From positions 4,627,620 through 4,691,619 of the forward strand of contig JAJEKV010000072.1 of the NCBI GenBank assembly GCA_021234155.1: a DNA stretch of 64,000 nucleotides, read 5' to 3'. Position numbers and translations under genes: made by a program. This DNA comes from Isoetes taiwanensis. Its lineage: Eukaryota > Streptophyta > Lycopodiopsida > Isoetales > Isoetaceae. Shown here one piece after another: positions 1-64,000 of the stretch. Numbering within the stretch: position 1 is the first letter of the stretch; every line of letters starts with the position of its first letter. The notes under the pieces were generated by a model. It searched no databases and was not told the origin of the DNA. It saw only the letters and a list, made by a program, of their open reading frames with translations.

Positions 1-73
1 CTTATTGTTCTGCTAGTTTGAGGTGTAAGGTCCTGTTTTTTTTTAAGCCTTACAGCATTAATAAATATTATGT

Positions 74-106
74 GAAGGGACTCGCGATAGACACAAAACC
101 AGCCGA
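74..106. repeat. Short dispersed repeat B, copy 1
   Basis: About 33 bp beginning GAAGGGACTCGCGATAGACA recurs at 1138-1170 with one difference. There it lies 4 bp after the 126-bp repeat A. Here repeat A is absent, so the two modules move or survive separately. No coding sense is visible. Confidence 0.7.
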
Positions 107-242
107 ATAGATAGATAGGCTTGTCATTCATCACAGCAGCAGTATACAATGGTTTGAAGAATAGAGAGGGGTAGCCGACCATAGGAACAATATCGGACTA
201 CCCCATAAAAAGAAATGTGCACAGGCAACATAGAAGGGCAAT

Positions 243-310
243 GGCGACAACTTCTCACCGGGATAAAAAACCCCGCCCTTTCGGGTTTTCGAGGAAAACC
301 CTAATGAGAA
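243..310 (-). repeat. LINE 3'-end hairpin module, copy 1 (decayed)
   Basis: On the minus strand this reads GGTTTTCCTCGAAAACCC followed by a G-rich half and TTTTTTATCCCGG. It is the hairpin core that recurs at 9433-9500, 10298-10440, 33349-33515, 50055-50212 and 55446-55640. In the better copies this module is the 3' end of a LINE carrying the RIETGRW C-terminal domain. Here only the core is left and the LINE body is missing. Confidence 0.6.
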
Positions 311-688
311 ATGGTCGCCAACAACCTTGAATGTGATGCCTAGAAAACCGAAGAAGATGGAGGGACGGCGAACCCAAAGATAGCAGGACCCCAGAGGACG
401 GCAGAAGCCCCGAATGTGTTGCCTGGAGAACCGAAAAAGATGATGTGCTGGCGAACACAAATCGAGCAAGACCCCAGAAGATGGCGGAAGCCGGAGAGAC
501 GAAGGAGACATGTTGATGGCGAAGTCGAAAAAGCAGGATCCCCAAACGACCGCAAAAAACCTGCAGCAACTCAAAAGAACCCTAAAAATACCCGTAAATG
601 GTTAGAAAGAACTAACATGCATGGCATGGACAAGGCAAGCCGCACAACCAACCCCTGCAAAGAAGAGCAAATTAGAACATAAAAATCA
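311..688. other. Stretch with no recognisable gene
   Basis: Several overlapping open frames cross this stretch on both strands, but none has a recognisable domain. Their compositions (many S, F, L or R, P) are those of chance frames through GC-richer repeat DNA. GAATGTG(T/A)TGCC(T)GGAGAACCGAA-like words recur around 340 and 415, which suggests an old short duplication. Confidence 0.5.
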
Positions 689-893
689 GCACCCAGAAGG
701 TGAAAAAGCATCACCCAGCGGGTGGAAATTAAGTATGCGTCACCCTCAAGGTGGAAATAAATAGCATCACCCTCAAGGTGGAAAAAAAATAGCATCACCC
801 TCAAGGTGGAAAAAATAGCATCACCCTCAAGGTGGAAAAAAAAATAGCATCACCCTCGTTGGAAATAAATAGCATCACCCTCAAGGTGGAAAT
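689..893. repeat. Tandem array of hairpin-forming CACCCTCAAGGTGG units
   Basis: Eight units of about 21-29 bp, each with a small inverted repeat (CACC...GGTG) followed by an A-rich spacer such as AAATAAATAGCAT. Core starts are near 690, 711, 740, 767, 796, 822, 849 (decayed) and 876. A further diverged core (CACCATCACGGTGG) lies near 1390. The unit is a 4-5 bp stem with a 5-6 base loop. No array of identical direct repeats with unique spacers is present, so this is not CRISPR-like. Confidence 0.85.
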
Positions 894-1007
894 AAAAACA
901 ACATATGAAAAATGACATGATAGCGATGCAAAAAACATTATTATAGTAAATGCAAAGTGAACAACCTGAAACAGACGTGTCCCCCTGAGCAGGGCGGGAA
1001 GGGGGGG

Positions 1008-1133
1008 AAGCTCGGAGAAGGAAGGAAGCTGCTGTGAGAAGACGCCGATAACCGGTGCTGAAGGAGAAAGAGCCTTATATAGTGGCTCGTCCCTCCCCAG
1101 AATGGCGATCCGATGGCTCGGATCGATGCGATT
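1008..1133. repeat. 126-bp repeat A, copy 1, with a TATA box on the minus strand
   Basis: By eye this is identical at all 126 positions to 7396-7521, while the flanks differ on both sides. On the minus strand it reads like a core promoter: CACTATATAAGGCTC is followed by a pyrimidine-rich stretch, and it also contains the palindrome ATCCGAGCCATCGGAT. Perfect identity in otherwise decayed surroundings suggests recent copying or gene conversion. It may be a captured promoter or a small mobile segment; I do not recognise the source. Confidence 0.75.
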
Positions 1134-1499
1134 CTGGGAAGGGACTCGCGATAGACACAAAACCGGCCGACTACCAGAGAACTTCCTAACTACAAGCCCA
1201 ACCGCTGCGAAACCTCCAAATATTGAGACGGGTCACGAAGACGCAGCGAGAGTGAGAAGACGAGGAACGCCAACGGCCGTGAGCACGAGCTGCATCATGT
1301 GGAACCCCGCGAGCGGCAGCTGCCGAAGCCCCGCTGCGACGAGCAGAATGCATACCATAGAGAGACGGGTCCAAGCCTATAATGAGCGTCACCATCACGG
1401 TGGAAATAAACAACACCACCCAACAAAAACGGTCCATAAAAAACGCGACATCTAGAAAAGATAAGCATCAATGTAAAACCATAAAAAAGAACGTCAAGA

Positions 1500-2080
1500 A
1501 CACGAAACAAACTAAAAGTGGCCATTCGAATGTGCCCAATATAACACCTCGTGTACAACAACGTAAGACACGCCACATCTAGATAACGAGAAGCAGAAAA
1601 AGGAAAAATGATCAAATAGAAACCCATGTCGCAAAATCTCAATGTGGTGCCAAACGCAATATGCATCATATCCAGATAAAGTGAAATAGCAACACCATGC
1701 ACAAAATTAGAATGTAGCCAATAGAACACCTTGTGGACAACAACGTAGGACACCCCACATCTAGATAAAGAAAAGCATAAAAATGAGAGATAATCCAATA
1801 GAAACCCATGCCGAAAAATCTGAATGCCGTGCCAAACGCAACATGCATCCTATCGAGATAAAGCCAAATAGCAAAGATGCCAATAATGATCGTACCAAAT
1901 AGAAAAAGATCTACTACAAGTGCAAAAACCCTCAATAGACAGTTAGAAATGGATTGCTCGAGAGAACTAGAATCACATAAAACCAAAGCACCATGCACAA
2001 AATGAGAATGTGCCCAATATAACACCTTGTATACAATGTTCCACGTAAGATACTCCCTATCAAGAAAAAAGGAAGATGAT
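1500..2080. repeat. Degenerate tandem repeat, period about 181 bp
   Basis: The block GAATGTGCCCAATATAACAC followed by C(T/C)(C/T)GTGTACAACAACGTA recurs near 1527, 1708 and 2005. The first two copies also share downstream text (CACATCTAGATAA, GAAACCCATG, GCCAAACGCAA). The copies have diverged clearly, so the array is old. No open reading frame with a recognisable domain crosses it. Confidence 0.6.
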
Positions 2081-3300
2081 CCAAGTGTGGTGATGTCAGA
2101 AGACAAATAATACCATATGCGTAAAGCCATAAATAAGGGCCCCAATAGGAAACATACTCTGGCAAACGAGACGAGATGGAGGAAGAGGATGGAGGCATGT
2201 TAGTACCAATCAAAAGGAAGGTCAAGAAGGAAATTACGACGAAAAGTTAGTGGATCCCAACGAAAAACAAAAATGAGGCGTAAGTAGTCAAAGGTGAGGT
2301 TATGGCGAAGGAAAAGGAAGAGATGGAGGTCAAAACGGCCAAGGATATCGAGGAGATGGAGGATGAGAGCGCCAAGGTTCGGGGGGGAGTAACGAGGTGA
2401 GTCCAATAACCACGGGATGAAATGGGTAATGGGAACACAACAATTACATAATGTCAAGTGGAAAATTATAGCATGCAAATCGAAAAACAAAATAAGGCAA
2501 CTCGTGATAAACATTAAAAAACTTACTCCGGACAAATAAATGGGTATATCTAGAGATGACAAATCCATAACATAACATATCAAGCGGTCAAAAGTACCAG
2601 GACAACAAAGGAAATGCTTTAAACCCAAGTATGAAGCAAAATGTCCCACCAAAGGTTAGCAAAACAGAACAAGAACTCGCACCAAAATGTAAACAGATAC
2701 TAGACAAATCCACTTGCAAATCCCAATGCCAAAAAATGACAACTCAATACATGCATATATGGAAAAGTGGTGTAGAAACAAATTTGAGATAGAGCCAATG
2801 ACCGTAAACCAATAGAAAATGTGTAAAAGAAGTATGCAATGCAACATGTGAAAAAGCCAAATATAGCTCCCAAAGAGAAGCACTATGAGACCCAGAATAG
2901 AGGAACCAAGAACTAGGCGAGCAAAGAACGAAGAAAATATTCGATGAAGCTCATCAAAGAAAAAGAAGACTCAATGTCCATAAGGTCCACCATACATGTC
3001 CATAAAGATACAGCTCAAAGTTGCCACATACAACCCATGTCAATAGCATCAAAAATTGGAACTACGGAAGAACAATACGGAGAAATCACCCAAATGACAT
3101 AATGAACCCACAACGTATTGTAACGGCTATCAAATGTATCCCAAACAAGTTTAGCAAAAAGGAGCGTAAAAAAGTCCCTGTCCAAATGAAATCAACAAAC
3201 AATAAATTACCTCATGCGCACCTTCAAGGTTCCCTAAGAACGTAAAAATCCCCCGCATATAAAGTGTTCGTTACCGGAGACAAATGGAATAAGGAAAAAT
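2081..3300. other. Stretch with no recognisable gene
   Basis: A-rich on the plus strand. Open frames up to 150 codons exist on the minus strand but have low-complexity F/L/I/S-rich translations typical of T-rich non-coding DNA. I see no domain, splice pattern or repeat end here. Confidence 0.5.
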
Positions 3301-3309
3301 TGGCACCTA

Positions 3310-5250
3310 ATCCAATTGCATGACAAATCCCCTTAAACAATAGTCTAGAATAAATTGTTAGCTAAGGAAATGGTATATAATTGCATAGGTAACATGGGAC
3401 TTAGCAGAAACAACGAAAATAGTATTGCAAGAGCATAGCCTTCCGTCGAAGATACTCAAACAAGCTTAGAACAAGATTTAACAATCATTAAACAAGATGA
3501 GCCTCAAATTAAAGATTTAAAGATGTGTGCTGATAAAATCCAATACAAAATATAAACCCCAGAAATTGAAACACCCATCCCAACAACAAATCTCTGTTAC
3601 TAAAATCGCGAAAACGAGGTTCTAAAAAAAATGTCCTGGCATGATAAATTTACAAATAACAATTGTAGGCAAACCACGGGTTAGAACAGATGAATGCCCG
3701 ACAATAAATGAGGCCGCAAAATCCCAAAAAAAATATCAGCAAATTGAGTAGGACCAAATGAGTCAGATAAGGTAGCAAGCAGACTAAGCAGAAAATCAAG
3801 TCCCAATTGCAAACCCTAAATATCTTGGATTAGAGAGGTGGAGGATACAAACCCACAAGCTAAAGACTGAAAAATAAAGATACGCGTTAAATAGAAAAAT
3901 ACCACAATAAATCCAAAAGAGCGAAATAGATGCATTAATATAATGGGTTGAGAAACATAGGGTGTCAACTAGAGGATCAACATTAGAGAAGCAAGAGGGA
4001 CGTAGATAAGAAGGGGTCAAATGAATGTTTGGAAATGCGCCTGCAGATAATAGAATAAAAGGATGCCAATAAGCAGGTGAATGGTGAGATACTGAGCACC
4101 CAATGAAATGCAAAGACAATTCAAGCCCCATGAACAAAGGTTCGAATAACAGTGATGCCGGGTATCTATGTAACCAAATTCCATGACAAATCCTCTGGAA
4201 CAAAAGCCTAGAATAAACTTGTTAAAGCTAAGGGAATGGTATGTAGTTACAGATGGGTAAGTAGCATGTACCGACCCAGAGAAACCCCCAACTGAAAGAA
4301 AGGTAGCAAACGCAAATCATGTACGAAACAATATCTTGAATAAGTAGAAGGCAGACCAGAAAGATGTGCAGAAAAACCATCCAAGGCAAAAAAGAGATCG
4401 TATGTGTCAAAAAACAATCATCAATAAGTGAAGCCCCAAGGGTAGAAAATAAAAATAAGAAGAATAACGAATTAGGCGGGATAAGCGGTGAATGGAAGCT
4501 CTAAGGTAAATCAATAAAGGGAAGAAAGGAACAAGCCAGTCGTATCAGGGGCATGGAGAAAGGCACAGGCCGGAGATGGGGATGGCAACATAGGCTACAA
4601 AAGTGAAGGGTAGCAACTATAAGGGAGCAAAAAGCACTCTAAAGGTGAAAAGCCACAAATAATGTAACCCTAGGACAAATAATGGATACCAGATAACCCT
4701 AGGACATAGTCAGAAAAAACCAGAGTAAGGGTCCAGCCGTGTGGTAATAACATAACTCGCCTTCGAAGGTATCCAAACAAGCTTATAACAACATTTTGCA
4801 ACCCTTCAAAAATGATGAACGTAAAAAATAAAGATGATATTGCCGCGCCTGACAATATGAGTCTCAAAAACGAAATAACAAAACTGGGGAAATGGAAAAA
4901 CCCAGCATTAGGCCAAACCCCCGTAGCCACATTGTCAAAACCATGTAAGATATGCCGACATAATAAATTCCAAGAAAACCTTAGGTTAGAACGATGAATG
5001 CACAACACAAAATGAAGCCGCAAAGGCCCAAACAATATCAAAGGGTCATTACTGCTAAAAAGACATGGGGAAATATACTTTCTTAGAAATGCATGTCAAT
5101 TTACCAGACTTTTGTGAGAGTAACCAAACGAGAAATACTAAGGAAATGACAGCATAGGGAGCTAGGTAAGTACCCAGCACAAAGCGTTATCAGCAAATGG
5201 AGGAGGAACAAATGAGTCGGATATCAAGCCAGAAAAACAAGTCCCAAGAA
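3310..5250. repeat. Old segmental duplication, two diverged copies
   Basis: Several blocks occur twice in the same order about 0.9-1.4 kb apart. Examples are GACAAATCC...TAGAATAAA near 3323 and 4190, CTTCGAAG-type text followed by CAAACAAGCTTA near 3445 and 4762, and GTTAGAAC(A)GATGAATGC followed by AATGAAGCCGCAAA near 3680 and 4983. A third relic (CAAATGAGTC...AAGTCCCAA) is near 3757 and 5208. This looks like an old tandem or nested duplication of unknown non-coding DNA. Confidence 0.5.
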
Positions 5251-5661
5251 GTGTTAATGGCCAAGCAAGTCAATCTTGCTAAGTGGAGTCCTAAGGATTG
5301 CGAGTGGCTAAGCAAGTGAATTCCAAACAACGCAGTGAATGACATGCTGACAATGAGTGCAATGCATATCTATGAGACCTTCGGCACAAGAAGGCCATTT
5401 ACACTATCCCAACAAGGGGCATTAGTAGCAGATATTAGCAGATAGTAGGCAAAGGACAAGGGATTTGTTAGAAAGAATTGGTACGTAAAGGACAAGCAAT
5501 TGGTTAGAAGTAATTGTTAGAAGAGTGTGTATTAGGGCAGTATGACGTATGACGTATGATGGCAAAGGATGGGCCGGTTAGTATGAGTCAAAGTCAACCA
5601 TCAATATAGAAGGACAACTAACGATCATAGCTACTATAGATTACTAGGAAAATAATAACAA

Positions 5662-5883
5662 GTGGACCTAAGGAGTGGAAACAACGGACCAAATAGAAAA
5701 CCGGACAGGATCAAGGCTCAGCGGACTAGGCAGAGGACTGGGCTAAACAGCGGAGGGGCTAAGGGAAAAAGAAGGGTTGAATATTGGCTTGAGCTAATAC
5801 AACCCATCGAAAAGGCCAAGCAAAGGAACGAGCAGAGGCAGATGCTCGATTGGCAGCCGGATTCCTTCGATGATTATCACTAG
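5662..5883 (+). CDS. Small basic hypothetical reading frame (73 codons)
   Basis: An open frame beginning MDLRSGNNGPN and rich in R, K and Q, with an acidic end (DSFDDYH). I do not recognise it. Upstream (5400-5660) the DNA has repeated words (GACAAG..ATTGGTTAGAA) and a doubled TATGACG, but no clear promoter or LTR boundary. It may be the start of an unknown element protein or chance. No neighbouring exon can be linked to it. Confidence 0.2.
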   Translation: MDLRSGNNGPNRKPDRIKAQRTRQRTGLNSGGAKGKRRVEYWLELIQPIEKAKQRNEQRQMLDWQPDSFDDYH

Positions 5884-7395
5884 CTGCAACCTCGGACACA
5901 GAAAAGCCTGCAAAAATAACGGTTGTTCATGCAAAAGCACCATCTGCAACCTAACTAGCTGGAAACGCGGCCTGTCAGAGCAGCAACCAGGACCGACTCC
6001 ATCGTAGGAGGAAACATAATCTGTAAAAACATTCCTATGAGAAACATCTGAGATGCAATTTGCAAAGGAAAATTGTTTTAGCTTGGTTGTCATCGATCCA
6101 TGGCAGAGAAGAGCCCTGAAGAAACCCGTGGCTTATAAGCAGGAATCAAAGCAGCGTCATCATCGCTGACCCAAAGCAGCGTCATCGTGGCTGACCCACA
6201 GTTGAATTGTGCTGAGATATATGTGAATTAGGCACCCGCAAAGAAAACCACGAAAAACCAAATCTGAAGAAAGCAATGCCGGACAAAATCCCGCAACAAA
6301 ACCAACCCATCTTCAGATTTTGCATGCCCTTTTCGGGTCTAGCATAAGGCGATTCCGTTCAGATCATAGCAAAGAAAGAAACACGAATAACACAAATTTA
6401 TTTCTCGCATTCATGCAGATCATATTGTGAACCATCTTGAAGACAAACGATGGCTCAAAGATAAGCTCTATTTGCAAGCTAATTTCAGGCGAGGAAACCG
6501 CGGGGAGAAGGGGCATTTTTTGGGTATACACAGCAGAGAAAGAAGGCAAAATTAGTCACCAAGCCATGCAAATTCAGCTAGATATGATCCCAAACTAGAT
6601 GAAATTCAGGGGAAATATCGCAGATTCATAAAGAGAGAAGACCCAATAGTGAATCCAAGCCAAAAAGCACTAATCGAGCTAGATTATGCTCTAGCTACCA
6701 AATTGATGGAGCAGCCTGTAAGATCAACGTAAAAAAAAAGAAAAATTGATGGAGCAATTTGTAAGAAATCAACGAAAAGAAGAACGATCCACAATGAATT
6801 GCATGTTAGAAAACGTTACAAAGATGCAATATTAAACAAAGAGTCCGGTTATTTACGATCTCCATAGGTGGATAACAACGATTGGATCAAGGCTTTTGTA
6901 TATGGATTCACCATGCACAACCCAATGTATCAAAACAGAAAAACAAACCGCAAAAGCAATAGAAGATTGTGGAAAATCCACACTAGACGCTAAGAATGCT
7001 GAAACTCGCAAAAACAAAAACAACGGAGATTGTGGAAAATTGATAGAATCTACATAAGCCATAAAACATTTTATCATCCCTTGTTATAAGGATTTGATCA
7101 TTCCTCCTGCGTAGATGCATTATGCACAACTCGATGGCATCAAATTGAACAAAATAACAAATCTAAAACAAGGAAAAATAGAGGAAGAACGGTACCATAC
7201 CATGCATGCCTTATCATACTGTATCATACAGTAAGGACTAGAAGGAAACATCCCTTCATATGAAACATATGATGGCAAGACGAAGCTTTTGAAGGGAAAA
7301 AAGATGAAGATCCATTGAAAAGAAGGAGAAACAAAAAGGGGAATGAGAGGAAGCGGGAACAAGAGTGGGTGTAATGAAGGGAACCAAGAAACAGT
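5884..7395. other. Stretch with no recognisable gene
   Basis: AT-rich sequence with short frames on both strands and no domain. GATGGAGCA(G/A)(C/T)(C/T)TGTAAGA..ATCAACG is doubled near 6706 and 6750, and GATTGTGGAAAATC near 6962 and 7027. These are short local duplications only. Confidence 0.5.
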
Positions 7396-7521
7396 AAGCT
7401 CGGAGAAGGAAGGAAGCTGCTGTGAGAAGACGCCGATAACCGGTGCTGAAGGAGAAAGAGCCTTATATAGTGGCTCGTCCCTCCCCAGAATGGCGATCCG
7501 ATGGCTCGGATCGATGCGATT
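7396..7521. repeat. 126-bp repeat A, copy 2
   Basis: Same 126 bp as 1008-1133 in the same orientation, with no difference seen by eye. It is followed by unrelated sequence (ATGTGTGGCATG) and not by repeat B, so repeat A has its own borders. The minus strand carries the TATA-box-like CACTATATAAGG near its middle. Confidence 0.75.
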
Positions 7522-8772
7522 ATGTGTGGCATGTGCTTGTTCTCTGATGTCGGATGCCATTTATCTGGTCGACAATGAACAGAGTTTCGTTCTTTGCAAT
7601 AGATGCCTAAATACAGTAAATACAACAACAGTGTACCTGCTCCTGTTTGTTGAACTCAGTATCTAACAGATATTTACACAGAAGACTCTAGAATTCCTTT
7701 TTTATCATTTCGGGCCTTGCAAGAAACCACACAGGAATAGCTGGGCAAAATCGAGCGTCCAAAAGTTTTGTATTTTTTCCTGTCCATTTTCTTTACCTGT
7801 GTTTCCTTTTCCGTTTGCAAAATCTACTTCATCTGTAATCGAATCACCAGACTTGATCTTCAAAGTAAGAACAGCAGCTTAAATCGCAGTTCTTCAGTTG
7901 AATCGTTAGGCTTGTGGCAATCCTATCGCCAGGCTGGTCGCGATCCTTTTGCCAAGCCCTTTGAGCAGTGATGTATCTTAAGGCCGTTTAAGAACGGCAG
8001 CCTGTGAGCCTTTGGATTTATTTGCATTTGATTTAACCTAACATCGAGATGACCTAGTTTGCTCTTTTAATAATTTAACGAATTTTGTAATTTTTGCTTT
8101 AGTATGTATAGAGCCAAGGAACCCATGTAAAATCTCTTTTGTTAAAAGGTCTTGCTACAAGATGGAGGGGTTATATTTGATGCACGTGCCTGTGTATGGT
8201 TATGGTTATTTTTTGACGTTTATACTTTAACTATAGTTATTATTTGACGTTTGTCAGAGGTTTTTAAATACTTTAACTATACTGGATATTGGTTAATGGC
8301 CTTGTTTTTGGGCGCCAATTCTTGAACTTTTCTTGAAGATTGTTAAGTTGCTAACGTTGGTTTTGTCACAGACTTTTAAGTGATGTTGGTATGTTTGGCA
8401 TATATCCATTTCTTTCTCAGTCTTGACCTTTCATTTATGCCATTTTTGCTTAGTTTTCACTCAAATTCCATTTGTCTTTATGCCTCCGCGTACACAATCT
8501 GCTACACACTCTATACTGCGCTTGCATGCATGCACCTTTAAAGTGGAGCCTATGTTTCCTTTTCAAGGTGGGTTTTTGGTGAGTGCCAAGCCTCCTATAA
8601 TAAACTTTATTATTATATTGAGATACATTCTGTGTTCCCCTAATCCTTCTCTTTTATTAACCTTTGCCCACTACATATTCATGTTGCGTAGAAGATTTTT
8701 CTCTGCACAAATTTGGAACTGGAAATTGTGCGGCCTTCTAAGATTACATTGCTTTTTCTCTGCCTCTATTTC
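7522..8772. other. Mostly featureless stretch; possible terminal exon near 7905
   Basis: On the plus strand a short frame (about 7890-7971) ends in SVESLGLWQSYRQAGRDPF then AKPFEQ and a TGA. A CAG that could be a splice acceptor lies just upstream and AT-rich, 3'-UTR-like DNA lies downstream. The tryptophan-rich, non-repetitive composition resembles a real last exon more than chance, but I cannot assign a family. The rest to 8772 shows nothing recognisable. Confidence 0.2.
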
Positions 8773-8810
8773 AGCATTCTTGTCCATGTCTATCCGTAGT
8801 ATTTCTAGAA
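8773..8810. repeat. 38-bp direct repeat, left copy
   Basis: AGCATTCTTGTCCATGTCTA and the next 18 bases are repeated exactly at 9563-9600. The two copies bracket 752 bp that contain a hairpin, a minisatellite and a LINE 3'-end module. They could be an unusually long target-site duplication or the scar of a local duplication. Confidence 0.7.
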
Positions 8811-8864
8811 ATGTCGTTTTCCTTCGTTTCACCGAATAGAAGGAAAACAAGGTTCTAGAAATAC
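8799..8864. repeat. Compound hairpin
   Basis: GTATTTCTAGAA (8799-8810) pairs with TTCTAGAAATAC (8853-8864). Inside it GTTTTCCTTC (8816-8825) pairs with GAAGGAAAAC (8839-8848). That gives 22 perfect base pairs with two small internal interruptions. It overlaps the end of the left 38-bp direct repeat. It may be the folded end of a small element. Confidence 0.75.
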
Positions 8865-9053
8865 GGAGGTAGTTAGCATTTTAGTTATTTTGTCATTTTC
8901 CTCTAGCTCCCTATTTAGTTTCTTTTCCGTCCCTTTTCTTCTTTATCAGCTCTCTCGTTGCATCTCTCTTCCTCCTTCCTGGTGTTGGGCCCCACCCCCC
9001 CCCCTCCCCTTTCCCAATTGTGATCCTTAATTGTGTAAGCTAACATTTGTTGG

Positions 9054-9186
9054 AGGCCTAGTGCCTGGTTGAGGCCCTCGTGCCTGGATGGAGGCCTTTG
9101 TGCCTGGTTGAGGCCCTCGTGCCTAGATGGAGGCCTTCGTGCCTGGTTGAGGCCCTCGTGCCTGGATGGAGGCCCTCGTGCCTTGG
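9054..9186. repeat. Minisatellite, 18-20 bp units
   Basis: Seven units alternate between AGGCC...GTGCCTGGTTG (18-19 bp) and AGGCCCTCGTGCCTGGATGG (20 bp), so the higher-order unit is about 38 bp. An open frame through it gives only a repetitive protein (W-R-P-x-C-L-V-E-A-L), which I take as non-coding. Confidence 0.85.
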
Positions 9187-9432
9187 GATAGCCTTAGTGG
9201 CTTTTGGTCATTTTTCTTGTGTATGCAGGGAAGTAGTTGGTAAGCGCATTTTGGAATTTGAACAAAGGTGTTTGGATTCTAAGCTCAAGACGAAGGGAAG
9301 ACAACTCGAACATGAGTTTAATTTCAACTTCTTTGTTGTAATATATATTTCACCCGACAAGGCTGGTCAGCATGAGGGTACAAATTCTATTACATTTTAT
9401 GACCCTAGCATAGGTTAGTGATCCCATTATTG

Positions 9433-9500
9433 TCAGGGTTTTTCCTCGAAAACCCGAAAGGGCGAGGTTTTTTAATCCCGGCCATAATGGTTTTCACTAC
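9433..9500 (+). repeat. LINE 3'-end hairpin module, copy 2 (decayed)
   Basis: Core GGTTTTTCCTCGAAAACCCG followed by AAAGGGCGAGGTTTTTTAATCCCGG. The downstream GGGTCCCATAGGCC part is only faintly recognisable and no microsatellite tail remains. It lies between the two 38-bp direct repeats. Confidence 0.6.
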
Positions 9501-9562
9501 CTGGGTCTCAATATGTACTTGGGCTGAGTTGGTTATGAAAGGAGATGCCATGAGCAGTTGTT

Positions 9563-9600
9563 AGCATTCTTGTCCATGTCTATCCGTAGTATTTCTAGAA
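9563..9600. repeat. 38-bp direct repeat, right copy
   Basis: Exact copy of 8773-8810. Unrelated sequence follows it. Confidence 0.7.
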
Positions 9601-9639
9601 CATACATAAAGGTGGTAAAAGCACGCATTTCAAACCCAA

Positions 9640-10260
9640 AAAACTAGCTTACAGTTCTCAAACTAGCTTATATCATGGCAATGGGGCCGCAGCGCCTCAA
9701 GGCCTGCTGGAGGGAAAAGAGAGCTCAATGGTTGGCTAGATGGAATGTGCAGGAGCACAGGTGCATACATATGCAAACAGAGGCAGATCGCCATAGCTTG
9801 AGGCAATATCTTGACGCTTGCTTCCTCAGCAAGCTTTGGGATGCCAATGCCCTTGAACATGTCAAGACAAAGACACTATCGGCGCCACATAAATCCCACA
9901 TTGGAGCGAGGCCCCGCAATGCTACTGCGTACCCACTTGCCCATGAAAAGCTGTGGACTCATTGCCTCCATTTGCGGGGGCACATCATCTTCGGAATTGA
10001 GGCAGGCAGATGGATTGGTGAGCCACGCCAGCGTGCTCATCAATGCCGCCAAATGGGAGTCATTGAGGGATGAATCTCATACCCTTCAAAGTTGCCCAAA
10101 GATATGATCAAATTCGGACGCCTATATGCCGAGTTGGTCAGGCCCGCCAGCCATTACATGTGACATTGAGCACAAACATCCCAGACGGTCTTTGGGATCA
10201 TACCGAGGAGGTTATGGACATGCGAAATCAGCTATGTCCTCGGGCACACACTTGACATGT
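9640..10260 (+). pseudogene. LINE C-terminal fragment (RIETGRW-type), decayed
   Basis: Frames across this segment give ARWNVQEHRCIHMQTEADRH, then an HIGARPRNATAY block, then IEAGRWIGEPRQRAHQCRQM. This is the conserved C-terminus of a LINE lineage whose better copies read IETGRW, CxxC and CP(A/S)(Y/F). Here the first cysteine of CxxC is replaced (QCRQ) and the frame changes around 10067, so the piece is dead. Part of it aligns at the DNA level with 49500-49900. The LINE 3'-end module follows at 10298, as expected for an insertion kept only at its 3' end. Confidence 0.7.
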
Positions 10261-10297
10261 ATATATACATTGATGTATACTTGTACAGTTTGACAGC

Positions 10298-10440
10298 ATT
10301 CTTATTACTGCCACGGTTTTTCCCTCGAAAACCCTTCGGGGCGGGGGTTTTTTAACCCGGGCAGTAATACGTTTGCTGCGCTCCTTCTGGGTCCCATAGG
10401 CCGATTGACCTCAGTGGACGATAAAAAATCATTCTCATTC
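10298..10440 (+). repeat. LINE 3'-end module, copy 3
   Basis: Well preserved: TTATTACTGCCACGG, the hairpin core GGTTTTTCCCTCGAAAACCC, TTTTTTAACCCGGGCAGTAAT, then GGGTCCCATAGGCCGATTGA and GTGGACGATAAAAA with a short ATTCTC tail. ATTACTGCC...GGGCAGTAAT pairs as an outer stem around the core hairpin. It follows a LINE C-terminus of the same lineage directly. Confidence 0.8.
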
Positions 10441-10790
10441 TCAAACAATACTAAGAGAAATGTGAGAAACCTTATCCTATACTGTTCTAAAGAAGAAGGC
10501 TTCTTATCTTTTAATTCCAATAGTTATGCATGTAGCAGAAGGAAAATGGACAACAAGCCACCCTGTAATAAGATTATTGTAGAGCCATAATAAAATGCAA
10601 AGAACAATGTAGTGTAATGAGGCCATATGAGGAGCACATAGCCTTAGCACCAAATGAGTTCTTAGACATTGGGTGATGACATCATTTTATGGTCCCCCAA
10701 GGTTTCATATTTCAATAAAGAATTCAAATGAAAGATGTGAAACAATGAGATGTCCAATATCTATGAATTTTTGAATTATGTGAAGCTTTT

Positions 10791-10813
10791 AGGGTAAAAG
10801 CATGAAAGGGTGT
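10791..10813 (+). repeat. Left terminal inverted repeat of outer transposon
   Basis: Begins AGGGTAAAAGCATGAAAGGG and ends TGT. It is the exact reverse complement of 29076-29098. It shares the pattern AGGGTA..(T/A)GCA(C/T)GAAAGGGTG with the inner element's ends, so the two elements belong to one family. Confidence 0.9.
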
Positions 10814-10843
10814 ACGTACATCGTACTGAATTGAAGGACGAAT

Positions 10844-12969
10844 TTGTGCTTTTTTGGGGTACATTTTAGATGTACATCAAGATACTATGGTTTGTCGTTT
10901 TGTGTCAGATATGCAATGATTGCAAGATCATCCCTGACATTCCCCCCGAAATTCTTGGTTAACCACCGAACCACCGAACCAATTCGAATGGATCCGTCCC
11001 TCCCTTTCCGAAATTCCCCCCTTTCACAGGACGAACACCGAACGAATTCCAGAAGCAAACACATGCCAATTGAATCTACAAGAAATACAAATCAATTTCA
11101 ATCTATTCATGGAGGGTGAGAATTCCAATGGAAGTGATGGTTCTAAGCGCCAAGTATGCCGACATTGGCCGTGTTATGCCACAAAACAAATAAAGCATCG
11201 TGTTGACAGTCGGTGGATTGCATCCTCGATTCTTCGGGCAAACGCCGTCCAGATCAAAAATTAGTTTTTGTGATCGTTTGTTGCAAGATGACGAGCTTTT
11301 ACTGTTTTTGAACACATGTAATTGGAAATCCTTCGGGTTATTGTTATGAAATCAATGATCCGAAACTTGAAAGATGGGCTTCAAGAAGTAAAAGTCGCTA
11401 ATAGCAAAGATAAATTGGCTGCAAAACATTCACATTTATCAATGATTGTTGGAAAAAAAAGGAGATATAAACAAGAATGTTTCTTCAAAATTGCTAAAGA
11501 TCTGACCAAGAAATTTATCCAAAAGCTGCAAAGAAGAAGGAAGATAATGTCATTAAGTGGAGCAAATGTATGGGCTTTGGCGGGGAAGGATGCCAAGATC
11601 AAATAGAATCGATGATTCAATCAAATGTCAGGTTCGTGAATTTTGGCTTGACAATACCAAAGTTTCACCAAAGGTTAGAGATGTCATGAAGAGGAGAACA
11701 CAAGCAATACAATACCTTGATATCTCACAGGTTTGCTCTTGTAATTGAATCAATTCAGTTTTGGAGATTATGTTTTCTTCCAAAATTCTTTCATGACTTT
11801 CTTACGTACATTCTAGTTACATTCGAAAGTGACTGTTAATGAATACACATGGTTTTCATGAAATGTATTGCATTTTACATTATTTACATTTATACATTGT
11901 TTACATAGTAGCGAAATCTTGCGGTGATGTGCTATTAGGTACTTTTTTAGATGTACATCCATTAACACTTACATGTCCATGCTTGCATTTGCATTTACAT
12001 GTACTTGAATATCAAAATTACATCATTTTACATTTTAGTGTACTTTCGGGTAATGAAGCCAAACAAATGGACATATGTACATTAGTTGTACTAATATTGT
12101 AACATTAATGTGATGTACTAATATTGGAACATTAATTAGATGTACTTTGGATGTACATTGGATGTACATTGGATGTACTGAGAATGCATCGATGGAACCG
12201 CTGGTCTGTACATTAGATGTCTACCGATGTACATTAGATGTACATTAGATGTGCGATAATGAATCGATGGAAGGCGTTGGATGGACATGTTATGTACATA
12301 GAACATACATTAATTGTACAATAGTATAGTTCAATACTCTTTTTGGCATCCGGTTGCCGACATCATTTTGCTAACATGGTCTTTAATGCTTTTGTTATTG
12401 CGGTCGAGCTTTATCAGCGGTTTGTATATCGAGAATCCCGATACCAAAATTCGCCTTGACAGTTCGAAAGTATCCGAAACCTGATTGCATAAAGCTGAAG
12501 GAGAGAAACACATGTTGTTGTGTCAAACATGAGCAAGCGAATCTGTCTGAAAGGCCTTCAATGATATGAGGAGATCCCTACATGTTAATTGCACTAGCTT
12601 GCTGCTGCAGTGTCTATGCATCCCAACAAAACAATGGAGTATGTCAAGCAAACAAGAAGACTTTTGATAATGTTAGTATCTTGTGGAGGTCAACGGTTCG
12701 CGAGAAATATGTGACGGATGAATGGCATAAAGTAAAATGCATCAAAGGCTTAATGTGATGAATGTGGAGTGAAGAAATTAGACATCTGTCCAAACGAGGA
12801 AGATGGAATTGAGAATGTGGGTGGCGGCAAAGTATATGCATATGTCAATGAGCCATCCAAAAAAAGGTACATCCAGAAGGCTTAGATTAGTTGATCAGAA
12901 TGACAAAGCATCTGTTTTGTTAAAGAACATGAAAAATCAGCTTGCTAAGTTTACAGATCATAACTTTAC
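10844..12969 (+). pseudogene. Outer transposase gene, N-terminal half
   Basis: Exon-like pieces lie at about 11112-11264 (MEGENSNGSDGSKRQ), 11322-11606 (basic, RRRKIMSLSGANVWALAGKD), 11600-11720 (VREFWLDNTKVSPKVRDVM) and 12680-12969 (CDECGVKKLDICPNEE to AKFTDHNF). The FWLDNTKVSPKVRDVMK block matches the inner copy's FWLDNTKVSPKVRDVMKKR, so the assignment is firm. CxxC pairs suggest a zinc-binding region ahead of the catalytic domain. Small frame changes and an in-frame stop after RYIQKA show decay. The reading breaks off at HNFT exactly where the inner element starts. ATGTAC-rich DNA lies between the pieces and could be intronic. Confidence 0.75.
11930..12310. repeat. ATGTAC-rich cluster 1 in the outer transposon
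   Basis: TAGATGTACATTGGATGTAC-type words are packed here, mostly as GATGTACATT(A/G)GATGTAC. GTACAT is close to self-complementary (ATGTACAT is a perfect palindrome). Similar clusters occur at 23330-23400 and 27080-27300 in the same element. They may be binding sites for an element protein or simple-sequence growth. Confidence 0.65.
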
Positions 12970-12991
12970 AGGGTAGTTGCACGAAAGGGTG
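12970..12991 (+). repeat. Left terminal inverted repeat of inner transposon
   Basis: AGGGTAGTTGCACGAAAGGG then TG; exact reverse complement of 21970-21991. AC precedes it at 12968-12969. Confidence 0.92.
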
Positions 12992-13315
12992 GATAAAAAA
13001 AGGGCCCAAATTTTACATTTACAAAGGCAAAATGTAGGCAATATTTTGGAGGGGGGTCATTAATACCACAATTAATGGTTGGAGGTTTGGGGGGAACCAC
13101 ATTTGGAAGGATTTTGAACGTGTGTGTTTTCTCCGTCCCGCTCAACAAGCCACTCCCGAACTCTCTCTCTGTTAGCAAAGCTCTGTCTTGAGCAGTGGCC
13201 GATTCGAATCCTTACTTGACAATTCTTAGTTCCCTTCGCATCATAAGCTTCTTGGTCTTCTTAGAAGGGTGAAGGCGAGCACAATATCGAGGGTTTAGTT
13301 CTTAGGTTTGGGATC

Positions 13316-16300
13316 ATGACAAAGCCTCCATCTCGTGTTTCCCCCAGGAAATCACCACGTTTGAAGCCAATGCAAAGGTCTCCAAAGCATGCAGCAAAGA
13401 AAATGAAGGGTGGGACGTCTCCATCAGCAAAGAGAAAGCTACAAGTACATCAGCCCGAGTTTGAGAAGGTAGCGATTGAAACACCTTAGAAGCAACCATT
13501 TTGATACTCTTTATCGGGGCTTTTACAAATAGTGCAAGGAGTTTGGGGGAGTGAAGCTCCAGCAGTGAGGGGTTATCAGGAGAGTAGGATCGAGCCAGCA
13601 TGGATGCAAGACTTCTTTAAAATGTATGAGTTTGTTTTTAATAGGACAGAGGTAGCAAACCATCATATACCCACTGTACTTTGCTTTCGAGCATATGCTC
13701 TTCATTCCAAGGGCATAAATGTTGATTGGGGAAGAGCTAAAAGAGAGTGCAATGCATTTGCTAAAAGCTGCTCATAAGGAGTCCGACCTAAGCGAAGTTA
13801 TTACCTTGAAATCCTCAATGTGAAAGCCATGCATGGTAAATCAGCGAGTTGAAGAAGGGCAACACATGAAATTGATGGCATAATTGCTAGAAAGGAGATC
13901 CCATGACTCTTTAACTTTGAACAATCGATTGAAATCTTTTAAAAACAGAAGAAAGATAATAGAATCGGATGTATGTAAATTAGATTTGAAAGGAGTACTT
14001 TGAGCGAGAGTTATACAAAGCAAGGATGCTCAAGTGAAAGTTCAAATGGACAAGCTGGACTCCTTAAGAGCAAGCAAGCAACCAATTGATTTGCAACTTG
14101 CCTTGGCAGCTCACTTTGAAGAAGAAAAAAAAGTTTGGTTATGGAGATGGATGCCTTCTTTGAAACCAATTGAGAACCTTTGCAATGAATTGGCTGAATT
14201 GGATGCTTACATCCAAAGACATAACGACAAATCTGGAGGCAAATACTTGATTAGTATGAGCAGGATCAATGAGATAATAGATCAAATGGAGAAATCTGGT
14301 GTAATGTCATTGCATCCTGCTCTCACGTTCATGGACCGGATCGATAGCATCCACATCTCATGTGATTACAACATGTACCGGTTGTAATGACTCCCTCGAG
14401 TCTACCATGGTGATAATGGTATGTTGTGGACATCCTCACGCCTATTATGTCTAGCCTTTTAGGGTGTCTACAACGAACGGTCGCGATACGAATGTTCTTT
14501 GGCGAGAAGGGTTTTGCCGAATCATTGGAATGCCAGGTTCAGGTCAGTAAGACCTTGTTTATTGAATGCATGGATCTGTTGAAGTTTTTACATACAGTCT
14601 TAAGTGTTTCATTTGTACATAGATTTGAATCTTTCTTGCCTTAGAATAAATGCACTTGAATGTATTTTAATTGTAATTGGATCTTTGTTTTGAGCAGTTC
14701 TTTTTCACATCTGTAATTTCATAATGGTTTATGTATTTTCTCTTTATATGTACATATAACATGCTAGAATGCAAATGAGATTATGATTACATCTATCTTT
14801 CTAGTTTTCTATTACATTTACAGCAGTCATGTTGGTAGATATTATTATACTATAAGTGTACATTTGTTTTACCACCGATTTACATCTAGTTTGCAAATTT
14901 TTTAGCTTTTTTTTTCATTGACATGAATTTTTCCTTTACATTTACCTTTTGACATGTTGGGATGTACATGTTAACAAGATAATACAATTAATTTACTCAC
15001 AAATTTCTTCAATGTAGATATGGATAGCATCAAGAAACCAGCTGACCACATTGTGGTAGTATGTAGTATTGATGTATATTTGCATTGCATGTTTGTGACT
15101 TCATTGTTACTTGGTTTAGGGTTGCACGAAGAAATTTCATGGAAAAGGGTTGAAATTGACATCACGAGGAGTCCTCGGAGCTGAAACATCGGGGAAAGGA
15201 TGATGTCCTTGGTAGTGAAACTCCATCCACATCTAGGTCGCTGTGAAAGAAACAATCTTTGACAATGTGGAGGACAAAGCACATTGAGCAGAACTTGATA
15301 GAAGATGTGGAAGGTGAGATCCCACTTGTAGGTGAGATCCCAAATGTGGAAACAGAGTTGGCTTTGTTGCAGCAGCAACACGAGCCATTCAATAGTAAGT
15401 GTCTCTAACTACATTCTTACTGTTTTAATTTAGTGCTGAACTCAAAAGCCTGAACTTGCCATTTTTCGGTGAGCGGGCTGATTTAAATAGTGAGCAATCT
15501 GATCCATTAAGCTGCCACCAAAGAATTCAATATCAGGTGCATATTTTTAATGTTCTTTATCTCTATACCAAATTTGTATTGGGGTTTTAATTTGTTGGTG
15601 GTAGATGACACGGGAGAGGAGAGCCTACAAGTGAAAGGGGTAGCTGAATTGGAGAGCCTAGATCTTGAAAGGGCATGCAAAGTTGCAACAAGGCTTTTGT
15701 AGAGGTGTTAAGTGAAAAAGGAGGGCGAGCGACAAAGTTAAAAAGAAAGGTAGATTCAAGAAAGGAAGCAACAAATGTAAAAGGTGAGACTTACTGTTTT
15801 GGGTGTTTAGTTTAGGGTTTAATTTCTTGGAATTGTAATTATAGGCATCATTAACTCTTCTATGCTAATGCCTAATTCTAATATTAAGCATATGAATACA
15901 TCTCTGACTACATACACTTATTTTTGTAGGCATAAGACTGCTCAATCGAGAATTTCTTTGCAAGGTATTTGTGTATGTTTTTTTTAAAACAATTGTAATC
16001 ATTTCAAGTTAACATTCTATTATTCTTTGTAGAATGGTGGAGAACATGAAGGCGTTGAAGGCTCGCACTCCACTTTTCCCATTCAAGAATAGCCAGCCTA
16101 AACCTCAATGAAAGTGGTTGATATAGACATTGAAGCTTTGTCTTGTGACCAACTTCGAGGATGACAAACCGCCTTGTGGAACTCTATGGTAGGTGATTTT
16201 CCATTCTTTCCGTGTTTTGAAGCATTTATCAAGATTTGGAAAGCTTTTTTACGAATATGCTCTTATTTGTGACCTTGTGCTCAATTAGGTATTTGCATGA

Positions 16301-17130
16301 TAAAGCTGCAGAGAGGGTGGAAGCGAGAATCCATATCTTCTCTGCTTACAATTACTTTTTTATTCAAGGAGGCTTCAAGCAACAAGAAAAGAAATGATGC
16401 ATCGAAGTCTGCGTGAAGCCTTGATGAAGCAAGGACTTCTTTGGGCTAGTCATGGCTAAATGCCAATACATCCTCGTACACTGTACTTGAGAAAGCGAAC
16501 GCCGTCTTTGGCCATATTTGCTCTTTGCGAGAGCAAATCTAAAGTTCTCGATGCACCAGCTTTGTACATATCTGAACCCTTTAAATGGCTTTGCCACAAA
16601 TGAAAAAGGCAATTAGAGGGTATGACATCCCTTTGATATGTTTTTTATTTCAATTAATCTCAATGTTTTGCTAAATCTTACATGACTATTTTATATCGCG
16701 CGGACTACACGCTTGATTTTGATGAGTCGGACATCAAAGGAATGGATTACTTGAGGAAAAATAACATCAAAGGTATAAATTACGTTGAAGTACCACAACA
16801 ACGACTTGACATCTTGCGGGCTGTTTGTGATGGCATTTATGCACAAGTTTGTTGACCTACTTATTTACGGAAAAGACTCAAAGGTACATTATTAATGATC
16901 AATTTGAAATTGGCACATTATTTCCTTTTTAATGATCAATTCTAACATTGGCACATTATTATATCTTGCAGATTACACAAGGCGGGTTTACGTATGAGTA
17001 TGCCCTTTCACGGCTGACCAGGTCTTGATAGGCGGCTCTCATTAGTGAGAGTGGTGGCTGCTCAACGATAGCTTCTATAGAACAAGCACGGGCGGATGCA
17101 CTCGAAGAGTCATTTGGTAGTTAAATCTTC
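13316..17130 (+). pseudogene. Second conserved gene of the transposon family, inner copy
   Basis: It starts near 13316 with a strongly basic N-terminus (SPRKSPRLKP, RSPKHAAKKMKGG), likely nuclear or DNA-binding, and an exon ends at a GTAGCG donor-like site near 13468. The next piece, 13520-13777, reads VWGSEAPAVRGY, DFFKMYEFVFNR and CFRAYALHSKGINVDW. It aligns with the outer copy's VWGEAQK, FFKYYELVYGKK and CRAFALHLKGRLVDW. A further piece at 14034-14387 has a charged, probably coiled-coil middle and ends MSLHPALTFMDRIDSIHIS; the outer copy has the comparable FDFMGRAGPIVLT. Weaker pieces run through 15.6-17.1 kb. No known domain is recognised. Presence in both copies argues for a role in the element's life cycle. 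Confidence 0.6.
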
Positions 17131-17329
17131 CTTGGATGCCACCGCCGGTCTCGGACATGTCCTTGAACTTGCGGTCTTGAATGTTTAAATTATATTTTTT
17201 CGGGTCTAAATAAATTTGGTATATTGTGCATGTCAAGCCGATTCTCATGGCGAGATGGAATGTAAAGCTGATTCAATTTAAACATTTCTCTTATTCAAAT
17301 TTATCATGTTTTATTGTTGGCGGGTTTAG

Positions 17330-17998
17330 GGAAAAGAAAGGTCTTAGTATTTGATATTGATGGAGGATTGGGTTGTCGACATCCAAGGATGAGTTCTCGG
17401 CTGCAAAAACCACGGCATGCTAGGCGATAGAGATAGGGGATAGAGTGTATATATGCAGGCCCGGCATGAGGGTCTTCCTCTATTATGCACATGCCATTAA
17501 CTTTGATTTGGGGATATGGTCCGAGCTGCCACTTAGTTTAGTATGCGGCATAATTGAGCGACTAAAAGTAGAGGGCTTTCGGATCTGAAATTCATATTTG
17601 GAAGAAGTAGATGTTGGGTGCTTCCATTTAGAATAAACCCGTCAAAAAATCTTTATGTGAAGAACTTGGAAGTTATTTCAGCTGAATTTCCCAAGTATCA
17701 TAGGAGGGCTCTGTTGTTTGATGATGCACAATACAAGTGCTCATTAAATCCCTATACTCATACATTTGTATACCACCATGGACACTTAACAAACAAAATG
17801 ATAAGCGTTATGACCGCACTCTACCCTGGATTGAAGGGCTCCCATAATGCGGATGAGATTTCAACATCATTGAGGGATCACCCGTTTCATTCACCAATTG
17901 ATGCATTTGACAAGTTGGTTATGGAGCGGATCACATATGAGTATGGCGGTTCGGATGCAATTGCGGGCTGCATGCACTCACACATGTATGGTCGATGA
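17330..17998 (+). CDS. FCP1/NIF-type HAD phosphatase domain carried by the inner transposon
   Basis: After a splice-acceptor-like TTTAG (17325-17329) the frame reads KRKVLVFDIDGGLG, matching the DLDG(T/L)LV box of FCP1-homology phosphatases; both aspartates are present and the usual threonine is glycine. Then come CRPGMRVF and FLYYAHAINFDLGIWSELP (about 17460-17530), matching the 'RP...FL....FEVGIWSS' block. Next is ALLFDDAQYKCSLNPYTHT (about 17708-17765), matching 'LL(I/L)DDSPYK...NP.NAI', with an aspartate pair at the site of the third HAD motif. The domain is split by at least one small intron or break. Family members dephosphorylate proteins such as the RNA polymerase II tail, but the substrate here is unknown. 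I see no counterpart in the outer element, so it is probably captured cargo. Confidence 0.65.
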
Positions 17999-18983
17999 CC
18001 TCGATGACGAGGAGACAAGTTCTTCGGCGAGAAGCCGCGCGGGCTCGAGCGAGCGTATATCCCGGCACCCATGGCGATGAGGCTGCTGCTATGGCAGCAT
18101 ATTTAGACTGCCTTTCGGATCATCATGAGCTCCCGCCTTGCATACTTTAAGAGGTAATTAATTAATAGTCTTCTAAAGATTAAGTAAAAGTATTACGTGT
18201 ACTAACCATCTCATGTTGTTTATCGATCACGGGCCCCAACTTCATACATGTGGAACTAAATGAAGATATGTGAAAGGAGTTGACATGTAACATATTGACA
18301 TGAGATGAAGTGAAATTTTGTAAAAACATATTGTAACTTTTTCTTCATATTGTAACGAAACATATTGTAACGGATCTTCATCTTTAAATACAAAAATTTT
18401 GTCCACTTTTAAATGACAATATTTGCACATTCTTGACTTGTATAGTAGCATGTAAGTCTGCAATTTTCAGTTCAAAGATAAGGCACAAAAAATCATGCAT
18501 AAAAAGATCATGCATAAAAAGTTTGATTTGATGTCCATTGAATGTAAATCGGATGTATTTTGTAATTAAATGCGGGTCATTGACCTAGTTTTGACCTAGT
18601 CAATGTATTCAATTACTCCCAATCGGTTAGAGATATCTCGCCCGGACTTTTCACACAACCTTCCTCATACAATTAGAGCACACAATACAATTGATTTGGC
18701 ATGAAAATGATGAATCTGATAAATATGGTAAACAATTTTATGTGACGGTCATTTTCGCCTTAGGGATTTGCATAAAAAGCTGTCTTCGGTTTACATACGA
18801 TCTACAATCTGGGGGCAGATTTCCCAAAAGCATTTCATGCGGTAATTGGATAATTCATATGCATAAGCAACACCTTTTATTTTATCTGGGGTGGCTCCAA
18901 TGGAAATCTAGCCCCTATCGCGGTTCGGGATGGACAAGGGCCTTCTTTCCTTTAAGTAATTTATACTTCGATGGCGGCCGGTA

Positions 18984-21847
18984 TTAGCTGAAAATATTCA
19001 CCGATATAACTTCATCACCACGGTAAAATTGATTCCCATAGTCATCCATGGCGTCTACTTCAAGAGCATGTTTCACTTCCGTGCATTGTATGATATAATA
19101 GGCCACCCCTTCATAATTATGCGGGCTGCGAATGATCGAAGTAATCTCAACTTGGATTGTCTCATCCACATTGTCTATGTCATTTGCCCACAAGTCTTGT
19201 AGCTCATTCTCATCATCTCCTAGGATTACATTCTGATTTGTAGGCTCTAGTTTTCTTAAATCCCACTTACCACAATGGCCAACATTCTCACAAGCGGGCC
19301 AATCAAAACTTATGCATGCCTTGCAAAAACATGAAAAAGAGACCGCATAGTAGCTTGGTTGGATCACTAGGGTCTATCGATGAGGCGCAATGAATTGTGC
19401 GCACACCTTTGGTGGCAACACGTCAAGTCTTTGTCTTCTGTCAATGTTAGTAACCTCCCAAAAAACCCGTTCCACATCTGATTTTTTTTCTCTCAAAACA
19501 TCACAAGCAGTTTTAGCATTTATGACCACCTTGCCCTCCTTCTTTCTTTGTTCTGCCTCAAGCCATAGCTTCGCAATAGCCCCTTCTCCATCATGTGTGC
19601 CTTTACCATGTCCTGAACCAAAAAAATTCCATTGCATTCTTATTTTATGTTCATGATGATACCTGGTTACATGATAGAATGCTCGTCTCGATTTGAATTG
19701 GGCTGCACACCCGTCAGACCAAACTAAGTGAAACTTCTTCTCACTGCCATCGTTTTCTTGCAACCACTTAAGATGCAACCTGAATGCATCCTGTACAAAG
19801 TGAGTATCATGTGTCTTATCATCTGAAATGAAGAAGTGCACACATTTCCTCATTTTTCCATTAACCTTGAACATTGTGATATGAACTAAAATGCTGATCT
19901 GCTCGTTGTACCAATGTTGCGCCTGGATCTCATTGAATGGTTTGAGTATAATTCTCGAGAAATCAACAACCGATAGTACAAAGATCATCATCGAAGTGTT
20001 CTAATGGATTCCTTGAATTGCTTGCTTTGCCAATGTGCCACAAAGTTATGATGTACAAATTTAGCCATATGATCAAACATATTATCTAACATGCATTTTA
20101 CCTTCTTTGTTCTTGTCAATCGGAAAACTTCAGCCGAGAACTTTCTTTCTTGAAGGTTCATTCCATAGCTATAGGCTTGCCATGCAACAGGTTCTTCAAT
20201 GCTTTCACTCTCCTCCCTTGGACATAATTCAATCTTCTTTTTTCCACAATTTCCACAAGCTGAACTTATACATTTTTAGATAGTGCCACTCCTCATCTTA
20301 CGCTCTATCACATACCATGGCTCTCCAAAGCATCTTGACATTCTCAAATGTCCTTTTCTTTTTTGCGACAAATTCGGCAGCATTGTCTTACGAGTTGCAA
20401 ATTCTCGGTTGCAAGAAGCAGTTCTCATGAACTTTGACCTCATCATATTAAATGCTTTCCTAAACAAATCTGCTTTTGCTTTCGTGTTTGACACAACAGC
20501 AAGTGTTTCTTTCTTTTAGCTTCCGTATGCATGTTGGTTTTAAGTATATAAAACTGTCTAATGCCAATTCCAACATCGGGATCTTTGATCCACAAAGTTA
20601 CGATATAATTCAGACTGTAAAATGCATAGAAGCGAGTTTACATCAATACATTTTCAAGATTTCAAATACATCTACTATAGCTTCACATACAAATTACAAT
20701 CTTGTCCACATCCTACATTTATTACAGCTTTCACATCTATTACACATCCTACATCTTTCACATCCTTACTTTCAAGAGTCTACCTCTGTAATGAATTTGA
20801 ACAATTGGGAAGAAATGTAAAAGCGAGAATTTGAGAACTTGTACAACCATAAAGCAAAGTAAATTTTTCCTATTATTACACTCATAAGGTAAATTAGAAA
20901 GAATTATGAATATTGTTTCAATGTAAAGAATAACACCCAAATACATATATTTGTATAATCAAATCAAGGCAATGTATAATTTGTACGTGTAATGTCAATG
21001 TATTGAATTGCACGTAATCCTTTTCTTCATCACATCTCTAACTTTTGGTGAGACTTTTGTGTTATCCAACCAAAATTGGGCAATCAAATTCTTCATAGCC
21101 TGATCTACAACATTTGTTACGGGTTTTCGACCTGCTAATGCCCATAGATTTGCTCCACCTAATGACATTTCCTTCCTTCTTTTTCTTTGCCAAGGCTCAT
21201 ATTCGTGGATGTAATTTCAACAATTTGGCTGCCTTTATGCGCTTCAATGATTCTCCCTCTTTTCCAACTACCATAGCAAGAGCGAGTGTTTAGCGACAAG
21301 TTTATCATTGCTATTTGCTCTTTTCACCTCTTGAAGGCCATCCCTGAGATTTTTTACCATTTTTTCCTTCACAATAGCCTCTTGAGGGCTTCCCAAGGAT
21401 GGGTTCGACAGAGAAAACATAACCTTTTATCTGCAAGAGTCTTTTTGGCAAAAAGTAATTTGGTGTTTTGGGTCCAAATTAGAGACTTGTTGCACAATAA
21501 GATCAACAGCTTCATTCACCTTTCTTCTTACACCTTTTATCACATATCCAGCATCACAAGATTTTCGTTTTGACTTCCCTTGGGAACCTGTTGGGTTCTT
21601 GCCCTGATCTGATTCATCGAGTCTGAGTCTTCGCTCTTGCTTCCAACCTACCTTCTTCCATAGCCGTCACCCAAAACAATGAATTACGCCCTTTGTAAAA
21701 AACAAGATCAAAATGGGGCTTTTTCGATTTTTTAGGTTCGATTGATCTGGGAACAGATTGAATCGGTTGGGAGGAGAATTCGAGGGAGTCCGAAATCGAA
21801 GGTGATTCCAATTTCAAATTCATTGCACGAATTTTGTTAGTTACCAT
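18984..21847 (-). pseudogene. DDE-like transposase gene of the inner transposon
   Basis: On the minus strand the N-terminal piece (21847-21614) starts MVTNKIRAMNLKLESPSISD. A middle piece carries FWLDNTKVSPKVRDVMKKR (about 21000-21080), then a CGNCGKKKIELCP zinc-binding block, HMAKFVHHNFVAHWQSKQ and a long frame at 19991-19374. That frame has VLSVVDFS, ISDDKTHDTHFVQDAF, LVWSDGCAAQFKSRRAF and NFFGSGHGKGTHDGEGA; the D, WSDG and HGKG..DG.GA motifs are the likely catalytic core. The last piece (19367-18984) has CFCKACISF and HALEVDAMDDYGNQFY. Similar proteins with WSDGC(A/S)xQFK and HGKGxxDG motifs occur in plants and animals, but I do not know a settled superfamily name. A frame change between the zinc block and the core suggests inactivation. 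Confidence 0.8.
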
Positions 21848-21969
21848 AATTAAATATGGAATCTTTCACGTTGGTTGCTAGCATTAAATGTCATGTAAAA
21901 TCTAATTTTTTCCCCCTAACTACACTAACCTAGTGTAACCTATTATTACATTATACAAGAAATATGAGA

Positions 21970-21991
21970 CACCCTTTCGTGCAACTACCCT
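21970..21991 (-). repeat. Right terminal inverted repeat of inner transposon
   Basis: Reverse complement of 12970-12991; followed by AC (21992-21993), the second copy of the 2-bp target duplication. The outer transposase frame resumes in the next codon. Confidence 0.92.
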
Positions 21992-23267
21992 ACAGCACAC
22001 TGGCAGAGCAAACAGTGTAAAAGATGTGTTGAGAAACTCTCGGATAATAGTGTGTTGTCTGTTGTTGACTTTGTAGAGAACTACACATTGAAACCAGGGA
22101 CAGAAGTGCAATCCGAGCATTGGAATCCTGATCAAATTAGTATTTTGGTCCATATTTCAATGATGAAAATAGAAGGTAAGCTTAAAAAAACAGTGCATTT
22201 CTATGTTTCAGATGACAGGAAGCATGACACTCATTTTGTGCAACATGGTTTTAAATTACATTTTGGGTGGCTTAAGAATAATGGAGGTGGACACATAAAC
22301 CTTCATTATGTGTGGTCGGATGGTTGTGCATCTCAATTCAAATCTGCACGGGCATGGTATGGAATCTGTAGATACCATGTTGAAAATAAAATTCGAGTGA
22401 TATAGAATTTCTTTGGATCTGGCCATGGGAAAGGCACACATGATGGCGAGGCTGGTATAGCAAAGTTGTGGCTTGAGAGCGAAGCAGAGAAAACAAAATG
22501 GCATGCCGGTGGTAGTCGCGTAAACGGCTTGTGCGGTTTTAAGGGCCAAGGAATCCCGGATTGTGAAAGGGTGTTTTGGGAGGTTGGAAAACAGATGTGA
22601 ACAGGCAAGCAAGCATTCAATTGCAAGACTTTACGGTACTCAGCCGGATACATTCGTGTCAACTATAAACCCAGCAGATCCAACAAAGTTGCTATGCGAC
22701 CACTCTCGTGCTTTTGTGATGCTTGCATTAACTTCAATTGGTTGAATTGTGAGAACATTAAACATTGTGGAGAATGGTCTCTAAAAGTTTGGAGCCCACA
22801 GATCATATTGCCTCTCGTGTTGAAGCTGAAAATGATGTGGATGTTTTGTATGCGAGAGGGGCAGGCTGGTTTGGATGACAACTTGTAGCAGTTTTTTCGG
22901 ATGTATTTGTGTCTTTTGCGGTGGCCGGAGACAATGTGGAAGGTGTTTCATACTATGTTCTCATGTGCACCAGGGAAAAGCATGCATTGGAAGAAGATTC
23001 AATTGATGACTATGGAAATGAATACTCTGCTGGCACTAGTGTCATTGAAGGACAATATTATGAACTAATCCCGGGCGCCACAATAAGTATAAACCGCTTC
23101 CTACTAAGAATGTTTTGGTACTGGGAGAACCGTGATTGGGGTTGAATCCCATTCAAGAAAGTAAAACACAAATTTGAAGGGGCAAGCCACTGACATTTCA
23201 CTTGCCAGATGAAGTCCATGAGACATTGTTATCACAACTTCCAGCAATTGTAGATGACATGGACTAA
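21992..23267 (+). pseudogene. Outer transposase gene, C-terminal half
   Basis: It resumes with AHWQSKQCKRCVEKL and VLSVVDFVENY, then ISILVHISMMKIEGK, YVSDDRKHDTHFVQHGF, YVWSDGCASQFKSARAWYG and FFGSGHGKGTHDGEAG. These are the same motif order as the inner copy, with clear but incomplete identity. An in-frame TAG stands where the inner copy has tryptophan (IRMQWNFFG), and more frame changes follow. Later pieces have CFCDACINFNW (22694-22740) and HALEEDSIDDYGNEY (22981-23025), and the frame ends QLPAIVDDMD with TAA at 23265. The stops show that this copy cannot make a full transposase. Confidence 0.8.
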
Positions 23268-23329
23268 GTCAGATCTGTAGTACTTTCCAGAAATATTGTA
23301 TAAGAACTGAAGAACTGGACTACTTCAGA

Positions 23330-23400
23330 AGTGCATTATGTACATCAATGTACATAAGATGTACAACACATGTACATCTTATGTACATCTGTTGTACATT
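23330..23400. repeat. ATGTAC-rich cluster 2 in the outer transposon
   Basis: Five to six ATGTAC words occur in 70 bp, including the near-palindrome AAGATGTACAACACATGTACATCTT. It lies just after the transposase stop, between the two converging genes, where a shared terminator or regulatory hairpin would be plausible. Confidence 0.6.
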
Positions 23401-23649
23401 CCAGAAATATTATAAAAATTTGTTAAGTGTAAGTTGATTAGAATTGAACACAAGAAAGTTGAATTGCATAAACATTAAAAATGGTTTCAGTCATGGCAAA
23501 GATAAGAAATGGACAGGTTTTCATGTACAAATGGTTGATATATTTATATTGTGGACATAAATACAACACACCCGAAAATGAGCATGGCTCATAATTCATG
23601 ACCAAGCTTCAAAATGTCAGTAGGAGCCTGATATCTTATGACTATTGCA

Positions 23650-26600
23650 TCATGTCTTCCAGCCCGTAGAAGGTGAAGAGATATCCTCTAAAAGCAAGAT
23701 AGTCCATCTTTGTTTCTATAGCACGTGCCAGCGGCAAACCTTTCTATCCTACATGGCTGCATCTTCCAGGACACGTGCCTTCCCCCAAGGGTTGTGCAAC
23801 AAGTGATTTGCTGCCAATATACCTTTCATGGTTGCTCGTTCCTCATAATTTTCAATTTGCTCAACCTTTTCCCAAAGTTCAGGAACAGCAGTATAGAGGC
23901 GATAATCGGTCCCCAACCCTATGTACTTGCAAACTTGTGTTGGTTTATATTACCTCACGGGTGCGTGAGAACTCTATCTCTTAGTTTCTTAATAGTCTTT
24001 TGTGTTTCAGTCCATTCATCTACAAAGCAAATGAAGATCACTTAATTATGTATACACACTCATAATTGTACCAATAAGAAAAGGCAAGAAAAGCAGAGTA
24101 CTCAAGTGCAATGAACAAAAACTTTGATACATATATTCATAACATTTGAATTTGTACATCGGTCAAAGTCTGTACCAACAATGGGCGGTCGAGACCAATA
24201 ACATGATGGCGTTTTTCCATTCCTTGCTCAGTATATTGACTAAATTTAGGCGACAAAGCACCCAAGTTCTTTGCCATAGTTTGCCGACAAAATCTGTTCC
24301 ACACGCTCACGATATGCCATCCGCTTTGCATTAGTCATTGGATGCTCTTTCACATAAACTATACCATCTTCGCCATTTTGAATCCATTAAGCCATGGAAT
24401 GAGCTCGGACAAGCAATGTCACCGGCTAATATCGGTGTCAAGAGAAAGGACATATGTAGCTTCCCTACGAGGATTCAAAGTGGATTTGTATCTTTCGTCG
24501 TCGATCGAACTGTATGTCCATAGTACTCACGGGTACTCTTTCCATACCCGACTAATGGTTTCACAAACAACCCCTTTTGAGGTTCAAATGAGGGTGTTTG
24601 TGTGGCGAGTCCAACACTTGCTCCCGGTCAGCGTAAACAAACTTCAGCTTTATGGAAAAAGCATCACAAATATGTTCCACAATTGGTTGAAGATTTTTAG
24701 AAGTGAGTGAAGACGGATGGCAACATCAAACCCTTCTCTTACAAATGCTAATGATGATGCTAACCACTGGTCCATGATAAAAAACACATTTCCTATATTA
24801 AACTGAAGCTCATCTTTCGGATCTGTTGGTATCTTGAGTTAATATTTTCATTCTTGTGCACACTCTTGCCCAACACGTAATTTAAGTCAAAGATAATGAG
24901 CTTTCTCCCCGAATTGGATGATTCACATTGTCGACAAGAAAACACTTGAGATTCACAATTTATAATTACATTTCAGATCACACAATTGAGAAAACACATT
25001 GATAATTACACGATTAATAAATTAATTTTTTCATTACTTATTGAGTACAAAGAAGCTCGGAGCATGGCTCATACAAAACTGTAATTTACAAACAAGTCAA
25101 AGGGACTATCTACCCTGTGTAGGAACAACTGCTTGTATATTCATCTCGCCTTCTACAATTAATGCCTCCATTAGATGATCCCTCCGTGACTTGGCATAGG
25201 CATCAGTGAACCAAGCGGGTGTCATGCATGGTGCACAAGTATTAGAGGACTATACCAACAAATAACTAATAGGAAAATAACATGTTCTACTTACAAAAAT
25301 GGAGCTTGGCTGTGCATCAACCACGGCATCTATGAATTTGTGCATGTAAGCCACAATGTACATGCAAGGGTTCTTTGGTACTAGTTTCTGGCATTTTAGG
25401 ACAGAACACAGGAGCATCAAAGTTCTTCCTACCATGGTTTAAGCTGTTGGATCCGAGCATCATGTTATTGATCACAAGCTTATGAAACCTGCAAAATTGC
25501 AATGTGAGAATAAATCAAGCATAAGAAATTGCAATATGAGAATAATCAAATCATAAAAACAAAACAGAAACTCATACTTACTTCTGGACCACTTTAGCAT
25601 CGGGTACATAGCCTTTGACAGGAGAGAGGATCTGTATACTTGGGCTAGCTATAGATGGAAAAGAGCTTTTTCTTTGGACCAGCAAGCACAAGTATTGCCA
25701 ATGCCACATTTGGGCCTTGCGTAATTGGAACAAATATGTATTGGCATCTTGCAATCAAAATGCCATCCAGCCCCTTCCTTTATGTTAGTGTTACGTGCAT
25801 CCCCCTTCTTGAGGGAATTCACAAAATTCTGGAAGGTGTCCGGTCGAAAGTAAAAACTTGTGTTTCCAATCGGATGGAAGATCGCTACAAAGGAACACGC
25901 ACACAAATCCGGAATACATATTAATACATAAGATGAGTGACTTAGGGAATGAAATAACATAAATATGTTGAAATGCTAGCCTACCTCTCATAGACATCTA
26001 CCATCTTAGAGGTCAAGTCCGACTTCGTGAGAACTTCGTCAACATCACTTTGAAAGATAGAGGGTGCAAGCTTAGGAGGACACAGTCCCTATAAGGAGTG
26101 AATGGAACCAACCTTTTCGATTCGGTTCACTAAAGCTGTACAAGGAAACAACGGCATTAGCAAAAGAATATATCTATTGTAATCAATTGTATATTACTCA
26201 CCTTGTAAATTCATCACCGCTTGGCATCTTACGTGGACTGCTGCATCTTATTTGTTATCACATCAATATTTGCTTGTAGATCCTCTTCCTCTTCGGTTCC
26301 GGGCTTCGGAAGGATCGGGGATCAGCTTCCTTCGCGACTGTGATCGTGTCCTATGTAAAAAAATGTGGTTAATTATCATAAAACTGAGATGTTTAACAAA
26401 ATTAGTTCATCTTGGACATACCTCTTTCTAGGTGGTGGTGGCACTTTTTTGCCTGAAGATTTTTTTTTTAGGAGGACTTTTTTTTTTGTTCTTTGGAGAT
26501 TTTGCTGTTTTTTTTTCCTCTTGGAGTGCCATCACCAGCATTCTTTTGCCTCCTCTTTGGAGTGGACTCAACTATCAACTCAACTTCCTCTTCCTGGTAT

Positions 26601-28821
26601 CTCCCCGGGATAAAATCTGGATCTGTGTCCTTTGTAGCTTCTCTTTGTAACAGGTCGGGCTGGGACCTCTTGGTGATCTTTGAGGCAATTTGAATCTTTC
26701 TTAGCTTCTCCAATTACTAATTTAGCACTTGGTGATGAAAGAGTTTACATTGCGGTGGTCATTGAAGGGTGCCGCACACCTAAACCGCTTTAGCTTTCTC
26801 AAGTGCCATCCTCTCAATTTCCTCAACATCACTTTGCCATGTTTGAGGAGGCCTTTATTCTGAGATGGTTCTACAATGGCACCTTTGTAAATATCATTGG
26901 TGATCCATTTGGAAGGTTGAGGGTCTGATTGATTCTGGCCCTTATTATGCTCGGTAAAATCACGTAAAGAGAGTCGATCACCGAGATGGCTCAAGAACAT
27001 CGACCATTAAAGCCGCATACGGGATAGGAACGACCTCATCGCAAACAAACAAATGATCTAAATTTCAATAGACATAAAAGAACATGAAAAGCGAACTAAT
27101 GAGAAATATCCGGTACATTCGCCAAGCATGTACATTTCATGTACATAAAATGTACCAAATGTGCGTAACTACATTTAACTATAGCCAAATGTACATGTAC
27201 ATGTTCCTCAATGTACATAGAGGTACATCAATGTACCCGGTTGTACCGGATGTACCCGGATGTACCCGGTATCCGGTTAGGGAATGTAGATCTATGCAAA
27301 AAAAAGCACATATATGTAAAAATGCACATACTTATGAATCCATCTACTGAGATGCACTCTAAAGATAAATGCATGTACATCTATTTGCAGATGTAGACTC
27401 CATTAGAGATATGTACAACCGATACAAGCTGCGGTCAAGCTCAAAAATAAAAGCATCAATAAACAAGCAAATATATGCCTATGTACCTCACGCTACAGAT
27501 GTACACTAAAAGTTATACATGTGCAAGGAATAGCAATGCACTGAAAGCCATACATGTAGAACTATGCAGATTACAATAACAAATATGAATTAAGAGAAAT
27601 ATAAGTTTAAATTAGTTGAGAGCAATGCATACCTTTCACAGGAGGGAAACCAAGCTGAATTCGAATGCCCTCATCCCGGATGCAACCTTTTATGCAATTT
27701 CATCTTTCATGGACGGATAACACAAGCGAAGAGGCAATAAGCATCTCTGCATGGAGCTAGTAAACAACAAACCCGTTTTGCCAAAGCCTTGGCCACAACA
27801 GTACATGAACCGAATGTGATGAACTGCTCTATAGAAGTAGCTCCCCTGAGGGTAGGGCCTCGGGTGAGAACAATAGGTCCTGCTCTCCCCATGAAATCAA
27901 AATCTGTGAATGCCTTTGCTTTGAACCAATTCAATGCAATTAAGTTTTTCCTTTGCTTGTTCAATTGAGATTTCATGCCTTTCAATTTCTTTAGTTGCTT
28001 CACGCAAACCAATTTCTAGCTTAGAAGAGTCTTTGCTCTTTATCATGTCTACTCATAACCAAGTCTTCCAACTTGTACTTCAACACTCAGAAGATAACTT
28101 GATTTCAGCCGGGATCACGGGACAATTTGTCAAATTCTGTTTTGTCTCATCTATTTTACGGCGGATCTGCTGCAGATCTTGGATAGCATATCCTTTCTAC
28201 CCTCAATCCGGTGATGACCTTCAATGCATCCCTCCTTTTTCTTCCAAAGTGCTTCTACTTCATTCAATAGGTTAGTTTTCTCCTCCAACCCATGCTTAAG
28301 TAAGCTGCTTTATTGTGTCAACATCTGATCTAGAATAACCCGGGGCTCTAATATTCTCACGCAATACGATGTCTGTTTGATAGTTGAGGATTTACATTTG
28401 TAGGGTCCTCTATAACGTCTGAAATGAGGGTTTTTGGCAAGATCTTTGGCGGTCCTAGCCCGTCCATCCAATCAACAAGCCGTCCCTTCAAGTGAAGAGC
28501 AAATGCTCGGCAAAATAGGTAGAAATATAATGGTTTGTAACTTTGTTTCTTGCCATAAACCAATTCATAATATTTAAAAAATCATCTTTCCATGCGCTCG
28601 GATTCTCCTTCCTTGAATCCTCAAATCTGCATTTTTTGAGCTTCACCCCATACCTCGTTCATAACCATCTCTAGGTTGGGTATGTGGGCCTCTGCATGTT
28701 TATCACGGAGGTCTTTGGCTTGGATCACCTCAGAACCCAAACGTAAACTCCTTGGAGGTAAAATTCCACTGCCGGAAGCACTGGCTTCTTGCTTGGGCTG
28801 TGGTGATGAGCAAGCACTCAT
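23650..28821 (-). pseudogene. Second conserved gene of the transposon family, outer copy
   Basis: It starts near 28821 (MSACSSPQPKQEASAS). Pieces at 28820-28620 and 28563-28357 read VMNEVWGEAQKMQI, FFKYYELVYGKK and CRAFALHLKGRLVDW, aligned with the inner copy. A charged, probably coiled-coil stretch follows (28300-27930), then FTDFDFMGRAGPIVLTRG (27930-27840). Further on are a lysine-rich acidic/basic piece at 26713-26468 (ESTPKRRQKN, EQKKKSS) and FDCKMPIHICSNYARPKCG near 25730. Farther down, GTDYRLYTAVPELWEKVEQI with a following NHLLHNPWGKARVLEDAAM piece (about 23950-23750) may be the C-terminal end. Several stops and frame changes occur. No known domain is identified, and no FCP1 domain is seen in this copy. 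Confidence 0.55.
27080..27300. repeat. ATGTAC-rich cluster 3 in the outer transposon
   Basis: Dense CATGTAC and ATGTACAT words, then a run of GTACCCGG(A/T)TGTACC units. It lies in the second gene's span, perhaps in an intron. Confidence 0.6.
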
Positions 28822-29075
28822 CTAAGGGCGTTTTGGGGCCATAGCTAGATGAAGAATTCGTGATCGGAATTCAAGCAGAGAAGGCAGGGGCGGGATAGTG
28901 AACGAGAGGCAAACCAAGAAAGAATTTGGGAAAGAATTTCAAAATCTGATAATTTCGGGTTCAGAGTAGTGGATAGCCATTAATCATGGCAGTTACTAGC
29001 GGGTCATGATGACAGTTATTCCAAAAATGTGCATTCGGTACATATGTATATGTACCAAAAGGGCTACATTTATAG

Positions 29076-29098
29076 ACACCCTTTCATGCTTTTACCCT
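29076..29098 (-). repeat. Right terminal inverted repeat of outer transposon
   Basis: Exact reverse complement of 10791-10813; followed by TT as at the left flank. Confidence 0.9.
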
Positions 29099-30904
29099 TT
29101 ACACAAAAGCGCATGTTAAATATGTCACGCTTTATTGGAAACTTTGAGCACAAACATAACAATTGCTAATAATACAATAACCAATGACACCTCAAGCATG
29201 GTTATTAGGGTGTTCTAGAAGTCATATGTGTGCAAAAATAGTTTTAATGTGCTTCAATCTTCAAAAAAATAACCATCTTATAGTGCTTTTTATACTTGTT
29301 CCCCTTTCATAATCAAAATTAGAGGAGGAAATCTCCATCTTGTATTCAAAATTTATACATATTCCTAAGCAAGGAATGCATGCTTGTAACATCACGACCT
29401 CTTCTCTTGTAAATTGTGCGTATCCAGTGCCTTGCCACCTTGTGCATTTGCTTATCCATGGGTAAACCACATCCTTACAATCTTGTAGGTGAATAGATTG
29501 TGAGGTTTTAGGAAACAAAACTAGAATTTAAAATCTGCAAATATCCTCAATGTGATGAATGTTTGCAACTGTGCGGCAACATGAAGTTAGCATATATAGA
29601 TTATCAACCCTGCAGAGCTCAAGACAGTAGTGTCATACTTAACACTCGACTCGAGAAGCTTGTTTTGTTGAAGAGAATCAGTGTACTAGTCTATTTTGCC
29701 TCACTATACCATTTTTAATTACCTCAAAAGCTATTGGAAATGGTTGTCTAAGAAGCAAGCTAAGAAGAAAAGTGGTCCGCTAAGAAGTGCCAATAAGAAG
29801 GAATCTAGCTGCCATTTTTGTCCTTCAAATAGAGGAAGTAATGTTGTTAAAGCTTTCCTCAAACTTATTATGCTACATGTATGCATTAGTAGCCTTTGTT
29901 CTTGCTACATGTGAGCTTGCTTTTCTACTGACGCTTAACTTAATATCAGTTAAGTAAATCTAGTTAATTTCTTATTGTTCATTAACTTAACGGAGCATCC
30001 TTCTTACTAAAAAAAGTTAGGTTATTTTTTTCACCAAATTAAAAAAATATTTAACCAAATAGTGCAAAAGTTAGAGGACATGCGCAAGGTCCAGTGAACT
30101 TCTAATTTTTTGGTTTAATATAACTTAACTATCAGTAAGAAATGGTTTTAGTTAGGTTACGCTCTTAAATAGTAATTCTAACGGGGAAGCCAACTAGTTG
30201 ACCAAGTGTCTTATAGTTTGATAGATTGAATAAAAAGCTTCTAAATAGTAAATGGATTTCAAGAATTTTTTATTGACTTATTAGTACTTGAGTAGAATGC
30301 ATCAAAATAGGCAGAGTTGACTATAAGTCGGCTAATTCACTAGGAAGTGTCTAAGTTAACCAAAAACTAATTCATTGACTAGAGAGTCAACCACCTGACT
30401 AGATTTTACTAAGTAGTCAAGCTATCTACAAAAATAGTAACTTGACTAAAAAGTCCAAGCCTCTATTCAACTTAACCGTATCTCTTAATCAAAAGTGAGA
30501 AACCAACACATTTTATCTCTAACCTAACATAACCTCTTAAGTGCTTGTGTGAAGCACAAGCATATTGTAAAAGTTAGGTCAAGTTGATTTCATGACCTAA
30601 GTGGTCCATAACATGTATAGTGTGAATGCCTATCTTCACAATCCTTTAAGCTAGCCTTGATTCTAATCAGAAAGCACAATCAATTTCCATTAAGTTAAGG
30701 GATAACCAATTGGTTAAGTTAACCTAACCTAACTACGAGCGGGAAACTACCCTTTGTTCTTGCCCCTAAGCTTCTTTGGACAATCGCTTTTATTCTTCTT
30801 TTAATGGGTGAATAGTACAAACCTTGTGCTTTGGAAATCAAGAAGTCATATAACTCATAAGTAAATTCGTAGCCAGTGTATGTGATCTAAGAACATGACA
30901 TATT
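29099..30904. other. AT-rich stretch with no recognisable gene
   Basis: Rich in TTAACTTAAC and AACCTAACCTAA words (30000-30740), without a clean repeat unit. Short frames only, and no domain on either strand. Confidence 0.5.
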
Positions 30905-30990
30905 GGATGCATGGATGGATGGATGGGTAGGTTTTTTACCATCCATGGAGACCAAATTGGCCATGAGGCCCAAACAACAGTGGAAGAAAG
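30905..30990 (-). repeat. LINE 3'-end fragment with a (GGAT)n-type tail
   Basis: The text CCATGGAGACCAAATTGGCC and GAGGCCCAAAC is the reverse complement of the GGGTCCCATAGGCC..GTGG part of the LINE 3' module. On the plus strand it is preceded by ATGGATGGATGGATGGGTAGG, that is, a (CCAT)n tail in LINE orientation. The hairpin core is not preserved. Confidence 0.6.
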
Positions 30991-33345
30991 CCCAAAAGTA
31001 CAAAAAAACTCAAAAATACAAAAAAAAACAAGGTGCTGCGCACGGAGGGTTGCCCTCCATGGCCCGAGGGTGAAGTGGCTTAAATCATAGTTCAAAGTCA
31101 TGTTTTCACAATCAATCAAAATTGCTACTTCAATTGCACAATCTCTAGCTTATAGTTAGAGGGAATGATGCAATACTCTTGGAATTATATCGTTAAGCAT
31201 GTTGATATGTAAAAGGTTATGCTTCAATTGGAATGATCATAAGGGCTACAAAAAACAAATGACTGTGGAAAACCGTTGTTGGATTGCTCATATCACTGTT
31301 CATTGGAATACGAAGATTATAAGGCTAAAAAAACAAATGACCATTGACATTTGAAGATAAGCTTAGAAAAGTCTTCATGACCTTTCAACTCAGACCCTTC
31401 CAACATGACCATACACTAGGCTAATGGTTGGGGTGCACTCCAAAATTTTGGGGTCCTTAGACTTGATACACCTTGCTGGCATCCATGCATGTCTAACTGA
31501 AGTAGGTCCAAAAGACTTGTGGAGTTTTCTTAAATCTTGAAAATTGCCCATGTTAATATGACTCGATAGTAGACCTAATAAATTTCAAACCTAACTAAGT
31601 CCAATATAGAGCCACGCTTCCTCTAGGGCAAGAAGTGTCATCATTCATTTAACTACTAACAATAAAATTGTTCATTGCCCCCTTCTCTTACGACTTCACT
31701 TAAAAGGAGCTTGTATTGCCTTTGGTGCCTCGACAAAACAGCCCTCACTCTGTGCGCATTAGTGATAATAGTCTGAGTAGTGGAGGATACATGATTCCTA
31801 TGATCCATTACAGTAAGTCATAAATCAATACAAGCATTAATGTTTCCTATGATACAAAGGCAAACAATCTACCACAAAAACCATCCAAATTTTCACACTC
31901 GTCAGCTTCTATGATTTTGATGTCTGACTCATTTAGTAATGTGCAAAGATAAATTGGGCCACAGAAACAAAACTACGAGTTGAAGGAGAAGGAGTTGAAA
32001 TCCTAGCAATATCCTCACTCTGTGGCACCTCGTAATCAGAAACATTAGGAGATGCAATAGTCTCCAATGTTAGAGGGAAAGACATATGCATGAATAGGCA
32101 CAACCAACAAATAATACATCAAAGAACAAACATGTACCTGGCAAAGGCATAGGCATCTCCCATAAACAAGGAAAAGAGCGCCAAGAACCAATTTCGAATT
32201 GGCCAAGGAAGATTGCACCATAAGATGGAAACACCAAGTACAAATCCATACCTGTGCCTTGTAGTAGTCGCCTAGGAGGCGGATATAGCAAGGCATGTGT
32301 TATGCTCCTGCACAAAAGGCTGGGCTTCTACAACAATTCGAGTGCATACTCTAGTTCCACACTACCCAAACTCTGTCTTCAAAATGCAAAGGGTATATGG
32401 CAGCTCAAAAAACCTAGCATTAAATAACATATGATATTGTGACCGACAAGGAAAAAAAAACCAAAATAACAAGCATGGCTGACTATGCGCTCCAAAGACA
32501 TTGTAAATTTGAGACCCGATCCCAAGTTTTCCTTGGATTCATGAGGAGCACATTTATGAAAATGTACGATTTTTGAATTCTATTGGCCATTATAACCTTA
32601 GTTGTATTTTACACACTGGTACTATGTTTTTTGGGATTCAAATCTAAGGGTTATCATGCTTAGGATATTCACCATAGATTTAACTAGTGGATTGTCCATC
32701 CCACAAAGAGGAAATTTATGCCTCTTCAACGTGTTGCAATTGTAACTTCAAACATGTTGCAATGGATGAAAATAAAGGCTTAAACGTTGCACAAAACTTC
32801 AACCAGAAAATCGATTCCTCAAATAGTAGAAACTTGAAATGGATGATCAAAAATTTGACGGTATAATCCCTTCCTGTTGAGACGTGGAGTGGCTTTCTTC
32901 AGCCTTTGTTCCGTAACTAACCACCTAAGATACCAAGAGCCCATGAGCTTATCACTCTTCAACCTATTCACTCTCTTCAAATAAGCTCCTTCATTCAACA
33001 GAAATATGAGCTTCAGATAGGAAGCAGTTGATAATGAGAGAAGCAATCAAAATGCAGCTCCATGCCGAATAAGTGTATCAAAATCCATGAACATACATAT
33101 GCATGAGAATGACCACTGAAAGACCGAGGATACTTCTACAGGGATCTCCACTTATATAACAGTCACCTATGAACTGTTGATTGCGCGGAATCTAAATTTT
33201 AAATAGAAAACCCAAACACATACGGAACTGGCAATCCATCTGGGCATCCTGGCTTGCACAATGTCAATACCATGTCCCGAAACATTAAAACCTTTTTGAA
33301 GCAACACAATGTTATTCCAATGTGCCCCACTTACTCTTTGAAAGA
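30991..33345. other. Stretch with no recognisable gene
   Basis: AT-rich. Short minus-strand frames at 32045-32315 and 32819-33046 show no domain. I see no repeat ends, TIRs or exon chain. Confidence 0.5.
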
Positions 33346-33348
33346 ATC

Positions 33349-33515
33349 TCAAAAGAATAAGAATAAGAATAAGAATAGATTTTTAGCGTCCACGGAGACC
33401 AATTGGCCTATGGGACCCAAACCAAAAAGAGAGCAGCAAGCCTATTACTGACAGGATTAAAAAACCCCCGCCCCGAAGGGTTTTCGAGGGAAAAACCTTA
33501 GCAGTAATAAGTATG
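33349..33515 (-). repeat. LINE 3'-end module, copy 5, (CTTATT)n tail
   Basis: In minus-strand order it has TTATTACTGC(T), hairpin core GGTTTTTCCCTCGAAAACCC, GGGCGGGGGTTTTTTAATCC, GGGTCCCATAGGCCAATTGG and GTGGACG. A tail of repeated CTTATT follows (plus-strand AAGAATAAGAATAAGAATAAG at 33353-33374). No LINE coding part is attached, so this is a very short 5'-truncated insertion. Confidence 0.8.
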
Positions 33516-33922
33516 CTGGAATGCTGTACAGTTGTATAGGACAGTTTCAATGTCGTCCCGTAGGACACAACTGAGTCCGTGCATCCATAACCTCCTAGAG
33601 GTATGATCCCAACAAACCCACTGACGCCGTAGTCAATAACTGATGCAACGGCCTCAGAAAAATATTTTATTGCAGCAGACTAGCTGAAAATGAAGTTCGT
33701 TGTGCTACTTTGCAATCGCAGATACTATGTTGTTTTGATTCCAATGTGTCCCTCGTACTCTTTGAAACAATTTCAAAAGGCTGGAGTTGCATAGAATATT
33801 TGCAAAATATAGCAAAGTGAATTTTACAGCATGGCCTCAGATTTGTATTTTCCTAAATCCATAAATTTCTACATGTACATTCAATATTAACCTGAAATAA
33901 GTTCAACTTACCGAACAAAACA

Positions 33923-35692
33923 TCATGTATCACGTTCATTGTCTGAATCTTCTTTGAAAACATTTGCAACTTTGGCTACAACTTTCATTTTTTTGGTTCT
34001 GTTGGCATCTGAAACCAAAATACATTACAGATTATGACTTTTTTAGATCCCGCCGACGATGAAATATAAATTTACCTTCGTAGCGATGGCTTTTGAAGTA
34101 AATCCGAACTTTAAACCAGATCTTTTATCTTGAACTGGAACATGTACTGGAGCAGCAGCACTTGAGACCACTGCTTGCTGTTGTTGTTGTTGCTCTGTTT
34201 GTTGCCGCTGTGCTTCTGCCTATTGTTGTCGTTGTGCTTCCGCCCTAAAAATCTTAAGGATTACAAAGTAAAGTAACTCAAGACCTATCTACCATACAGA
34301 TGGTGACATGGATACTATTGGACAAACTTTGCCATTTGCGTCTGGGCGTTTGGTCTAGTGGTAACACACTAGTTCCTTTGCAATGTGGTCTCGAGTTCGA
34401 GACCGCCCAGAATCGCACTCTGTACTGCTGGGGGTCAAATCCCAACAGACGCAATGTAAGGTGGTTGGGGGCAGGGCCCAACCAAGCAATGTAGTGTGGT
34501 GTGTGGTCACATGTCCAGTTGGATGCTGCCTAGTGGCGTGACGTTAAAACTACTATCTATCTATCTATCTATCTCTTGCGAGCTAGTTCTCGTTTTGCTC
34601 GTTCATCACGGTCTCGATTTGCATGGAGCTCCCTCATTTCCCTGAAACGCTGTGTAGTAAACCCATCCTTGGTTTAATATTTGTGCAAGACTGCTTATGC
34701 GACATTTTTCACAACATGAGCTAAAATTCAAGCTCAACAAATAGCACTAGAAAGATCAATTATAACTAACCTTCTTATGATTGTGATCGTAGGAGCTAAG
34801 ATGTTTTTCAAACTCCATTGCCGACTTGTACTGTTTGTTACAAAGTTCACAATAGAAGACTTTCTGAATCTCCTTCACCTCTATCTGGATCTTCTGCTCA
34901 CGCTCGGCTTCAACCTGAAGATCATCACGCCCATGGGGCCAAGGCAGACCACCAAGGTAATAAAGCCAGAACCAGGCAGGTGCAGGTGACCTCAACGAAA
35001 CTATGTAAAGTGTGTGAGAAAATACTAATATTCAGATTTCAGTCATATCATCTGGAAACAGTAAACAAGGACAGTTTTCCACATGTTCCAGGTACTTGAG
35101 AACTAGACTGAGGACTTCTTCGCATTATCATTAAAAGACTCGTGTAAACAACTTTCCTATCAGACACCATACCTCACGCTTTTTGGTAAGCTCTATTGTT
35201 TCCTCTATCTCGACTTCAAGTCGTTTTTGATGTACATTTTCTTCAGCCGTGTAAAAATCATCTTATTCTTGTTTTCCAAGGCCCAGCTTTGGATCACGTA
35301 TCCCTGCCTTGCTGTGTTCAACAATGCTTATTAACAACAAAAATATTTTTATTTCAAACAATTGCATCTAACTTGAGCTTCAGAAATAGAAAGCCATCAA
35401 CGTATACATTACCTTGTTCCTCTTTCCCAAGTCCCCTCCCTTTCCAACCCATCTTTTGGAGAAGACGAAAACCAACATTTGAGGATGACAGCTGAGTATC
35501 TAAAGAAGCTTGTTCCAAATTTTCAAGATCCAAATTTTCTGATGGCCTATGGGTGATGGGCAACCTAAATTCTTCCCCCATATCTTCAACAAGAGAGTCT
35601 TCATATGCCTGTAAAGCAAGAAAGGTGCTTACTGTTGTGTTCCAATAGAACAAAATATTGGGTCTATACCTGTTCTCTTGCTGACGTCTTCC
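33923..35692 (-). pseudogene. G-patch / C2H2 zinc-finger protein gene (At5g26610-like), SINE-interrupted, with stops
   Basis: The exon chain can be read on the minus strand. 35692-35413 reads GRRQQENRYR, FYWNTTVSTFLALQAYEDS and the G-patch NVGFRLLQKMGWKGRGLGKE, ending at a GTAATG donor. About 35327-35171 reads KAGIRDPKLGLGKQE then DDFYTAEENVHQKRLEVEIE. 34914-34771 has the zinc finger FYCELCNKQYKSAMEFEKHL and SSYDHNHKK. About 34646-34581 reads REMRELHANRDRDERAKREL. 34244-34076 is Q-rich and ends GLKFGFTSKAIATK. 34008-33923 ends VFKEDSDNERDT with TGA. G-patch proteins of this type act in pre-mRNA processing as helicase cofactors. One TAA replaces a glutamate codon before DDFYTAEEN and one TAG interrupts the Q-rich exon (AEAQRQQ*AEAQRQQ). 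The first exon was not found, and a SINE lies at the end of exon 4. It is most likely a pseudogene, otherwise a misassembled or alternatively spliced gene. Confidence 0.8.
34341..34575 (+). mobile_element. tRNA-derived SINE in the G-patch gene
   Basis: The head (34344-34408) is tRNA-like: GGGCG...CGCCC acceptor pairing, a box A-like TTGGTCTAGTGGTAAC and a box B-like GAGTTCGAGACC (34393-34404), the internal promoter of RNA polymerase III. A unique body follows, then a (CTAT)n tail at about 34549-34573. TTGCG flanks both sides (34336-34340 and 34576-34580), a candidate short target duplication. The element is antisense to the host gene and sits at the end of exon 4. SINEs depend on a partner LINE; which one is not clear from the sequence, since its 3' end does not share the LINE hairpin module. 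Confidence 0.8.
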
Positions 35693-36639
35693 TTGAGTAG
35701 ATGTGGCATTTGATGGATGCCAATCCTTGAAAATGATTAATACTGCTAAATACAAAGGGAACAGTAGGATCTCAGAATGCTACTAAAATGGATGGCATAT
35801 CTATAATTTGAACATACAAATGTACCGTGCATGCAATGTCAACAAGCATTATGTGACCTTCAGGTTTTAGAAAAGAAAAAGTTAATAACAAACATCGAAT
35901 TACCATCAAAATAATTCTTATGTAACTTTTGTGATTATGCGAGAATTAATTTGATGCTTCCATAGAGTTAATCATGACAGCAAGGAAAAATGCTGCAACT
36001 CAGTTGAGTGGCCAGGACTCTCGGCTTTAAACATGTAGTGTGAGTGTGGTTTGTCTTAGGTTAAAAAATAGAACAGATAAGATGACTATGAAGGACCACA
36101 TGCATGAGCAATGATACACCAACTAATGCCTAATGTAACAAATCGGATAAGCAAACAGACTCCAAGAAGAAGATTCAACAGCGTCTTCTCTTTAACACAA
36201 TGGCCAGCTAGTACAACACCAAGGACCTAGCCCAACCTCACAATTCGAGTTAGCAAAAGCAGTATTCTTACCTATTAGGTTGATTTCTTATGTCTTCACA
36301 GATTGTTATTGAGAACAAAAATTGCACACCGTGTTGCAAAAATAAGGGATACCAGACTGTAGCCCAACTTCTTTTCCCATGGAATGCTGCCGCCGAAAAT
36401 CGCCTCCCCCTTCAGATAGGCTTCAGATAGGAGATGGGAAGGCCAGATACTAAATCCCACACTCTTATGCCTGGTTGCCCAGAGCAGGCCTCTCCAGTTC
36501 GCCAGTTTCAAGAGTGGCTGCCCAACAACGAAAACGACCGAGAGTTTACAGCCAATGACGGGTTTGGAGCAGTCATAGGCATATTCCAAGCATATACTGG
36601 CATATACCTATAATATGCCACAAACCCACATAAACAAGG
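35693..36639. other. Stretch with no recognisable gene
   Basis: This is where the missing 5' exon of the G-patch gene would be expected, but I found no frame resembling it. A 98-codon minus-strand frame (36589-36296) has no recognisable domain. Confidence 0.45.
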
Positions 36640-38155
36640 TGTGACGTTCCAGCACAGTATACGGTCCCAGGACGTATACTGTACTGGCTCGTCACGCGTA
36701 CACGCCATCTCGATTGACGTGTACGCCGACGTGTAGCTAAGCAAGTAGCACCCTAGGGGGCAACTTGCAAGTGTGTGCACATTTATTCATGTGTACACTT
36801 TAGCCCACTTAATTAATATAGGCAAGTGGGCCACACCCATTTATCCCACATGCTCAAGGGGTAATAGAAACCCTAGCCCTAACCCTTAGTCTATATAAGG
36901 TATATGAAACCCTAACTTTCCATTTTCGTCCACAACCTTCTAGAACTCCGTTTTGCTTGCTCCAAGAGCCAATCTCACCTCCCGAAGTCTGTCTGAGCAG
37001 CCTAGCTCATCAGCTTCCCTTTCTAGTTTCATCTTCAAGCGGTTCTGCAGCATGGATGCATTCAGAGCAGGAGGAGCAAGCCAGGGATCAGGTATTTTGC
37101 CAATTCAATAGTCTAAACCGCCTCCCAGACATAGAGTAAGTAGGTTTAGCCTATTGATTTGCCCATAGCATCCATCTAGATCCCTAGATATCAAGCCATA
37201 ACTAAAGAACCTAACTCTGTGATCTAGATTAAATCTTATTCTTTAGTTCTTCTATGATATGTATGTGATGATGATCTCTGTGGAATCATTGTATTGGGAA
37301 GGGGGGTAGAGGCCTTAAAAGCCTAGTAGTTGATGCTCCTAGCTAGCCCTCTTTAATGCACTATTAAATTCGGCCTGTGTACAAGAGCCACAACCTGGTT
37401 GTGGGTGGAGGGGCCAGACTGGCATACAAGGAGGTTCATGTCCTGGCTCGTGATCACGTCCCTCTGGTAGTAAAGCCTATCGGGGACTACAGTGCACTAG
37501 ACCTAATGCTCTCCCACTGCGTGCAGGCTTTGCATGGGTTCGACACTCTTGGGGTGGTGGACACCTTCCATGGAGTTCAAGTCGAGTACGGGCAGTGGCC
37601 CTCTAGTCACCTTGAGTCAGCATGCTAGCCTCTGGTGGGAGTGATCCCTACCTGCCCCATCGGAACTGGGGAGATGCAACCCAGGAGTAGCCCCTTTCGC
37701 TATGCATCCGGCGGGCTACAGTCAGGTCCCAAGACTTTTCAACCTACTCTGCAAAGTGTGCACAGGAGGGGCGGATGGAGTGGACTACCCCAAGCCATGT
37801 TCTTATGCCAGCCAAATCCATTGCCATGAATTCTGTCTGCAATAACTTCTGGAGGACCAAACCGTCAGTCATCCCTCTTGAGTCTGAGCCTTGGGTAGAG
37901 TCTCCATATGTGATGTGCTGATATTTGTCTATGCAGATATGTGGTGAGCCATCCTTCGTGATGGTCATGATACTGACATGTATGTTTACGCTTCCGCAGG
38001 GAGACAGGGTAAAATGACCCCTTCATTCTTCCCACTGGAACTCATCAAGGTTGCAGTGACACGTGGAGGGCCTTGTATCAGCATGGAGCTGGTATGGGGG
38101 ATGAACTCCTGTTTGTATACGGTGAGTGCACCGTATATGAGTAGGGGACGTCACA
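36640..38155 (+). repeat. 5' LTR (1516 bp)
   Basis: It opens TGTGACGTTCC and closes GGGGACGTCACA, so the ends TGTGACGT/ACGTCACA are inverted repeats with the standard TG...CA. A TATA box-like CTATATAAGG lies near 36891, followed by a CCCTAACCCT-rich leader. GTATACGG recurs near both ends (36657 and 38116). The tRNA primer site begins one base after the last A, which fixes the right border. Confidence 0.85.
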
Positions 38156-38156
38156 G

Positions 38157-38168
38157 TGGTATCAGAGC
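38157..38168 (+). promoter_or_regulatory. Primer-binding site for initiator tRNA-Met
   Basis: TGGTATCAGAGC, the 12 bases complementary to the 3' end of plant initiator methionine tRNA and the usual plant LTR-retrotransposon primer site. It starts 1 base after the LTR. Confidence 0.92.
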
Positions 38169-38340
38169 AATGTTCTTGAATACCAAGAGCAAAGCACTGG
38201 CCATGCTCCCAGTAGTACTGACTTAGTAGAATTCTCAAACCTCGAAAAAGTGGGAAATTTTTTTTCTCATTTTTTTGTAGTTATGTTAAGCTAGTAACAG
38301 TTAGAAATTGAACAAAAAACTTCATTAAGTGCAGAAATTG

Positions 38341-38403
38341 CTCATGGTATGCGCCAGAGCACCAACCTAAATTTTAGGTTGAGCCCCAGGCGCACACCAT
38401 GAG
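38341..38403 (+). repeat. Leader compound hairpin 1
   Basis: The outer arms CTCATGGTATGCGCC and GGCGCACACCATGAG pair at 14 of 15 positions. The inner arms CAACCTAAA and TTTAGGTTG pair perfectly. Same length (63 bp) and layout as 38553-38615. Confidence 0.85.
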
Positions 38404-38552
38404 TAACTGGCCATAATCACCTTCAAACATGATAAATTTTAACAAGATAATATGCTAGATCAAATTTTAAGGTAAGATTTAGCTAGAATTGTATATTACA
38501 CCCCTAGGAATATGCCTAGAAATCATATAATTTAGTCTAAAATACAAAATTG

Positions 38553-38615
38553 CTCACGGTATGCGCCAGAACCTTGATCTAAATATTAGATCAGCCCTCC
38601 AGCGCACACCATGAG
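38553..38615 (+). repeat. Leader compound hairpin 2
   Basis: The outer arms CTCACGGTATGCGCC and AGCGCACACCATGAG pair at 12 of 15 positions. The inner arms TGATCTAA and TTAGATCA pair perfectly although their sequence differs from hairpin 1, so both sides changed together. It lies 212 bp after hairpin 1. Confidence 0.85.
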
Positions 38616-38722
38616 TAAAATGTTTAGAAAACTCTGAAGTAAGTACATGTTTTAATAGGTTAATAGGTGCTTTGACACGTGAAAATGAGTAACTTAGAGT
38701 TTGACCTAAAATTTGCCCAAAC

Positions 38723-38730
38723 TATAAATA
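38723..38730 (+). promoter_or_regulatory. TATA-box-like site ahead of the H3-type coding region
   Basis: TATAAATA, with an AAACTATAAATAGACCC context typical of plant core promoters, 102 bp before the ATG at 38832. The coding region may therefore have its own promoter as well as the LTR promoter. Single motif, so only suggestive. Confidence 0.4.
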
Positions 38731-38831
38731 GACCCAAACCCCTCTCATTTGTAGACTTCCTGTCTAGAAGTTAGCTCCGCACTTCGAGGCGATTTTTGGG
38801 CGCCAGAGCTCCGATTGACGTGAAGTAAGAC

Positions 38832-40076
38832 ATGGCGCGCACCAAACAGACTGCTCGGAAGTATCGACCAGGTGAAATGCCTAGTGCCCAAGATAAGAGG
38901 CGCATACAGCAGCTACTTCGGGAGCAACTTCTCGCAGGAGGAGACCAACCTTCATCAGGCGAGGAGAGCACTTCAGACTGCAGGAAGAGGGATCCGAGCA
39001 AGGATCACAAGAAAAGATGACCGACGTCATCGACCAGCAGGTGGACGAAGAAGCAGACATTGGGTCAGAGGACGACCAAATTCAAAGAGTGTTCGAGCAA
39101 ATGGAAAAGGAAAGGGCAGAACGGGAGCAGGCGGCCAAGGAACAGGAGCAGAGGGAGCCCACTTCCGAGCCAACCATAGAAGAAGAGCTCGAGGCTTGGA
39201 TCAAAATGCACGAGGCGAAGGCACGACGCCGCGAGAAGAAAAAGGCCGAGAAGAAGAGGAAAAGAGAAGAAAAGGAGGCAAAGGAGGCAGAAGAAAAGAA
39301 GAAACTTAAGGGCAAAGACAAGGAGGAGCCCAAGAGGAAGATGAAGAAGACGCCCAACGTAAAGGTCGTCATCAAGGAACGGCCGGCCGACCAGCCCGCA
39401 TCCTCCGACGACTCAGATGACGAGGATTATCAGCCCTTCACCGGCGGAGATCTAGAGGTAGGGAGCTCCTCCAAACCCACAAATGAGGATTGGACAGACC
39501 AAGATCCGCAGGTGCAAGCACCCCCGCCCTACACCCACATGGGAAACGGACAAGGATCCGAAGAAGCCACCCCGACCTGCCCCGGAGTCTTACGTAGTAG
39601 ACCATCTCCGGGTCTATCAGAAGAAGTTGAAGGCACACAAGGAATATATGAAGAAGTGGGAGGCCTACAACTCCTACTACCAGGCGAACAAGGTCACCTA
39701 TGTTGAAGGAGGACGGCCATCAAAGAAGCAGACTCTCAAGCCGCCTCCAGAGAAGCCTACTCCTCCCAAGAAGCCAAAAGCCAGGAAAGCCAGATCGAAA
39801 CTGTCACAAGCAATCCGGGAGATCCGGCATTTTCAGAGAAGCTATGGTCTTCTCATTCCCCGTGCACCGTTCGCCAGGCTCGTGAAGGAAGTCGTGCAGG
39901 AATTCGACTCCGGCATGAGAGTAACAGGCGAGATGCTGCTGGCCTTGCAAGAAGCAACTGAGCAGAAGCTGGTGCAACATTTTGAAGATTCGACAGCGTG
40001 CACTATACATGCCAAGAGGATAACTCTGATGACCAAGGACATGCACTTGACCAGTTCCATTAAAGGGGAACGCTAA
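38832..40076 (+). pseudogene. Histone H3-type coding region of the LTR element: H3 tail, long charged linker, H3 fold
   Basis: Parts in order: (1) the ATG at 38832 opens MARTKQTARKYRPGE. The first nine residues after Met equal the universal H3 tail with K4 and K9, and YRPG matches the H3 segment before the fold. (2) A linker of several hundred codons (about 38880-39810) is strongly acidic/basic and probably coiled-coil (EKKRKREEKEAKEAEEKKK), with an acidic patch (SSDDSDDEDY) and a P/K-rich end. (3) At 39813-40076 is the H3 fold: IREIRHFQRS, LLIPRAPFARLVKEV, ALQEATEQ, FEDSTACTIHAKRITLM, ending GER. Loop 1 has the canonical H3 length, not the longer CENH3 form. The rest of the N-tail (S10 to K37 region) is replaced by the linker. 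AATAAA-like signals follow 40076. It lies 664 bp after the primer site, where gag would be. It looks broken or spliced, with about two discontinuities. Confidence 0.8.
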
Positions 40077-41305
40077 TTTTGTAAATAATAAGTTTTGTGA
40101 ATAAAAAGTTGTTCTGAGTAAATTATAAGTGCATAAATGTTGTTAATTAGGTTGAGTTAGCGATAATCGCTTTTTGTTTTAGTTAAATTGGACATCTTAT
40201 GATCAATTAGTGAGAAGTTACTCACACTATAACCCCAAATTTGGCTCTATGTGTAGTTTTGTGCTATCTTTTTTGCCAAAAAACAACACCTGAAGACCAC
40301 CCATAGTATTGTTCCGAAAATGCTAGAAACAACATGTAGTTTTTGTCTAAAAAGTATATGCATAGAAATTTGACAGTCTTTTAATAATATTCAATGTGTT
40401 GTTTTTTGGTGTTGTTTTTTGGTGTTGTTTTTTGTGTTGTTTTTACTAAAAAATAACGTGTCGTTTAACAAAATATCTACATGTGGTTTTTTAAAGTAGT
40501 AGTTATTTTTAAATGTTGTTTTTGCCAAAAAAACAACATGTGGTTTCAAAGAATATTCACGTGGATAGTAGTTGTTTTTAAGTGTTGTTTTTACTAAATA
40601 ATAATATGTGGAATATCCACATGTGATTTTTTAAAATAGTTTTTAAATGTGATGATTCCCAAATAAAGATGCATGGTCCTAAAGAATATCTACATGTGGT
40701 TTTCATGCATATACCAAAATAAAAATAAAAAAGCATTACCAATTACATATCAACACATGGCATCTTTATTAAATAACAAAAGCATATTTTTCTTGTATTT
40801 GTTTTTTCTTTTAAGATAGCCTTTTTGGGAATCGAACCCAAACAAATCCATTAGACATAATATTATAAATTGCAACAGAATCTAACATTAGATTAAACAT
40901 TAGATTAAAACATAACGTTCAAAATATTACCTAGGTTTTACTTAAAGTTCAAAACATCAAATTAGTTTATTTCAATGCGCAAAATATTTCAGATTCAAAC
41001 ATTCTTAATGTTCAAAACATTAGACGTTCATGATATTTGTTTGAACAGTTCTGCTCACAAGTTCCAGCCAGATTATTTGAAAAGTCGAGAAGGGGAGTAC
41101 CATGGCATTAGCTTCACCTCAAACTCTGCTCAAAATAGGGGAAATGCCCGGGGGGTGCACCTCTATATATGGACAGATGGCATCTGCGTTCGAGGGGTCA
41201 TAGAAAAACCCCTGTATACGGCTTTTTGGAGTAAAAAAACCCATACCATACGGTTTTTCGAACTAACATACAATATAGACCCTATCCGTAGATTTAACGA
41301 TTGAT
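40077..41305. other. T-rich stretch with GTTGTTTTT repeats, no gene
   Basis: GGTGTTGTTTTTTGGTGTTG-type words at 40398-40445 and scattered ACATGTGGTTTTT words to 40700. No gag/pol frame and no second LTR is present. A 109-codon frame at 40975-41304 has no recognisable domain. Confidence 0.5.
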
Positions 41306-41455
41306 TGTGCCAAATTATATAATCCCTTTCCGACTTTGTACCTTTTGTGAAGACCCTTTGTGCCAAATTATATAATCCCTTTTCGACTTTTGTACCTTTT
41401 GTGTACTTTTTGTGCCAAATTATATAATCCCTTTCCGACTTTGTACTTTTTTCCG
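41306..41455. repeat. Tandem repeat, three units of about 53 bp
   Basis: TGTGCCAAATTATATAATCC followed by CTTT(C/T)CGACTTT(T)GTACCTTTTGTG starts at 41306, 41359 and 41411. The three copies are nearly identical, so the array is young or homogenised. Confidence 0.85.
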
Positions 41456-42640
41456 TCAAATGGATCAGCTCCCCAAATCGATCATCTACGGAATCTCTCC
41501 TTCCCGCCCGTATGAGCTCCCGACCGTATACCTACGACCAAGGCAATAAAAAACCCCTAAAAGTTCACTCAGTTGGTACGTACGTGACCATTGAGTGAAC
41601 CCCCCTTGGGGAAATGGTCAGTTTCACATTCAAAGTTCAGCTTGCAAGAATTCATCATAAATAAGATTTAGCATATCAGTCTTACTTTTTGGGCAGCAAA
41701 ACATCGAAAAAAAAAAAGGCAGAAAGATTTTGATTTTAAGTTAGGAAGAACTTAGCTCACATGATACGCTAGAAAAATGCTGGAAAAATGCCGTGTCTGG
41801 AACTTGGAGTTCCGGAGTTTCTTTGTCAAATGGCTGCAGAGTCTTCAGCTTTAATCAAAAGCAAAGCAATCAAAGCAAAGCAAAGAGTCTAGATGGCATG
41901 ACTTGGTGGTCTGTTTACTCTGCTTTAGGTTTTAGAGTACCTTCTTCATGGCTTTTCGATAGTATTGACAGCGTTCTGGCCGGCCAAAACCTAGGATTTT
42001 GACAGATAATGGCGCTTTCCAGCATTCCCAAGTTGCCCTGCCGCAGGTTTATTCCCCTGTTCAGAACAAAATACGCTTCAAACGAAAAAACAAGGAAGAA
42101 TAATCACTTTTACTTGTTTTACAAGATCTGCAAAAAACACAAATACCGTAGTAAATCGCATGCTGGAATCTAGACAGCTTGTGTGATTTGAGATCCACCA
42201 TTTTTAGCAACTCCATACTGGCATGTCTTTCGCTCCAGCAAACAGCCAAAGAAAATAGCTGCAAGATAAGAAGCCATCGCCATAGCTAGAGCATAGGGTA
42301 AAGCGGATTTCAGTGCTAGATATTAAAAGGCCAGTGGCTTCATCCTTCACCGGATTTGCCATCGCCATTTTCTAGCCACAATACACTGCTAAGCTTCAGA
42401 AAAACCAAGATGCATGTGGGTTATCCTCAGTGCACTGTTAAGCTTCGGTGCACCATCGGCATCGCCATAGCAGGAGCCCTAGCAAAGCTGGAGCAAAGCA
42501 GGAGCCCTAGCAAAGCCGCCAAGGCGAGATACAGGGCAGGCGGGAAACAGAGTCGTTTAGACCAACCAATGGAATGAAGGGACATGGATCGAAATCCAGG
42601 CCATTCATCTTGCCCCATCTCGCCCGTTCATAAGCCAAAA
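41456..42640. other. Stretch with no recognisable gene
   Basis: Contains short duplications (AGCAGGAGCCCTAGCAAAGC twice near 42470 and 42495; CAATCAAAGCAAAGCAAAG near 41868). Open frames are short and domain-free. Confidence 0.5.
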
Positions 42641-43262
42641 ATGCCCTTACATTTCCCCATATTTTCAAATTATGCCCCTAGAATCATAAAAAATTCAAAA
42701 ATACCTTTCGTAACTGGATAACTGGATATGATACTGCAAAACCGTGGCTGTTATAAGAAAATATATTGTTACGAGTAGCAACTCCAAAATTTGATTCAGG
42801 CATCGCATGAGTGAAATCAATGACGATTTATCCAAATGCATTGAATCACAATTCTACTCGCAAAATCACCATTGAATCGATGTTTCATAAACCCTTCATC
42901 TTGATGTAGCAAGGAATATGAATGGGTATTTGTAGAGAAACCCAAAAGCATTCACCACAGCTTCAAATTTTGTCTTTTCAAGTCTAATATACCGACCAAA
43001 TGCTGAAGAAGTAGCCTTATGCAAACACAACATATCGGGATTTAAAGCCTAAATCAGTCGACCCAATGGAGAAGAAGTAGACTTTTGGGCTCCAATCGAA
43101 CCAGGAGTCCATCTTCGACATATCTGAAGCCGCCATGATCATTCTATTCCATAACAGACTAGATTATCAAATAGTTAAATAAAAATAGTTAAGCAAGGGG
43201 TAATTTTGGAATTTTGAAAAATATAAGGGCATATACAGAAATAAGGGAAAATGTAGGGGCAT
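42641..43262. mobile_element. Small non-autonomous DNA element with imperfect terminal inverted repeats
   Basis: The left end ATGCCCTTACATTTCCCCAT..TATGCCCCTAGAAT..AAATTCAAAAATACC (42641-42713) pairs imperfectly (roughly 70 percent by eye) with the right end (43193-43262), whose reverse complement begins ATGCCCCTACATTTTCCC. The internal 480 bp is non-coding. No certain target duplication, so the family (MITE of hAT or Mutator type) is open. Confidence 0.5.
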
Positions 43263-43508
43263 ATTAGGAATTTTCCCTTATAAAAATCTAATACGGCTAC
43301 ATATTGGCTCTTATGGACTCTTATGGGTGATTCCCTATAGGTTTTTCAGGATCATTGCATCCTGGCATATTTTCTTGAATATGCCAAATCAAGGGTGGAG
43401 GAATGTACAACTCACACCCCTTTATAAAAAAATGCTCCCCATACATATACGTGAAAGGGAAATACGTCAGTAAAAACCATTGGCCAAACCACATTAAATG
43501 TTGTGATC

Positions 43509-45745
43509 AGAACAGTGGTCGGATTTTTTTTTTTGTTGAAGGACGTCAGACTTTATTCAATCAAAGAGTCAAATACAAGTATAAATGCAGAGACAGGAAT
43601 AAAATCTCAGCGGATAAGCAGAGACCCACCGAGTGAAGCAACCTGCCTAAGCATAAGAGTGCACATCCAAATACTCTTCAAAAATCAATCGCCTCTTGCG
43701 AGGGGCAAGTGAAGAACAATGATACGACTTTACAATGTAACCTTGAGCTTCTTGGAGAACACGATTATCTGCCACATCCAGACCTTTGAAGATTACCAAT
43801 CTTCGTCTTTTCCAGATAGTCCAAAGCAACCATCCTGCTGCTAGATGAAAAGCCTGGCCTTGTAACTCTGTCCAGGTACTTGGGTAAATTGCCAAAAGCA
43901 GTTGTTGACTTGTTAGTGAAACCTGAAAAAGGGAAAACAACCAGTCCCATACCTGTCTAAGGTGTTCACACATGAAAAAGCAATGCTCAATGGTCTCAGA
44001 TCCACGCTTGCATCTTTGGATTAATCGATTTGATATTCTAGGGTTAAACTTATGGACAAGCACATTAACCCATGAGACACCTATGAAGAATCTGCCACCA
44101 AAGAACTGCCACTTTAGGATGAAGTAGCTTGTCCCATGCCCAAGACCACACCTTCTGCCATTGAAGAGGAGGAAGTTGAAGAGACCACTTATTAGACGGA
44201 GGAAGAATATCAGTATCAAGCAACAACTGATACATAGAGTTCACAAGTTTGCACTCCTTAATTTCTTCATGACAAACCCATACCAAAATATCTTCTTGGT
44301 GTGGCAGAATAGGCTGTAGAAAATCAGCAACTTTTTGCCAAAGAACTCTATCCCATCGCCCCAATAGAAACTTTAACTGAAAAGCCTCCCATGTCAGCAA
44401 CTGGCCTGAGTCATACCATGCTGCAATAGTTAAGATTCCAGCACTTTTCCAACGTCTTTGAGTCAATGGGTGCACTGTAAAGCAAAGTGGTTGATTGTCT
44501 ACCAGAGGGATCCACCAACAAGGTGCAGTCAACTGTACACAAGCAGTTGGACTGATGTGAAATAAAGTTTTGACTGTGTGCCAGGAATCTAACAATCCCT
44601 TTAAGAATGGAGAAGCATTATGATAAGGCCGCAACTCATAAAATAAACTCCATGGAAGAACAGGTTTGAGTGTGACTTTACCAAAAGGGATACAGTAGGT
44701 AAGAGCCTGTGCAATAAGCCGTAACCCAGGAGAATCATCCTTACCTACGAGAAGCCGCCAAATGAATTTTGAGATCATAACCTTACTCTGCAAATGGAAA
44801 TCTGTCATGCCCAAACCTCCAGCAGACTTAGGTTTTATACACTTAGACCATGCAACCTTCACCACTGCCCCTGCTTCATTTCCACCCCAGATAAAGTTTC
44901 TAACAACACCCACAATCTCCTGAAACTTTGAGTGGGAAGCAAGAATGGCAGAAGCCATATAGACATGTGTGTTGCTTAAGACATGCTTAGCAACTGTTAC
45001 CCTTCCGGGCATAGATAGCTTAGCAGTATCCCACCAAAAAGGTGCCTCCAACCCCTCGATTATAACATCCCAAGCATCGAAGTTGAAACATGAATACCCT
45101 TTGGGATACCAAGAAGCTTGGTTGCCTTCCCATGAGGCAACACCTTCCGGGGTAAGCAAGAACACATGGTGGGACTTCATCATCTAGAGTCCACAAAGCG
45201 TAACACTTTTGCCAATCGACCAAAACTCCGGAGGCTAAGGAAAATGTGTCAAGCGAAGCTTTGCATTTTGGAGGTTATCAAAGATTCGCTTTCAAAAATA
45301 GAAAGGTATCATCCGCATCTTCGATTAATAATTTCTTGAGAGCCATTTTCCATAGGAAGACCCCTGATCACATCATCCTCAGCAGCACTAGAAAATAATT
45401 GTCAAAGCACCTCTGCCACTATTGTAAAAAGCAATGGAGCCAAGGGGCAACCTTGACGAACTCCTCTACCAACAGGAAAGACAACAGAGGGCTCTCCCTG
45501 GAAGAGTACTGTAGATCTTGCTGAAGTATGCAACTTCATGACATCTCTTGTGAATGGGATACCAAACCCTAAAGCCAATAAACACTTCTCTAAAAAACCC
45601 CAATCCACACTGTCATATGCCTTGGCAAAGTCAAGTTTGAGATACACAATACGATGGGCCTTTAGCCTTGCCCAATACATACCTTCATAGGCCGCTGCAA
45701 CATTATCAAGAATACACCTTCCAGGCAAGAACAGTGGTCGGATTT
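43509..45745 (-). mobile_element. 5'-truncated plant L1-type LINE with an 18-bp target duplication
   Basis: AGAACAGTGGTCGGATTT occurs exactly at 43509-43526 and 45728-45745 and brackets the LINE (43527-45727). The 3' poly(A) shows as a T run at 43527-43534. The 5' end stops inside the reverse transcriptase domain, the usual result of incomplete target-primed reverse transcription. The sequence beyond 45745 is the older target DNA, so the apparent continuation of the frame past that point is accidental. Confidence 0.9.
43647..45727 (-). pseudogene. LINE reverse transcriptase (partial) with zf-RVT C-terminus
   Basis: It starts at FLPGRCILDNV and continues YLKLDFAKAYDSVDWGFLEK and GRGVRQGCPLAPLLFTIVAE, core motifs of non-LTR reverse transcriptase. 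The catalytic box normally YADD reads DADD (45308-45319, EDADDTFLFLK). One tyrosine-to-aspartate change plus frame changes makes it inactive. A long frame (45183-44065) carries the thumb/connection region (GRVTVAKHVLSNTHVYMAS, GGLGMTDFHLQSK). The C-terminus (44219-43647) has the zf-RVT block CKRGSETIEHCFFMCEHLRQ and WTIWKRRRLVIF. Endonuclease and ORF1 are missing through 5' truncation. Confidence 0.85.
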
Positions 45746-45967
45746 GGGCTGCTGCAAAAATATAACCATTCGATAGACAAGTATAATACAGGGTAAACTT
45801 GTGGGCTATGATATGATCAATCCTTTGTACTTCTAAAACAATTCTCTGGATAACCTTTAAAACATTCTTTACAAAGTCAGGTCCACAAACCCATAGGAAA
45901 ATAAGGGATCTTGATGTCGTTACACTTACGATACAAGCAAAGAGCATGGAAAAGATGATGTGGCCCT

Positions 45968-48412
45968 CCAATTGGTGACATGGCATGCCAAGTAAGCAAG
46001 GTCAATTTTTTACTAGGCCATTAATGAAAAGATGTACATCTTTGGTTTTTCATGGGGTGGCGTTGGCAAATTTCGGGTGACATCACCTAGAATCCAGCAT
46101 GCCAAGGTGGCTCAAACATGCCACCTTGGCGCCAACATGCCAAGGTGACCGTTGAATCTGCCATTCAAGTGACCGGCTTCGAGTAGGCTCAAAAAAATCC
46201 AAGATCCGTCCAGGAGAACTTATCAAACCACGAAGCGTCCTGCGGGTTGACCGCGTAGAAAACCAAATGTTTTGTCGTTCGGGCAGTACAAAGGCTCCGG
46301 AATGGAGATTTGACTTCGCCATGCCATCCGGAACGGCGAAATTACCCTAGGGACCAAGTTACACGGTCATTTTTTGCAACAAAAAAAACACGAACCCTCT
46401 ACATGGCAGTATTTTGCAGCCATCTCTTAGACCAATTGACTACGAACATGTTAGAGATGAGCTACTTTGGCGCTTCTTGGAAAAAGGGTAGTCTTCTGCT
46501 ACGAAACTTGGTCTCCAGGGTAATGTCAACGTTTTGAGTCCATTGGCAGAGTCTGTTCACAGTTCCGGAGTGGGAAAGTTGCCCGTCCGTGGCCATGGTT
46601 CTTTGGGAGAGGACCTTTGGGGCGAACTGCCTCCGAAAGGTTTTAAAGGTCCATCTTCTGGCATCAACACCCTCCCTCTACGTGATGACATTGTGCAAGA
46701 TTTTGGTCGAATCTGACTAGGATATAGCCTCTGAAACGTAAACCTTGTGTGTTGCTAGGTTATTGAAGGGTTTACGTTATGGGGGTCGAGTTTTAGTCGG
46801 TTGCACTTGGGACATAGTTGAGAAGCTGCAATTGAAAACATGAAGCAATAGGAACTGATGGAATGGGTTTTGAAGTTATCCTCCTCCCAGTGTGGCAATT
46901 AGAAGTCGAGAGCGCCTTTTGCAGTAGCAAATTTATTTGGGATCATTCGGGATGGCCAATAGATCCAAACTCTGTTATTTCAGTTGCCATGGCTCCGCAT
47001 ATGCGTTTAGCAAAGGTGCACCTAGCTATCCAAGAAAATGACCACGTTTTGGCCTACGAAACTATCCAAGAAAATGACCACGCTTTGGAGGCCAAAATGT
47101 GGTCGTTTTCTTGGATAGCTAGGTGCACCTTTGCTAAATGCACATGCGGAGCCATGGCAACTGAAATAACAGAGTTTGAATCTATTGGCCATCCCGAATG
47201 ATCCCAAACAATTTTGCTACTGCAAAAGGCGCTCTTGACTTCTAATTGCCACACTGGGAGGAAGATAAATCCAAATCCCATTCCCTCAGTTCCTATTGCT
47301 TCATATTTTCAACTGCAGCTTCTCGACCATGTCCCAAGTGCAACCGACTAAAACTCGACCTCCATAACGCAAACCTTTCAATAACCTAGCAACACACAGG
47401 GTTTACATTTCGGAGGTCGTATCCTAGTCAGATTCGACCAGGATCTTGCACAATGTCATCACATAGAGGGAGGGTGTTGATGCCAGAAGACGGACCCTTA
47501 AAAGCTTCCGGAAGCAGTTCGCCCCAAAAGTCCTCTCCTGAAGGCCCCTGGCCACGGACGGGCAACTCTCCCACTCCAAAACTGTGAACTGACTCTGCTA
47601 ATGGACTCAAAATGTCGACTTTACCCTGGGGACCAAGTTTCGTGGGCAGAAGACCACCCCTTCTCCAAGAAGCACCAAAGTAGCTCATGTCCAACACGTT
47701 CATAGTCATTTGGCCTAGGAGGTGGCTGCGGAATACCGCTATGTAGAGGGTTCATATTTCTTTCGTTGCCCAAAATGACCATGTAACTTGGTCCCTGGGG
47801 TAATTTCACCATTCCGGACGACATGGCGAAGTCGAATCTCCATTCCAGAGCCTTTGTACTGCCCGAACGACAAAACTTAGTTTTCTACGCGGTCAACCCG
47901 CATGATGCTTCGTGGTTTGATAAGTCCCCTCGGACGGATCTTGGATTTTTTTGAGCCTGCTCGAAGCAGGTTACTTGAATGACAGATTCAACGGTCGGAT
48001 AGGAAAATTGAGCTCTGAGGGGGATTGGCATTTGCCCTCCGAGAGGAGCGCTGATAGGAAAGGCTATCTCGACAACCTTTCTAAGGTCCATCTCCTTGGG
48101 TCTGGCCTCTCCCCTCTGGTGAGAAAGCTGCGCAAAGTCCTGGCCTGGTTCGATTTGGGGAAGGGTGTCAGCGCTTTAAGTTCTTCAAGATCCCTCTATT
48201 CTATCCCTTGCCAAACTCCTCTACAAAAATTTCAAAGGTTATCATATTTCTTGCATAAAGTTCTAGTCATCATATCCATGTCACCATTATCTAGCCATAT
48301 CACCTAAAATTTGCCAACATCACCCAATGAAAAGACCAAAGATGGACATCTTTTCATTTTTGGCCTGGTCAAAACTTGACCTTTCTTATTTGGCATGCCA
48401 TGTCACCACTTG
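45968..48412. mobile_element. 2.4-kb near-palindromic foldback element
   Basis: The left arm runs from about 45968 (CCAATTGGTGACATGGCATG) to about 47085. The right arm, its inverted copy, runs to about 48412 (CATGCCATGTCACCACTTGG). Matching blocks at all depths include CTCCATTCC(G/A)GAGCC.. (46300/47838), the GGACCAAGTT(A/T)CA region (46345/47785) and GGTGCACCTAGCTATCCAAG (47017) against its complement at 47113-47132. The unpaired centre is about 50 bp, with doubled ATCCAAGAAAATGACCACG. Arms look about 90 percent matched by eye near the centre. Open frames occur in both arms but mirror each other and show no domain. Transcription would give a very long hairpin RNA. Target duplication not identified. 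Confidence 0.8.
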
Positions 48413-48650
48413 GGGTGCCTAGGTGGCATGCTTGAGCCTAGGTGGCATCCTGAGCCACCTTCGCATGTTGGAGCCTAGATGGCATGTTGGAGCCTGCGTG
48501 GCATGTTGGAGCCACCTTGGCATATATGAGCCACCTTGGTATGTTGGAGCCTAGGTGGCATGTTTGAGCTACCTTGGCGTATTGGAGCCTAGGTGGCATG
48601 TTTGAGCCACCTTGGCATGTTTGAGCCTAGGTGGCATGTTGGAGCCCGCT
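48413..48650. repeat. Minisatellite of GCATGTTGGAGCC(T/A) units
   Basis: About ten units of 18-26 bp alternate GCCTAGGTGGCATGTTGGA with GCCACCTTGGCATGTTTGA. The two types are partly complementary (CCTAGGTGGCATG against CATGCCAAGGTGG), so the array can fold back. Related words (CATGCCAAGGTGGCTCAAAC) are at 46100-46150 beyond the other end of the foldback element, which suggests the array belongs to that element's outer ends. Confidence 0.8.
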
Positions 48651-49490
48651 TGCTTTTTGCCTTATTCTTATTGGGACATTCATTGTTGCCCTTCTTAGAA
48701 CATGATTAGATGGTCCACGTAAAGGGCCTGACTTCATGAAGAAAAGAGTGATCTGCCTTTGTGTAGGGCCATTTTCCTATCGTGTTCTCCCCCCAACATG
48801 CTCCTTCAGTAGGTTTTTTCTTTGATTAGTCATTTTGGAGAAGTTAAGGCCACTCAGAGGTACAATGAAGAACAAACAGCCATGTTGATAGTAAGTCCCA
48901 TGTTAATAAAGTGGCACAGAAACAATAGATTGGCATGTCATAGTATGCCCTGAACAACCAGCAGTATTTTTTTTCCAACACGTAGCTTATTTTTTCAATA
49001 CATGGCAAATATCTTCAATATAACTTCCTGATTCAAGTAGCTTAGTTAGTATTTTCTTCAAATAAATCTGCATGTCTCCTGAGAACATTAAGATATAATA
49101 ATAAAGACAGTAACACGATTGTCTGGGTCATTCATCTCGGATATGGTTAACCCATCATTTCGTGCAGAAGTTAGATGGATTTGCCTACTTATAACATGCC
49201 TTGTCTTCAGCTCTAGAAGCTTCCTTCGTCTCCATCAAGTCCCATGGCATATCTATCTATCTATCTTTTCTCTTGCCAATGTAATTCATTTGGATGATTC
49301 AACTCAAAAATCCTGATCATCTTGCTGTTGGGCTCTCATAAGGAAATAGCAGAATGGGTCTGACCTGGCTTCATCTTATGAACAGTTTGTGAGATCTAGA
49401 TAACCTAAGATGCAGGTATGTTCTTAAGAAGCTTCAAATAATCATCATTTTCTTCAAATGAGGCATTCATTTAGAAGTCAGAAGCAACTA
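48651..49490. other. Stretch with no recognisable gene
   Basis: AT-rich with short frames and no domain or repeat end. Confidence 0.5.
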
Positions 49491-49499
49491 ATTTGTCTT

Positions 49500-50017
49500 A
49501 CAAGCAGCACATAAATCCCACATTAGAATGAGGCCCACAACGCTACCTACGTTCACATCTGCCCATGAAAAAGCGCAGGCATATCGCCTCCATTCGCACA
49601 GGTGCCCACCATCTCCGGATTGAGACAGGTCGATGGATTGGGGAGCCACGTCAGGATAGGGTTTGTCAGTGCTGCCAAACGGGAGCTATTGAGGATGAGT
49701 GTCACACTTTCCAGAGCTGCCCAGCATATGATCAGATTCGGACACGCTATGCTCAGTTGATTAGACCTGATGAGCCGCTACACATGATACTGGGCACGAC
49801 TTCGGTGCGCTCACTCGGATCATACATTCAGGAAGTACTGGACTTGAGGGCTCAGATATGGTGTTTTTTACCTTATCTCCACCCTTGGGAGATCTTGTGC
49901 TGAAATGTTTTAGGTTATCTGGCTACTAGGGAGCCATGAATAAATGTATTTATTTACATACTATTAATAAAAATAAAAATACCTTGCCTTCAAAAAAAAA
50001 AAAAAAAAAAAAAAAAA
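49500..50017 (+). mobile_element. LINE 3' fragment (RIETGRW-type) with a 26-base poly(A)
   Basis: The frame at 49565-49903 reads HIASIRTGAHHLRIETGRW, then PRQDRVCQCCQTGAIEDE, CHTFQSCPAYDQIRTRYAQL and SYIQEVLDL, the intact C-terminal domain of this LINE lineage (RIETGRW, CxxC, C-x-x-C-P-A-Y). The 5' part is missing. An AATAAA-type signal lies near 49939, and 26 consecutive A follow at 49992-50017. The uninterrupted A run indicates a recent insertion by target-primed reverse transcription. Confidence 0.8.
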
Positions 50018-50054
50018 GATATGCCCCCAGTCAACCATTTAATTGATGTTAGCA

Positions 50055-50212
50055 GTCTTATTGCTGCCACGGTTTTTCCCTCGAAAACCCTTCGGGGCGG
50101 GGGTTTTTTAATCCGGGCAGTAATGTGACTGCTGCGCTTTTTGTATTGGGTCCCATAGGCCGATTGATCTCCGTGGACGATAAAAACAATTCTATTCTAT
50201 TCTATTCTTAAC
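50055..50212 (+). repeat. LINE 3'-end module, copy 6, (TATTC)n tail
   Basis: The best-preserved copy: TTATTGCTGCCACGG, core GGTTTTTCCCTCGAAAACCC, GGGGCGGGGGTTTTTTAATCC, GGGCAGTAAT, TTGGGTCCCATAGGCCGATT, GATCTCCGTGGACGATAAAA, then ATTC(TATTC)n to 50210. It lies 38 bp after the poly(A) of the preceding LINE, so it is a separate insertion with a different tail type. Confidence 0.85.
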
Positions 50213-50905
50213 CATGTAAAACTGACTGCTTCACAGTAGGGAACCATGAACTTTGTGACACATAAATTAGTTTCATTTTTGCAGCTGGAGTATAAGGTGT
50301 CAGCTTACCTGAAATTGCAGCAAAATCGGAAGCCAACCCTGTAGCATCACTTACACATCATCGGACTGAAAGTCTTAGCATTAAAATATCATATAGCATA
50401 GCCTTTGAACATTCACATCATGACTCTATGTACTAAATTTTCTAACCTGATTATTGTAGCTCAAGACTTTAGTCATTTGCCCCTTAGCACAAAAATAAAT
50501 TTCAACCCTTCTAGTTCTCGCTCCAAATCTGTGCATTTCTTTTGTTGAGTTGCTTGTAACCCATTAATAGAAGCAATCATATCTAATAGGGTTTAGATAT
50601 CCTATCACAATGAAATGTAGCGGCCAAGGAGGGGACCTAATCCAAGCTAAAGAGATGGAAAACTCAGAACCAGAGCATGCAGGCCTGGTGGATTGAATCC
50701 AAAAGACCGTTTGCAACATATTGGAGATGGGAGGCCGTCATAGCTAGCGCATATAAGAGTCATTTAACTGGCCGAAGGAGGTCTGGAGATCTGGGGATCT
50801 GTGGACTGCTTTCTATAAGAGCAAGCCAAGCTGGCCATCATTTCTGAACTGGAAGATCTCTAATCTCATCTTCAGAAAGACGGCCATCAGCATTTTTATC
50901 ACACC
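50213..50905. other. Stretch with no recognisable gene
   Basis: No domain, repeat end or exon chain seen. Confidence 0.5.
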
Positions 50906-53900
50906 TAACAAGGTGACCTAGCAAACACACTAATGACCTGTGTTTGCACCACAAAAAGGAATCTTTCAAAGATTCCCTAAAAAAACCTAAAATTTGCCAC
51001 TTTTGGGGGGTCAATTGAAAAAACAGCCCTCAATTTTGATTTGCGACACCCCTTTTTTGGTCCAAAATTACAAAACTTTTGTTGTTTTGTGAATTCTAGA
51101 CACCCAAACAAGGTGTAAAATTGGAGTCACCTTTAGAAAGATCTAGGAAATACAAGAAAACTAACAAAATTAAAGAACCATTAGAATCTTGACAAAAAAT
51201 GAAAGCAAGACAAGCAAAACTTGGCGTATCTATTTGTTATTACTCTAGAAGAACCACAAGATGCTATGCACGCATAGGCAACAGAAAAACTTACAAGACA
51301 TAACTAACATGTCTGATAGCATTTGGCGCTTATACAAGACATGGAAAAACATGGAAAAACTTGGAAGAAGCTATGCGGGCTTGGCAATGGCCTTCAACAT
51401 GTACAAAAAACTCTAGCCAAAACTAGGAGGTAACGATGTGCCCACATTTAGATTATACAAGAAGTTTACGGCCTTTGAGAAGAGCAGGATTAGGAATGTC
51501 GTTATACTCGTCAACTCCTTCAGACTCGTCACCACTGTCCTCATGCCACTCTCCTCATTGTCACTTGAAGTGGTCGAAGAGCTAACCGCTGGAACACTGT
51601 CCTCATCCTGAGAAGCTTCGTCTGAACTATCCTCGCAGAAAGACTTCAGTAAGTTAACTGTTGTCGCACGTAGCCTGTTATCAACCTTGAGTGTAAAATC
51701 ATAAGCCAGCACTTGAGTTTCGTTCAGGTCCAGATTGTCCATGTGATTCTTATTCATCGTTTTCTTGCCCTTCTTGAAAGGAATTATCACAGGATCATAC
51801 CGACCAACAAAAGGATCTGTATCCTTAGTGGCGTACCAGTGAACTTTCACTACTGAAGGGAGATTGTCTTTGTGTACAATGTCTTTAACCCTTGCAATCC
51901 AGAAAGGACGCTCTTCGTCATCATCAGTCGAAGGTACAGCTATAAGCATCCCCTTACTCAAATCTGCAAGTTTTTCTGGAGTTTGGCCTTGGTTCTTTTT
52001 CAAGGCACGTCTACTTCCGAGGTACATTACACGATCAGGTTCCTTGTTGACTTCAGTACTACAGAACATGGAACCCTTTGCAAATCCTTGGTCTGCCTCA
52101 AGAAGGGGATGGACTTGGCTACCAGGCCAACAAAAAGCAACTTCCAGGGAGATGCTGTTGAGGGATTTAGTTACATTCTGCATTATTGAAAAGAAATTCT
52201 CCCACCAGCCTTTGTCCTCATCACTGAAGTACTTAAAACTTGACCTTATACTTTTCTCCATGCTGGTCAGTGAGACGAAGGGATTTTTGTCCTTGTTCTT
52301 TTCTGTGTAGTCTATGGCACTTTTCAGTGGCTGCTGAATAGCCCTTCTCATTACTTTAGTTTCAGGAACATATTTTAAATATTGTAGGCCTGCTTCAGGC
52401 TGCCAAGTTTGGGAGGTGACAAAGTACTTCCCTTGAAGATGTGCTTTACCCTCCTTGAGAAAAAAACTTTACGTGATGTTGAAATGTCAAATTATTCAAC
52501 TTATGGATAGCAGGACCTATGTCAACATGGCGCTGGAAAACAAACTCACGAAAATCAAAAGTCTCGCTAAGCACTTCGACAACTGGAGTTGGATTGTAAG
52601 CTTGCTCAATCACACTGCACAAGGGGTAAAGACAAAATGCTTTTTTCCTACGCAACCGCACAGAAAATCTGCTGAACATTTGGTCTATTTGATCATGGGT
52701 GTGGCCCACAAGTAAGAAACCAACCTTGACCTTTCGGAAGATACCCAGCTGGACCAGCATTGCGCAATAAGCAAATAAAACTTGATTTTTGTTTTCTCTA
52801 GTAGTATTGTCTAACTGTATGTACAACACTGGAGGCAGCTTCTCCTTTGCTAGCAAAATCTTATTTAGTATTGTCACCGTGAGGTTAGGATCGTTGTGTA
52901 TATTTGGATACGTCAAAAATACTCTGCACTGTACAACACCATGAAGGATCATTGCCCCAACCAGATGAAGCCTCAAAAAATCGGATTCATCTAAATCCTT
53001 TGGAACATTTATAAAATGAGGAAGTGACGTCTTCTTTTGGTCCATGCCGTCTACCACCACAGACATATATTCGAGTGGCCTCTCCAAAGATTTCTTTCTA
53101 TGTTTTGCTAGCTTCTTTCTCTCCAAGGCTTGAGCCTCTCTGTGAACTTGCAACTCTTGAGTTATCTGATCTGCAATTAAGGACATTAGTCAGTACCTTG
53201 AAGCAATAGTAAGGCTCCACAGAACTGCAACTAAGCTTTTGTAGCCGTGCTATGCACGCATAGGCAGAGCTTTTAAATAGGCGGGAAGGGGCGAAGCTAC
53301 AAGATTGAAGAGACCTACTGTGCGAGTGCTACAAGATTGAACTATGCGCACATAGACAAACTCACAAGACTAAATAGCCGTGCTATGCCCGCATAAGACA
53401 ATGTTTCTAGCCGTGCTATCGAAAAGGGATTAGACGAAAAGGACGTACTTTGTTCTAGAATAATAAGATATGAACTTCTGACTTGAACACTGAAAAAGAT
53501 CCTTGTACATGCTGTAGACTTCTTTCTTAGTAATATTGTCTGTCAGATGATATACAGGACTGTTTGGAAGTCGCTCGCAGTTGGAGTCAAAGAAACCTAC
53601 CAGCCAAGCTTTTGCTTCTAGGCAATACATACCTACCACTTTTTTTGGGTATGAATAGTCATCAATGCACGGGTTTCTGTCTAACCTCTTTTGCACTCTT
53701 GACATGCGACGACTTCCAATGGCATGTATTCTTTTAAAAGCAAGTTGGCACACTGTGTTGCTCGAAACATAGTATGAAAAATTGTCTCCAAGTTCAGGCC
53801 TTACACTGTATGCCAAGTACAACTCTTGATCACCTTTCGACATTGACAAAAACCAAACCAAACCTTTTGTAGTCTTCTGAATCCAAACCACAATAATTGT

Positions 53901-53930
53901 CCAACAACATAGGCCATGCTTCAATCTCAT
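50906..53930 (-). mobile_element. DUF7869-type DNA transposon, copy 1
   Basis: The left border comes from comparison with the second copy: TAACAAGGTGACCTAGCAAA begins both 50906 and 58252, while the sequence to the left differs. Shared text then runs through CACTAATGACCTG into the C-terminal coding region. The right border is unclear; no inverted copy of the left end was found, and coding similarity to the family fades near 53900, where a DCN1-like sequence begins. Intron-like parts contain the palindromic word GCTATGCACGCATAGGC at 51263 and 53249 and variants at 53342 and 53382. Confidence 0.65.
51413..53930 (-). CDS. DUF7869-type transposase-like protein (nearly open)
   Basis: Minus strand. 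Exon a (about 53880-53449) reads YLAYSVRPELGDNFSYYV, VCQLAFKRIHAIGSRRMSRV and WLVGFFDSNCERLPNSPVYH, the usual N-terminal half, and ends at a GTACGT donor (53448-53443). Exon b starts near 53170 after a TTGCAG acceptor. It has EYMSVVVDGMDQKKTSLPHF (first D), YIQLDNTTRENKNQVLFAYC (second D) and FLLVGHTHDQIDQMFSRFS, an RNase H-like DDE/D core. The C-terminal part (52351-51413) has PFWIARVKDIVHKDN, VHWYATKDTDPFVGRYDPV and an acidic serine tail. The only clear break is one extra T in a run near 52465; six instead of seven T would link KFF to LKEGKAHLQGKYFVTSQTW. Such proteins are common in plants and animals. A transposase role is inferred from the core motifs and from the second copy in this window. 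Confidence 0.75.
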
Positions 53931-54411
53931 TATAATTCTCGAAATCGGGCTTTACCTCTTCAGCAAAACGCAAAAAAGAAGCCCATTGATCCAGATTAAG
54001 ACCCTCGTATGCCCTTTGCTCCTTCAAGAACTCCAAAAACGAACTAAAAGCCCTTAAATGTTTCCCATTTCGCATCATAAGCTCCAACATCTGGCAAGCC
54101 ACGTCCAATTCCAAGGTCTTCTGCATCGGTTCGGTCAAGCAATACTTGAAAGCAAAGGCATAAACATCCCTAAAAATGGCCAGATCTTTGGAAACCTGGT
54201 GCCCTAATTTATCAAGAACCCTGCGCAAGAGATCAAAGAGGGAATGGATGGAATCGGGATTGGATTTTTTTGGAGGATGAGGAGGAGCTCGAGCTTGAGA
54301 TTTCTGGCGATGGCTGGATCTTCTGGGGGCTTTGGGCTTTGGATGGAACTGGAACTGATGTTCAGCCAGCAAACGGGCGGAGCAAGATTCGGCTCTGCAA
54401 GAATAGAGCAA
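53830..54411 (-). CDS. DCN1-like (DCUN1, cullin neddylation) reading frame
   Basis: A single frame of 193 codons, with DCN1 (potentiating neddylation/cullin-binding) similarity at residues about 58-173: FRDVYAFAFKYCLTEPMQKT, LELDVACQMLELMM, FLEFLKEQRAYEGLNLDQWA and ENYNEIEAWPMLLDNY. This matches plant and animal DCUN1D proteins ('FAFRYCLTEEKQK', 'NMDQW', 'AWPLILDNFVEW'). DCN1 promotes NEDD8 transfer to cullins. Residues 1-57 are S/P/R/K-rich and unlike the usual UBA or EF-hand half. After DNY the similarity ends and CGLDSEDYKRFGLV follows, within about 60 bp of the transposase frame on the same strand. The lack of introns suggests a retrocopy or a captured exon. A functional protein would lack the family's last helix. 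Confidence 0.75.
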   Translation of the reverse strand: MLYSCRAESCSARLLAEHQFQFHPKPKAPRRSSHRQKSQARAPPHPPKKSNPDSIHSLFDLLRRVLDKLGHQVSKDLAIFRDVYAFAFKYCLTEPMQKTLELDVACQMLELMMRNGKHLRAFSSFLEFLKEQRAYEGLNLDQWASFLRFAEEVKPDFENYNEIEAWPMLLDNYCGLDSEDYKRFGLVFVNVER

Positions 54412-55440
54412 ATCGATGCCCTCTTCTTCGGTGCCCTCTTCTTCGATGCCCTCTGCTCATCTAATCCTAGCTGTCCAAATATTAACCATTAAATCTCAAC
54501 CCTAAATCTCAGCCTTTGGATTTAGGGCTGGGTCCAACACTTACACTAAAAATTTATAATATACAAGAAATTTATTGCGGCGGCCTACATTTCTCTTTCC
54601 TAAATTCTTTGCTAAAAGAGGTTTTTGTGTTGGGTGGTAATCTTGATCTTGGTTCTAAGATGCAAGCAAACTATTTATATGTTAATAGAATCATATTACT
54701 TCATGAATACACACCCTACCACCACTCTCATTAAAAAACCTTCATCTAGAAGAACAAATTAAGAAGATTCCTTTTGCAGTCTCTAGTATTCTTACAAAGA
54801 CTATGGCGTCTCCTCCATCTCATGTATAAGAATCCCAACGTGCCATCAATGGCTAAAATGCATTTCAAAAATGCTATGTGAAGGTCTATACAGACTTCCA
54901 ACATGCCATCAATGGCTAAAATGCATTAGAAAAAATGCACAACTTAATAATAATCTAGAATCATGTTGCATGTGAAGATCCAATGCATATTGATATGCTT
55001 TGAGCAAAAACTAAGGTCAAAATTCAGGTCTATTCTTTAGGCCAAAATTCAAGTCTATTCTTTAGCTTGAAATTCAATGAATTCAAATAGCCTGAATTCA
55101 ATAAATTCAAAATAGAATAGAAGGAATGACAAATTGCCATGGGATAATGCGTTGTAGCCGCCACAAACGTTTCTTTTGGTCCAAACACGTGGAGTTGCAC
55201 CCAACGTTAATGTCCAATGTGTGTCTATTCAAAATTTGTCAGAACTTTAATTTGATATTAACATGCCTACACCATGGGCATGATATTAACTTGATATTAA
55301 CGTGTCCATGACAATATTCATATTGTAATTGATTTTAAGATAAACAAAAAGACATAACAGTTGCAAAAAATGTCAAATAAAATATGATGCATGTTTAACT
55401 ACTTGATGTCGTGCATTGAACAATGCACTTCGTTAATGAA
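54412..55440. other. Stretch with a small tandem duplication, no gene
   Basis: ACGTGCCATCAATGGCTAAA and its near copy recur about 61 bp apart (54839 and 54900), each followed by ATGCATT. AGGTCAAAATTCA(A)GTCTATTCTTTAG is also doubled near 55015-55060. Nothing coding is recognised. Confidence 0.5.
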
Positions 55441-55445
55441 TGAAG

Positions 55446-56011
55446 ATGAATAGAATAGAATAGAATAGAATAGAATAGAATAGAATAGAATAGAATAGAA
55501 TAGTTTTTTTAACGTCCACGGAGACCAATAGGTCATGGGACCCATACAATGGGCTAGTACAATCATTACTACTAGGATTAAAAAACCCCTGCCTCGAAAG
55601 GTTTTCAAGGGAAAAACCTTTGCAGTAATGATGATACTAGACAAGCGGAGATAATGACTACTGAGGGCTCAGTAATTGCAGACATTTATCTAGAACCTCA
55701 AGTATGTATAATGCCAAGTCATGCACAGATGGTGCTCTGAGAAGTTGTGGAAGCGTGGAATGGAATGCTAAGGTCAAAAAATGATTCCGGGCTATCTCAA
55801 AAGCAGGGCAACTCAGAAGAGTATGGCTTTCATCTTCAATAACCTGTAACTGGCAACAGGCACATAGTCTCGCTTCTCGCGGCAATTGCGGCCGCTCCCA
55901 TCTACCTGTCTCAATCCGTAGCCTGCGGGGCCCCGTGCGAATTGATGCAATAGCTACAAGCTTGTTCCTGGACAATGAAGCAAGCAAATAAGCTTGGAGC
56001 CCTGGTGCCAA
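55446..56011 (-). mobile_element. LINE 3' fragment with its own 3'-end module and (TATTC)n tail
   Basis: In minus-strand order: the C-terminal domain (56011-55658) reads ASLSRNKLVAIASIRTGPRR, LRIETGRWERPQLPREARLC, ACCQLQVIEDESHTLLSCPA and ALYILEVLDKCLQLLS. It is directly followed by the hairpin module (55640-55505: TTACTGCAAAGG, core GGTTTTTCCC, AATCC, GGGTCCCATGACCTATTGGT, CGTGGACGTT). The tail is (TATTC)n, about 11 units (55446-55502). This copy shows that the hairpin module seen elsewhere alone is the 3' UTR of this LINE lineage. The 5' part is truncated. Confidence 0.85.
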
Positions 56012-58251
56012 GGTGTGAGAAGCAATTTCAAATTCTAATATTTAGTTGGAAAAACATTCAAATTTATACATGGATGTGGAGGAATACAATCATTACCAAT
56101 AAATAAAAAAAAATAAGGGACATATCCAGTAAGAGTTTTTTTATCAATAAAAATAGAGAAATGGTAACCTCATTGATGTTTGTGAAAATGAACAGCTTTT
56201 GCAAAGCATTTGCATTTGACAATAATAAAAAAGATGACTTTGGGAACGTGACGATTAGATGGCCCGGCCCTCTCGTGTTCGAATCTTGGATAATCAATGC
56301 AATGGACTTTAATAACACGTTATCTTTGTGCATAAAATGCGCACATCAATATGAAGTAAAAGGAAATGCAAGTGACAAATATTTAGCTATGTAACATTTG
56401 TATGATGAAATATGCTCAATCATTGTGTTGATATAAGTGATAGCAGATATAAGTGATAGCAGGCGCACCCTTTTGAAGCTTTTATGTACAGCTCGCATCC
56501 ACAGGTAGACAATAAATGGGCAATTTAGTACAATTACCAGCTATTAAAATCAGTGGGCTAAAAATATATAATATGATAATTTATGAACATTGATCTTGCA
56601 TATAAGAATGATGAAGAACATAGTCATTTACCTTGTTCTGAAGCCAATGGCATTACTATAAATAGCATAGACCTCTGGGCATGCCATATCATGTACTATC
56701 AATAGCATAAACCTCTAAGCATGCCAGATCATGGCAAAGTGGAGCTACATTGCAAGTTTATTGAATGTTTGGTTGTTTCAGCATGAACTACATATTCAAA
56801 TGCCATGATAGAACGAATGGCTAGAGCACTGCAAAAGAAAATGAGAGGATTACTCATATTTTTCGAATAGGAAAGCGAAAAAGCTACTAAATGCAGAACA
56901 TCTGTTAACCATCAGTAGCTATTAACTAGGAATGGAATCGAATGTAATGCAAAATGAATCACTAGGTGATTTGTACAATATAAGACATGGCTCAACTTAC
57001 TTAGATTGGCACAGATTAATAGTACCATATTCCGCAACAACTGAAATTGACCCTTCCATAGAGATTGATTTCAATATTGGCAAATTGGCATTCTGTGACT
57101 GATGTAATGAAACCTTCTATTTTGTATACATGTGACATGGTCCAGAACAAAAGCATACAGGGAATTTCCAGCGTAATTATGTTGAAATATCTGCTATTGC
57201 ATGAAAAGAACATAATATAAAGAAGAATCAAGCACTAACTCACAAGATCAAATATCATAAAAACAAATTCAGCATGTTATCCTTAATTAGACCCTAGACT
57301 GTTCAGTGACATATATCTATGAAAGCAGCAAAATGGATAAAAGAAAGGCGTTAAAAGTATGCTAGTTACCGTGTATCTGCCTGCCTCTTCTGATAAGCAT
57401 CATTATCTACATGTTCTTCCATCAGGTAACTGGATTAAGCTGCACTAAATCCTTGTTGTTTTGTAGAAAATGAATTGGTGCAGTGTACTATACGGAACAA
57501 TAGCATGCCATTTGCTTATTACCATGTACCCTACGTGCGATTCCTGCTACTCTGCTCGAGCAAAGGTAAAGACCAGAAAGTTGCATATGGAACAAACCTG
57601 CATATGGGATCTAAGATCTAAAAAAGCAAATAAAAAAACAGGTTGAAATGAACTGCTTCTGTTGAGCAAGCCAAGTTTGCCAAATTCAAAGAATTGATGG
57701 GAGATTTATTTGCAGAGTATGCCCCCTATTCCACACAACCAAACTAAGGATTCATGCTCAACTTTAGGGCTCTGAGGTTACCTGGTAACAAATCAAAGCC
57801 CAACTTCATGAAGAAACTTCCACAAGCTCGGTATGCTTCAATCTCCAATCAGGGAAGCTTCTAACTCTAAGAAACATCTAACAAGTGCTGTAGGTACCTG
57901 TGTGGGTTGCATTAGCAGTCAAGAACTGCCAAACCATAGTTTTATGCAGAACCCGCTTGTCCTTCAATATAGCGAAGCAAATTTGGCAAATTTAAACCCC
58001 CGCAAATCGGCATGGCCCAGCTCTCAAGCTCTTGGTTTCTGAGATGCACATTCTGTTAGCAACCCATCGATCAAACACAGAAAATTCGAGAAGCAGAACT
58101 AAATCAAATACCTAGAAAAATCAACACCCAATCTCCCATTTGTGAAATGACCAGTAGGGCAGTAGGGCCTTTGATATCAAAGTCTCTGCTGTAAGGAGAA
58201 ATGTGGCCTGGGCAAGGATCCAAAGGACATTATTGTTGCCACTATCGATGG
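56012..58251. other. Stretch with no recognisable gene
   Basis: Contains a short tandem duplication (AATAGCATA(G/A)ACCTCT(G/A)(G/A)GCATGCC near 56655 and 56698). A 78-codon plus-strand frame at 56161-56394 (FDNNKKDDFGNVTIRWPGPL) is non-repetitive but matches nothing I know. No TIRs or exon chain were found. Confidence 0.45.
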
Positions 58252-59385
58252 TAACAAGGTGACCTAGCAAATGCACTAATGACCTGCGATTGCACTAATT
58301 AAAAAAGATTCCTAAAGATTCTCTAAAATTCTGCTAGTTTAGGGGTCAAACTATAAAAAATGCCTTCGTTTCTAAGAGTGTGGTGCCATTTTAGGGGGGT
58401 CAAAACTAAAATATGGACACGCTTTAAAAATGAACCTTCATTTTAAGCGTCTTCATACTACAAGTTTTTGTAAAAAAAATTGCTCTAGAAAAGCACATAA
58501 AAATAATAGAATATAGAAATGACATAGTTCAGAAACATCATGAGGAGAATTTTACTAATGCATATGACATAACTCAATATACATCATTACAAAAAGCAAA
58601 AATAAGGTTCTCAAATACAACACTGGCACAATAAAATAGAGATAAGCCTATGACGGCATAGAACATTGGTTAAGAACAAAATGTTTGAGGACATCTTGAC
58701 AACAAAATTGAGCAAGATATACAAGAGCAGCAGCCAGGGCATTTAGAAACCCGTATCAACATACACATGAATACAACAAAAGTTTCTGACCATGAAGCAA
58801 AGTATGGCATGGCATATTTTTGTACTCATCAACATCTTCAGCAGTTTCATTTAGACTTGTATGAGAGGCCTCATTTTCACCCGAGGAGATGGACTAGAGG
58901 AGCCCTCTTCATCGTGTTCTTCATCATTTCCCTCTTCTATATGTTCCTCATCTGTGCCATCATCACACAAAGACTTTAGCATATCAATAGTCTTCCTGCA
59001 TAGCTTGTTATCAACCTTCAGCATGAATATCATACGCTAAAACTTGGGTCTCACTCAAGTTTATTGTATCTATTTGGTCCTTGTTTATTGTTTTTTCCCC
59101 CTTTCTTACACTTATGAACACTGGATTACATTGGCCAACATAAGGACTTGCTGGCACAATCGCATACCAATGATCTTTGATTTGTGAGGGAAGGCTTTCC
59201 TTGAAAACAATGTCCTTTTATCCTTGCGATCCAAAAGGGCGATTTTATCGTCATCTATAGATGGCACAACAATTAGCATTCATCTCTAAAGTTTCTTCTT
59301 TGTAGCACTTCTAGGCTCCAGATACATCTCAGGATTCTCAGGTTCCTCAGGTACTTCCTTCATCTTGAAGACTGGGAAGTCTTTT
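58252..59385 (-). pseudogene. DUF7869-type transposon, copy 2 (decayed 3' part)
   Basis: It begins with the same TAACAAGGTGACCTAGCAAA as copy 1, then the non-coding 3' part. The C-terminal coding remnant (about 59385-58850) includes FMLKVDNKLCRKTIDMLKSL, aligned with copy 1's FTLKVDNRLRATTVNLLKSF. Upstream are remnants matching the copy 1 regions YDPVIIPFKKGK, SLTSEV and the 'DDDE..PFWIARVKD' block. Stops and frame changes are frequent. It is cut off at about 59385 by the LINE that follows. Comparison of the two copies fixes the left end of the family. Confidence 0.75.
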
Positions 59386-61835
59386 TTTTTGAAGAACGTG
59401 TTTTACTTCATATTTCAATCAATCAATCAATTTATTATCACGCCATTTGAGGGACCCTCAGGTCCATATGGCAAAACAGTACAATGGTTCTTTTTTGGGC
59501 AAAAAAATGAATAAAGAACTCTGTGAAAAATCAGAACATGAACATCCCAGAGTTTTCGAGTAGTGACATATGCTCATATAGATGTATGACATCCAGTCTC
59601 TCCCTAAAAATAGACTTTAGGTACATCCCTAGTTTGGATGGCTGTGTCCTGAATAATTCTTTGAGATTACCAGCATTGACATCGAAGGCCTCCCGAATAT
59701 GCTCATAGGATGGGCAGAAGAGCAAGGCGTGGGTCTCATCTTCAACCTAAGGTTCTACCAAGCAACAGGGGCATAGACGATCTTCACGAGCTAGATTTTG
59801 CCATCTCCCAGTCTCTATGGCGAGGTGGTGAGAGGAGAGCCGCGTCCTGGAAATGATTCTTCTCAGGTCTGGTCTAGTATCTTGCCCAAGATATGGTTGC
59901 TCGCCATAGGTATCAAGACTATTTATTTCTTTTTTATAGAAGGTCGCTTTCACACTATTTTCACAATCTTCACAAAGTTTGGCAACTGCTATAGCTGATA
60001 CAAAAGTTTGCAATTCATCCCATTTATGAGGCCAACTGCCAGGTGATATACCCCATTTATGCGCCCACTTAATTACTGCGGCATACCATCCGTTTAGCTT
60101 CCCTTGAGAATGTGTTAGTGCCAAGGCAGGAAGACGATCTGGGTCTAGATTTGAGATTCTATTCAGGTAGTGAAGCGTTTGGCAGAGTGCATCAATCTCA
60201 ATTGGAACTGTTCCTGTTTCCGCCAAAAGCATGATGTAGGGTGTTTGAGCTTTGACACCCAATTCTTCAACCAAGAATCTTTTTTGTACTCTTTCTAGCT
60301 AATCCAGGTGCCCAGGCCTGACACCCATACAACATTACTGGTTTGACTAATACACCAAAAAGCAGCTTGCGCAAATGCCAACTCTCAAGGTTATTTCGCA
60401 CACAGATCTGAAAAAGAGCAAATAGTGCCCTTAATCCACCCGCTGCTCTCTTTGATGCTGCAATAGTCCACTTATAATTGGATGTCATTTCTATCCCCAG
60501 GTATTTGTACTGATTAACAGTTTCTAATGGAATATCTCCAATTGAAAATTGGGCATGAGAGCGCGTGCCAAAAATCAGAATTTTAGGCTTAGAATGGTTA
60601 ACTGACATACCTTTTTGTACACAGAAGTTGTAGAAGGTATCTAAGTGCGACTGCAAGCCCCGTTGGATTTTAGAAGTCAGCACAATATCATCCGCAAAGA
60701 GCAATAGTTTCACGACATAGCCGCATAGCTCGGCACCAACTCCATTGCTGCTGTCAAGCCAAGATTCTATTTCGTCAATGAAAAGCCCGAAAAGCATTGG
60801 TGAACAGGGGCAGCCTTGCTTAACTCCAATGGTGCTTTCTATCAGCTTGTCTGATTTGAGAGGAAAAGAAAGCCCTACCAGGACTTTTTTGTATAAGTAT
60901 GCTACTGCCTCCTTGAGAGCAAAAGGAACTCCAAGTGCATCCATTCTGTCTTGGGTTTCCCCCGATCAACTCTGTCAAAAGCCTTAGTGAGATCCATGAA
61001 TGCCAAGAATAATTGGTTGCCACAGCCCTTTGCATTCTCTGTAAGTACTCGGAGTGTTACTAAATGGTCCAGAGTAGAATATCCAGCTCGAAAACCAGCT
61101 TGACATGCTGCTCTAGCATTTGCTTTTGTAGCCCAATCCACCAATTTCCGTTCAATTAGAGAGGCAAAGATCTTTGCCATGGTATTCCCAACTAAAATTG
61201 TCCTGTAATTATGTATCTCATGTTTATCACCACATTTAAATATTGGGACAGCCCGACTCACATACCAAGCATCTGGAAGACTACCATTTATGAGCACCAA
61301 GTTGAAAATATTAGCAAGTTTCTCAAAGAGTAGGCCACCTCCCCACTTGCATAATTCAGATACCATACCAAGATTGTCAGAGGATTTGCCATTTTTCAAG
61401 CGTGACAATGCGTCGTCTACATCTTCAGAGGTGAAGATTTCACCACTTATAGGATGCGCTTGAATCATTTTTCGCTGGGCAGGAATCATATACAGCTCAT
61501 GCAACCACGAAACCATCTCTTCTGTTGTAAAATCATAGTCTGCAAGGGGCTTCTTGGTTATATTCCAAAATGCTTTTGGTTCTACTAACACACGTTTTGC
61601 CAGTTCCTTTTCATATGTGCGCTGCCATTCATGTTTCTTCCGTCTCAGAAGCTTCTTGTAGGACTTGCTGGCCTGCTGTTTGTCAGCAGCCCTATTCAGA
61701 GCTTGCTTGGCAAGTAGACAATCTTTATCAAACCATTTCTGATTATGACTGCCATTTCTGGGTTTGGTAGTCCCAAAGATTTCCTTTGCCACAAGTAGAA
61801 TGGTTTCAATCAGAGTATTACTGTATGCACTTGCA
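59386..61835 (-). mobile_element. RIETGRW-type LINE, long copy with reverse transcriptase
   Basis: The 3' end is marked by (TCAA)n-type text (59400-59430) and ATTATCACGCC. ORF2 can be read from about 61792. A linker/RT N-terminus (61792-60902: KKHEWQRTYEKELAKRV, IHNYRTILVGNTMAKIFASL, GFRAGYSTLDHLVTLRVLTE, FLAFMDLTKAFDRVD) precedes an RT C-terminal half (60944-60267: VKQGCPCSPMLFGLFIDEIE, LLLFADDIVLTSKI, intact FADD, QYKYLGIEMTSNYKWT). The C-terminal domain (60274-59531) has SRTRLSSHHLAIETGRWQNL, CPCC and LLFCPSYEHIREAF. There are two frameshifts (near 60950 and 60275) and one stop before EDETHALLFCPSY. The endonuclease is absent, so the copy is 5'-truncated. Confidence 0.85.
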
Positions 61836-61843
61836 TCAAAATA

Positions 61844-63368
61844 TTACAAAGTACTTCCAGAAGTAAGAAATGTCCCTGAAGCATCAACCACTTTTAGATG
61901 ATCACTCCATATTGGAATTTTAATACGATCAGGCCAATTGGAGATCTGAAAGCAATTGTACAACTTCTTACGATTTTCTTGAAGCACCATCTGAGAAGAA
62001 ATACGCTTATCATAAAAGACCTTTCTTCGCCTTCGCTTCCATACACTCCATATTAGCCAAGACTTTGCCATGTGAAATGCAATCCTTTTAGAAGCAATCC
62101 ACTGATTTGGATAAATACCCAAAAGAAAGTGCTGACTATCCAAAGATACTCCAAAAAGAGAATGCAGCCAGGACCTAAGACTACTCAGCTCTGCACACAA
62201 ATATAAACAATGCTCCAATGTTTCAATGCACCACTCACACTGGGCTTACTCCCGGCTTAAAGCGATGAACCATCTCATTAACTCTCAAAGAGCGATGAAT
62301 CACCTGCCAAAGTAGAACATTTACCTTTGGAGGATTATATTTAGACCAAACAAGGTTCCAGATGGATTGCCATTGAGAAGGCAAAGTCTGTAAGTGCCAT
62401 TTTCGAGAAGGTGATAAAGTACTTGAGGAGGTAAGCAATTTGTAGCATGAACTTACTAACTTCTTGCCTTCTTTAATACCTTGAACAAAGTTCCAGCATC
62501 TCTTGTTACCCACCTTCTTAATTAGAGGAAGAGCACTTGCTACATAAGCCCATATACTGATATCTTTATCCAACAACCCATATGTCTCCTGAAACCATTG
62601 CCAAGGAGCAATGTCAATACCAAAATACCACTGTTCAATAGAAATAATACCTGCTCTCCTCCACCTCGCTTGGGAATGCGCATGCATAAATTCTACAACT
62701 AGGTGTAGTTGTCCATGAGTATACAAAGGCAACCACAGAAAGGGGGAAGATGCCTGGAGATAAGCTTCCCAATCAAATGTAATCACCTGCTGGACTACCT
62801 TCCAGGCCCGAAGCAAGCCTTTCAGTACTGGAGAGGCATGTGAATAAGCTTTCAATGGATATAACAATGCCCAAGGGATCTCAATTCCCACACCTCGCTT
62901 ATGAAAAACCATACACTTCTTTACTGATTGTTTAAGTAACTTCATACCTGGTGATGCACAATCATCTTTCAACAAACTGAACAATAGCTTAGAAGATAAG
63001 ACCTTAACATGTAAAGAAAGATCCAACATACCAAGTCCTCCTTGTTGTTTAAACAACATACATTTCTTCCACGCCACCTTCACAGTGCCTCCTTTATCGG
63101 TACACCAGACAAAATCTCTTACAATCTTTTTTATCTCTGCAAACTTAGAAGCTGGAGCCAATAGAACCGAAACCAAATAAATATGCGTACTGTTCAATAC
63201 TGACTTAGCTACTTGAATTCTACCTGCCAAGGATAACTTTGAACCTCTCCACCAAATCAGTTGCCTTTGTAAGTTTAAGATAATTTCATCCCATGCTTCA
63301 TTCATGTCAATATCTAGACCAAGAAGCTTTGTCTTTGCAGATGATACAACAACCTTCCAGGCATACTC
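61844..63368 (-). mobile_element. Plant L1-type LINE fragment (RT C-terminal region and zf-RVT)
   Basis: Same lineage as the LINE at 43.5-45.7 kb. A frame at 63305-62235 reads GRIQVAKSVLNSTHIYLVSV, GGLGMLDLSLHVKVLSS, WALLYPLKAYSHASPVLKGL and VNVLLWQVIHRSLRVNEMVH. After a frameshift near 62225 the zinc block CEWCIETLEHCLYLC and the tail WSVWKRRRRKVFYDKR (62218-61844) follow. The RT catalytic core is absent (5' truncation near 63368), and no poly(A) is seen at the 3' side, where the next LINE begins. No convincing target duplication was found. Confidence 0.8.
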
Positions 63369-64000
63369 ATATAATAAATAATAATATTATGATCACGCCC
63401 GCAAAAGACCTTGAAGGTCATGGAACGACAGTATACATCAATCAATCAATCATGACCCAATGTCAAAATGAGTGTCCTGTGTAGCTCAACCTGATGGAGG
63501 AAGTGGCTTAAAGCACTTGCTGGTTCCATCATCCATAGAGAATAAAAACTTTGAAAACTATGGCGACAAATACCAAGTCTATCTCTAATATCATCGTAAG
63601 CAGGGCATTCTAGAAACACATGGAATTCACTTTCCACCTTATGATGGTCACATAATGCACAGATTCGGCTCTCTCTTGGAATTTTCCTCCATCTTCCTAC
63701 TTCAATTGCTAGATGGTGTGAGCTAGTTCTGTATCTGGCAATAATATGCCTGGCACGTTTTGAGATTCTGGCTCTCAGGTAGCATTGGTCTGTGTAAGTC
63801 AACAGGGGATTAATATCCTCTAGATAGGTAAGCATCCGTGATCCCTTCTTTTCCCATAAGATCTCTACCGCCTTGGTCTGGACCAGATCTCTAGCGCCCA
63901 GATCAGTAGTAGGCCAAGAGTCTGCTGTTATTCCCCATCTGCCCGCCCACTTCATGACATCATGCAACCATCCTGATGTGGTGGATGCTAGCGATGCTAT
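63369..64000 (-). mobile_element. RIETGRW-type LINE, C-terminal part running off the window
   Basis: The open frame from the window edge to 63446 reads MKWAGRWGITADSW, ISKRARHIIARYRTSSHHLA, IEVGRWRKIPRESRICALCD and FHVFLECPAYDDIRDRLGI. It has no stop from 64000 down to 63446, so this C-terminus is well preserved. The 3' end has a short hairpin (GACCTTGAAGGTC near 63409), (TCAA)n text at 63437-63450 and ATGATCACGCC, like the LINE 3' end at 59400-59460. These two copies form a subgroup whose 3' end differs from the (TATTC)n-tailed one. Confidence 0.8.

Follow-up and report, generated by a model that had tools for sequence, protein, structure and literature searches.

A histone H3-type coding region behind a 5′ LTR in Isoetes taiwanensis, possibly a plant CENH3-derived gene captured by a retrotransposon

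Plant LTR elements capture host genes often: 672 captures are given for rice, 1,343 for sorghum and 424 for maize in PMC3726574, and frequent capture is also reported in PMC13317346. The word "histone" is absent from the main texts of both papers. Uptake of an H3 sequence by a mobile element is described in PMC6710886, for a hAT transposon of the fungi Pseudocercospora fijiensis and Pyrenophora tritici-repentis. Integrase domains let other known LTR elements read H3K9 methylation or, it is believed, meet CENH3 (PMC3350952, PMC12786077). The group I chromodomains, reported in plants from LTR elements of non-seed plants, are similar to the H3K9me2/3-binding chromodomain of fungal MAGGY (PMC3350952, PMC12786077). 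Among the matches listed for the open-licence PubMed Central literature, none was an LTR element carrying a gene for H3 or CENH3.

Here we describe a locus within a 64,000-nucleotide stretch of Isoetes taiwanensis DNA (the window) at which a 5′ LTR is followed by a coding region that starts with the tail tip of histone H3 and ends in an H3-type fold. We assign a probability of roughly 0.5 to the reading that the locus represents the 5′ portion of a non-autonomous LTR retrotransposon, with a captured intronless H3-family gene, most likely of plant CENH3 descent, in the place of gag. That figure covers anatomy and origin, namely a gene that was captured by an LTR element and belongs to it; these are shared with the alternative that the histone is a passenger, and the likelihoods of the alternatives weighed below overlap with it. 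The sequence is real and unusual, while ownership of the histone region by the element, and its function, are unproven.

The 5′ LTR occupies 1516 bp of the plus strand (36640–38155). It begins with TGTGACGT at 36640 and finishes with ACGTCACA at 38155, giving 8-bp inverted ends of the TG...CA type, and it contains a TATA-like CTATATAAGG from 36891. The primer-binding site TGGTATCAGAGC lies 1 nt beyond the LTR (38157–38168, plus strand). This 12-mer, which we take to match the 3′ end of the plant initiator Met tRNA, has a single match in the window when both strands are scanned. The assignment of 36640–38155 as a 5′ LTR is convincing, and with these inverted ends and this primer-binding site the earlier note's claim of both features upstream of the histone region holds. 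A blastn search with 36600–41200 revealed no second LTR copy within the 64-kb window, in which the 25-nt start of the LTR also occurs only once with up to 3 mismatches allowed; the second copy could lie beyond 64000 or have been lost.

Two plus-strand hairpins of 72 nt each are found in the leader, hairpin 1 at 38335–38406 (direct-repeat family D3) and hairpin 2, with 78% identity to it, at 38547–38618. Folding of 83-nt stretches gave z scores of -7.42 and -7.16, respectively, with 0 of 200 shuffles equally stable in each case. The lower stem is common to both hairpins and the upper stem contains compensatory changes; pairing is kept despite two-sided change in 3 of 23 consensus pairs, a count drawn from two sequences only. 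The hairpins may serve the element as an RNA signal.

The coding region starts with MARTKQTARKYRPGEMPSAQ, its ATG at 38832 lying 664 bases past the primer-binding site, where gag is expected, and in the same orientation as the LTR. The ATG stands in the context GACATGG, and because an in-frame TAA is located just upstream (38826–38828) we regard it as the true N-terminus. Positions 38832–38861 encode MARTKQTARK, identical to the first ten residues of H3 with Met counted and including K4, R8 and K9; position 10 is Tyr where H3 has Ser. The string ARTKQT occurs once in the six frames of the 64 kb. A chance origin of the tail was rejected, given an exact ten-residue match at a true N-terminus, and the earlier note had read this start as the H3 tail correctly. 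When searched against the PDB with phmmer, the tail piece aligned colinearly with H3 (13 of 20 residues identical in the best printed alignment), at an E value of 0.28 that is weak because the match is short. Canonical H3 tail residues 1–44 are not contiguous here: identity is limited to MARTKQTARK, and a long linker follows.

Three plus-strand pieces make up the coding region. The N-terminal piece (38832–39020) contains the tail tip followed by YRPGEMPSAQ... and ends at a stop codon at 39018–39020. A charged linker continues in a second frame (39017–39706), which is open from 38897 to 39703. The C-terminal piece (39483–40076) returns to the frame of the tail and contains the basic end of the linker and then the H3-type fold; this frame is open from 39462 to 40073, with a stop at 40074–40076 and an AATAAA at 40100, 24 bases beyond the stop. 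Scoring of codon usage, with two clear stretches of the CDS as training set, shifts from one frame to the next near 38940 and near 39465. The coding region is interrupted by two frame changes, or else by short introns, and the whole protein is not encoded in one frame of the present copy. The linker amounts to approximately 300 visibly charged codons. Both features had been noticed before, the region having been described as broken or spliced and as holding a long charged linker between tail and fold. The linker matched no Pfam family above cut-off (a weak TPR_25 match, E 0.0064, falls below the cut-off of that family), and its basic stretch at 39540–39791 gave 0 matches in the PDB at an E value of 1.

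Two detailed readings of this architecture were considered and set aside. Joining of the tail directly to H3 residues 41–44 (YRPG) would account for the start of the protein, and the colinear alignment explains it equally well; neither is claimed. Termination and reinitiation through the ATGA overlap at 39017–39020 is likewise not claimed, since an A preceding TGA is common. The earlier note had called the protein a split H3. Tail tip and fold are indeed both present, but the colinear alignment of positions 1–20 suits an H3 variant whose tail has become much longer equally well.

The fold (AIREIRHF...GER; 39810–40073, plus strand) comprises 88 codons without an intron. The piece 39483–40073 matched the Pfam Histone family with an E value of 9e-26 and 91 bits (cut-off 26.4), and in the PDB the C-terminal piece matched H3 chains with an E value of 2.2e-24, the best 60 of 176 matches all being H3. 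The CENP-T, CENP-S and TAF folds stayed below their Pfam cut-offs for the same piece. These searches, one of them the Pfam comparison that the earlier note had proposed, identify the fold as H3-type. Over 90 aligned residues, 46 are identical to Arabidopsis H3.3, 49 to rice CENH3, 44 to maize CENH3 and 43 to Arabidopsis CENH3, all four references being working sequences and the CENH3s having no exact PDB entry. The corresponding counts are 44 for yeast Cse4 (a working sequence with 1 of 98 residues wrong on checking), 42 for yeast H3 and 38 for human CENP-A, with 41 of 88 for chicken CENP-A.

Among 34 selected H3 structural positions, 21 are unchanged in the fold and 13 are changed. The unchanged set includes C110, H113, R116, D123, L126 and I130, which we take to lie on the H3–H3′ side, and R49, R52, R69 and R83, presumably DNA contacts; K53, K56, R63, K64, R72 and R129 are among the changed positions. 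Single-sequence AlphaFold produced poor models, with a mean pLDDT of 53.2 for a 197-residue piece and 66.4 for a 91-residue piece, and the C-terminal third of the latter was built as strands.

Arabidopsis, rice and maize CENH3 share a residue that differs from H3.3 at seven sites; the fold carries the CENH3 residue at five of them and the H3 residue at none. Cse4, chicken CENP-A and human CENP-A each have the CENH3 residue at one of these sites, and human H3.3 and yeast H3 at none. Under a null model that replaced residues at departing sites by BLOSUM62 odds, 0 of 20000 draws reached five CENH3 residues. Requiring agreement of rice and maize CENH3 only gave 12 sites, with 5 CENH3 and 1 H3 residues in the fold (p 0.00065). 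Comparison with single CENH3s yielded 8 CENH3 and 5 H3 states at 28 differing sites for rice, 9 and 12 at 38 sites for Arabidopsis, and 6 and 7 at 29 sites for maize; for the CENH3 states p does not exceed 0.0046 in any of the three, and the overall picture is mixed. An affinity with human CENP-A, considered as a separate candidate, is unsupported (33 sites, 4 CENP-A and 11 H3 states, null p 0.115).

The maximum-likelihood tree places the fold beside plant CENH3 with an SH-aLRT of 86.3 and a UFBoot of 83, below the usual threshold of 95 and with long branches a worry; FastTree with a smaller set also joined it to plant CENH3 (support 0.90). The AU test retains placements with H3 (p 0.095), Cse4 (0.254) and animal CENP-A (0.127). 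Loop 1 of the fold has the length found in H3, 1–2 residues shorter than in plant CENH3, and lacks the CENH3 lengthening; Val occupies its aromatic site, and the C-terminus GER is H3-like; these features and the canonical H3 tail tip speak against CENH3. Taken together, these comparisons suggest that the parent of the fold was probably a plant CENH3 rather than canonical H3. The plant-CENH3 residues of the fold, like the primer-binding site, also point to a plant host. Where the earlier note saw an H3 captured or mimicked by the element, a tail tip and a fold of H3 type do stand behind an LTR, but canonical H3 is probably not the parent of the fold; the H3/CENH3 tree it had proposed favours plant CENH3 in its best topology, while the AU test keeps an H3 grouping. 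The apparently centromeric look of the fold is new relative to that reading.

Rice CENH3 has seven exons (PMC9842635), and the cereal αCENH3 and βCENH3 genes have six and three introns, respectively (PMC8603533). The fold, in contrast, runs through its 88 codons uninterrupted, and the H3/CENH3-type gene was therefore likely acquired as an RNA-derived copy. Signs of selection were sought with simulations of neutral drift under a model without indels. Starting from H3.3 and drifting to the same identity, a stop-free fold with at least as high a mean BLOSUM score was obtained in 2 of 5000 and 3 of 3000 runs, whereas the share of BLOSUM-positive changes does not stand out (matched in 600 of 5000). 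The joint criterion of a stop-free fold and mean BLOSUM score was reached in 80 of 3000 runs from rice CENH3 and 44 of 3000 from Arabidopsis CENH3. Long purifying selection is weakly supported if the parent was CENH3, because CENH3-started runs reach the criterion at these rates.

These simulations bear on the alternative that a host H3/CENH3-type transcript was taken up by the LTR element, had no role there and has since decayed. A passenger of this kind would be in keeping with the many genes captured by plant LTR elements (PMC3726574) and with the fungal hAT transposon, in which captured H3 was inactivated in hundreds of copies (PMC6710886), as well as with the two frame changes and the unremarkable share of BLOSUM-positive changes. 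It accounts less readily for a tail tip that is unchanged while the fold matches H3.3 at only 46 of 90 residues, or for the rarity of H3.3-started neutral runs with so high a mean BLOSUM score, a difficulty that eases for CENH3 starts. We hold this explanation tentatively, at somewhat less than even odds, and a functionless passenger is a close rival to the mechanism proposed below. It has also to be asked whether the element remodelled anything, as the whole region could be a retrocopy of a host CENH3 whose tail is naturally long in this plant lineage. The CENH3 states in the fold agree with this, but loop 1 is without the CENH3 insertion, and a tail of approximately 300 residues far exceeds those of the three plant CENH3s compared, which have about 60–85 residues. 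We consider an unmodified host CENH3 an unlikely source.

The remaining alternative denies the element ownership of the histone region: a 3′-truncated LTR element would by chance abut an unrelated host histone retrocopy, or a divergent H3-like gene, starting near 38832. The single LTR in the window and the AATAAA shortly after the stop speak for this, as does the absence of LTR-type pol from the scanned ORFs. Comparison of 23 stop-free pieces with Pfam gave no LTR-type gag, protease, RT or integrase; of the 43 stop-to-stop ORFs with at least 120 aa, 22 were covered by these pieces completely or for the most part, among them all 4 plus-strand ORFs beyond 40077. In the six frames of the window, regular expressions matched neither a CCHC knuckle nor a protease motif, and an integrase-HHCC expression gave 4 loose matches (49556+, 34899+, 22597-, 11173-) that look like chance, the one at 49556 falling within an ORF without an integrase match in Pfam. 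Against a chance junction stands the position of the coding region itself, in gag's place behind the primer-binding site and in the orientation of the LTR. Reading of the sequence by eye, the form this inspection took, also revealed no junction feature. We consider chance adjacency unlikely and retain the captured gene as the preferred reading.

The fold and linker pieces had no relatives in IMG/VR, and the fold piece none in GTDB genomes or plasmids; none of these is a collection of plant genomes, and absence from them is hardly informative. Within the window, Rfam searched at gathering scores gave 0 matches, and so did a tRNA scan. The surroundings contain several other features. A G-patch domain exon, likely of a host gene, lies on the minus strand at 35357–35779 (E 7.9e-11), less than 1 kb from the LTR and in the opposite orientation. 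All RVT_1 and zf-RVT matches are minus-strand and LINE-type: RVT_1 is above cut-off at 45405–46001 and below it at 60905–61843, within LINE-type pieces at 43650–46001 and 60905–63386, and two zf-RVT matches are both below cut-off. A long inverted repeat at 46147–47996 resembles a foldback element, with arms of 560, 231 and 125 nt that are 87–91% complementary around a 23-nt centre. Minus-strand ORFs encode a DUF7869 domain (52449–53189, E 6.4e-52) and, approximately 0.6 kb away, a Cullin-binding domain (53833–54456, E 1.5e-25). A 129-bp direct repeat (1008–1136 and 7396–7524) shows 99% identity between copies 6.4 kb apart.

If the captured gene does serve the element, we infer a mechanism in which the protein acts as a tethered histone. 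The locus would belong to a mobile family whose intact copies were translated into a protein with its H3 tail tip joined to a histone fold by a long charged tether. The fold should still pair with H4, and the protein would enter or bind nucleosomes, showing a K4/K9-type H3 tail tip far out on its tether. Such a displayed K9 tail could bring in an autonomous partner's integrase with a chromodomain that binds methylated H3K9, and the protein would join element nucleoprotein to chromatin readers. Tyr in place of Ser10 would remove a phosphorylation switch and may weaken K9 methylation or its reading. We regard this as the most likely mechanism, though an unlikely one taken by itself. More doubtful still is its extension to an LTR family that has its own centromere-type histone in gag's place and lays down or enters element-marked nucleosomes, thereby steering integration or borrowing the chromodomain integrase of a partner. 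If true, an LTR element would supply a chromatin mark instead of reading one, and an LTR element with its own CENH3/H3-type histone would bear on centromere drive and on the colonisation of centromeres by mobile elements.

The locus differs from each of the systems closest to it. Plant CENH3 typically starts with MARTKH. The window protein shares with plant CENH3 a long tail and five of the seven plant-CENH3-specific fold residues, but it starts with MARTKQTARK, has a loop 1 of H3 length without the aromatic residue, ends in GER, and combines an intronless fold with a linker of some 300 residues. As in the LTR captures of rice, sorghum and maize, host coding sequence would lie inside an LTR element (PMC3726574); here, however, the cargo stands in gag's place and gag-pol was not found in the scanned ORFs. 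The fungal hAT likewise represents a mobile element with an H3-type sequence derived from a transcript or retrocopy, and its H3 copies in P. fijiensis are decayed, as is the copy here (PMC6710886). It is a DNA transposon rather than an LTR element, 94% of the P. fijiensis copies resemble only the third exon, and it is not known to have the tail–linker–fold layout seen here. Chromoviruses (Tcn1-like) and centromeric LTR elements, finally, are plant LTR elements that likewise deal with H3K9 or CENH3 chromatin (PMC3350952, PMC12786077). Whereas those elements carry the reader, as an integrase chromodomain or CR motif, the element in the window carries a histone-like target.
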